Shown here: piece after piece, positions 1-35,752 of the stretch | How the letters are laid out: each line of letters opens with the position of its first letter | Position numbering within the stretch: the stretch's first letter is position 1 | Source of the DNA: Alphaproteobacteria bacterium | Lineage (GTDB): Bacteria > Pseudomonadota > Alphaproteobacteria > UBA8366 > GCA-2717185 | Direction of reading: 5' to 3' | Length of the DNA stretch: 35,752 nt | Assembly (NCBI GenBank): GCA_040905865.1 | Contig: JBBDQU010000035.1 | Span: forward strand, 1-35,752 | Position numbers and translations under genes: made by a program | Notes under the pieces: generated by a model | Databases searched by the model: none | The model's input: the letters and a program-made list of their open reading frames with translations, nothing else | What the model was told of the DNA's origin: nothing

Positions 1-178
1 TACTGCGTGCCCCACCTGGCCTCGAACTCGTCCAGCCTGGCCGCTGCCGCCTCGGCGGTCTCAGCGCGGTAGATCGCCCGGATGTCGGGCATGATCTTCT
101 TGCGATCCTTCCACGACACGAAGGCAAGCGAGTTGCGGATCAGGTGAACGATGCAGGTCTGCACCGTCGTTTTTGGGA
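1..178 (-). pseudogene. IS256-family (mutator type) transposase fragment
   Basis: Read on the minus strand, this stretch encodes residues matching the conserved central part of IS256-family transposases: a P-K-T-T-V-Q-T-C-I-V-H-L-I-R-N-S segment, then F-V-S-W-K-D-R-K and a run of E-A-A-A-A-R-L. The fragment runs off the left edge of the window, so its C-terminal part is not visible. Its N-terminal side is cut off near 171-179, where the sequence switches abruptly to an IS110-type gene start. The catalytic DDE residues are not all present in the visible part, and there is no start codon, so it is called a broken transposase. The family is recognised from its motif; the exact IS name is not. 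Confidence 0.8.
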
Positions 179-327
179 ACCACCGAACCCTCAAGGCCGG
201 AAAGCCAGGCGATCAGCGGTTCCGGATCACTAAAAACCTTGCCTTCCTGCAAAACCGCACCCGATCCGTCAACAACACATATACTTGATGCTTCCAGCGA
301 GACGTCTATTCCGACATAATTCTCCAT
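175..327 (-). pseudogene. IS110-family transposase, N-terminal fragment
   Basis: The ATG at 327 is preceded by a GGGAGGG ribosome site about six bases upstream, and an alternative ATG lies at 333. The product begins M-E-N-Y-V-G-I-D-V-S, the hallmark start of IS110-family (DEDD, RuvC-like) transposases, where the Asp of G-I-D-V-S is the first catalytic residue. Only about 50 residues look like IS110. Near 171-179 the reading frame runs into IS256 sequence in a different frame and becomes meaningless. A full IS110 transposase is usually 300-400 residues, so this is a non-functional remnant. Bases 328-445 upstream may hold what is left of its end. Confidence 0.75.
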
Positions 328-402
328 GGTCATCCCTCCCTGGATGCTTGGGGCAGGCCCAATGCCTGACTCCGTTCAACATCATCATTGTGAGGGATGA
401 CC
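328..402. repeat. Inverted repeat upstream of the IS110 start
   Basis: An 11-base perfect inverted repeat, GGTCATCCCTC at 328-338 and GAGGGATGACC at 392-402, brackets about 53 bases just upstream of the IS110 start codon. A second small hairpin (CTGGC/GCCAG, 419-433) lies next to it. IS110-group elements carry a structured non-coding 'bridge' RNA upstream of the transposase, so this could be a remnant of that region. The link is inference, as no bridge RNA loop could be verified by eye. Confidence 0.4.
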
Positions 403-449
403 ACTACGATACTCAAACCTGGCCAGAAGCCAGTTACACCATCTATAAA

Positions 450-1484
450 TCAGGCGAGCCAGAGTTGATACAGCAGGCCCGAAGCGAAGGAGCCGCTGAG
501 CGCAAATGCGATGTAGAGCGCGAAGACCGGTTTCTTGACCAGCGCGAAGACGGCGATGGCGGCCGGAATGCTGGTCACGCCGCCGGCGACAAGGAAGGCC
601 ATGCCGGCGCCGGGTAGCATGCCCTGCTCGATGAGCCCGGATACCAGCGGCAGCGCCGCGTAGCCGTTCAGATAGGCGGGGATGCCGACGATTGTCGCGG
701 TGGCGACCGGCCCGATCCCGTTTCCGCCCAGCGCCTGGGTGATCCATTCGGCCGGCACATAGGCCAGCATCAGGCTTTCCAGCACGAAGGCGAGGGTCAG
801 CCACTTGCCGAGGAACAGGGTGGTTTTCAGCGCGTCGCGGCCAAACCGGGACACCCGCGCCTCGTCGCGCCAGAATTTCCAGACGACCGGCTTCGGCGCG
901 CGCACCGCGGCCCCGCCGCAACTGCCATTGCCGACGCCTTCGCGCAACGGATCGACCAGCCGTCCGGCCTTCGCCAGCACATACACGCCGAAGCCGCCAA
1001 ACAGGCCGAGCGCGATCGCGGTTATCGTTTTCGCAACGGCGAAATCCATGCCCAGCACGCCGGCGGTCAGCACGAAACTCGACGGGTCGATGACCGGCGA
1101 GGCAAGCCAGAACGCCATCACCGGCGCCAGCGGCACGCCCATCGCCAGCAGCGCCGCGATCAGGGGAATGACGCCGCAGGAACAGAACGGCGACAACCCG
1201 CCGAAGGCCGCTGCGAGAAAAATCATCGAGACGGGATTGCCGGTGAAGACACGGGCGATCAGGTTGTCCGCGCCGGTGGCGCCGGCATAGGCGGCGATGC
1301 CAATGGACAGCAGCAGGTAAGGCGCCGTCTCCATCAGGTTGCCGGCGGCAAAATGGAGGCTCGTCCAGCCCTGCGCCGGCACGAAAATAAACAGGGCGGC
1401 CAGGATCAGCCCTGTCGCCAGCCAGGCGCGGTCGAATTTCGCCCATGCAGGGAGCGTGCGCAGGCGGACAGCAATCGCATTCAT
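450..1484 (-). CDS. YraQ/ArsP-type permease
   Basis: A 344-residue integral membrane protein with about eight to ten hydrophobic segments. It carries the signature of the permease family PF03773 (YraQ/ArsP): S-P-F-C-S-C-G-V-I-P-L at about 98-108, with the paired Cys101 and Cys103, followed by P-V-I-D-P-S-S-F in the next helix. A soluble, basic and glycine-rich loop near 180-215 splits the two halves. ArsP members export trivalent organoarsenicals or related toxic compounds, while others in the family have unknown substrates. The ArsR-family regulator encoded 55 bases upstream on the same strand supports a metal- or metalloid-responsive efflux unit. The ATG at 1484 was chosen because it begins a basic N-terminus ahead of the first membrane helix. 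The substrate is inferred only. Confidence 0.85.
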   Translation of the reverse strand: MNAIAVRLRTLPAWAKFDRAWLATGLILAALFIFVPAQGWTSLHFAAGNLMETAPYLLLSIGIAAYAGATGADNLIARVFTGNPVSMIFLAAAFGGLSPFCSCGVIPLIAALLAMGVPLAPVMAFWLASPVIDPSSFVLTAGVLGMDFAVAKTITAIALGLFGGFGVYVLAKAGRLVDPLREGVGNGSCGGAAVRAPKPVVWKFWRDEARVSRFGRDALKTTLFLGKWLTLAFVLESLMLAYVPAEWITQALGGNGIGPVATATIVGIPAYLNGYAALPLVSGLIEQGMLPGAGMAFLVAGGVTSIPAAIAVFALVKKPVFALYIAFALSGSFASGLLYQLWLA

Positions 1485-1539
1485 ATCGATATCTCCGGTT
1501 TTCCCGTTATTTCAATGCAAAAAAGGGGAAGATACTGGG

Positions 1540-1857
1540 TCATGCAGCGGCATCTCCGGTCAGGGTGACGCCGATGCAGCATTCGTCGGTGAGAAACGCG
1601 ACCAGCGCCGTCGTTGCGGCATAATCGGCGCGATTGATGATTTCCCGGCCCTGGCGTTCCTGGAGGACCAGCCCGGCCTGCACCAGCGTCGACAGGTGAT
1701 GCGCCAGCGTCGAGGCGGGCAGCGCCACATGGCTGCCGATTTCGCCGACATTCAATCCATCGGCGCCGGCGCGCACGAGCAGGCGAAACACGCGTAACCG
1801 CGCCTCATGGCCGAGTGCGGAGAGGGAACGGGCGGCGGAGGTTTCATCGATTTTCAT
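1540..1857 (-). CDS. ArsR/SmtB-family transcriptional regulator
   Basis: A 105-residue winged-helix protein. Residues about 10-30 (L-S-A-L-G-H-E-A-R-L-R-V-F-R-L-L) are the typical ArsR helix 1-2 region, and about 45-60 (A-L-P-A-S-T-L-A-H-H-L-S-T-L) is the recognition helix. Near the C-terminus a vicinal Cys pair (D-E-C-C-I-G, Cys93-Cys94) could bind a soft metal or metalloid. Such C-terminal cysteines occur in ArsR proteins that sit beside ArsP-type permeases. It is transcribed together with the permease, and a candidate operator lies at 1867-1886. Family assignment is firm. The inducing ligand is inferred. Confidence 0.88.
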   Translation of the reverse strand: MKIDETSAARSLSALGHEARLRVFRLLVRAGADGLNVGEIGSHVALPASTLAHHLSTLVQAGLVLQERQGREIINRADYAATTALVAFLTDECCIGVTLTGDAAA

Positions 1858-1866
1858 ACGGCAAAT

Positions 1867-1886
1867 ATAACCAAATTACTAGTTAT
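1867..1886. promoter_or_regulatory. Candidate ArsR operator
   Basis: An AT-rich imperfect palindrome, ATAAC-N10-GTTAT, lies ten bases upstream of the ArsR start codon. The surrounding 1860-1890 patch is much more AT-rich than the rest of the window. Position and symmetry fit an autoregulated ArsR promoter. No binding evidence is available. Confidence 0.45.
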
Positions 1887-1931
1887 GTAAAGATGAATTC
1901 GCAAGGACAGGAACTGAATATTTCTTCAACC

Positions 1932-1963
1932 GGGGGGGGGGGGGCGCGCCCCCCCCCCCGGGG
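1932..1963. other. G13-CGCG-C11 homopolymer palindrome
   Basis: Thirteen G (1932-1944), then CGCG, eleven C (1949-1959) and GGGG. Bases 1934-1959 form a perfect 26-base palindrome. It lies just past the stop codon of the TRAP binding protein and has no T-tract, so it is not a standard intrinsic terminator. Such runs are prone to replication slippage and sequencing error, and the site could also mark a scaffold join in a draft assembly. Confidence 0.8.
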
Positions 1964-1971
1964 ATCGACTC

Positions 1972-3030
1972 CTATTTCGCAGCGGTGAGGCCGACCACCT
2001 TGCCGGCCGTCGCATTCCAGTTCCTGACGCATTCCTCGGAGCAGCGTGCGGCCCATTTCTTCAGCACGTGATCCGTGAGCACCTTCTGACGCAGCGCTGT
2101 ATCCGCAGGGCTCGGGTCCGTGATAACGACAGAACCACCAGGGCCGCGCGAGCAATCGCCCTTGCCGGTCAGGCAGCGCAGCGCCTCGTCATCCTCCGCT
2201 TCCATGGCGGCCCACATTTCCTTTTCCAGCCGCGCGGACTGATCGATAAAGAATTTCTGGGTGTCCGCATTGAGCGAATTCCACTTTTTCAGGTTCATCG
2301 CCATCATCGCCATGCCCATGCCGACACGCACCTTCATCGCGTGGGTGATGACTTCATGCCACTTCGCGTTATAAGCCGGCATCGAACCGGTGATGCCGCA
2401 ATCCGCGACGCCCTTCTGCAGGGCGGGGACGACTTCGGCAAAGGCTATCGTCACGCTGGTTCCGCCGAGCCCCTCGACGAAATCGCCCAGTGTGGTGGCG
2501 TAGACGCGCACCTTCTTGCCGGCGATATCTTCCAGTTTCGTCACGGGCTTGCTGCAGAAGATCATCTGGCTGGGGAACGGGTAGCTGAACAGGTATTTCA
2601 GCCCGTATTTCTTTTCGACAACCTCGGCCACGTTCGGCTCATAGGCCTTCATGACCCTGTAGGCTTCGTCGAAGCTGTTGGCGACGGAGGAAAGATCGGC
2701 GCCTTCGATTTCCGGCGCTTCGGACGCGACGTAGCCGTATGATGCGAAGGCGACGTCGAACACGCCGATCTTTGTCAGGCGCAGGGTTTCAAAACCCTTG
2801 AGGCCCAGTTCGGTGATGGCGTTGATCTTGCCGGTAATCTTGCCGCCGGACAGTTTGGAGACCTGCTCGTCCCAGAACGGCTTCTCGAACATGTAACCGG
2901 GCGGCAGGTTGTGCCATGTGCCGACAACCTTGAAATCCATTTTCTGGATTTCCGCCGAGGCCATTGGCGCCACCAGCCCCGAGCTGATACCGACAGCCGC
3001 GACTGCCAGCAGTTTCTTGACCGATACCAT
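1972..3030 (-). CDS. dctP: TRAP transporter solute-binding protein (DctP family), orphan
   Basis: A 352-residue periplasmic binding protein. The first roughly 26 residues form a signal peptide (V-K-K-L-L-A-V-A-A-V-G, ending M-A-S-A-E). The mature part has DctP landmarks: G-K-K-V-R-V-Y at about 170, then a G-G-T segment, and A-L-Q-K-G-V-A-D-C-G, the usual 'E/Q-x-G-x-x-D' strand near 215. The C-terminal 60 residues carry two Cys pairs (C-L-T-G-K-G-D-C and C-S-E-E-C) that could form disulfides. A GGGAGGA ribosome site precedes the ATG at 3030. No dctQ or dctM gene is adjacent, so it may work with a membrane unit elsewhere, perhaps the one at 9930-11767. Family is certain; substrate is unknown. 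Confidence 0.9.
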   Translation of the reverse strand: MVSVKKLLAVAAVGISSGLVAPMASAEIQKMDFKVVGTWHNLPPGYMFEKPFWDEQVSKLSGGKITGKINAITELGLKGFETLRLTKIGVFDVAFASYGYVASEAPEIEGADLSSVANSFDEAYRVMKAYEPNVAEVVEKKYGLKYLFSYPFPSQMIFCSKPVTKLEDIAGKKVRVYATTLGDFVEGLGGTSVTIAFAEVVPALQKGVADCGITGSMPAYNAKWHEVITHAMKVRVGMGMAMMAMNLKKWNSLNADTQKFFIDQSARLEKEMWAAMEAEDDEALRCLTGKGDCSRGPGGSVVITDPSPADTALRQKVLTDHVLKKWAARCSEECVRNWNATAGKVVGLTAAK

Positions 3031-3120
3031 ACGTGTTCCTCCCTAAGAGATTGATATTGATTGGTTTTTTATCACTGTACCATATTGGGGAGGGCTATGA
3101 AAGTCTCTTCAATCAAGGGT

Positions 3121-4794
3121 TTACCGTACCGAGTCCTCGACGATAACCTCCAGCAAACCGGGCTTCCGGCTTTCAATCGATGCGGTAAGGGCCGCGGCGA
3201 AATTCCCCGGCTCGGTGATGCGTTCGGCACTCATGCCCAGGGATCGCGCCAGCCCGACGAAGTCGATCGGCGGATCGGTCATGTCCATGCCGACGAAGTT
3301 GTCATTGTCATGCATCGACAGAAGCCGCTGTTTCAGGATCCGGTAGCCCCGGTTGTTGGCGATGACATAGGTGATCGGCAGGTTCAGGTGCGCCGCCGTC
3401 CAGAGAGCCTGGATCGAATACATGGCGCTGCCGTCGCCAATGATCGAGACGACGGGCCGCTCCGGCTGCGCCAACTGGATACCGACAGTTGCCGGCGCAG
3501 CCCAGCCGATGCCGCCGCTGACCATGCCGAAAAAGTCGTGACGGTCCCGGTAGGGCAGGAAATCCATCAGCCGCGCGGAACTGGTGATGCCCTCGTCGAC
3601 GACCACCGTGCCGGCCGGGATCGTGTCGGTGATCGTCATCATCAGCCAGTCGGGATTGATCGGCACGCTGTCCGACTTGCTCCTGGCCTTTTCCACCGCG
3701 ATGGCGCGCTTGGCCGTCCAGTTGGCGCCGGCCAGCGCGGCGAGGCGCGATTCCGCTACCGCCCTGTGCGCATCGCCGCCCAGCCTGGACACCAGCGGCG
3801 TCAGGACCTTCAGCGTTTCCTTCACATCCGCGCGCAGGGCGATTTCGGCATGATAGACCTTGCCCATTTCCCAGTCGTTCAGTCCGATCTGCACGATCGG
3901 CATATCCGCCGGCATCGCGTCGGTTTCCTGCCACACCGACATGCGCAGCACGTCGGAACCGACGAAGACCAGCAGGTCGTAGGGCTCCAGCGTCTTGCGC
4001 ACCTGCGCCTGATTGCGCAGCACAGACCCCATGAAGGCGCGGTGTTCGGACGGGTAATGCGAGCCATAGGCAATCGACTGCTGCCAGGCGGGCGCGCCCA
4101 GCGCGTCGGCGAATTCGGCGATTTCGGTGAAGGCGTCGCTGGTGACGATCTCCTCGCCGGCGATGATCGCCGGATTCTTGGCCGCAAGAATGCGTCGGGC
4201 GAATCCTTCCAGCGCCTCGTCCGACGGCCGGGCGCGCGTGTCCACCCGGGTCGATTTGCCGAGGTCGATACCGGCTTCCGCGTTCAGTATATCGCCGGGC
4301 AGGGCGATGAAGACCGGGCCCGTCGGTGCGGTCGTGGCGATCTTTGCCGCGCGGCGCAATATCTGCGGCAGGTCCTCCAGTCGCGTCACCTCGGTCGCCC
4401 ATTTGACCAGCGGCGTCGCAATCGGCACCAGCGGATCGTAGAGCAGCGGTTCTTCCAGCCCGTGGCCCTGCTCCTGCTGTCCCGCGGTGATGATCATCGG
4501 CGTATTGGATCGCCTGGCGGTATAGATCGACCCCATCGCATTGCCGAGACCGGGCGCCACATGCACATTGACCGCGACCAGTTCGCCGGACGCGCGTGAA
4601 TACCCGTCCGCCATCGCGACGACCAGTGCTTCCTGCAGCGCCAGCACAAAGTCGAGGTCGGCATGTTCCCGCAGCGCATGCATGATCGGCAGTTCGGTGG
4701 TGCCGGGATTACCGAACAGCCTGGTGATCCCCTCGTCCTTCAGGATGGCGAGGAAGGCGGAACGCCCGGTGATGCGGTTGGGTGTGTCTGTCAT
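3121..4794 (-). CDS. Benzoylformate decarboxylase-like ThDP enzyme
   Basis: A 557-residue thiamine-diphosphate enzyme of the acetolactate synthase/benzoylformate decarboxylase superfamily. Near 27-36 is G-N-P-G-T-T-E-L-P, and the catalytic Glu55 follows in A-L-Q-E-A. His78 in N-V-H-V-A-P-G-L-G-N-A-M-G matches His70 of Pseudomonas mdlC. The C-terminal G-D-G-S...N-N motif binds the Mg-ThDP pyrophosphate. By eye alignment, the mdlC Ser26 position is Thr32 and the region of mdlC His281 (V-F-R-Y-H) reads V-L-R-M-S, so the active site differs and a substrate other than benzoylformate is likely. ATG 4794 was chosen over an upstream TTG at 4836, which would add a poor 14-residue tail. The gene sits 90 bases upstream of the orphan DctP. 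Confidence 0.85.
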   Translation of the reverse strand: MTDTPNRITGRSAFLAILKDEGITRLFGNPGTTELPIMHALREHADLDFVLALQEALVVAMADGYSRASGELVAVNVHVAPGLGNAMGSIYTARRSNTPMIITAGQQEQGHGLEEPLLYDPLVPIATPLVKWATEVTRLEDLPQILRRAAKIATTAPTGPVFIALPGDILNAEAGIDLGKSTRVDTRARPSDEALEGFARRILAAKNPAIIAGEEIVTSDAFTEIAEFADALGAPAWQQSIAYGSHYPSEHRAFMGSVLRNQAQVRKTLEPYDLLVFVGSDVLRMSVWQETDAMPADMPIVQIGLNDWEMGKVYHAEIALRADVKETLKVLTPLVSRLGGDAHRAVAESRLAALAGANWTAKRAIAVEKARSKSDSVPINPDWLMMTITDTIPAGTVVVDEGITSSARLMDFLPYRDRHDFFGMVSGGIGWAAPATVGIQLAQPERPVVSIIGDGSAMYSIQALWTAAHLNLPITYVIANNRGYRILKQRLLSMHDNDNFVGMDMTDPPIDFVGLARSLGMSAERITEPGNFAAALTASIESRKPGLLEVIVEDSVR

Positions 4795-4926
4795 GAGTGC
4801 CTGCCGGTTGAGAATGGGAAGATATATGGGCCGCAATCATTATCGCCACGCATCGCCACTGTCGACTCGCGGGCGTATCGGGCGCAGTCTTCGGTCGTGA
4901 ATAGTGACATCGGGAGGGAAAAGACG

Positions 4927-5526
4927 ATGGCGAGGGGCATTTTATTCGTGCTGATGGAACCGCAGCCTCTGAACGAGGAGGAATTCAACGACTGGTACGA
5001 TCTCGAACATCTTCCCGAACGCGCCGCCGTGCCGGGATTCGAGGTGTTGCAGCGCTATGTCTGCACCGCGGGCTTTCCGCGATACATGGCCCTGTATGAT
5101 CTGGAATCGACGGATGTGCTGCACTGTCCCGAATACAATGCCATCGGATACGATAATTCGAGCATCTGGACCAAGCGGGTGACCCGGTCGGTGCGGGGGC
5201 ATTACCGCATGACCGGCCCGCAGCTCTGGCCCGGCGACCGCGTCACCGAACTGGTGGAAGGACGTGCGAAGCGCCTGACGGCGGTGATCTGCCGGAGCAT
5301 GGACGAGGCCAGCCTGGTGGAACGCGCCGGTTGGCAGGATGCCGTAAACGGGCGGATTCGTCTCTACCGCAATGAGGCCAATCCGGGCGACCACCTGTTC
5401 CTGATCGAGCATGCGGCCGCCACGGCGGGCCTTGGGGCCGGGCTGGTGGCGGCGCTGGAAGAAATGGCGCCGGGCGGTGTGGTAACGGTAAACCAGTACG
5501 TTCCCTACTGGCGGCGCGGCCTATAG
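4927..5526 (+). CDS. EthD-like dimeric alpha/beta-barrel protein
   Basis: A 199-residue cytosolic protein. Its start (I-L-F-V-L-M-E-P, then E-E-F-N-D-W-Y-D-L-E-H-L-P-E-R near 17-31 and P-G-F near 35) is the N-terminal strand and W-Y-x-x-E-H-x-P pattern of the dimeric alpha/beta-barrel EthD/DUF4286-type families. The second half (about 115-199) appears to be another, weaker barrel repeat. A GGGAGGGAAAAG ribosome site precedes the ATG. It is divergent from the ThDP decarboxylase with a 132-base shared upstream region, so the two may be co-regulated. Such proteins occur beside ring-degradation genes, but the reaction here is unknown. Confidence 0.7.
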   Translation: MARGILFVLMEPQPLNEEEFNDWYDLEHLPERAAVPGFEVLQRYVCTAGFPRYMALYDLESTDVLHCPEYNAIGYDNSSIWTKRVTRSVRGHYRMTGPQLWPGDRVTELVEGRAKRLTAVICRSMDEASLVERAGWQDAVNGRIRLYRNEANPGDHLFLIEHAAATAGLGAGLVAALEEMAPGGVVTVNQYVPYWRRGL

Positions 5527-5574
5527 GTGATTGCTCGCCTTGATTCCGCCACACGAAGCGTCTAAGTCGCAAGC

Positions 5575-6405
5575 ATGATGTTGCAGCGCAGCGTAGTGAG
5601 ATTTCGGAAATCCGGCCGCCCGGCCTTTCTGGCGGCGGTGCTGGCCTGCGCCTTTATGCTATACTGGTATACGGGCGTTGAGCGGGGCCTGCGCGCGCCG
5701 GAAGACAGCATGGCGCTGCATCGGGTACGGGATGTCTCGCTGGACGACATCCGCAGGACCGGGCAGGTTGCGCCGGCCTTCGTCGACCGGTTCGATGTCG
5801 ACCTGTCGGTGGTGCCGGCGAATGAGCGAAAGCAGGCGTTTTTCAGGGTCGCGATGCCGCTGGTTGCGCGGGAAAACGACCGCATCCGCGCCGAACGCAA
5901 GGTCGTTCTGGAAAAGCCCGATGACATTCCCCTGGACCTGTATGAACGTTACGGCGTCAAGCCCGGCGATATCGGCGCGCTGAAGCAGCGGGTCGATGTC
6001 GTGCCGGCCTCGCTGGTTCTGGCGCAGGCGGCGGTGGAAAGCGGCTGGGGAACCTCGCGCTTTGCCCGGCACGGCAACAACCTGTTCGGCATGCGGACCT
6101 ATGACCCGGACGCACCTGGCCTCGCGCCGGAAAAGGCGGTCGGGTTCAGGGTGATGCAGTTCGAATCGCTGGGGCACGGCGTCGCGGCCTATATGCTCAA
6201 CCTCAACAGGCATGACGCCTATACCCAGTTTCGCCAGGCGCGCGCCGCGATGCGTCTGTCGGGCAAACCCGCCACGGGGCTGGCGCTGACCGGGTTGCTG
6301 ACAGCTTATTCGGAAATTCCCGAACAATACGGCGGCATCCTGCGAAATGTCATCCAGGCTGAGAAACTTGGCCATTTCGACGAAATCCGGCTTTTCGCCA
6401 ATTGA
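5575..6405 (+). CDS. bax: Bax-type glucosaminidase-domain protein
   Basis: A 276-residue protein anchored by one N-terminal membrane helix (about 17-34, ending F-M-L-Y-W-Y). The C-terminal half is a glucosaminidase domain (PF01832, as in FlgJ and E. coli Bax): [16 protein letters not shown], where the Glu of V-E-S-G-W-G is the expected catalytic acid, then N-N-L-F-G-M and, near the end, Y-S-E-I-P-E-Q-Y. Family members cleave N-acetylglucosamine bonds in peptidoglycan, so a role in cell-wall turnover on the periplasmic face is likely. Length agrees with E. coli Bax (about 270 residues). ppa follows after 37 bases on the same strand. Confidence 0.82.
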
Positions 6406-6442
6406 AGCGTCGCCACCGATATCTGAAAAAAGGAACGACGCC

Positions 6443-6973
6443 ATGCGCATCGAATCCATCGCCATCGGCAACAACCCGCCGGCGGACGTGAACGTGCTGA
6501 TCGAAGTGCCGGTCGGCGGACAGCCGATCAAATACGAACTGGACAAGGATGCCGGTGTGCTGGTGGTCGACCGGTTCCTCTATACGCCGATGACCTATCC
6601 GGGCAATTACGGCTTCGTTCCGCATACATTGTCGGAAGACGGCGATCCCATCGACGTGCTGGTCTGCAATACCCGCCAGCTCGTCCCCGGCTGTGTCATC
6701 AACGCGCGGCCCATCGGCGTGATGATCATGGAAGACGAATCCGGCCTGGATGAAAAGATCATCGCGGTGCCGTCATCGCACCTGACCCGGCGCTATGACG
6801 GCGTCGACAATTTTTCCGACCTGCCGGAAATCACCCTGCAGCAGATCCAGCATTTCTTTGAACACTACAAGGATCTGGAGCCGGGCAAATGGGTCAAGAT
6901 CGGCGACTGGATGGATGCCGGCACGGCAAGGCGGATGATCGAGGAAGCAATAGCGCGGGCAAAAACGACCTGA
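6443..6973 (+). CDS. ppa: Inorganic pyrophosphatase, family I
   Basis: A 176-residue cytosolic enzyme hydrolysing pyrophosphate to two phosphates (EC 3.6.1.1). It shows the family I signature: I-K-Y-E-L-D-K near 25-31, P-G-N-Y-G-F-V-P-H near 53-61, and [10 protein letters not shown] near 65-74, which holds the metal-binding Asp residues. Length is typical for bacterial family I enzymes. An AAAAGGAACGACGCC stretch provides the ribosome site for the ATG at 6443. The gene converges on rpsU, with hairpins and a palindromic repeat in between. Confidence 0.96.
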
Positions 6974-6979
6974 CCGGAA

Positions 6980-7017
6980 CCGCCTTTGGCGGTCCAGCAA
7001 ACCACGATTTGCTTTTA
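6980..7017 (+). terminator. Candidate ppa terminator (two hairpins)
   Basis: Six bases past the ppa stop codon is CCGCC-TTT-GGCGG (6980-6992). It is followed at once by AGCAAA-ccacga-TTTGCT (6996-7013), which runs into TTTAATTT. The second hairpin with its T-rich tail fits a weak intrinsic terminator on the plus strand. Confidence 0.5.
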
Positions 7018-7034
7018 ATTTAAAGTGATAGAGC

Positions 7035-7093
7035 AGATTCACGCCTTTTATCTGACGCAATTATTGCGTCAGATAAAAGGCGATCTGATCTAG
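7035..7093 (+). repeat. Palindromic element, copy A
   Basis: The left end is AGATTCACG (7035-7043). The inner palindrome has two 18-base arms around a single T (7044-7080), and the right end is CGATCTGATCTAG (7081-7093). The arms pair perfectly. The outer ends match copies B (33387-33443) and C (33465-33525), while the inner arms do not. The final CTAG overlaps the rpsU stop codon (7090-7092). There is no T-tract on either side typical of an intrinsic terminator. Confidence 0.75.
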
Positions 7094-7296
7094 TAACCTT
7101 CGCGTTCCATGCGTTTGCGCATCAGTTTGCGGTGCCGCCGCACGGCTTCCGCCTGGTCGCGCGCCCGTCGCTCGGACGGCTTTTCATAATTTTCCCGCAG
7201 CCGCATTTCGCGGAAAATGCCTTCTTTCTGCATTTTCTTCTTCAGGACGCGCAGCGCCTGATCCACATCGTTGTTGCGTACGATGACTTCAACCAT
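7090..7296 (-). CDS. rpsU: 30S ribosomal protein S21
   Basis: A 68-residue basic ribosomal protein. Sequence landmarks are [13 protein letters not shown] near 4-16, K-K-K-M-Q-K-E-G near 19-26, Y-E-K-P-S-E-R-R near 37-44, and a Lys/Arg-rich tail ending R-E-G-Y. An AGGAG ribosome site lies eight bases upstream of the ATG at 7296, which rules out longer in-frame starts further upstream. S21 helps the small subunit in initiation and interacts near the anti-Shine-Dalgarno region. The stop codon TAG lies inside palindromic copy A. Confidence 0.96.
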
Positions 7297-7727
7297 CACG
7301 AACTCTCCTGAAGCCGACGGGTCGCGCCGACCGCCGCCAGGCGGCAAACCAAAACAGAAACCACGGGAACACCCCTGTTCCGCGGACAAGCAATGCCTGG
7401 CCGGATAACAGGCCGCCTCCCATGGCAATTGAATCGCGCCAGATTATACGAGCCGGCGCGGGCGTCAATCAGGATATTCATCAAAATAGCGGAAATACTG
7501 CTCTGGTCGTTTTTTCAAAGAGTCCCTTTTTAACAAGGAATTATGGGAAAATGTCGTCTTCTGGCCATCCCGGCGCCGTGAATCGCATGTCAGTTCGAAC
7601 TGACGAACGCCGCTGTATCGCCCGGGCCGGGCCACCAGTGCCGCCTGGTCCGCACGCGCCTGCTGGCAGAATGCTTCCGGATTGCAGAGTCCGCGCAAGA
7701 TGCATAACGATTGACAAAAGAAGAGAA
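7297..7727. other. Non-coding gap between rpsU and groEL
   Basis: About 430 bases without a convincing gene on either strand. The part next to rpsU probably carries its leader. On the minus strand a TATAAT box (7443-7448) lies 14 bases downstream of a TTGACG box (7463-7468), a short spacing that makes the promoter uncertain. A 16-base perfect palindrome sits at 7589-7604. Bases 7490-7560 are notably AT-rich. Nothing else could be supported. Confidence 0.5.
7589..7604. promoter_or_regulatory. 16-base perfect palindrome, candidate operator
   Basis: GTCAGTTCGAACTGAC is fully self-complementary and contains a TTCGAA core. It lies in the intergenic space upstream of the probable rpsU promoter. 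Its length and two-fold symmetry suggest a dimeric regulator site. No regulator can be named from the window. Confidence 0.35.
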
Positions 7728-7755
7728 AAGGGCCGCATCCTGCGACGCGGCCCTT
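7728..7755 (-). terminator. Intrinsic terminator of groES-groEL
   Basis: AAGGGCCGC and GCGGCCCTT form a nine-base stem around a ten-base loop. On the minus strand the stem is followed by a pyrimidine-rich tail (TTTCTCTTCTTTTG). It lies 27 bases past the groEL stop codon. Confidence 0.8.
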
Positions 7756-7782
7756 CATGCGGGTTCGGTTCCGCGCGGCGGA

Positions 7783-9746
<1,964 letters not shown>

Positions 9747-9793
9747 GGATTTGCCTCCTCTCTTTCCGGCACGAAATGCGGTTTGTCAGGATT

Positions 9794-9820
9794 TTAGCAC
9801 TCAAGACCATAGAGTGCTAA
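9794..9820. promoter_or_regulatory. CIRCE operator (HrcA site)
   Basis: A perfect TTAGCACTC-N9-GAGTGCTAA inverted repeat with the canonical nine-base spacer. It is the binding site of the heat-shock repressor HrcA and lies immediately upstream of groES-groEL. Confidence 0.98.
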
Positions 9821-9832
9821 ATTCAGCCGAGG

Positions 9833-9860
9833 AGATAATAACTCGCGAATTCCGCGTCAA
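9833..9860 (-). promoter_or_regulatory. groES promoter
   Basis: On the minus strand, TTGACG (9855-9860) and TTATCT (9833-9838) are separated by 16 bases. The CIRCE repeat begins 12 bases past the -10 box, so HrcA would cover the transcription start. The agreement of spacing and operator position makes this the likely vegetative promoter. Confidence 0.65.
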
Positions 9861-9929
9861 GACAGGTTGTGACTTTTTTTGGTCGCCGCGTATCGGGCTG
9901 ACGGGCGCACCGCATTACCCGATGGCAGG

Positions 9930-11243
9930 TCAGCCGCGCATGGTATTGGGCAGGTACAGGGCCAATTGCGGGAACAGGCAGAGTATCAGCAGCATGACCA
10001 GCCCGGCGCCGATATACGGCAGCAGGCCCTTGAAGATTTCCTCCAGCCGGACCCGTCCTTCCGATGCCCCCTGGACAACGAAGCAGTTGATGCCGACCGG
10101 CGGCGTTACGGCGCCGATTTCGCATAGCAGGACGACATAGATACCGAACCAGATCGGGTCGAATCCCAGCTCCATCATGACCGGATGGGTGATCGGCAGG
10201 CTGATCGCCAACAGCGGCGGTGCATCCATCATCATGCCGAGGAACAGGTACAGGATCGTCACCAGCAACACGATGACCCAGCGGTTGACATCGGCCGTGG
10301 TCAGGAAATCGCCGATGGCGCCCGCCAGGCCGCTGAGCGCCAGGAATTTGGAGAAGACCAGCGCCGTCACGATGATTCCGAAGATCATGGCTGTCGTCTG
10401 GACCGTATCGCTGACAACTTTGGGGATGCCGATGCCGCGGATGCTCCGCTGGCGGATGATGGCCATGATGAAGGTCGCCAGGGCGCCGATGGCCCCGGCT
10501 TCGGTCGGGGTGAATACGCCGGCATAAAGGCCGCCGATGATCCCGATGATCAGCAGCAGCAGCGGCCCCGCGAGACGCAGCGACCACATGCGTTCCCTGA
10601 AGGTGGACGTGTTGGGAATGAGCGGCGCCAGCGCCGGGTTGATGCGGACCCATAACCATGTGGCCAGGCCTAGCAGGAACGCAAAAACGAGGCCCGGAAA
10701 GACGCCGGCGATGAGCAGCGCGCCGATGCTGGATTCGGTCAGGATGCCGTAGACCACGACGAGCGCGGACGGCGGAATCATGACCGCCAGGGTCCCGGAA
10801 ATGGCGATGGACGCCGATGCGAGGCGGGGGTCGTAGCCCCGGTCCAGCATTTCCGGCAGGGCCAGCCTGGTGAACAGCGTGGTGGTGCCGATACTGGAAC
10901 CCGAGGCCGCGCCGAAGGCGGCGGCGCCGCCCGTTGTGGCGATGGCGAGCCCGCCGCGCATGCCGCCAAGCCATCGGGTCGCCGCCTCGAACAGGTCCTC
11001 GCCCAGGCCGGCGCGCATTGCAAAGAATCCCATCATTAGGAACATGGGGATGACACTGAAATGGAAACTGTGCGTCGTGTCGTAGAACACGGCGCGCAGC
11101 ACGCCCAGCGTGCCGTTCGGCCCGGCGATCACGCCCAGCCCGACCGTGCCGACCACGCCCAGCGCGACCATCACATTCATGCCCGAAAGGATGCAGACGA
11201 CCAGGGCGACGATCCCGAAGAGGCCGATTTCGATGCCGCTCAT
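9930..11243 (-). CDS. dctM: TRAP transporter large permease (DctM)
   Basis: A 437-residue inner-membrane protein with about 12 hydrophobic segments, the ion-coupled translocation subunit of a TRAP transporter. DctM landmarks are V-I-P-M-F-L-M-M-G near 65-73, A-A-F-G-A-A-S-G-S-S near 105-114, a M-I-P-P-S segment near 148, T-P-T-E-A-G-A-I-G-A near 275-284, and A-V-T-P-P-V-G-I-N near 380-388. The ATG at 11243 overlaps the dctQ stop by four bases (ATGA). Longer in-frame starts lie inside dctQ and are rejected. The partners dctQ and dctP lie directly upstream. Substrates of TRAP systems are mostly organic acids; this one is unknown. Confidence 0.94.
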   Translation of the reverse strand: MSGIEIGLFGIVALVVCILSGMNVMVALGVVGTVGLGVIAGPNGTLGVLRAVFYDTTHSFHFSVIPMFLMMGFFAMRAGLGEDLFEAATRWLGGMRGGLAIATTGGAAAFGAASGSSIGTTTLFTRLALPEMLDRGYDPRLASASIAISGTLAVMIPPSALVVVYGILTESSIGALLIAGVFPGLVFAFLLGLATWLWVRINPALAPLIPNTSTFRERMWSLRLAGPLLLLIIGIIGGLYAGVFTPTEAGAIGALATFIMAIIRQRSIRGIGIPKVVSDTVQTTAMIFGIIVTALVFSKFLALSGLAGAIGDFLTTADVNRWVIVLLVTILYLFLGMMMDAPPLLAISLPITHPVMMELGFDPIWFGIYVVLLCEIGAVTPPVGINCFVVQGASEGRVRLEEIFKGLLPYIGAGLVMLLILCLFPQLALYLPNTMRG

Positions 11244-11767
11244 GGTTCCTCTCCTGCCGGCGGCAATAATCCGCGTGTCACGAAGCAGTGGCGGATGGCG
11301 TCCAGCAGGTATTGAACGGAGATCAGCGCCGTGCCCAGGACGATCGCCGATTTCAGCGGCCAGATGGGCAACTGGATCACCCCCCATTCCTGTTCGTTCA
11401 TGCCGTAGGAACGGATCGCGTTGGTATATGCGGCGTAGGAACACCATGCGAAGAACAGCGCGCCGACGAACAGCACGATGATATACAGCCGGTGCTGAAC
11501 GGCGATCGGCAGGTGGCGCGTCAGCAGCGTGACCCGGATATGGCCGCGCTTGTACTGGGTATAGGCGAGCGACAGGAAGACGATCAGCACAAGCCCGGCT
11601 TCGGTCAGTTCAAAGGAGCCCTGTACCGGGGTATTGAAAAACTTGCGCATCAGGACGTTGGCGTCGATCAGCCACATGGTGGCGAAAGTGACCATGCCCG
11701 CCAGCACGGCGAAAAAGGTGACGACTTTGCCATAGGCCTGATACAGGCGCTCGAAACTGTCAGTCAT
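11240..11767 (-). CDS. dctQ: TRAP transporter small permease (DctQ)
   Basis: A 175-residue membrane protein with four hydrophobic segments (about 15-37, 50-72, 95-117 and 135-157), matching the DctQ fold (PF04290). The signature near 30-60 includes R-K-F-F-N-T-P-V-Q-G-S-F-E-L-T-E, and K-R-G-H-I-R-V follows near 78-84. It forms the membrane complex with DctM and overlaps that gene by four bases, indicating translational coupling. It is separated from dctP by 84 bases containing a strong GC hairpin (11801-11841). Confidence 0.92.
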   Translation of the reverse strand: MTDSFERLYQAYGKVVTFFAVLAGMVTFATMWLIDANVLMRKFFNTPVQGSFELTEAGLVLIVFLSLAYTQYKRGHIRVTLLTRHLPIAVQHRLYIIVLFVGALFFAWCSYAAYTNAIRSYGMNEQEWGVIQLPIWPLKSAIVLGTALISVQYLLDAIRHCFVTRGLLPPAGEEP

Positions 11768-11800
11768 ATCGGAATTCCGCCGTCGGTCGCGGTTGAGACA

Positions 11801-11841
11801 AACCCCGCCCCCGCAACCGGTGAAGGCGCGGGGGCGGGGTT
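11801..11841 (-). terminator. GC-rich hairpin between dctP and dctQ
   Basis: AACCCCGCCCCCGC (11801-11814) pairs perfectly with GCGGGGGCGGGGTT (11828-11841) around a 13-base loop. It sits 10 bases past the dctP stop and has no long T-tract. Such a hairpin could partially terminate, or protect the dctP message, so that binding protein exceeds membrane subunits. Confidence 0.65.
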
Positions 11842-11851
11842 CCAGGATGCT

Positions 11852-12874
11852 TTACTGGAATGCGAAATATTCGGCCAGTTCAGCCGCGGGCAGGCCGCTC
11901 TTGCTGGCCCGGTCGATCCAGTCCTGACGGATCTTCTTCACCGCGTCGCTCTTCACGGCTTCCGCAACCGGTCCTTCCGGGAAGGGCAGGACCTCGACGC
12001 CCGATTTCTTCCATTCCGCCAGAATTTCCTCGGTCAGGCGGCTCAGGACGTTGACGTAATGGACAACATATTCCTTGCCCAGGCCGTCCAGGATCGCCCT
12101 GGTCTGGTCGTCCAGCGCATCATAGCTGTCCCGGTTCATTCCAATGAAATGCCCCCAGTTGGCGCCGAGCTTCACCTTCACATAATACTTGGCCACTTCC
12201 TCGAACTTCCAGCCGCGGGCCAGCGTCACGCCGGTAGGCGTACAATCCAGAATGTTGCGTTCCAGCGCCTCATAGGCGTCGCTGGTCGTCATCGACACCG
12301 GGGTGCCGCCCAGTTGCTCGATCAGGCGCGGCAGGGCATGGCCATAGCTGCGGATGCGCAGCCCCTTGAAGTCCTCCGGCGTATTGATCGGTTTCACGCA
12401 CATGATCCCGTAGTCTTCAAGCGGGCGCCAGGCGATGATCCTTGTGTTGTACTTTTTCATTTCGTCGTCGAACTGCGGATACTGCTCGTACCACTGGATG
12501 AGCTTCTGGCCGAGTTCGATTTCGGAATGGGGCTGCGGCGAGAAGAAGGTGACGACGCCGTTGATCAGGAACTTGTCCTGGAAATACGGCACCACGATAT
12601 CGCCCAGATCGCCAATGCCTGTTTCCAGGGCATCGGGCACTTCCTTCACCTGGGCGACGCTGCCGCCCCAGAAGACCTTTATCGTATGCTTGCCGCCGGT
12701 CCGCTTGGCGAATTCATCGACGAACCACTGCAGCGTCAGCGAATGGGCGTCATTCGCGGCCTGCGGCTTGAAGGTGACATATTTCAGTTCCTTGGCGCCG
12801 GCACTGCCGGCCAGGACCATTCCGGCCATTGTCGCGGCGCCGGCAAGCAGCGCCAGTTTCTGTCGAATTGGCAT
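11852..12874 (-). CDS. dctP: TRAP transporter solute-binding protein (DctP)
   Basis: A 340-residue periplasmic binding protein with an N-terminal signal peptide (P-I-R-Q-K-L-A-L-L-A-G-A-A, cleavage near A-G-S-A-G-A). DctP features include F-K-G-L-R-I-R-S-Y near 160-168, a Q-L-G-G-T-P-V-S-M strand, and A-L-E-R-N-I-L-D-C near 198-206. The Cys-containing N-I-L-D-C-T-P-T-G strand parallels V-A-D-C-G-I-T-G in the orphan DctP at 1972-3030, so the two are related. A GGGAGGAAACA ribosome site fixes ATG 12874; an earlier in-frame codon would extend past it without a signal-like start. It is first of a dctPQM set, 167 bases after the SDR gene. Confidence 0.93.
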   Translation of the reverse strand: MPIRQKLALLAGAATMAGMVLAGSAGAKELKYVTFKPQAANDAHSLTLQWFVDEFAKRTGGKHTIKVFWGGSVAQVKEVPDALETGIGDLGDIVVPYFQDKFLINGVVTFFSPQPHSEIELGQKLIQWYEQYPQFDDEMKKYNTRIIAWRPLEDYGIMCVKPINTPEDFKGLRIRSYGHALPRLIEQLGGTPVSMTTSDAYEALERNILDCTPTGVTLARGWKFEEVAKYYVKVKLGANWGHFIGMNRDSYDALDDQTRAILDGLGKEYVVHYVNVLSRLTEEILAEWKKSGVEVLPFPEGPVAEAVKSDAVKKIRQDWIDRASKSGLPAAELAEYFAFQ

Positions 12875-13041
12875 TGTTTCCTCCCGAATTAACCGGTTTT
12901 CCGCCGGCATGTTTCCCACGTATCCGCGGCCCGGGCCTATTCCCGGTGCGATTTCCGAACCTCAACGATTAGCAGGACCGAAAGTCTGGCTGAACCGGGC
13001 CGCGCGCGCAACCTAAACGCATGCTGCATCGCGGCGAGCTT

Positions 13042-13791
13042 CTATTGCGCCAGGTAGCCTCCGTCCACGGCCAGTTCGGCGCCGGTGATATAGGATGCGT
13101 CATCGCTGGCGAGGAACAGGTTGGCGTTGGCGACTTCTTCTATTCGGCCTTCGCGGCCCATGGGGATTGCGGCCATCATCTTCGCCCGAATCGCCGGATC
13201 GGCGGTCTGTTGCGAAGTCCGCATCGGCGGCATCACCCCGGGATGGACGGAATTGACGCGGATTCCGTCGCGGGCGAACTGCACGGCGGCGGATTTCGTG
13301 GCGGTCCGGATGGCGCCCTTGGCGGCGTTATAGCCCATATGCACGACGCGCTGGCCGACGACGCCGGAGATCGACGAGATGTTGACGATCGCACCGCCGC
13401 CGGCTTGTCGCATGGCGGGGATCACGGCGCGCATGCCCAGGAACACGCCGCCGGCGTTGACGTGCATCTGCTGATTCCAGGTCTCCACGTTCAACAGGTC
13501 CGGCGTGCTGCCGCTGATCCCGGCATTGTTGACCAGGATATCGAGCCGGCCAAAGGCAGATAATGTTTCCGATACGACGGCGGCCCAGTCCGTCTCGCTG
13601 GTCACGTCGAGTTTCCGGAACATTGCCTCGCCGCCGGATGCGGCGATTTCCGCCGCGACGGTCTTGCCCTCGCTTACCATCAGATCCGCGACGACGACCC
13701 TGGCACCTTCGCGCGCAAACAGCCGCGCCGTCGCCGCCCCCATGCCGGACGCGGCGCCGGTGACGATGGCTACCTTGTTACCCAGCCGCAT
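13042..13791 (-). CDS. SDR-family NAD(P)-dependent oxidoreductase
   Basis: A 249-residue classical short-chain dehydrogenase. The Rossmann motif T-G-A-A-S-G-M-G is near 12-19. Asp38 at the end of strand two (V-V-V-A-D-L) favours NAD(H). N-N-A-G is near 88-91, the catalytic Ser in N-I-S-S-I-S-G is near 141, and Tyr/Lys in G-Y-N-A-A-K is near 154-158. It would oxidise a hydroxyl to a ketone or the reverse. A GGGAGGAAACAACA leader fixes the ATG at 13791. It lies 32 bases after the [2Fe-2S] gene in the same cluster, consistent with a step in the catabolism of an imported compound. Substrate unknown. Confidence 0.92.
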   Translation of the reverse strand: MRLGNKVAIVTGAASGMGAATARLFAREGARVVVADLMVSEGKTVAAEIAASGGEAMFRKLDVTSETDWAAVVSETLSAFGRLDILVNNAGISGSTPDLLNVETWNQQMHVNAGGVFLGMRAVIPAMRQAGGGAIVNISSISGVVGQRVVHMGYNAAKGAIRTATKSAAVQFARDGIRVNSVHPGVMPPMRTSQQTADPAIRAKMMAAIPMGREGRIEEVANANLFLASDDASYITGAELAVDGGYLAQ

Positions 13792-13823
13792 GTTGTTTCC
13801 TCCCTGTTTTGGGTTCCGTTCTT

Positions 13824-14165
13824 TTAATCCTGCGCCGCAAATTTTTCCTTCGGCGGCACCGTGTCGGTCGCGAGGTCGCGCAGCAGGCGCTTGTTGCCAA
13901 TCGGCCGAACGCTTACCGCGCCGCCGGTCAGCCGCGTGGTGCAGGCATATTCGGTCCTGCCTTCGACACTGACCACGCATTCCTTGCAGGAATTGGCGTT
14001 GATACAGCTATAGCGGAAGGCGAGCGTCGGGTCCGCATGGGCGCGGATCCAGATCAGCGCGTCCAGCAGCGACATGCCCTCGCGGTAGGGCACCGTGAAG
14101 ATATCGTCGCGCGGCGTCTCGCCCGCCGCGCCGCGCTGTATGGTGACGGCGACGGTGTCGGTCAT
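13824..14165 (-). CDS. Free-standing [2Fe-2S] subunit, SdhB/FrdB N-domain type
   Basis: A 113-residue ferredoxin-like protein resembling only the N-terminal domain of SdhB/FrdB. Cys54, Cys60, Cys63 and Cys75 give the pattern C-x5-C-x2-C-x11-C (C-I-N-A-N-S-C-K-E-C...Y-A-C). In SdhB/FrdB the first spacing is x4, so one residue is inserted in the cluster loop. The C-terminal [4Fe-4S]/[3Fe-4S] domain of SdhB is absent. The start overlaps the stop of the flavoprotein gene by four bases, strongly suggesting a two-subunit enzyme in which this protein passes electrons from the flavin to an unknown acceptor. Confidence 0.8.
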   Translation of the reverse strand: MTDTVAVTIQRGAAGETPRDDIFTVPYREGMSLLDALIWIRAHADPTLAFRYSCINANSCKECVVSVEGRTEYACTTRLTGGAVSVRPIGNKRLLRDLATDTVPPKEKFAAQD

Positions 14166-15889
14166 TCGGCGGCTCCCCGGCTTACCGTATCGATAGTGGC
14201 GCGGCGCACGGGTATGGTGTCCAGAACCAGTTCGTCGTCTCCCGCGCGCCGGATGCGCTGGTTATGCGCCTGCGCGGGGTCGGTCGCGGGCATGTCCTCG
14301 CGCTGGTGCGCGCCGCGGCTTTCGGTGCGGTTCAGGGCCGATACGGTGATCGCCTCCGCCGTGGCCAGCGCCGCGCGCAGGTCGAACCATTCCTGCACCC
14401 CCATAGCGAACGGGCCGGAATCGCGCGGGTGCAGGGCGGGCAGGTCGACGGACCGCATGTTCCGGATGCGGGACAACGCCGCCGTCAGCCGCTGCTCGTC
14501 GCGCGACAGGCCGACCTTGTCCCAGAGCAGGTTTTGCAACTCGCTGAATAATATCCCGAATGCCGGGCCGCTCGCGGTGTCGATGGGCATGGACAGACGC
14601 GTGATGTCGCTGACGGCTTTTTCCGCCCATGCCGCGTCCCATACCGGCGCGATACGGTCCCGCGCGGCGTTGCGGCCGGCGACCTCGCCGAATACCAGCG
14701 CCTCGGTGATCGCGTTGCCCGAAAGCCGGTTGGCGCCATTGGCGCCGCCGACAGCTTCGCCCGCCGCATAGAGGCCAGGCACATCCGACGCCATGCGTTC
14801 GTCCACACGGATGCCGCCCATGTGGTAATGCGCGATGGGGGCAACCTCGACCGGGCCCTGGGCCAGATCGATGCCGTTGCGGGCCAGCCTGTCGATGACG
14901 GGGCCGAAGGCGTCGCGCAAGGCGGCTTCACCAATATGTTCGAAGCTCAGATACGCGCCGCCATGCGGCGACCCGCGCCCGGCCGCCACTTCCCGGACGA
15001 TGGCGTAGGATGTGACGTCGCGCGGCGCGGTGTAGGCGCCGGAATCGGTTGCGCCGTAATGGTGGATGAATTCTTCCATATTGCCGTTCAGCAGCCGCCC
15101 GCCCAGCTTGTAGCGGAACGGGTCCCACATGATCGGATCCATGCCGACAAGGCGCGGCGCCAGATGCCCGATGGGGAAGAACTGCACGAATTCCATGTCG
15201 ATCAGCGACGCCCCGGCATCCAGCGCCAGGGCATACGATTCGCCGCCCATGTTCACCGAGGCGCTGTTGCGCCGGTACAGCCGGGTCAACCCGCCCGCCG
15301 CCAGGACCACCGCCCCCGCCGCGATGGTAACCGGGTTTCCTTTGGCCAGATCCAGCGCAACGGCGCCCGCAACGCGTCCGTCATGGGTAACCAGCGATGT
15401 AACGGAAAGGTTGCTGACGCGGGTGATGCCGTCGGTCTTCGCGACCTTCCCGCGCAGCGTCTTCGCAACCGCCGGACCGGTATTGAGGAAGTCGACAAAG
15501 ACGCAGCGCGGCCGGTCATGCCCCGGCGCCATGACCTGTTTCAGGTGGCCGTCCTCGCGCGTCCAGCCGACGCCCCATTCGTCCATCTCGCGGATGCGGT
15601 CCGGGCCTTCGCGGCACAGCAGGGCGGCCAGCACCTCGTCGCACAGCCCGCGCCCGGCGGTCAGCGTATCGGCATGGTGGCGGGTCCAGTGATCCGGCGC
15701 CTGCTCGCCCATCGCCACGGCGACCGTCATCTGCGCCATGATCGTCGCTCCGCCACGACCCACCAGGCTCTTGTCCAGCAGCAGCACCCGCGCACCGCCG
15801 CGCGCCGCGGCGATGGCGGCGTACATGCCGGCCCCGCCCGCGCCGACCACCAGCACGTCGGTTTCCAGATGGGTGTCAGCGTCAGCCAT
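14162..15889 (-). CDS. FrdA/SdhA-like FAD-dependent oxidoreductase
   Basis: A 575-residue flavoprotein of the fumarate reductase/succinate dehydrogenase superfamily. The FAD motif V-L-V-V-G-A-G-G-A-G is near 14-23, and the second signature is A-A-G-G-L-T-R-L-Y near 200. Near 350 is H-Y-H-M-G-G-I-R-V-D, followed by G-L-Y-A-A-G-E-A-V-G-G-A-N-G-A-N-R-L-S-G, the typical SdhA/AprA/NadB C-terminal region. The C-terminal helical domain is also present. ATG 15889 places the FAD motif at the usual distance; longer starts would overlap the preceding gene. It is seven bases from the upstream binding-protein gene and overlaps the [2Fe-2S] gene. Substrate unknown. Confidence 0.88.
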   Translation of the reverse strand: MADADTHLETDVLVVGAGGAGMYAAIAAARGGARVLLLDKSLVGRGGATIMAQMTVAVAMGEQAPDHWTRHHADTLTAGRGLCDEVLAALLCREGPDRIREMDEWGVGWTREDGHLKQVMAPGHDRPRCVFVDFLNTGPAVAKTLRGKVAKTDGITRVSNLSVTSLVTHDGRVAGAVALDLAKGNPVTIAAGAVVLAAGGLTRLYRRNSASVNMGGESYALALDAGASLIDMEFVQFFPIGHLAPRLVGMDPIMWDPFRYKLGGRLLNGNMEEFIHHYGATDSGAYTAPRDVTSYAIVREVAAGRGSPHGGAYLSFEHIGEAALRDAFGPVIDRLARNGIDLAQGPVEVAPIAHYHMGGIRVDERMASDVPGLYAAGEAVGGANGANRLSGNAITEALVFGEVAGRNAARDRIAPVWDAAWAEKAVSDITRLSMPIDTASGPAFGILFSELQNLLWDKVGLSRDEQRLTAALSRIRNMRSVDLPALHPRDSGPFAMGVQEWFDLRAALATAEAITVSALNRTESRGAHQREDMPATDPAQAHNQRIRRAGDDELVLDTIPVRRATIDTVSRGAAE

Positions 15890-15896
15890 GCAGGGC

Positions 15897-16820
15897 TCAG
15901 CCTTTCCAGAGGTCGCGATACCGCGTGGCGACGATTTCACCGTGCGGCACCGGCGCATCGGTCATGCCCATCATCGAGGCGAATCGGCTCATCCCGGTCG
16001 TGAATTCCTCGCTTACCGCCGGGTCGTAATAGGGCAGGTCCCGTTCGATCAGCCGGCGGATCAGCCCGGCTTCGGTTTCCGGGAACAGCCTGCGGCCGAC
16101 ATCGGTCGCGAGGCCCGGATCGGCTTTCAGCGCCTGTTGCGTCTTCACGATGGCGCGCACGGCGGCGGCGACCGCATCTGGCTGCTCGGCGATGAGCCTG
16201 TCCGTCGTGACCAGCGCGGGCTGGGTGAAATGGAAGGCGGCGGGCGGACCGTCGCCGCGCCGGACGTCCAGCACGATGCTGGCGACGCCGCTGGTAACGG
16301 CTTTCTCCGCCGCCATGCCGTTGGCCCACAGCCCGTCGACGGCGCCCGCCGCCAGCGCATCGACCGCCGCGACACCGAAGGAAACGCCCTTCGCGACGCC
16401 GCCGGGCAGGGGGCCGATTTCGATACCTTCGGCGTCCGTATCGATGCCGGCTTCCTTCAGCAACCCGCGCAAGCCCAGGTCGACGCCGTTCGCCGCGACG
16501 ATGCGCCGCCCGCGCAGCGCTGTCAGGTCGCCGCGTTCGACCTTCAGGTCGCTGCGCATCATCAGGAACCAGTACATGCCCTGCGCCAGCGAACAGACAA
16601 GTTTCGATCCCGCCCAGCGCGGAAAGGCCCAGAGCGGCGCATGGGCGGAGCCGGCGACGAAATCGACCTTGCCGTCGCGCAGCGCCTCGAAGGTCGCCGG
16701 GACCGGGTGGATCAGCTCAAGCGACATATCGAGCCCTTCCGCGCGAAAGAAACCGAGTTCGATCGCCGCGATGGCGGGGAAATATGAATTGGACACAAGG
16801 TCCGGCAGGGCGACTTTCAC
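15897..16820 (-). CDS. NMT1/THI5-like solute-binding protein without signal peptide
   Basis: A 307-residue protein with the periplasmic-binding fold of the NMT1/THI5/SsuA type: I-A-A-I-E-L-G-F-F-R-A-E-G-L near 17-30, G-K-V-D-F-V-A-G-S near 50-58, and L-R-G-R-R-I-V-A near 102-109. Residue one is a GTG (16820), supported by an AGGAAGGA ribosome site; an ATG five bases upstream is out of frame and hits a stop. There is no signal peptide, and no ABC permease or ATPase gene is nearby. The Cys-rich active site of true THI5 (HMP-P synthase) is absent. It may be a cytosolic ligand-binding or enzyme-like protein. Function not assigned. Confidence 0.75.
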   Translation of the reverse strand: MKVALPDLVSNSYFPAIAAIELGFFRAEGLDMSLELIHPVPATFEALRDGKVDFVAGSAHAPLWAFPRWAGSKLVCSLAQGMYWFLMMRSDLKVERGDLTALRGRRIVAANGVDLGLRGLLKEAGIDTDAEGIEIGPLPGGVAKGVSFGVAAVDALAAGAVDGLWANGMAAEKAVTSGVASIVLDVRRGDGPPAAFHFTQPALVTTDRLIAEQPDAVAAAVRAIVKTQQALKADPGLATDVGRRLFPETEAGLIRRLIERDLPYYDPAVSEEFTTGMSRFASMMGMTDAPVPHGEIVATRYRDLWKG

Positions 16821-16839
16821 GGCATGTTCCTTCCTGTCC

Positions 16840-18462
16840 CTAAACCGCCGCCGCCGGTAAAGGCGGTTTCCCCAGGATCATGTCGGCGGCTTTTTCGGCG
16901 ATCATCAGGGTCGATGCGTTCGTGTTCGCCGACGGCATCGCCGGCATGATCGAGGCATCGACGACGCGCAGCCCTTCGATGCCGTGCACCTTCAATTCGT
17001 CGCTGACCACCGTGCTGCGGTCGCCTTCCGGGCCCATGCGGCAGGTGCCCATCAGGTGGAAGGCGGTGGTGCCGCGCTGGCGGGCGAAGTCGATCAGCTC
17101 GTCGTCGGTCTGCAGCGGCGGGCCGGGATATTCCTCGCGGTCGTAGAACGGCGCCAGTTCCGGCGTTTCCAGCATCCTGCGGCCCAGCCGTATGCCGCCC
17201 AACAGCACGCGCCGGTCGGTTTCATGCGCCAGGTAGTTCGGCTGGATCGCCGGCTTGTCCATCGCGCTGGCGGATCTGGCGCGGACATAGCCCATGCTTT
17301 CCGGGCGCTGCTGCCAGGCGGCGACGGTCATGCCGGGGAAGTCATCAAGCTGCGACTGCACGCCTTCCCTGTAGCTGGCGGGGGTGAAGGTCATCTGCAG
17401 GTCGCCCTTGTCCAGCGCCTCGTGCGATTTCCAGAAGATATGCACCAGGGTCGGCGACAGGGTCAGCACGCCCTTGCGGAACAGCACGTATTTCGCGGCT
17501 TCCGCAACGAGGTTCAGCCCGCGCACCTGTTCGTTCACGGTCTTCTGGTTCTTAACCCGCGCAACAAGCCGAACCGGGTAATGGTCGCACAGGTTTTCCC
17601 CGACCGCCGGCAGGTCATGCAGGACCGGCACGCCAAGGTTCTGCAACAGCCTGGCCGGGCCGACGCCGGAAATCTGCAGCATCTGCGGCGAATTCACCGC
17701 CCCGCCGGAGAGGATGATTTCCTTGCGCGCGCGGATTTCCACATCCTGGCCGCCGCGCCTGTACAGGATGCCGACGGCGCGCTTGCCCTCGAACAGGATG
17801 CGCTGCACATGCGCTTTGGTGCGGACGTCCAGCGTCTGCCGGGATTTGGCGGGATGCAGGAAGGCGCGCGCGGCGCTGACCCGGCGGCCGTTGAACAGGG
17901 CGCGCTGGAAATAGCCGACGCCTTCCTGCGTCGCGCCGTTGTAGTCGGGGTTCAGCGGGATGCCCATCTTCACGACGCCGTCGATGAAGGCGTCGCAAAG
18001 CGGGTGCCGCCAGTCGATATCGGTGACGGTCAGCCCGCCGTCGCGGCCGCGATAGGTGTTGTCGCCCTTGCCGATACGGCGTTCGGTGCGCTGGAAATAG
18101 GGCAGGATATCCGCATAGCCCCAGCCGCGATTACCCCTTTGCGCCCAACTGTCGAAATCCATCCGCTGACCACGATTGTAGATATGCCCGTTGATCGAGC
18201 TGGAGCCGCCCAGGGTCTTGCCGCGCGGCGCATGGATGCGGCGGCCGGCGGTGCCTTCGCTGGGTTCGGCCTCGTACAGCCAGTTCACGGCGGGGTTGAC
18301 CAGCGTCTTCATGAATCCGGCGGGGATATGGATGAACGGGTTCCAGTCGACCGGCCCCGCCTCCAGTACGCAGACGGTGTCGCTGCCCGCCGACAGGCGG
18401 TTGGAGAGCACCGACCCGGCCGAGCCCGCGCCAATGACGATGTAGTCGAAGACGTCGGTCAT
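16840..18462 (-). CDS. GMC-family FAD oxidoreductase (choline dehydrogenase-like)
   Basis: A 540-residue flavoprotein of the glucose-methanol-choline family. The FAD motif I-V-I-G-A-G-S-A-G is near 8-16, with E-A-G near 34-36. GMC signature 1 is P-R-G-K-T-L-G-G-S-S-S-I-N-G near 79-92, and signature 2, G-G-A-V-N-S-P-Q-M-L-Q-I-S-G, is near 254-267. The C-terminal active-site segments are F-H-L-M-G-T-C-R-M-G and P-S-A-N-T-N-A-S-T-L. These enzymes oxidise alcohols to aldehydes or ketones. Length matches choline/alcohol dehydrogenases of the group. It overlaps the preceding FAD gene by four bases, so both are translated together. Confidence 0.93.
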   Translation of the reverse strand: MTDVFDYIVIGAGSAGSVLSNRLSAGSDTVCVLEAGPVDWNPFIHIPAGFMKTLVNPAVNWLYEAEPSEGTAGRRIHAPRGKTLGGSSSINGHIYNRGQRMDFDSWAQRGNRGWGYADILPYFQRTERRIGKGDNTYRGRDGGLTVTDIDWRHPLCDAFIDGVVKMGIPLNPDYNGATQEGVGYFQRALFNGRRVSAARAFLHPAKSRQTLDVRTKAHVQRILFEGKRAVGILYRRGGQDVEIRARKEIILSGGAVNSPQMLQISGVGPARLLQNLGVPVLHDLPAVGENLCDHYPVRLVARVKNQKTVNEQVRGLNLVAEAAKYVLFRKGVLTLSPTLVHIFWKSHEALDKGDLQMTFTPASYREGVQSQLDDFPGMTVAAWQQRPESMGYVRARSASAMDKPAIQPNYLAHETDRRVLLGGIRLGRRMLETPELAPFYDREEYPGPPLQTDDELIDFARQRGTTAFHLMGTCRMGPEGDRSTVVSDELKVHGIEGLRVVDASIMPAMPSANTNASTLMIAEKAADMILGKPPLPAAAV

Positions 18463-19853
18463 GGGCTCTTCCCGGCAATGGATTCCGCGGCCCGCAGGCC
18501 GGTGACGATGGCTTTGGACAATCCGCCGATATAGGCGGCGTTGGGGCCGCCCTCGAACCCGCCGGTGGACGATCCCGCCGCATACAGCCCGGCGATGGCG
18601 CCGCCGTCACGGTGCTGCGCCCTGCCGTCGCGGTCGATGGCGATACCGCCCATGGTATAGGTGATCCCCGCACAGACCGGGATCGCCCGGAAGGGCGCCG
18701 TCGCGATGGGTTGCGGTTCGGCGCGATGGGTGCTTCGCGTGGGGGACAGGGACGCCACCGAACCTGTCGCGATCGCCGCGTTGTATTCGGCCACTGTCCG
18801 TTGCAGCCCTTCGGCAGGCACGCCGATCTGCGCGGCCAGCCCGGCGAGGTCCGGCGCTTGCAGCACCGTGCCGCCGGCCTGTTCGAAGACCGGGTTCATG
18901 CAGGGCGGGTAACGGTTGTCGGCGGCGACGCCGGTCCAGACGGCCTCGTCGAAGATCGCGGTGGCGGCCAGCGGGTCGGCCAGTTTCGCCACTTCGTTCG
19001 CCATATAGACGCCGCCCAGCCCTTCATCGGTGAAACGGTTGCCGGATTTGTCGACCAGGATCGATGCCTGCGCGATCGGGTCGACGATCGGATAGGGCCA
19101 CAGCTGGTCGTTTTCGAAGGCCTGCTGACCCAGCAGATGCCCGTAGAACCGGTCCATGCCGACCAGCGCCGCGCCGGCGGCTTCCGCCATCAGCAGGCCC
19201 GCGCCGAAGCCGGTGCCGGCGCCCCGCTGGATCAGTTTTTCCGGCTGCGGGGAAATATACTTGCGCACCAGATCCGGGTTGGTCTGGAACCCGCCATCGG
19301 CGATCACCACCGCGCGCACCGCGATCCGTTCGCCGGAGTCGGTGACGACGCCTTTCACCGCGCCGTCCTCGACGATCAGTTCCGTCGCGCGCACGCCCCG
19401 GCGCAAGGCGCCGCCGCGTTTTTCCAGATTGGCGGCCAGGCGCCGCAGCGTCACGTCCGGACCACGGCCCTGCCAGTCCAGCCCGGCGGTGCGCCGGCGG
19501 GGCGGCGCCATGATCCAGCGCATGAATTCGAACTGGCCGCCCTTGATGAACTTGGCGCCTTCCTCGCGGATCCAGGCCAGCGCCCGCGCGCCTTCCTCCG
19601 CCAGCAGCCCGGCATGCGCGGTCGCGTCGTTCACGCCGGTCTGGCCCGTTACGGTGGCGAGGATATCCGCCACGTCCCTGGTCACATCGCGGAAGGCGAC
19701 ATGGACGATCCCGCCGGCGATGCGCGAATTACAGAAATAATCCGCGTCGCTGCCCTGTTCCAGCACCGTTGCCTTCAGCCCCAGCGCGAGGGCGCGGTTG
19801 GCCGCGCTCAGCCCCGCCAGCCCGCCCCCGATAATGATGATCTCGTCCGACAT
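18459..19853 (-). CDS. FAD-dependent dehydrogenase, FrdA/TcuA/ketosteroid-dehydrogenase-like
   Basis: A 464-residue flavoprotein with I-I-I-I-G-G-G-L-A-G-L-S-A near 5-17 and A-D-G-G-F near 190. Near the C-terminus is Y-T-M-G-G-I-A-I-D, then G-L-Y-A-A-G-S-S-T-G-G. This is the FAD-binding-2 family (PF00890), which includes tricarballylate dehydrogenase (TcuA), flavocytochrome fumarate reductase and 3-ketosteroid dehydrogenases. The catalytic His of soluble fumarate reductases is not obvious. It starts 21 bases after a small membrane-protein gene, like the tcuA-tcuB arrangement in which a membrane partner re-oxidises the flavoprotein, although the partner here is not TcuB-like in sequence. Substrate unknown. 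Confidence 0.85.
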   Translation of the reverse strand: MSDEIIIIGGGLAGLSAANRALALGLKATVLEQGSDADYFCNSRIAGGIVHVAFRDVTRDVADILATVTGQTGVNDATAHAGLLAEEGARALAWIREEGAKFIKGGQFEFMRWIMAPPRRRTAGLDWQGRGPDVTLRRLAANLEKRGGALRRGVRATELIVEDGAVKGVVTDSGERIAVRAVVIADGGFQTNPDLVRKYISPQPEKLIQRGAGTGFGAGLLMAEAAGAALVGMDRFYGHLLGQQAFENDQLWPYPIVDPIAQASILVDKSGNRFTDEGLGGVYMANEVAKLADPLAATAIFDEAVWTGVAADNRYPPCMNPVFEQAGGTVLQAPDLAGLAAQIGVPAEGLQRTVAEYNAAIATGSVASLSPTRSTHRAEPQPIATAPFRAIPVCAGITYTMGGIAIDRDGRAQHRDGGAIAGLYAAGSSTGGFEGGPNAAYIGGLSKAIVTGLRAAESIAGKSP

Positions 19854-19874
19854 TCGGATTTTCCTTTCCTGATG

Positions 19875-20099
19875 CTATTGCGGCAGCAGCATGTCGACGA
19901 TGATCCGCACCAGTTCGGCGAAGACCCGCACGCCGAAGCCGACCCCGATCCCGGCGGCGATCCCGGCGATGCCCCAGCTCCAGTGCCAGCCGCCCAACGC
20001 AATGCCTGCGGCGACCAGGATGACGGGCGCAAGTCCGGCGAGGACAGCCAGCACGTTCCCGTGCCGGACCATGAAGCCGACGGCCGGATACTGTTCCAT
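19875..20099 (-). CDS. Small two-helix membrane protein, unknown function
   Basis: A 74-residue hydrophobic protein not recognised as a named family. It begins M-E-Q-Y-P-A-V-G-F-M-V-R-H-G-N. Two membrane segments follow, about 16-36 (L-A-V-L-A-G-L-A-P-V-I-L-V-A) and 43-60, rich in Gly (I-A-G-I-A-A-G-I-G-V-G-F-G), and the tail is E-L-V-R-I-I-V-D-M-L-L-P-Q. A GGGAG ribosome site lies eight bases upstream of ATG 20099. Longer in-frame starts reach back into the regulator gene and read as non-protein-like, so they are rejected. Its place between the regulator and the FAD dehydrogenase suggests an accessory or quinone-coupling anchor, but that is inference. Confidence 0.7.
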   Translation of the reverse strand: MEQYPAVGFMVRHGNVLAVLAGLAPVILVAAGIALGGWHWSWGIAGIAAGIGVGFGVRVFAELVRIIVDMLLPQ

Positions 20100-20179
20100 T
20101 GTGAATTCTCCCAGAATTTGAACTGCCTGAAGTCCGAGTTTACGGAACGGCGCGACGGAAGCAATTCTTCCGCAACCTG

Positions 20180-20860
20180 CTAAGCGGTAAACAGCTCCGT
20201 AAACCGTCTTTCGCCATTCGCGGTGAATGTAACCACCCGGGAATCCGCCTGCCGTTCGGCCCAGCCGAGTTCGTAGAATCGGTTCAGGAAGGCGGTACCC
20301 AGCGATCCCGCCAGATGGGTACGGCGCGCGCTCCAGTCGAGACAGGATTTGCACAGCGGGCGGCGGCCCTTGCCCAGGGATGCGATATCGATTCCGAATT
20401 CCCGGGCGAAGGCGTCGCCCGCGGCGCTCAGGTCGAGGCCGTCCCCGGCGACGACGAGGTGCTTCCGGGCCAGCAGGTGATCGAACATCCGGACGCCGAA
20501 ATCCCCAGCAAGGTGGTTGTAGCAGACCCGCGCCTTGCGTAGCGCCGGATCCCTTGGGCCGGTGCGCGTGCGCGTATGCCCGCGCTTTGCCGCCAGCCCC
20601 ATCATGGCTTCCAGAACGCTGCCCACCTCGTCATCCGCCAGTGAAAAATAGCGGTGCCGCCCCTGTTTGCGCTGCCGCAGCAGCCCGGCGCTTTCCAGTT
20701 TGCCCAGATGGGAACTGGCGGTCTGCGCGGTGACGCCGGCTTCGGCGGCAAGCTCGCTGGCGGTCAGCGCCTTGCCGCTCATCAGCGCGGTCAGCATGTT
20801 GGCGCGCGCCGGATCGCCAATCAGCGATCCCAGTAATGCGATGTCCGGTCCTTCTTTCAT
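20180..20860 (-). CDS. ArsR-family regulator with C-terminal extension
   Basis: A 226-residue protein. Residues about 5-90 form an ArsR-type winged helix: L-G-S-L-I-G-D-P-A-R-A-N-M-L near 10-23, the recognition helix A-G-V-T-A-Q-T-A-S-S-H-L-G-K-L near 41-55, and R-K-Q-G-R-H-R-Y-F-S in the wing. About 130 further residues follow, with C-Y-N-H-L-A-G-D and C-K-S-C-L-D-W-S-A-R-R-T-H-L-A-G, a conserved Cys/His-rich extension seen in long ArsR-like regulators; it may bind metal or a ligand. No clear ribosome site precedes the ATG. It heads the minus-strand cluster and a palindrome (20869-20889) lies just upstream, so it probably controls itself and the downstream genes. Confidence 0.85.
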   Translation of the reverse strand: MKEGPDIALLGSLIGDPARANMLTALMSGKALTASELAAEAGVTAQTASSHLGKLESAGLLRQRKQGRHRYFSLADDEVGSVLEAMMGLAAKRGHTRTRTGPRDPALRKARVCYNHLAGDFGVRMFDHLLARKHLVVAGDGLDLSAAGDAFAREFGIDIASLGKGRRPLCKSCLDWSARRTHLAGSLGTAFLNRFYELGWAERQADSRVVTFTANGERRFTELFTA

Positions 20861-20868
20861 GGTTCGAT

Positions 20869-20889
20869 GGTAAGCGAATCATGTTTACC
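20869..20889. promoter_or_regulatory. Candidate ArsR operator
   Basis: GGTAA-N11-TTACC, 21 bases long, begins eight bases upstream of the regulator's start codon. Two-fold symmetry and position fit an autoregulatory site. No second copy was found upstream of the divergent gene at 21239. Confidence 0.4.
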
Positions 20890-20972
20890 GATCAACCGGC
20901 CAAGCTGACCGTTCCGGTATCCGGTCCGGCGTTAGCCTCGCTATCCTCCTGCCCGGGCGAGCCGATCATCCC

Positions 20973-21062
20973 CTCGGTCAGCACCGTCTTGCCGGAATAG
21001 CCGTTGCGGCTGTTGCCCGTGCCGCGCCCGGCCACCTCTTACACAATATATCTGACACTCCC
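20973..21062 (-). pseudogene. IS256-family transposase remnant
   Basis: On the minus strand 20973-21038 encodes 22 residues containing G-N-S-R-N-G-Y-S-G-K-T-V-L-T-E, the conserved motif near the N-terminus of IS256-family transposases. It is followed by unrelated sequence. Directly upstream (21038-21062) the plus strand reads TTACACAATATATCTGACAC, which resembles an IS256-type terminal repeat. No start codon or catalytic core is present. The rest of the gap (20890-20972 and 21063-21238) holds nothing that could be supported. Confidence 0.6.
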
Positions 21063-21238
21063 CCGTCGCCCTCATCGCCTTCCTGTTGCTCCGCATCGCA
21101 CAGGCCGCACCGACCGACTCATCGAATACGGTCCAGACCCGGACGAACACTCTAATCAGGTGAACCACCCCCCCTTGACGGCGCGGGCGTCACGGCCAAG
21201 CATGCGGTGGACAGCAACCCGCAAAAGGCGCCCCCGCA

Positions 21239-22150
21239 ATGATCAACTATCTGCCCGACATACTTGAATCCCCCGAAGCCGTGCAGCAGGCGACCGGTTT
21301 CGTCTTTACCGAGGGGCCGTTGTGGCACCCGGACGGGTTTTTCTATTTCAACGATATCCGCCCGGGCACGCTGTACCGGCTGACGCTGGGCGGGAAGCCG
21401 GAGGTGGTCCGCAATACCGTTGGCGGCAACGGGATGACCTTCGACCTGGAAGGCCGGCTGATCCATTGCGAGGGCGAAATGCACGCCGTTACCCGCACGG
21501 AGCATGACGGCACCGTCAGCGTGCTGACGGACAGCTACAAGGGCGGCCGGCTGAACCGGCCCAACGACGTGATCTGCCATTCCGACGGCAGCAACTGGTT
21601 CACCGACCCGTCCATGCGCATCCCCTTCGTCGACCGTGGGCAGCCGGGGCCGGAAGGAGACGCGCATGGCATCTATGGCGGCGCCCGCGTCTACCGTGTG
21701 ACACCGGCGGGTGACGTCACGCCCATCGTCGACGTGGAATATCCCAACGGCCTCGCCCTGTCGCCGGACGAACGCACGCTTTACATCGCCAATACACGAT
21801 GGACGCAATACGTCCACGCCATCGATTTCAACGATGACGGCAGCATCCGCCGCAAACGAATCTTCGCCGACCTCAGCATTGGCGACGGGCCGGGCATCCC
21901 CGACGGCATGAAGGTCGATGTGGAGGGCCGCGTCTACACCACCGGCCCGGGCGGCATCTGGGTGCACGAACCCGACGGACGGTTCCTCGGCATCATCCGC
22001 GTGCCGGAAATGGCGGTGAACATCGCCTTCGGCGGCGATGACCTGAAGACCCTGTTCGTCTGCGCCGTGACCTCGGTCTATACGCTGCGGATGACGACGG
22101 CGGGCAACCCGCATCCCTTCCACAAGTTCCATAACAAGAAGGGCGCGTAG
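21239..22150 (+). CDS. SMP-30/gluconolactonase-family protein
   Basis: A 303-residue six-bladed beta-propeller protein of the SMP-30/LRE family. The metal-binding Glu is in F-V-F-T-E-G-P-L-W near 21-29. N-R-P-N-D-V near 112-117 and D-P-S near 126 line the centre, Y-P-N-G-L-A-L-S-P-D lies near 171-180, and P-D-G-M-K-V-D near 221-227 contributes the Asp. Enzymes of this fold hydrolyse lactones using a divalent cation; here a lactone intermediate of the local pathway is a reasonable guess. There is no signal peptide, so it is cytosolic. It opens a plus-strand operon, and hyuB follows after six bases. Confidence 0.88.
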   Translation: MINYLPDILESPEAVQQATGFVFTEGPLWHPDGFFYFNDIRPGTLYRLTLGGKPEVVRNTVGGNGMTFDLEGRLIHCEGEMHAVTRTEHDGTVSVLTDSYKGGRLNRPNDVICHSDGSNWFTDPSMRIPFVDRGQPGPEGDAHGIYGGARVYRVTPAGDVTPIVDVEYPNGLALSPDERTLYIANTRWTQYVHAIDFNDDGSIRRKRIFADLSIGDGPGIPDGMKVDVEGRVYTTGPGGIWVHEPDGRFLGIIRVPEMAVNIAFGGDDLKTLFVCAVTSVYTLRMTTAGNPHPFHKFHNKKGA

Positions 22151-22156
22151 GCGGGC

Positions 22157-23881
22157 ATGGCCTTCGATCCCATCAGGCTGGAACTGATCCGCAACGGGCT
22201 GGAGATGATTTCCGACAACATGATGGTGTCGGTGGTCCGCACGGCGCGCTCCACGCTGGTCAAGAACAACCTCGACTTCTCCGGCGCCATCTGCGATGCG
22301 CAGGGCGACATGGTGGCGCAGGGGCTGGCGCTGCCTTCGCATCTCGGGGCCATCCCGCCGGCGCTCAAGGGCTGCCTCGCCTTCTTCGGCGACGAAGTCG
22401 GGCCGGGCGACATGCTGGCCACCAACGATCCCTATTCCGGCGGCAGTCACCTGAACGACATCTTCATGTTCCGGCCGGTCCATGTGGACGGCGAGCGGGT
22501 CTGCATCCTGTCGCTGATCCTGCACCACACCGACCTTGGCGGCCGCGTCGCCGGGGGCCAGGCGGGGGACAGCGACGAGATTTTCCAGGAAGGGCTGCGC
22601 ATCCCGCCGGCCAAGATCATGGAAGCCGGCAAACCCAACCGCACCCTGCTGAACGTGATCGAATACAATACCCGGGTTCCCGACCTGGTCATGGGCGACA
22701 TCCGCGCCCAGATGGCGGCGCTGATGGCGGCGGAGGCGGAAATCGTCAAATTCGCCGAACGGTACGGCGTCGGCGAACTGAAAGCCTATATGGGCGAGCT
22801 GATCGAATACGCGGAACGCATGGTCCGCGCCGCGATCCGCGACCTGCCCGACGGCACGGCGGAATTCACCGAATGGAACGACGATGACGGCGTCGGCGGC
22901 GGGCCGGTACGGCTGCACTGCCGGCTGACGGTAAAGGGCGATAAAGTGACCGCCGATTTCTCCGGGACCGACAGGCAGAAGGGCGGGGCGCTGCACACCA
23001 ACTATCCCTTTACCTGCTCGCTGACCTATGCGGCGCTGCGGGCGGTGCTGCCGCGCGAGATCCCGACCAATGCGGGGTTCTACCGCGCGATTGAGGTGAT
23101 CGCGCCGGAAGGAAGCTGGGTCAACCCGAAATTCCCGGCGGCGCTGGGCGCGCGGGGGCAGGGCGGCTACCGGGTGCGGACGCTGGTCAGCGGCGCGATC
23201 GCCGGGCTGCTGCCGCAACGCATGCCCGCCTGTCCCGGCGGGTCGGAATTCGGTCTGTCGGTCGCCGGGGCAAGGCCGGACGGCAAGCGCTTCGTGCATG
23301 TGGAATTCCATAACATGTCCGGTCGCGGCGGCAGCCCGGATGCCGACGGGCAGGATGCGGGTCCTTACTGGCTCGGCAACCTGTCCAACACGCCGGTGGA
23401 GGTGATCGAGGCGGAAAACCCGCTGCTGGTGGAGGAATACGGCTTCCTGCCCGACACGGGCGGACCGGGCCGGCATCGCGGGGCGCTCGGCCTGTCGCGG
23501 CAGTACCGGTTCCTGGCCGAGGAGGTGACGGTGCAGCAGCGTTCCGACCGCCACATGCACCCGTGCTGGGGGCTGCAGGGCGGCGGGGCCGGCGCGCTGG
23601 GCAGGTCGTTCTACGTCGACCGCGAGGGCAATCGTTCCGAGGCGCCGAGCAAGTTCGTGCGCCGCATGCGCCGCGACGAAATCTTCCGGTCGGAAATGCC
23701 CGGCGCCGGCGGCCATGGCGATCCCTTCGCCCGCGACCCGGCGGCGGTGGCGGAAGACGTGCGGCAGGAAAAAATCACGGTGGCCCATGCCCGTGCGGCC
23801 TACGGCGTCGCCGTCGATCCGTCCACCGGCGCGCCCGACCCCGCCGAAACGGCGCGGCTGCGCGCCACCGTATCCCCATAA
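22157..23881 (+). CDS. Hydantoinase B/oxoprolinase family subunit, copy 1
   Basis: A 574-residue HyuB-type (PF02538) protein. It begins D-P-I-R-L-E-L-I-R-N-G-L-E-M-I-S. A-T-N-D-P-Y-S-G-G-S-H-L-N-D is near 93-106, H-H-T-D-L-G-G-R near 126-133, and A-C-P-G-G-S near 360. HyuB subunits pair with ATP-binding HyuA in N-methylhydantoinase, 5-oxoprolinase, acetone and acetophenone carboxylases and caprolactamase. The protein is very similar throughout to the next gene. Start ATG 22157 has only a weak ribosome site and may rely on coupling with the upstream gene, six bases away. Confidence 0.92.
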   Translation: MAFDPIRLELIRNGLEMISDNMMVSVVRTARSTLVKNNLDFSGAICDAQGDMVAQGLALPSHLGAIPPALKGCLAFFGDEVGPGDMLATNDPYSGGSHLNDIFMFRPVHVDGERVCILSLILHHTDLGGRVAGGQAGDSDEIFQEGLRIPPAKIMEAGKPNRTLLNVIEYNTRVPDLVMGDIRAQMAALMAAEAEIVKFAERYGVGELKAYMGELIEYAERMVRAAIRDLPDGTAEFTEWNDDDGVGGGPVRLHCRLTVKGDKVTADFSGTDRQKGGALHTNYPFTCSLTYAALRAVLPREIPTNAGFYRAIEVIAPEGSWVNPKFPAALGARGQGGYRVRTLVSGAIAGLLPQRMPACPGGSEFGLSVAGARPDGKRFVHVEFHNMSGRGGSPDADGQDAGPYWLGNLSNTPVEVIEAENPLLVEEYGFLPDTGGPGRHRGALGLSRQYRFLAEEVTVQQRSDRHMHPCWGLQGGGAGALGRSFYVDREGNRSEAPSKFVRRMRRDEIFRSEMPGAGGHGDPFARDPAAVAEDVRQEKITVAHARAAYGVAVDPSTGAPDPAETARLRATVSP

Positions 23882-23898
23882 CCTGCAGGAAAGAACGC

Positions 23899-25626
23899 AT
23901 GGACGTCGATCCCGTCAAGCTGGAACTCGTCAAGAACGCGCTGGAGATGATCTCCGACAACATGATGGTGTCGGTGATCCGCACATCACGTTCCAGCCTG
24001 GTACGCAACAATCTGGATTTCTCCGGCTCGATCTGCGACCCGGACGGCACCATGGTCGCGCAGGGGCTGGCGTTGCCGGCCCATCTCGGCGCGACCATGC
24101 CGGCGCTGCGCTGCTGCCTCGACGCGTTCGAGGGGGACATCCGGCCCGGCGACATGCTGGCCAACAACGACCCATATCACGGCGGCAGCCACCTCAACGA
24201 CATCTTCATGTTCAAGCCCGTGTTCCACGACGGCGGGATCGTTTGCATCCTCGGCCTCATCCTGCATCACACCGACCTGGGCGGGCGCGTGCCCGGCGGC
24301 GGGGCGGCCGACAGCGACGAAATCTTCCAGGAAGGCCTGCGCATCCCGCCGTCGAAGATCGTCGAGGGCGGCAGGCCCAACGCGACCCTCCTGAACATCA
24401 TCGAATACAACACCCGCGTGCCCGACAAGGTGATGGGCGACATCCGTTCGCAGATCGCGGCGCTGACCGCGGCGGAGCGGGAAATCCACAAGCTGCTGGA
24501 GCGGTATTCCCCGGCGGAGCTGAAACTCTACATGCGCGCCCTCGTCGACTACACCGAGCGGCTGGTGCGCGCGGCGATCCGCGATCTGCCCGACGGCGAG
24601 GCGGAATTCACCGAATGGAACGACGATGACGGCGTCGGCGGCGGGCCGGTAAAGATCCAGTGCAGGCTGTCCGTGCGCGGCGACGAATTCATCGTCGACT
24701 TCACCGGCACGGACGCCCAGCGCGGCGGCGCCCTGCATACCAATTACTGGTACACGGCGTCGCTCAGCTACGCGGCGCTGCGCGCGGTGATGCCGCTGGA
24801 TACGCCGAACAACGCCGGTTTCTACCGGCCCATCAGGGTGATCGCGCCGGAAGGCTCCTGGGTCAATCCGCGCTTCCCCGCCGCGCTGGGGGCGCGCAGC
24901 CAGGGCGGCTACCGGCTGCGCACATGCGTCATTGGCGCCATGGCGAAGCTGTTCGAGGGGCGCATCCCCGCCTGTCCCGGCGGGTCCGAATTCGGCCTCG
25001 CCATCAGCGGCAACGACGAACGCGGCAAGCGCTTCGTCCATGTGGAATTCCACAACATCACCGGGCGCGGCGGCGGTCCCGACCTGGACGGCCAGGACGG
25101 CGGGCCGTATTTCCTCGGCAACCTCGCCAACACGCCGGTGGAAACCATCGAGGCGGAAAACCCCGTGATGGTCGAGGAATACGCCTTCCTGCCCGACAGC
25201 GGCGGGCCGGGACGCTATCGCGGCGGCCTCGGTCTCGTGCGGCAGTACCGGATCCTCAACGACTCCGCCACCGTCCAGCACCGTTCCGACCGGCACAAGA
25301 CTGGTTGCTGGGGGATTTTCGGCGGAAAGGACGGCCGTCCCGCAAAATCCTTCGTCTTCGATGCCGACGGCACCCGCCACGACGCGCCGTCGAAATTCGT
25401 GCGGCGCCTGCAACGGGGCGAAGGCTTCCGCGCCGAAATGGGCGCGGCGGGCGGCTACGGCGACCCCATTCAACGCGATCCCGACGCCGTCGCCGAGGAC
25501 GTGAAACAGGAGAAGATCACATTGACCCATGCCCGTGACGCCTATGGCGTCGTCGTCGATCCCGTCAGCTTCGCGGTCGATCTTCCCGCCACCCTGGCCC
25601 TGCGCCGCGCCGGAGCGGCGGCATGA
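23899..25626 (+). CDS. Hydantoinase B/oxoprolinase family subunit, copy 2
   Basis: A 575-residue HyuB-type protein, colinear with and closely similar to copy 1 over its full length (roughly two thirds identical by eye), including N-N-D-P-Y-H-G-G-S-H-L-N-D, H-H-T-D-L-G-G-R and A-C-P-G-G-S. It starts 17 bases after copy 1 with a GCAGGAAAGAA ribosome site, and its stop overlaps the hyuA start by four bases. Divergence is concentrated near the C-terminus. Two B subunits served by one A subunit suggest either a hetero-oligomer or paralogues for two substrates. The bond attacked cannot be told from sequence. Confidence 0.92.
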   Translation: MDVDPVKLELVKNALEMISDNMMVSVIRTSRSSLVRNNLDFSGSICDPDGTMVAQGLALPAHLGATMPALRCCLDAFEGDIRPGDMLANNDPYHGGSHLNDIFMFKPVFHDGGIVCILGLILHHTDLGGRVPGGGAADSDEIFQEGLRIPPSKIVEGGRPNATLLNIIEYNTRVPDKVMGDIRSQIAALTAAEREIHKLLERYSPAELKLYMRALVDYTERLVRAAIRDLPDGEAEFTEWNDDDGVGGGPVKIQCRLSVRGDEFIVDFTGTDAQRGGALHTNYWYTASLSYAALRAVMPLDTPNNAGFYRPIRVIAPEGSWVNPRFPAALGARSQGGYRLRTCVIGAMAKLFEGRIPACPGGSEFGLAISGNDERGKRFVHVEFHNITGRGGGPDLDGQDGGPYFLGNLANTPVETIEAENPVMVEEYAFLPDSGGPGRYRGGLGLVRQYRILNDSATVQHRSDRHKTGCWGIFGGKDGRPAKSFVFDADGTRHDAPSKFVRRLQRGEGFRAEMGAAGGYGDPIQRDPDAVAEDVKQEKITLTHARDAYGVVVDPVSFAVDLPATLALRRAGAAA

Positions 25627-27731
25627 GCGGCGGTTTTCGGCTCGGCGTGGATATCGGCGGCACCTTCACCGATATCGTGCTGCTCGGCGATGACGGCGCG
25701 CTGTACAGCAAGAAGATCCTCTCCACCCCCGACGATTACAGCCGCGCCATCCAGGAAGGCGCCGCGGCATTACTGGCGGAAACCGGCATCGCGGCGTCGG
25801 CGATCCGCGAGGTCGGGCACGGCACCACGGTCGCGACCAACGCCATTATCGAGCGCAAGGGCGTGACGGTCGCGCTGGTGACGACGCAGGGCTTCCGCGA
25901 CGTGCTGGAAATCGGTCGTTTCCGCTCGCCGCGGCTCTACGACCTCGACTTCCGCAAGCCGGAACCGCTGGTCGAGCGCCGGTTGCGGCTGGAGGTGCCG
26001 GAACGCATGCTGGCCTCCGGCGACGTGCATATCCCGCTGGACGAGGCCGCCTGCGCCGCGGTGGGAAAGCGCTGCGTCGCGCTGGGCGCCGACGCCATCG
26101 CCGTGTGCTTCATCAACGCCTACGCCAACCCGGAACACGAGGAACGGGCGGCGGCGATCCTGCGGCGGAACGCGCCGGGCGTCCCCGTGACGATCTCCAC
26201 CGAACTGGTGCCCCAGGTGCAGGAATACGAACGCACCAGCACGGTCGTGGTGAACGCCTATATCCGCCCGGTGATCGAACGCTACGTCGCGTCGCTGCAA
26301 CGCCGGCTGGCCGAACTGGGCATCGCCGTGCCGCTCAACATCATGCAGTCCAACGGCGGCGTGCTGCCGGCGAAGGGCGCGGCGCGCGATCCGGTCTACA
26401 TCATCGAATCCGGCCCGGCCGCCGGGGTGGTCGGCGCGCAGCGCATGGGCACGCGCATCGGCACCGACAACATGCTGGTCTTCGACATGGGCGGCACCAC
26501 CGCCAAGGCGGCGATCATCGAAGGCGGTCGCTTCGGCCTGTCGCCGGAAACCGAGGTTGGCGGCGGCGCGGCGCTGGGCCACCGCATGATCCGCGGCGGG
26601 GGCTATGTGGTGCAGGTGCCGACAATCGACATTGCGGAGGTCGGCGCCGGCGGCGGCAGCATCGCCTGGGTGGACGCCGGCGGTGCGGTGCAGGTGGGGC
26701 CGCGCAGCGCCGGGGCGGCGCCGGGTCCGGTCTGCTACGACCTTGGCGGCGCCGACCCGACGGTGACCGACGCCAACCTGCTGCTCGGCTACCTGAACCA
26801 GGAATACCTTGTCGGCGGGGAGTTGAAGGTGAACCGGGCGAAGGCGGCGGCGCAGATGGACGCGCTCGCGGCGCGGGTGAAACAGGACCGCACGGACCTC
26901 ACCTACGGCATCCACCTCATCGCCAACGCGACCATGATGCGCGCCCTGTCCGCCGTGTCGTCGGAGCGGGGGCTCGACCCCGCCGATTTCACCCTGGTCG
27001 GCTTCGGCGGCAATGGCGGCGTGCATGTCTGCGACCTCGCGGAATCGCTGCGCATCGGCCGAATCGTCGTGCCGCCGGTGGCGGGGCTGTTCTGCGCGCT
27101 GGGCTTGCTGTTCGCCGATATGGAGCACCAGCCGGTGCGCGCCTTCTACCGTCGCCTGGACAGCCTGCAACTGGAAGAATTGAACGCCGCGCTGCAATCC
27201 CTCTCGGACGAGGCCGCCGAACTGCTGGAGGCGGACGGGTTCACGGGGCCGGACCGCAAGACCATCGCCCTGTCGGCGGAGGTCAAATATGTCGGCCAGA
27301 ATTCGTCATTGACCGTGCCCTTCGAGCACATGCCGGTGGATGCGGCGGGCCTCGCGGATTTCGCCGAACGCTTCGCCAGCCAGCACGATCACACCTTCGG
27401 CTATCGCTCCGACAGGGAGGTGCTGCAAATCGTGTCGCTGAAGGCGGTGGGCCGAGGCCTCGACGAATTCCCCCGTGTTCCCGACCGCGCCCGCCGCGCC
27501 ATGGAGAAGGTGCCCGAAGCCAGCCGCCGCGAGGCTTACTTCGGGCCCGACCACGGCTGGCTCGACACCCCGGTAATCCCGCGCTCCGGGCTGGGCGAAA
27601 AGCCGCAGCATGGCCCGCTGATCGTCGAGGAGTACGACACCACCATCGTCATCCGCCCCGGCTGGACGGCGCGGCTCGACGGCTGGAACAACGTGGTGCT
27701 GGAGCGGGGCGAGGTTTCGTCTCCTCTATAG
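25623..27731 (+). CDS. Hydantoinase A/oxoprolinase family subunit
   Basis: A 702-residue HyuA-type ATP-binding subunit (PF05378/PF01968). The actin-like phosphate-binding loop L-G-V-D-I-G-G-T-F-T-D-I-V is near 7-19. G-H-G-T-T-V-A-T-N-A near 65-74 is the family signature, followed by E-S-G-P-A-A-G-V-V near 259-267, F-D-M-G-G-T-T-A-K near 285-293, and G-F-G-G-N-G-G near 460. Length agrees with HyuA and ApcA-type subunits. It activates the substrate with ATP while HyuB performs ring opening or carboxylation. It is coupled to hyuB copy 2 through an ATGA overlap. A gene for an amidohydrolase follows after 110 bases. Confidence 0.93.
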   Translation: MSGGFRLGVDIGGTFTDIVLLGDDGALYSKKILSTPDDYSRAIQEGAAALLAETGIAASAIREVGHGTTVATNAIIERKGVTVALVTTQGFRDVLEIGRFRSPRLYDLDFRKPEPLVERRLRLEVPERMLASGDVHIPLDEAACAAVGKRCVALGADAIAVCFINAYANPEHEERAAAILRRNAPGVPVTISTELVPQVQEYERTSTVVVNAYIRPVIERYVASLQRRLAELGIAVPLNIMQSNGGVLPAKGAARDPVYIIESGPAAGVVGAQRMGTRIGTDNMLVFDMGGTTAKAAIIEGGRFGLSPETEVGGGAALGHRMIRGGGYVVQVPTIDIAEVGAGGGSIAWVDAGGAVQVGPRSAGAAPGPVCYDLGGADPTVTDANLLLGYLNQEYLVGGELKVNRAKAAAQMDALAARVKQDRTDLTYGIHLIANATMMRALSAVSSERGLDPADFTLVGFGGNGGVHVCDLAESLRIGRIVVPPVAGLFCALGLLFADMEHQPVRAFYRRLDSLQLEELNAALQSLSDEAAELLEADGFTGPDRKTIALSAEVKYVGQNSSLTVPFEHMPVDAAGLADFAERFASQHDHTFGYRSDREVLQIVSLKAVGRGLDEFPRVPDRARRAMEKVPEASRREAYFGPDHGWLDTPVIPRSGLGEKPQHGPLIVEEYDTTIVIRPGWTARLDGWNNVVLERGEVSSPL

Positions 27732-27841
27732 CAGGTTCGCGGCGCGCGGCGACGAACCGACGCTTTACGCGCCGGCACGGGTCATCCAGACTGCCCGAAA
27801 TCCGTCGCGATCATTCCGCCTCTGTCGGGGAGCCTGCTCTC

Positions 27842-28813
27842 ATGCCTGCATCTGACCGCCACTGCATCGACGTGCACCACCATATCGTGCCGCCGTTCTA
27901 CCTGGAGGAATATCGCGACAGGATTGCCGCCGGGCGCGGCGGAACGCTGTCGTCGGCGTGGACGGGATGGTCGCCGGAGCTTTCCATCGCGGCGATGGAC
28001 GCGGTCGGCGTTTCAACGTCCGTGCTGTCCCTGTCGACGCCCGGCGTATGGTTCGACGATGCGCCGCGCGCCCGCGAAACGGCGCGCCGGGTGAACGAGT
28101 ATGCCGCCGGCCTTGTTGCGAAACATCCCGGCCGGTATGGCTTCTTCGCCGCCGTGCCATTGCCGGATCCGGCGGGCAGCCTGGCCGAAATCGCCCATGC
28201 GCTCGACACGCTGGGCGCCAGCGGGATCGGGCTGCTGACCAGTTACGGCGACATGTGGCTGGGCGATGCGCGCTTCGAACCGGTGATGGCGGAACTGAAC
28301 CGTCGCAAGGCCGTGACGTTCGTGCACCCGTCCGTGCCGTTCTGCTGTCGCAATATCTTTCCGGAGGTCATTCCGATGATCGCGGAAGTACCGGCCGATA
28401 CCACGCGTACCGTCACCAACATGCTGTTCAAGGGCGTGTTCCGGCGCTATCGCGATATCCGCTGGATATTCTGCCACGCGGGTGGATTCGTGCCGATGGT
28501 GGCAAGCAGAATCGCCTATTACGGTCGGGAGGCGATGAAAATCCAGGCGCCGCAGGGGGTTGAGGCGGAACTGGCGCGGCTGTATTACGACTTGGGTGGC
28601 ATGGTTTCCAAACCGGCGATTGCGGCTCTTCTGGCCACGGCGCCGGTCAGCCAGGTCCTGATGGGCAGCGATTTTCCCTATGTGCCGCTGTCCGATACGA
28701 CGGACGGGCTGGCGGCGCTGGAAGGGGCGGGACTGGGTCTCACGCCCTCGGATATGGTGGCGATCCGGCGGGGTAACGCGCACCGGCTCATGCCGGGCCT
28801 TGGCGCGCCCTGA
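27842..28813 (+). CDS. Amidohydrolase-2/ACMSD-like metal-dependent hydrolase or decarboxylase
   Basis: A 323-residue TIM-barrel protein of PF04909, which contains ACMSD and gamma-resorcylate decarboxylase. The metal site starts with D-V-H-H-H-I-V-P (His12 and His14). It continues with T-F-V-H-P-S near 160, F-C-H-A-G-G near 215 and the catalytic Asp in M-G-S-D-F-P-Y near 278. Many family members decarboxylate rather than hydrolyse. It is encoded on the same strand as hyuA after a 110-base gap and may share that message or have its own promoter. A role in removing carboxylate from a ring or open-chain intermediate is inference. Confidence 0.85.
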   Translation: MPASDRHCIDVHHHIVPPFYLEEYRDRIAAGRGGTLSSAWTGWSPELSIAAMDAVGVSTSVLSLSTPGVWFDDAPRARETARRVNEYAAGLVAKHPGRYGFFAAVPLPDPAGSLAEIAHALDTLGASGIGLLTSYGDMWLGDARFEPVMAELNRRKAVTFVHPSVPFCCRNIFPEVIPMIAEVPADTTRTVTNMLFKGVFRRYRDIRWIFCHAGGFVPMVASRIAYYGREAMKIQAPQGVEAELARLYYDLGGMVSKPAIAALLATAPVSQVLMGSDFPYVPLSDTTDGLAALEGAGLGLTPSDMVAIRRGNAHRLMPGLGAP

Positions 28814-28830
28814 ACCGGCGATCCGGCGCA

Positions 28831-29241
28831 TCAGTCCGCCGCGATGACCGCCTCGATATCGATTTCCATCAACATATCGGGCAGCGCCAGACCGGCGACG
28901 ATCAGGCCCGTCTGACACGGGCGGACGCCCTTGAGCCATTTGGCAAGTACGGCATAGACCGGCGCCCGGTGCGCACGGTCCGTCAGATACACTGTTGTCT
29001 TGACGATATCGTTCAGGGATGCGCCGGCTTCGCGCAGCAGGACGTCCGCACAGCGCATTGCGTTTTCTGCCTGCGCGGCGGGGTCGCCCCTGCCGACAAA
29101 GACTCCGTCGAAGTCGAGCCCCGTCTGTCCGCGGACCCATACCCTGTTGCCGGCGCGCACCGCCATCGACAGCTCATAGGTAACGTCCTGGCCGTCATGG
29201 GTCATCGTCTGGTCGAAGGGGCGAATGCGCCTGTGTGGCAT
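28831..29241 (-). CDS. RidA/YjgF/Rid family protein
   Basis: A 136-residue protein of the Rid superfamily, which hydrolyses reactive enamines/imines to ketones. Conserved landmarks are V-R-G-Q-T-G-L-D near 36-43, N-A-M-R-C near 59-63, and D-I-V-K-T-T-V-Y-L-T near 77-86. The Arg in V-R-P-C-Q-T-G-L-I-V (near 109) and the Glu in E-I-D-I-E-A-V correspond to E. coli RidA Arg105 and Glu120. A GGGAG ribosome site precedes ATG 29241. It is convergent with the amidohydrolase gene, 17 bases apart. Whether it serves general imine clean-up or the local pathway is unknown. Confidence 0.9.
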   Translation of the reverse strand: MPHRRIRPFDQTMTHDGQDVTYELSMAVRAGNRVWVRGQTGLDFDGVFVGRGDPAAQAENAMRCADVLLREAGASLNDIVKTTVYLTDRAHRAPVYAVLAKWLKGVRPCQTGLIVAGLALPDMLMEIDIEAVIAAD

Positions 29242-29266
29242 GCGTGGCTCCCGGCTGGTCTGTCTC

Positions 29267-29291
29267 ATTGAAAGTATAGCACCCACACAGG
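29267..29291 (+). repeat. Partial copy of a palindromic-element flank
   Basis: These 25 bases match 33454-33478, the left flank of palindromic copy C, with about five mismatches (ATTGAAAG...AGCACC...CACAGG). There is no perfect inner palindrome here. It may be a decayed copy or a shared promoter-like sequence upstream of the RidA gene. Confidence 0.45.
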
Positions 29292-29350
29292 CCGGAATGC
29301 CGCTGTGACGATACACGCCAAAAAATCATATCGGTTTGCGGCGATCTGTT

Positions 29351-30730
29351 CTATTCGAGCGGTTTCAGGTCGCCGAGCATTGTCGGAATGAGCTCCGTCA
29401 CGGTCGGATGTATGTGCACGGCCTGCTGGATCACAGTGTAGGGCGCGCCGGCATACATCACGTCGAGCACCGAGTGGACGACCTCGTCGCCCCGAATGCC
29501 GAGGATCGCCGCGCCGAGAACCGTCCCGGCGTCCGCGTCGATCAGGATCTTCATCAGCCCCTGGGTCTCGCTGCGCTCCCGCGCGCGGCTGACGCCGGTC
29601 ATCTTCATCCTGCCGACCAGCGCCTTGCGTCCGGAATCCCGGATTTCGCGTTCCGTCATGCCTGCCCGCCCCAGCGGCGGATCGATGAAAAGGCCGTATG
29701 TCTGGATGCGGTCGGAAACGCGCCGTGGGTCGCCGTCGAACATGTTGGCGGCTAGAATTTCATAATCGTTGTAGGACGTGTGGGTGAACGCGCCGCGCCC
29801 GTTGACATCGCCCGTGGCCCAGATGCCGGGAACATTCGTGCGAAGCTCGTCGTCGACCGTGACATATCCACGCTCGTCGGTTTCGACACCCGCCCTGTCG
29901 AGGTGCAGGTCGTCGGTATTGGGTCTCCGGCCGACGGCGATCAGGACGTGGGAGCCCACGATTTCCGTGGCCTCCGGCTCGCAGTTGGCGGTCACCGCCA
30001 CCCGGTCGCCACGCTTCGCCAACCCGATGCATTCGGCAGCGAGCCGGACTTCGATTCCTTCGCCTTCCAGAATTTCCTGCACGGCGGCGGAGACGTCCTC
30101 GTCCTCCCTCCCGATCAGCCGCGGCCCCTTCTCCACCACGGTGACCCTGCTGCCGAAGCGCCGGTACATCTGGGCGAATTCGAGGCCGATATAGCTGCCG
30201 CCGACGATGACCAGGTGTTCGGGGAGGAAATCCACATCCATCATGCCGGAACTGGTCAGGTAGTCGACCTCGCCGATACCCGGCATGTCCGGCACTACGG
30301 CGCGGGCGCCGACATTGAGGACGATCCAGGGCGCTTCCAGCAGGTCCCCGTTGACCCGGATGGAATGGGCGCCTTCGAATCTGGCATGGCCTTCGTAAAC
30401 GGTCAGGTTTTCCATATTCTTCAGCCAGTTCGTAAGCCCTTCATTGGACTGGCGCACGATACGGTCCTTACGGTCCTTGACCTGTTTCATGTCTACCGAA
30501 ACGGCGCCGCCGACGGTCACGCCGAAATCCGCACTGCGGCGTGCCATATGGGCCGCCCGTGCGCTCGCGACCAGCGCCTTGGTCGGGGTGCACCCCACAT
30601 TGACGCAGGTGCCCCCGAAGCGTTTCCGTTCGATGATAGCGGTCTTCATGCCTTTTGCCGTCATCCGCGCCGCGAGCGGCGGTCCGGCCTGGCCGGTTCC
30701 GATAATAATCGCGTCGAAGTTTTCCGCCAT
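29351..30730 (-). CDS. RclA/MerA-like pyridine nucleotide-disulfide oxidoreductase
   Basis: A 459-residue FAD/NAD(P)H flavoprotein. The FAD site I-I-I-G-T-G-Q-A-G is near 8-16. The redox-active disulfide is Cys42-Cys47 (G-T-C-V-N-V-G-C-T-P-T-K). The NAD(P)H site V-I-V-G-G-S-Y-I-G-L-E is near 180, G-D-V-N-G near 305, and the C-terminal catalytic H-I-H-P-T-V-T-E near 440. It lacks the extra heavy-metal-binding N-domain and vicinal C-terminal Cys pair of MerA, so it fits the RclA/YkgC-like group better than mercuric reductase or lipoamide dehydrogenase. A TGGAG ribosome site precedes the ATG. No merR-, mer- or rcl-type neighbour is present. Confidence 0.85.
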   Translation of the reverse strand: MAENFDAIIIGTGQAGPPLAARMTAKGMKTAIIERKRFGGTCVNVGCTPTKALVASARAAHMARRSADFGVTVGGAVSVDMKQVKDRKDRIVRQSNEGLTNWLKNMENLTVYEGHARFEGAHSIRVNGDLLEAPWIVLNVGARAVVPDMPGIGEVDYLTSSGMMDVDFLPEHLVIVGGSYIGLEFAQMYRRFGSRVTVVEKGPRLIGREDEDVSAAVQEILEGEGIEVRLAAECIGLAKRGDRVAVTANCEPEATEIVGSHVLIAVGRRPNTDDLHLDRAGVETDERGYVTVDDELRTNVPGIWATGDVNGRGAFTHTSYNDYEILAANMFDGDPRRVSDRIQTYGLFIDPPLGRAGMTEREIRDSGRKALVGRMKMTGVSRARERSETQGLMKILIDADAGTVLGAAILGIRGDEVVHSVLDVMYAGAPYTVIQQAVHIHPTVTELIPTMLGDLKPLE

Positions 30731-30824
30731 GGCCGGACTCCATTGCTGTGGACCTAGTTTCCTAGCTAATCCGAATGGATGGAATTTGTAGGTCGTCGCG
30801 CGATAAATCCGCACTGGCGCGGGC

Positions 30825-31988
30825 CTATCCCGCCTTCGGTCCCGCAGTCGCACGCCTGAGCCACAGCCGGACGGCGACAGAACGAATGACCTCGGCGGCT
30901 GCGCCGGCGAGCAGGCCCCAGAAGGGGTCGATCCAGATCGTGACCGCGGCCGTCGCGGCGATGACCGGCCAGCAGGACAGCCTGCTGTCGAACAGCCGTC
31001 TGTTTAACGCGAGTTGCGCCGAGGCCAGCATCAGCAGCGCCCCCAGTCCCGCCGCCGGCACGGCGCCGAGCAGCGCAAGGCCGCCGCCGCCGGGCAGCAG
31101 GGCCAGGACCAGCAGCGCGAGGCCGAGCAGCAGCGGCGCCGTACCGCTTCGCGCGCCGAAGCGGTGATGCGCCGCAAGCCCGCCGGCGCCGTGGCACATC
31201 GGCAGCGCGCCGAACGGGGTCAGCAGGATGTTCGCGAGGCCGCTGGTCACCGACAGCCGGGCGGGCGTGACATGCGCGGCGCGGTCGCCGAAACAGTCGC
31301 CGGCGACCAGCGCGGTAAGCAGGACCGCGTTGGTGAAGGTAAGCGGCAGTTGCGGCAGTACGAGCAGGGAGAATGCCTCCGTCAGGTCTGTCACCGAGGG
31401 AAGCGACGGCAGGACGAGGGCATCGGGGAACCCGGAACCGGCCCCGATTCCGGCGACGCCGAGCCAGTGCGCAAGGCCGATGGCGGCAGCCAGCGCAATC
31501 GGTACCGACGGAACGCGCGGCGCCAGCATCAGACCGACCAGCAGCATCAGCGTCACACCGGCGATGACCGGCGCCGTCGCCATCAGGCTGAAGCCGACCA
31601 GCATCAGCGCCACGCCGAGGCCGAGCTGCAACCCGCTGAGCACCGATTGCGGCACCAGTCGCGCCAGCCGACCGAGCCACCCGGTCAGGCCGAGCACGAG
31701 CAGCAGGACGCCTATCATGACGCCGCTGGCCATGATGCTTCCGGCGGCGACCGGGGCCGTCAGGATGACGGCGGCGACCGCCTTCATCGGCTGCACCGGG
31801 ACCGGCAGGCGGTAGTAGAGCGCGGAGGCGATGTAGAAGACCGCAAAACCGAGCAACACCGGCACCGGCGGCAGTCCCGCGACGACAATGGTCCCCAGCA
31901 CCAGGGGCAGCAGGGTTCCCAGGTCGGCCAGCGCGCCGTTCAACTCGCGCAGGTTTACCGTAAAATCATGTCCCTTCGATACTTCCAA
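30825..31988 (-). CDS. MOT1-type molybdate/sulfate transporter
   Basis: A 387-residue membrane protein with about 10-12 helices. The signatures of the MOT1 family (PF16983, putative sulfate/molybdate transporter) are L-N-G-A-L-A-D-L-G-T-L-L-P near 16-28, V-P-V-Q-P-M-K-A-V-A near 63-72, and M-C-H-G-A-G-G-L-A-A-H-H-R-F-G-A near 270-285. The start is a TTG at 31988 with a GGAGG ribosome site ten bases upstream, the only start that keeps the family's N-terminal motif. The flavin oxidoreductase gene is 94 bases downstream. No molybdenum enzyme or cofactor gene is visible in the window. Confidence 0.82.
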   Translation of the reverse strand: MEVSKGHDFTVNLRELNGALADLGTLLPLVLGTIVVAGLPPVPVLLGFAVFYIASALYYRLPVPVQPMKAVAAVILTAPVAAGSIMASGVMIGVLLLVLGLTGWLGRLARLVPQSVLSGLQLGLGVALMLVGFSLMATAPVIAGVTLMLLVGLMLAPRVPSVPIALAAAIGLAHWLGVAGIGAGSGFPDALVLPSLPSVTDLTEAFSLLVLPQLPLTFTNAVLLTALVAGDCFGDRAAHVTPARLSVTSGLANILLTPFGALPMCHGAGGLAAHHRFGARSGTAPLLLGLALLVLALLPGGGGLALLGAVPAAGLGALLMLASAQLALNRRLFDSRLSCWPVIAATAAVTIWIDPFWGLLAGAAAEVIRSVAVRLWLRRATAGPKAG

Positions 31989-32060
31989 GGTCGCTCGTCC
32001 TCCGGGACGCCGTTCGACTATTCCGTATCGCCGGGGTACCGGCCCGACCGGCGCCGCTTT

Positions 32061-33260
32061 CTACAGCGACGACAGGTCCGGCTCGTTGCCGAACCAGTAG
32101 GAACCGACGATCTGGTAATGCGCCTTCCGCCCCTGCGTCTGCTGGGTCACCGTATGGATGTCACGGAAGCGGCGTTCGAACGGGGCGCTGTTGAAGATCA
32201 CCGAGGCGCCCGCCGCCTCGTACATCAGGTCCGCCGCCCGCTTCGCTTCATGAATCGCATGGGTGGTGGCGATGCGCAGGCGCATGCGGTGGTCGATGGT
32301 GACCTCGCCGGTTGCTTCCGCCTCGTCGAACATGTCGTCCAGTTCGCTGCGCTGGAAGCAGCGCGCCGCATCGAGCCAGATCCGCGCCTGCGCGTATTCA
32401 TACTGCACGACCGGGTTCAGGGCGAGGGTGCTCTGCTGGCGCTGCGGCGTCTTCTTCAGCGCCAGCTTGTGGAACTCGTCCAGGATCTGCGCCGCGACCC
32501 CCATGGCAAGCCCCGAAAAGCCGCTGGCGTACATGTTGGTCTGCTTGAACTTGTACATGGTGCCGTCATGCCAGCGATCGGGCGCGTAATCGCGCTTGAG
32601 GGTATTCCCCTCCGGCACGAACAGGTCCTTCACGAAATACCCGTCACTGGCGGTGCCGCGCAGGCCCATGACGTTCCAGATGTCCTCCATCTCCACGTCG
32701 GCCTTGGGCATCAGCATGGTACGGACCTGCGGCTTGCCGGCGGCATCGGGCACCGGTTCGCCCTTGCCGTCCACCAGCGTCGCATGGGTGCCGAGCCAGC
32801 TTGCATGGCGGCAGCCGCTGGCGAAGCGGGTATGGGCGTTGACGATATAGCCGCCATCGACCTTCTGCGCCGTCGATTTGCCCGGCCCCCAGGCCAGCAC
32901 CGCGCGCTTGTCGTCGTTCCACATGCGCTTCGCATCGTCCGGGTTCATGAAGGCCGCGACCTGGGAGCAGCCATTGCCCTGGCAGGTCACCCACGCGACG
33001 CTGGCGTCATACCGGCCCAGCTCCTCGATGATCCGGGAGAAATCCGACGGCCTGAGCTGCCCGCCGCCGAATTCCCTGGGCAGCAGCAGGCGGAACAGCC
33101 CGGCATTATGCATCGCGTCCAGCAGCTTTGGCGGCAGGCGGCGGTTCTGCTCGATCTCGGTGAGCGATTCGGTAATGACCGGGCCCACGTCGCGGATCTT
33201 CGCCAGATAATGTTCCCGATCCGAAACGCCCGGCTGGGCGGTTGCTGCAATGGATACCAT
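32061..33260 (-). CDS. Acyl-CoA-dehydrogenase-fold flavin monooxygenase (HpaB/DszC-like)
   Basis: A 399-residue protein with the acyl-CoA dehydrogenase fold. The N-domain includes A-M-H-N-A-G-L-F-R-L-L-L-P-R-E-F-G-G near 49-66. The middle domain includes N-V-M-G-L-R-G-T-A-S-D near 197-207. The C-domain is of the PF08028 type found in FMNH2-dependent monooxygenases such as DszC and 4-hydroxyphenylacetate hydroxylases. The usual acyl-CoA dehydrogenase catalytic Glu was not located. A GGGGGAAGGAAACGAAC leader fixes the ATG. It would need a separate flavin reductase, which is not visible nearby. Substrate unknown. Confidence 0.82.
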   Translation of the reverse strand: MVSIAATAQPGVSDREHYLAKIRDVGPVITESLTEIEQNRRLPPKLLDAMHNAGLFRLLLPREFGGGQLRPSDFSRIIEELGRYDASVAWVTCQGNGCSQVAAFMNPDDAKRMWNDDKRAVLAWGPGKSTAQKVDGGYIVNAHTRFASGCRHASWLGTHATLVDGKGEPVPDAAGKPQVRTMLMPKADVEMEDIWNVMGLRGTASDGYFVKDLFVPEGNTLKRDYAPDRWHDGTMYKFKQTNMYASGFSGLAMGVAAQILDEFHKLALKKTPQRQQSTLALNPVVQYEYAQARIWLDAARCFQRSELDDMFDEAEATGEVTIDHRMRLRIATTHAIHEAKRAADLMYEAAGASVIFNSAPFERRFRDIHTVTQQTQGRKAHYQIVGSYWFGNEPDLSSL

Positions 33261-33386
33261 GTTCGTTTCCTTCCCCCGGTACGGATTCCCGCCGCCTGTA
33301 TCGGACAGATCGGAACCGCGTACCGTTACGGTAACAACATTTCCCGCTTCAGGGCAATCGCGTGGCCGTCAACGCCGCGCGGCGAC

Positions 33387-33443
33387 CTGGATCAGATCGT
33401 GATTGTTGGATCGCCTGCGGCGATCCAACAATCACGTGAATCT
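33387..33443 (-). repeat. Palindromic element, copy B
   Basis: Read on the minus strand, its left end is AGATTCACG (33435-33443) and its right end is CGATCTGATCCAG (33387-33399), nearly identical to copy A. The inner palindrome has 16-base perfect arms (33400-33415 and 33419-33434) around three bases. The arm sequence is unrelated to those of copies A and C. Confidence 0.75.
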
Positions 33444-33464
33444 GATCTATCTTATTGAAAGCAG

Positions 33465-33525
33465 AGCACCTTCACAGGATTGAATAGAACCCGTTGTGGT
33501 TCTATTCAATCCTGATGTGCTCTAG
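33465..33525 (+). repeat. Palindromic element, copy C
   Basis: The left end is AGCACCTTCAC (33465-33475, preceded by AG). The inner palindrome has 16-base perfect arms (33476-33491 and 33498-33513) around a six-base loop, and the right end is GATGTGCTCTAG (33514-33525). The ends follow the pattern TTCAC...GATSTGMTCYAG shared with copies A and B. The closing CTAG overlaps the stop codon of the enoyl-CoA hydratase gene. Copies B and C are divergent, with a 21-base spacer. Confidence 0.7.
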
Positions 33526-34310
33526 CGTCCCTGGAAAACCGGTTTGCGTTTTTCGACAAAGGCGCGGGCCGCTTCCTTGTGGTCCTCGGTCTGGGAGCAA
33601 CGCGAATGGTGCATCGCCTCCAGGTCGAAAACCGCCTCCAGCGATCCGGTTTCCGCCGCGTTCAGGTTTTTCTTCATGTAACCCAGCGTCACGACGGGAC
33701 CGTCCGCCAGCCGCTTCGCGATCGCCATGGTTTCCGCCTCCAGCGCGTCGTCCGGCACGACCCGGTTGACCATGCCCAGCGCCAGCGCCTGGTCCGCCGG
33801 TACGGTTTCGGACAGCCAGTACAGCTCGCGCGCCTTGGCCGTCCCGACCAGCCGGGTCAGGAAATAGGCGCCGCCAAAATCGCCGGACAGGCCGACGCGG
33901 GCGAAGGCGGTGGTGAAGCGCGCGGTTTCGCTGGCGATGCGCATGTCGCAGGCCAGCGCCAGCGACATCCCGGCCCCCGCCGCCGGGCCGCGCACCATGG
34001 CGATGGTCGGTTTGGCGATCTGGTGCAGCAGGCGCGACACCTCCATGCGCTGGCGCAGGCCCAGCACCCGTTCCTCCAGCGTCGGTTCCGCCGCCGCCCT
34101 GTCCATGCGCTTCACATCGCCCCCGGCGCAGAAACCGCGCCCGGCGCCGGTCAGGATGATGGCGCGGACGCCGGGGTCGTTCGCGTGGCGGGTCAGCGCG
34201 TCAAGGGCCGCCGCCATCATGTCCGGCGTCATCGCATTCAGCGCTTCCGGGCGATTCATGGTCAGGGTGGCGACGCCGTCGGCGACGTTTTCCAGCAGGG
34301 TATCGGTCAT
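33522..34310 (-). CDS. Enoyl-CoA hydratase/isomerase family protein
   Basis: A 262-residue crotonase-fold protein. The oxyanion-hole segments are A-L-N-A-M-T near 27-32 with G-A-G-R-G-F-C-A-G-G-D-V near 58-69, and G-P-A-A-G-A-G-M-S-L-A near 107-117. The second catalytic Glu of true enoyl-CoA hydratases is not evident: the 125-145 region reads A-R-V-G-L-S-G-D-F-G-G, with Asp in place of the usual Glu/Pro pattern. It could be an isomerase or another crotonase. ATG 34310 is favoured by a GAGGA ribosome site; a TTG at 34331 would lie upstream of that site. The TAG stop lies in repeat copy C. Confidence 0.88.
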   Translation of the reverse strand: MTDTLLENVADGVATLTMNRPEALNAMTPDMMAAALDALTRHANDPGVRAIILTGAGRGFCAGGDVKRMDRAAAEPTLEERVLGLRQRMEVSRLLHQIAKPTIAMVRGPAAGAGMSLALACDMRIASETARFTTAFARVGLSGDFGGAYFLTRLVGTAKARELYWLSETVPADQALALGMVNRVVPDDALEAETMAIAKRLADGPVVTLGYMKKNLNAAETGSLEAVFDLEAMHHSRCSQTEDHKEAARAFVEKRKPVFQGR

Positions 34311-34430
34311 CGAAATTACATCCTCGGGCAAAAATGGTCATACGGGTTGGCGCGCACGGTATGGCGCCTACATTAGTCTCGCAGGTCACATGGCAACCGC
34401 CAAGGGCCGGGAATGGCGGAGGAGACGCAT

Positions 34431-34913
34431 ATGATCAAGGGACTGCATCACAACGCATATCGCTGCCGCAATTCGGAGGAAACACGACAGTTCTACGAGG
34501 AATTTCTGGAATTGCCCCTCGCCGGATCGCTGGCGATCGACACGACCAGGACCGGGCGTGACACGAATGTGCTGCACACGTTTTACGAACTGGGCGACGG
34601 GTCCTATCTTGCCTTCTTCGAAGCCCCGGACCAGCCCTTCGAGTTCAAGGACCAGCATGATTTCGACCTGCATATCGCACTGGAAACGGACCGGGAAACC
34701 TTCGACCGTATGTTCGCGAAGGGCAGGGCGGCGGGCATCGAAACCCGCGGTGTCGCCGACCACGACTTCATCCACTCGATCTATTTCCGCGACCCGAACG
34801 GCTATGTCATCGAACTTTCGGTAAAACTGCCCAACCATGACGAGGCGATGAACCCGGCAACAAACGGCGCGCGGCGCATCCTCGACGAATGGACGGCGCA
34901 GCGGGCGGGGTGA
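34431..34913 (+). CDS. VOC-family (glyoxalase/dioxygenase fold) protein
   Basis: A 160-residue vicinal-oxygen-chelate protein. G-L-H-H-N-A-Y-R-C near 4-12 supplies the first metal His. F-D-L-H-I-A-L near 80-86 gives the second, and G-Y-V-I-E-L-S near 124-130 gives the metal Glu, with the typical D-P-N-G-Y before it. ATG 34431 was chosen because GGAGGAG lies seven bases upstream; an in-frame ATG at 34413 precedes that site. It is divergent from the enoyl-CoA hydratase gene. The fold hosts dioxygenases, glyoxalases, epimerases and resistance proteins, so the activity is unknown. Confidence 0.88.
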   Translation: MIKGLHHNAYRCRNSEETRQFYEEFLELPLAGSLAIDTTRTGRDTNVLHTFYELGDGSYLAFFEAPDQPFEFKDQHDFDLHIALETDRETFDRMFAKGRAAGIETRGVADHDFIHSIYFRDPNGYVIELSVKLPNHDEAMNPATNGARRILDEWTAQRAG

Positions 34914-34955
34914 CGGGGAACGCGCGTCTTGTTTGTGCGAAATGCCCGTCACCAA

Positions 34956-35149
34956 TCAGCCGCAACGCCTTGTAGGCAGGTTTGCGCCACCGGCCCGGTC
35001 GCTTCGGCGTTCCAGCAGAACGACATCGCGCCAGGCATCGCCGATATGGCCATAACGCTCCCGGGTACCGGCCTCGCGGAATCCGCCCCGTAGATCGCGC
35101 GTACCTGTCGCCAGTCCCGCCGTTCCATCCCGCTGGTCTGAAAATACAT
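34956..35149 (-). pseudogene. GNAT acetyltransferase pseudogene with internal deletion
   Basis: On the minus strand, starting with ATG 35149, one frame encodes R-R-D-W-R-Q-V-R-A-I-Y, the N-terminal strand-helix typical of GNAT acetyltransferases (phosphinothricin N-acetyltransferase-like). Near 35085-35090 the protein-like reading moves to another frame: G-G-F-R-E-A-G...W-R-D-V-V-L-L-E-R, the typical GNAT C-terminal end. The acetyl-CoA-binding middle (more than 100 residues) is missing and the frame is broken, so this is a decayed gene. Bases 34914-34955 and 35150-35239 hold nothing further except the cupin ribosome site. Confidence 0.7.
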
Positions 35150-35239
35150 GGCTATTGCCCCCCGGGTTCTCTTTGCCGCACTTTACGGCGCAGAATATCG
35201 CCGAGTACCGTGTGAGCATAGCACAGGGAGGCGTGAATT

Positions 35240-35644
35240 ATGGGCGCGAATGACACGGCAACATGCATTAACCTGGCCGACGCGATCACGTTTTCGGCCG
35301 AGGCGCGGACCAACCGGGAGTTGATGACCACCAGCGTGGCCGAGGTCAGGATGAACTGTTACGAGCCGGGGCAGTTCACGCCGATGCATATGCATCCGGA
35401 TGAGGACGAGGTCATGTATATCGTCGAAGGGCGCGGCAGGGTCGTGTTCGACGGACGTGACGACCTGCCCGTAACGCAGGGCGAACTGGTCTGCCTTCCC
35501 TCGGACCAGTTCCATTCCATCGTCGCGGCCCCGGACAGCCGCATGGTGCTGATCTATTTCATGAAACCCGGCTATGGCAGCGTGCGGCCGGGCAATTCGC
35601 CAACGGGCGCCGCCCTCGAACGACTGCACGGGGAGCGCGGCTGA
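35240..35644 (+). CDS. Cupin-domain protein
   Basis: A 134-residue single-domain cupin. Motif 1 is P-G-Q-F-T-P-M-H-M-H-P-D-E-D-E-V-M-Y near 43-60, with two His and a Glu as metal ligands, followed by V-E-G-R-G. Motif 2 (P-S-D-Q-F-H-S-I) near 87-94 gives the last His. An AGGGAGGCG ribosome site precedes ATG 35240. Small cupins act as dioxygenases, isomerases or sensors of small ligands. Nothing in this protein fixes a reaction. Two hairpins follow the gene. Confidence 0.88.
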   Translation: MGANDTATCINLADAITFSAEARTNRELMTTSVAEVRMNCYEPGQFTPMHMHPDEDEVMYIVEGRGRVVFDGRDDLPVTQGELVCLPSDQFHSIVAAPDSRMVLIYFMKPGYGSVRPGNSPTGAALERLHGERG

Positions 35645-35670
35645 CGCCCGGCGTTTCCGCCGCCACGAAA

Positions 35671-35699
35671 AAGGGCCGGGTCACATAAACCCGGCCCTT
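35671..35699 (-). terminator. Intrinsic terminator, minus strand
   Basis: AAGGGCCGGGT and ACCCGGCCCTT form an 11-base stem with a seven-base loop. On the minus strand the stem runs into TTTTTCGTGG, so it would end a message coming from the right of the window. It may also stop the cupin transcript. Confidence 0.7.
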
Positions 35700-35709
35700 C
35701 AGACCGCTG

Positions 35710-35740
35710 ACAAACCCCTCGCCTTTGGTGAGGGGTTTGT
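35710..35740. terminator. Second hairpin after the cupin gene
   Basis: ACAAACCCCTC and GAGGGGTTTGT form a perfect 11-base stem around a nine-base loop. It is followed by little T on the plus strand. With the preceding hairpin it forms a double barrier between the cupin gene and whatever lies to the right. Confidence 0.5.
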
Positions 35741-35752
35741 GATTCAATGCGG

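Follow-up and report, generated by a model that had tools for sequence, protein, structure and literature searches.

A probable composite catabolic locus assembled from modules in an alphaproteobacterium

Eleven genes lie at positions 9930-20860 of the window, the whole 35,752-nucleotide stretch of alphaproteobacterial DNA that we analyzed, and the open reading frame coordinates place all of them on the minus strand. In gene order they encode a long ArsR-type regulator (226 aa, 20180..20860), a tiny two-helix membrane protein (74 aa, 19875..20099), the flavoprotein FADa (18459..19853), a GMC-family alcohol oxidase/dehydrogenase (16840..18462), a signal-less protein with the type-II periplasmic-binding fold (NMT1/THI5) and a GTG start (15897..16820), a FrdA-like flavoprotein with a remodelled substrate pocket (14162..15889), a 2Fe-2S subunit (FeS) that corresponds to the N-terminal domain of FrdB only (113 aa, 13824..14165), a short-chain dehydrogenase/reductase or SDR (249 aa, 13042..13791), and the TRAP binding protein DctP (11852..12874), small permease DctQ (11240..11767) and large permease DctM (9930..11243). 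Pfam supports every gene except that of the tiny protein, with matches to HTH_20/ArsR (HTH_20 E 9.8e-14), FAD_binding_2, GMC N and C, NMT1 (E 5.2e-10), FAD_binding_2 plus Succ_DH_flav_C, Fer2_3 (E 5.3e-16), SDR, DctP, DctQ and DctM in turn. The initial annotation described this one-strand set of eleven, and the coordinates and the ten Pfam assignments bear it out.

The eleven genes look like one operon. Four-base overlaps join FADa to GMC, FrdA to FeS and DctQ to DctM, and the gaps elsewhere measure 80 nt (ArsR-tiny), 21 nt (tiny-FADa), 19 nt (GMC-binding protein), 7 nt (binding protein-FrdA), 32 nt (FeS-SDR), 167 nt (SDR-DctP) and 84 nt (DctP-DctQ). The close packing claimed earlier holds from the tiny protein to the SDR and at the three overlaps, and breaks down before dctP, where the 167 nt leave room for a separate dctPQM transcript. 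A single operon is a candidate only, because scans for promoters (2 found, 1.9 expected) and terminators (10 found, 8.4 expected) were at chance level. The tight spacing and overlaps nevertheless suggest a present-day operon, which may serve one substrate. A search for an operator in the 378-bp intergenic region that separates the cluster from the divergent operon returned 6-bp palindromes only.

That divergent, plus-strand operon encodes a lactonase like SMP-30/gluconolactonase (21239..22150; SGL E 6.8e-46, best PDB match 3dr2), two HyuB copies (22157..23881 and 23899..25626, the second 70% identical to the first, its start estimated from the alignment), HyuA (25623..27731) and an Amidohydro_2 protein (27809..28813, start approximate). 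Pfam confirms the lactonase-HyuB-HyuB-HyuA-amidohydrolase order that had been proposed. The proteins do not score as caprolactamase: HyuA reaches 546.8 bits with the CapA model and HyuB copy 1 reaches 291.2 with CapB, against a cut-off of 1000 each. The closest solved structure to the Amidohydro_2 protein is an unnamed metal-dependent hydrolase (2f6k), followed by decarboxylases of the ACMSD/uracil-5-carboxylate type. Outside the cluster, on the minus strand, lies a benzoylformate-decarboxylase-like (BFD-like) ThDP enzyme (3121..4836; PRK07092 411 bits, cut-off 493).

All three TRAP components are present, and DctP begins with a hydrophobic stretch that by eye resembles a signal peptide. The regulator is a predicted ArsR/SmtB winged-helix protein (HTH_metalloreg 63.2, cut-off 55). 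The binding protein was said to be signal-less, and this stands: no signal peptide is visible by eye, the product begins at the fold, the reading frame offers no ATG, GTG or TTG after the upstream stop and before that GTG (position 16820), and seven aligned relatives, the window's included, share the start point. Its fold is a prediction, since no PDB sequence matched at E<=0.01; the AlphaFold model (pLDDT 83.5) gave thiamin-binding 4nmy and Thi5 4esx as best Foldseek matches. With no signal peptide, and with GMC and FrdA as neighbors in the window, it does not resemble an ABC importer component, and it may instead be a cytoplasmic ligand sensor or enzyme. That it is an enzyme like 4,5-dihydroxyphthalate decarboxylase is a guess. 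The SDR clears only the cut-off of the broad PRK07231 subfamily among the 25 models listed (241 bits, cut-off 215).

Two pairs of genes deserve closer attention. One is FADa with the tiny protein, whose likely ATG start at 20099 gives 74 aa and whose AlphaFold model consists of two long helices (mean pLDDT 79.2). The tiny protein adjoins FADa in relatives and on plasmids, and the pair is found side by side on plasmids of Azospirillum, Cupriavidus, Rhizobium and Neorhizobium. A profile of the tiny protein, built without any of the seven plasmid loci, matched the open reading frame adjoining FADa at five of them; it gave no match at the Paraburkholderia and Variovorax plasmid loci, nor in G251, one of three genomes of the class with FADa. 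At the Variovorax locus we noticed, by eye, a similar open reading frame. FADa lacks most of the carboxylate residues of fumarate reductase. Its best named model is TcuA, an identity that we rejected on its score (146.2, cut-off 369). In the best mechanism FADa would be a second dehydrogenase of the locus, perhaps tethered to the membrane by the tiny two-helix protein. Downstream, GMC has the chloramphenicol-inactivating oxidoreductase 8b7s as its best PDB relative (367 bits); a choline dehydrogenase (BetA) reading was discarded, as the score of 501.7 lies under the cut-off of 732.1.

The other pair is FrdA-FeS, whose genes were adjacent on the same strand in 80 of 80 loci, at a median spacing of 48 nt. 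The FrdA-like protein has the FAD_binding_2 and Succ_DH_flav_C architecture of fumarate reductase and succinate dehydrogenase. Aligned to FrdA and SdhA, it retains the FR of DPFRYK, PRD, HYxMGG and GANRL, and thus the catalytic Arg and one carboxylate site. The second carboxylate site is changed: QYHPT has become QFFPI and MTEG has become MWDP, replacing His with Phe, Thr with Trp and Glu with Asp. Both sites used by the classical enzymes are not present together. The His of QxHPT and the Thr-Glu of MTEG are the dicarboxylate-binding residues; the separate His that binds FAD covalently is also absent. In 79 rows of the family alignment, conservation of QFFPI and MWDP is at least 97%, and most positions of QFFPIGHLAPRL-GMDPIMWDPFRYK reach the same level. 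Four Cys of the FeS subunit are conserved in 97% or more of 80 rows; at 113 aa with Fer2_3 only, the subunit lacks the second ferredoxin-type half (dhsB 58.3 bits, cut-off 88).

For FrdA-FeS our scan found 303 encoding stretches. Going by record titles, some of which may be wrong, the loci belong to metagenome-assembled genomes and isolates of alpha-, beta-, gamma- and deltaproteobacteria and of acidobacteria. A plasmid search with FrdA gave no match at E<=1e-60. The neighbors of the pair otherwise vary. At a threshold of at least 45% identity and 60% coverage, with at least 5 kb on both sides in 39 of the 80 loci, only the binding protein (2/80) and the SDR (1/80) recur among the other window proteins. 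Single loci carry a GMC fragment just upstream of the pair (L087; 54-55% identity, covering between one fifth and one quarter of its length), an ArsR relative (L108; 40-41%), a binding-protein relative (L115; 53%) or a 92% relative of the BFD-like enzyme cut by the locus end (L057), while DctM-like genes (5/80) and Hyu genes (3/80) occur at 26-35% identity. Neighbors were mostly named by eye from their N-termini and partly checked by Pfam; a UbiD, a second GMC, a sulfatase-like protein and a GGDEF protein were checked by NCBIfam.

The distribution of the parts speaks for a patchwork. Four other members of the family also have the tiny-FADa-GMC trio (module A) in one place. GMC matches of at least 69% identity, some partial, were found in eleven other relatives, one of which (G004, cut by the contig start) was left out; among the ten examined, tiny-FADa lies upstream in four, four have no FADa nearby, a further one has FADa upstream with the contig ending inside it, and in another the contig begins at GMC. 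Relatives of the BFD-like enzyme at about 70% lie within about 3.5 kb of GMC in G005, G009 and G010. Module B is the FrdA-FeS pair, joined in part of the genus by the binding protein and SDR. In congener G003 both modules share one contig in the same order, about 15 kb apart, with an SDR 83% identical to ours adjoining FrdA-FeS and a flank up to the BFD-like gene that resembles the window's. On the 3.5-kb contig L062 of congener G002 (FrdA 73-74%), no binding protein precedes and no SDR follows the pair. Judged by these sequences, module B is not fixed even within the genus.

The remaining parts are scattered too. Nothing matched DctP at E<=1e-70 when 58 other relatives were searched, while two plasmids carry relatives at 53% and 48%. 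HyuB had no match at E<=1e-150 in the three congeners, and in ten other relatives with HyuB of at least 62% the gene adjoins neither FADa nor FrdA within the locus DNA compared. ArsR matches occur in 30 of the 58 other relatives, and among 14 other ArsR loci (about 1.5 kb on each side) only that of G001 shares with the window genome a position beside tiny-FADa. The lactonase-Hyu operon lies where two siblings have an SDR-Opp island, divergent to module A: SDR267 with part of OppA in G001, and SDR267, OppA and OppB with an MFS gene between in G005. G003 shows SDR267 before its contig end, G007 has an MFS gene divergent to tiny-FADa with nothing that matches SDR267 over the next 5 kb, and the window genome carries its own island elsewhere, on contig C45.

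The initial annotation saw a complete uptake and degradation route. Uptake and redox catabolism are supported as its functional flavor, as are the gene calls. Synteny does not bear out one complete unit, because in the loci compared DctP, HyuB and, outside G001, ArsR are not found with the other parts and the neighbors of FrdA-FeS vary. Scatter among relatives, half of what was named as fatal to that claim (the other half being a lack of co-expression), is largely what we see, with the order of module A then module B still kept in G003.

We judge it probable that the locus is a catabolic composite put together from modules and that it works by the redox mechanism set out here. Beyond the observed gene content, module distribution, residue patterns and the adjacency of FrdA-FeS and of FADa-tiny, we infer a chemistry, its direction, carriers, a substrate and an order of events. 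Module A, with the BFD-like gene nearby, and module B would have had separate histories and become contiguous in the window lineage; the binding protein and SDR would have joined FrdA-FeS in part of the genus, a lineage-specific dctPQM importer been added downstream, and the lactonase-Hyu operon placed where siblings carry the SDR-Opp island. The TRAP transporter would import an organic acid, GMC and the SDR would oxidize alcohol groups, and FADa and FrdA-FeS would introduce or remove C=C bonds. The best mechanism for FrdA-FeS would be that of a soluble enoate reductase/dehydrogenase exchanging hydride between FAD and a substrate with one carboxylate and a non-carboxylate end, probably bulky or aromatic since Phe and Trp replace His and Thr in the pocket. 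Its electrons may pass through the single 2Fe-2S cluster to a soluble carrier, as the second FrdB half is missing and no anchor gene lies beside the pair in the window. Those of FADa may reach the membrane through its 74-aa two-helix partner.

Several other readings must be weighed against this one. A single dedicated pathway encoded by an operon, which the window lineage would have completed recently and which would run under ArsR control from TRAP import through alcohol oxidation and desaturation to lactone/lactam opening by the divergent operon, is the view of the initial annotation and would account for the contiguity, the four-base overlaps, the shared 378-bp region and the module order on the G003 contig. 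We think it rather unlikely: in the relatives examined none of Hyu, TRAP and ArsR adjoins the other parts, except ArsR in G001, the 167-nt gap precedes dctP, and no convincing operator or promoter was found. It seems very improbable that FrdA-FeS is a conventional paralogue of succinate dehydrogenase/fumarate reductase acting on TRAP-imported C4-dicarboxylates. The FAD_binding_2, Succ_DH_flav_C and Fer2_3 domains, the retained Arg and carboxylate site and the very name of DctP invite this reading, but the second carboxylate site is replaced, the covalent-FAD His and second ferredoxin half are gone, the window cluster holds no anchor genes, and all 25 NCBIfam models listed fall below cut-off (the best, TfrA, 367.7 against 718).

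Tiny-FADa might also be a membrane-anchored enzyme like 3-ketosteroid or tricarballylate dehydrogenase, in a locus that degrades a steroid-like or alicyclic compound. TcuA and 3-ketosteroid-dehydrogenase models are among the FADa matches, 3-ketosteroid dehydrogenase is among its PDB matches, and the SDR matches models of trans- and cis-4-hydroxycyclohexanecarboxylate dehydrogenase (221 and 220 bits). All these scores fall far short of the curated cut-offs, which are 369 for TcuA and, in the two SDR models, 400 and 350, and SDR and FAD_binding_2 are generic families; we regard this as unlikely. A bolder reading, which we hold tentatively and would not yet favor, is that two uncharacterized redox systems meet at the locus. 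FrdA-FeS would be a widespread soluble two-subunit enoate reductase/dehydrogenase that has the 2Fe-2S half of FrdB only and a pocket for one carboxylate, and that serves in many gene clusters for the degradation of aromatics and acids, and FADa with its partner of about 74 aa would be a minimal flavin dehydrogenase:quinone oxidoreductase of alpha- and betaproteobacteria.

Tiny-FADa and FrdA-FeS seem to be redox enzyme pairs that have received little study. Searches of the open-access PMC literature found nothing on point for a pathway with the eleven-gene set or for the FrdA-FeS pair, which, being open access only, is weak evidence of absence. By domain content FrdA-FeS would be called a succinate dehydrogenase or fumarate reductase, and its pocket residues say the contrary. 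With 303 encoding stretches across several lineages, a single biochemical characterization would shed light on hundreds of genes. Should the tiny-FADa pair be confirmed, it would be a case of a flavin dehydrogenase whose partner in the membrane is very small. The patchwork is also a warning not to take a contiguous operon for a finished pathway.

Known systems resemble the locus piecemeal. CapAB/HyuAB share the Hydantoinase_A and Hydantoinase_B domains, whereas the window proteins score under the caprolactamase cut-offs, include two HyuB copies and are accompanied by a lactonase and an amidohydrolase. The binding protein shares its fold with THI5, SsuA and DszB, and the enzymes Thi5 and DszB are among the listed structural matches, but it is 10-18% identical to those listed, has one Cys only, and the Pfam matches in the cluster include no gene for a permease or an ATPase. 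FrdAB-SdhAB and TfrAB likewise pair an FAD subunit with a 2Fe-2S domain in adjacent genes; the window differs in having the 2Fe-2S half only, changed pocket residues and scores under the cut-offs of the listed models. In TcuA/TcuB, the electrons of a flavin dehydrogenase reach quinone by way of a separate partner (PMC10468695), an arrangement that FADa and its partner recall, although FADa scores far below the TcuA cut-off and the partner is a 74-aa two-helix protein with no Pfam match. A close parallel to the FrdA pocket is urocanate reductase UrdA, of the fumarate reductase superfamily, which retains the same carboxylate residues with His swapped to Tyr, and whose Y373H variant is reported to gain fumarate activity (PMC7921117). 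In the FrdA-like protein, too, the proton-donor Arg and the residues that bind one carboxylate are retained, and the second-carboxylate (fumarate) His is replaced; unlike UrdA, it has the SdhA/FrdA C-terminal domain and a 2Fe-2S subunit of its own, its Pfam matches include no FMN domain, and no signal peptide is seen by eye.

The locus is best accounted for as a patchwork of catabolic genes that includes two under-described redox pairs, a reading we hold with modest confidence as a whole; that its history is modular we consider likely. The window is the entire contig C35 of a 4.37-Mb assembly (completeness 100%, contamination 1.62%). As the initial annotation had noted, the eleven genes of the cluster (9930-20860) share one strand, which is the minus strand. 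The order of transcription is ArsR, a 74-aa protein (19875-20099), the FAD_binding_2 flavoprotein FADa (18459-19853), GMC, a signal-less NMT1/THI5-type protein (SBP, 15897-16820), the FrdA-like protein, a 113-aa 2Fe-2S protein (FeS), an SDR, DctP, DctQ and DctM, with groES-groEL (named by eye) 183 nt beyond DctM. Four-base overlaps occur at three junctions and spacing is close from the 74-aa gene through the SDR, followed by a gap of 167 nt before DctP. Promoter and terminator scans gave counts at chance level, so the operon structure is read from spacing.

The FrdA-FeS pair occurs among varied neighbours. Queried with the FrdA-like protein, genome_contigs yielded 303 encoding stretches, of which the best 80 loci (60-83% identity) were taken. 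Among these best 80 of 303, the closest named records are alphaproteobacterial MAGs, and a 2Fe-2S gene follows FrdA on the same strand in all 80, at a median of 48 nt. FeS itself is matched at 79 of the 80 (at least 45% identity and 60% coverage); at the same thresholds, the only other window proteins found were SBP (L057, L115) and SDR (L057). At least 5 kb is present on both flanks at 39 of the 80 loci, and absence of a neighbour is not proved for the remainder. Weaker matches are a GMC fragment ahead of FrdA (54-55%, L087), an ArsR (40-41%, L108), Hyu genes near the pair (L098, L104, L107), DctM in five loci (26-35%), weak SDR matches in seven further loci (31-39%), FADa in five (26-28%) and GMC in three (about 31%). 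Elsewhere, in the representatives checked, the neighbours include members of the molybdopterin hydroxylase, UbiD, Rieske oxygenase, HpaB, FAD_binding_3 and Lyase_1 families; of 90 loci, some places being counted twice, 11 have the UbiD family and 19 have the main molybdopterin family. This variety marks FrdA-FeS as a portable part of many gene neighbourhoods. The titles of two environmental MAG contigs with the pair, Bordetella parapertussis (L076) and Klebsiella pneumoniae (L110), look doubtful for such DNA.

Closer to home, FrdA was found at E<=1e-80 in 11 of 59 relatives, own genome counted, and in 15 of a class sample of 385 that includes it; apart from the own genome, 11 of the latter matches are at 61-63% and three at only about 38%. 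SBP-FrdA-FeS-SDR is complete in congener G003 (80-87%), and congener G001 has SBP-FrdA as far as the contig end. In congener G002 the 3.5-kb contig (L062) has the pair with no SBP or SDR beside it, so the set of four does not hold across the genus. The gene just ahead of SBP-FrdA in G003 (L057, 6996-8981) encodes a GGDEF protein with a long N-terminal part, the start of which resembles an NMT1-type binding domain by eye. An acidobacterial MAG (L115, 7410-13565) carries FrdA-FeS and a UbiD-family member along with a signal-less binding protein and, judged by eye, another of that kind.

SBP is likelier to be a cytoplasmic sensor or enzyme than an ABC receptor. Seven aligned sequences share a common start point with no leader by eye; the alignment left out a second copy with an internal stop (G146) and the L115 sequence. 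Its AF model (pLDDT 83.5) matches the thiamin-binding protein 4nmy, Thi5 and SsuA, with DszB as a weaker match. Of 288 class genomes, three others contain SBP relatives (42-65%), and the 15-20 kb covered around these shows no FrdA.

The second unit is tiny-FADa-GMC, tiny being the 74-aa membrane protein. GMC matches of at least 69%, some partial, occur in eleven other relatives, of which ten were examined and G004, cut by a contig start, was left out. Tiny-FADa lies directly ahead of GMC in four of the ten (G001, G003, G005, G007); in G010 FADa is ahead and the contig ends within it, in G009 the contig starts at GMC, and in G002, G006, G035 and G053 FADa was not found near GMC. In G003, GMC and SBP-FrdA-FeS-SDR share one contig, about 15 kb apart. 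The GMC relative there (L196 10314-11833, contig C14) is in three pieces with stops, possibly through decay or assembly error. The flank of the same contig matches window 3121-6973, with genes read by eye as PPase, Bax-like and EthD-like, and a 92% BFD. This BFD-like ThDP enzyme (window 3121-4836) has relatives of about 70% in G005, G009 and G010, within about 3.5 kb of GMC. In G005 a UbiD-family decarboxylase gene lies between BFD and a second GMC gene (L189 6388-8043). At 1972-3030 the window encodes a second DctP-family binding protein, with no adjoining DctQ or DctM gene recognised by eye.

Tiny has no Pfam match; its predicted structure is a pair of long helices (mean pLDDT 79.2, pTM 0.55). 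In two other class genomes a short ORF, 34% identical to it, lies directly upstream of a FADa relative. A profile from seven proteins was run on 1307 ORFs from 13 loci, which include one place represented twice and two DctP loci that lack FADa. All seven matches stand beside FADa; two were already in the profile, and the five independent ones come from the seven searched plasmid loci with FADa (Azospirillum brasilense, Cupriavidus necator NH9 and N-1, Rhizobium gallicum, Neorhizobium petrolearium). Nine plasmid records carry FADa, the two from Azospirillum argentinense being left out. The Variovorax locus gave no profile match but has an 82-aa ORF similar by eye; the Paraburkholderia locus had neither, and the G251 FADa locus gave no match. 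Across 347 class genomes the profile found the own genome and the two already in it, and across 359 phylum genomes the own genome only.

The remaining parts differ in distribution. ArsR occurs at E<=1e-30 in 30 of 58 other relatives, and tiny and FADa adjoin it in G001 only (14 other loci, about 1.5 kb per side). DctP had no match at E<=1e-70 in those 58; relatives of 53% and 48% are on two plasmids. On the Martelella plasmid a GST, a carboxymuconolactone-decarboxylase-family gene, an amidohydrolase and an SDR come after the TRAP genes, in place of FrdA or FADa; the other record is without annotation. The G+C of DctP (0.596) and DctQ (0.589), against 0.643 for DctM and 0.649-0.691 from SDR to FADa, suits a separate origin of dctPQM and does not prove it.

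The initial annotation joined the cluster to the divergent operon (21239-28813) as what looked like a complete uptake and degradation route, a reading that finds support only in part. The gene content of the operon holds: the plus strand carries an SGL lactonase, two tandem HyuB (22157-25626, 70% identical to each other), HyuA and Amidohydro_2. HyuB of at least 62% occurs in ten other relatives. The 3.4-20 kb examined in each of them contains a single HyuB and all or part of HyuA, and there no tiny, FADa, ArsR, FrdA, SGL or Amidohydro_2 exceeded 60 bits and 28% identity; a 43% GMC relative is near HyuB in L197. HyuB is absent at E<=1e-150 from all three congeners. The divergent partner of tiny-FADa-GMC in G001 and G005 is SDR267 with Opp genes (an MFS gene intervening in G005); G003 has SDR267, split into two pieces, ahead of the end of its contig, and in G007 an MFS gene alone was found. 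The window's genome carries an SDR-Opp island on contig C45 (SDR 69%, OppA 67-71%, OppB 84%). Within the genomes sampled, lactonase-Hyu is thus a lineage-specific neighbour; its membership of a single pathway with the cluster is unsupported. On C45 (L213 10671-16129), three tandem OppA-like genes, 67-71% to OppA of G005, have SDR267 before and OppB after them.

Both redox pairs can be compared with known enzymes. The best model match of FADa is TcuA (146 bits against a cut-off of 369). In a rough alignment to flavocytochrome c fumarate reductase (75 bits), the QAHPT His is kept in FADa, the Arg residues of TTRDK and GANRL are missing, and the second His of HHTMGG is replaced by Tyr; with these carboxylate-site losses, action on fumarate-like acids is not expected. 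Salmonella TcuA is described as partnered by TcuB, a FADH2:quinone oxidoreductase (PMC10468695), and by analogy tiny may be a minimal counterpart of TcuB. Aligned with E. coli FrdA and with an SdhA of solved structure, the FrdA-like protein has QFFPI for QYHPT and MWDP for MTEG, and lacks the His of RSHT, the covalent FAD site. Retained are the FR that follows MWDP, the PRD and GANRL Arg residues and the HYHMGG His; across the family, conservation reaches at least 97% over most of QFFPIGHLAPRL-GMDPIMWDPFRYK (79 rows). FeS corresponds to the 2Fe-2S half of FrdB only, so electrons must exit to a separate carrier; its four Cys are at least 97% conserved (80 rows). The pocket residues of the FrdA-like protein suggest an enoate oxidoreductase whose substrate would have one carboxylate and a non-polar end, a chemistry to which we give roughly even odds. 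In urocanate reductase, as described, Arg560, His520 and Arg411 have the same roles as in fumarate reductases, carboxylate binding and proton delivery; Tyr replaces the His for fumarate's second carboxylate, the Glu is not conserved, and some fumarate activity arises when this Tyr is mutated to His (PMC7921117). The FrdA family of the window follows the same logic, with Phe instead of Tyr.
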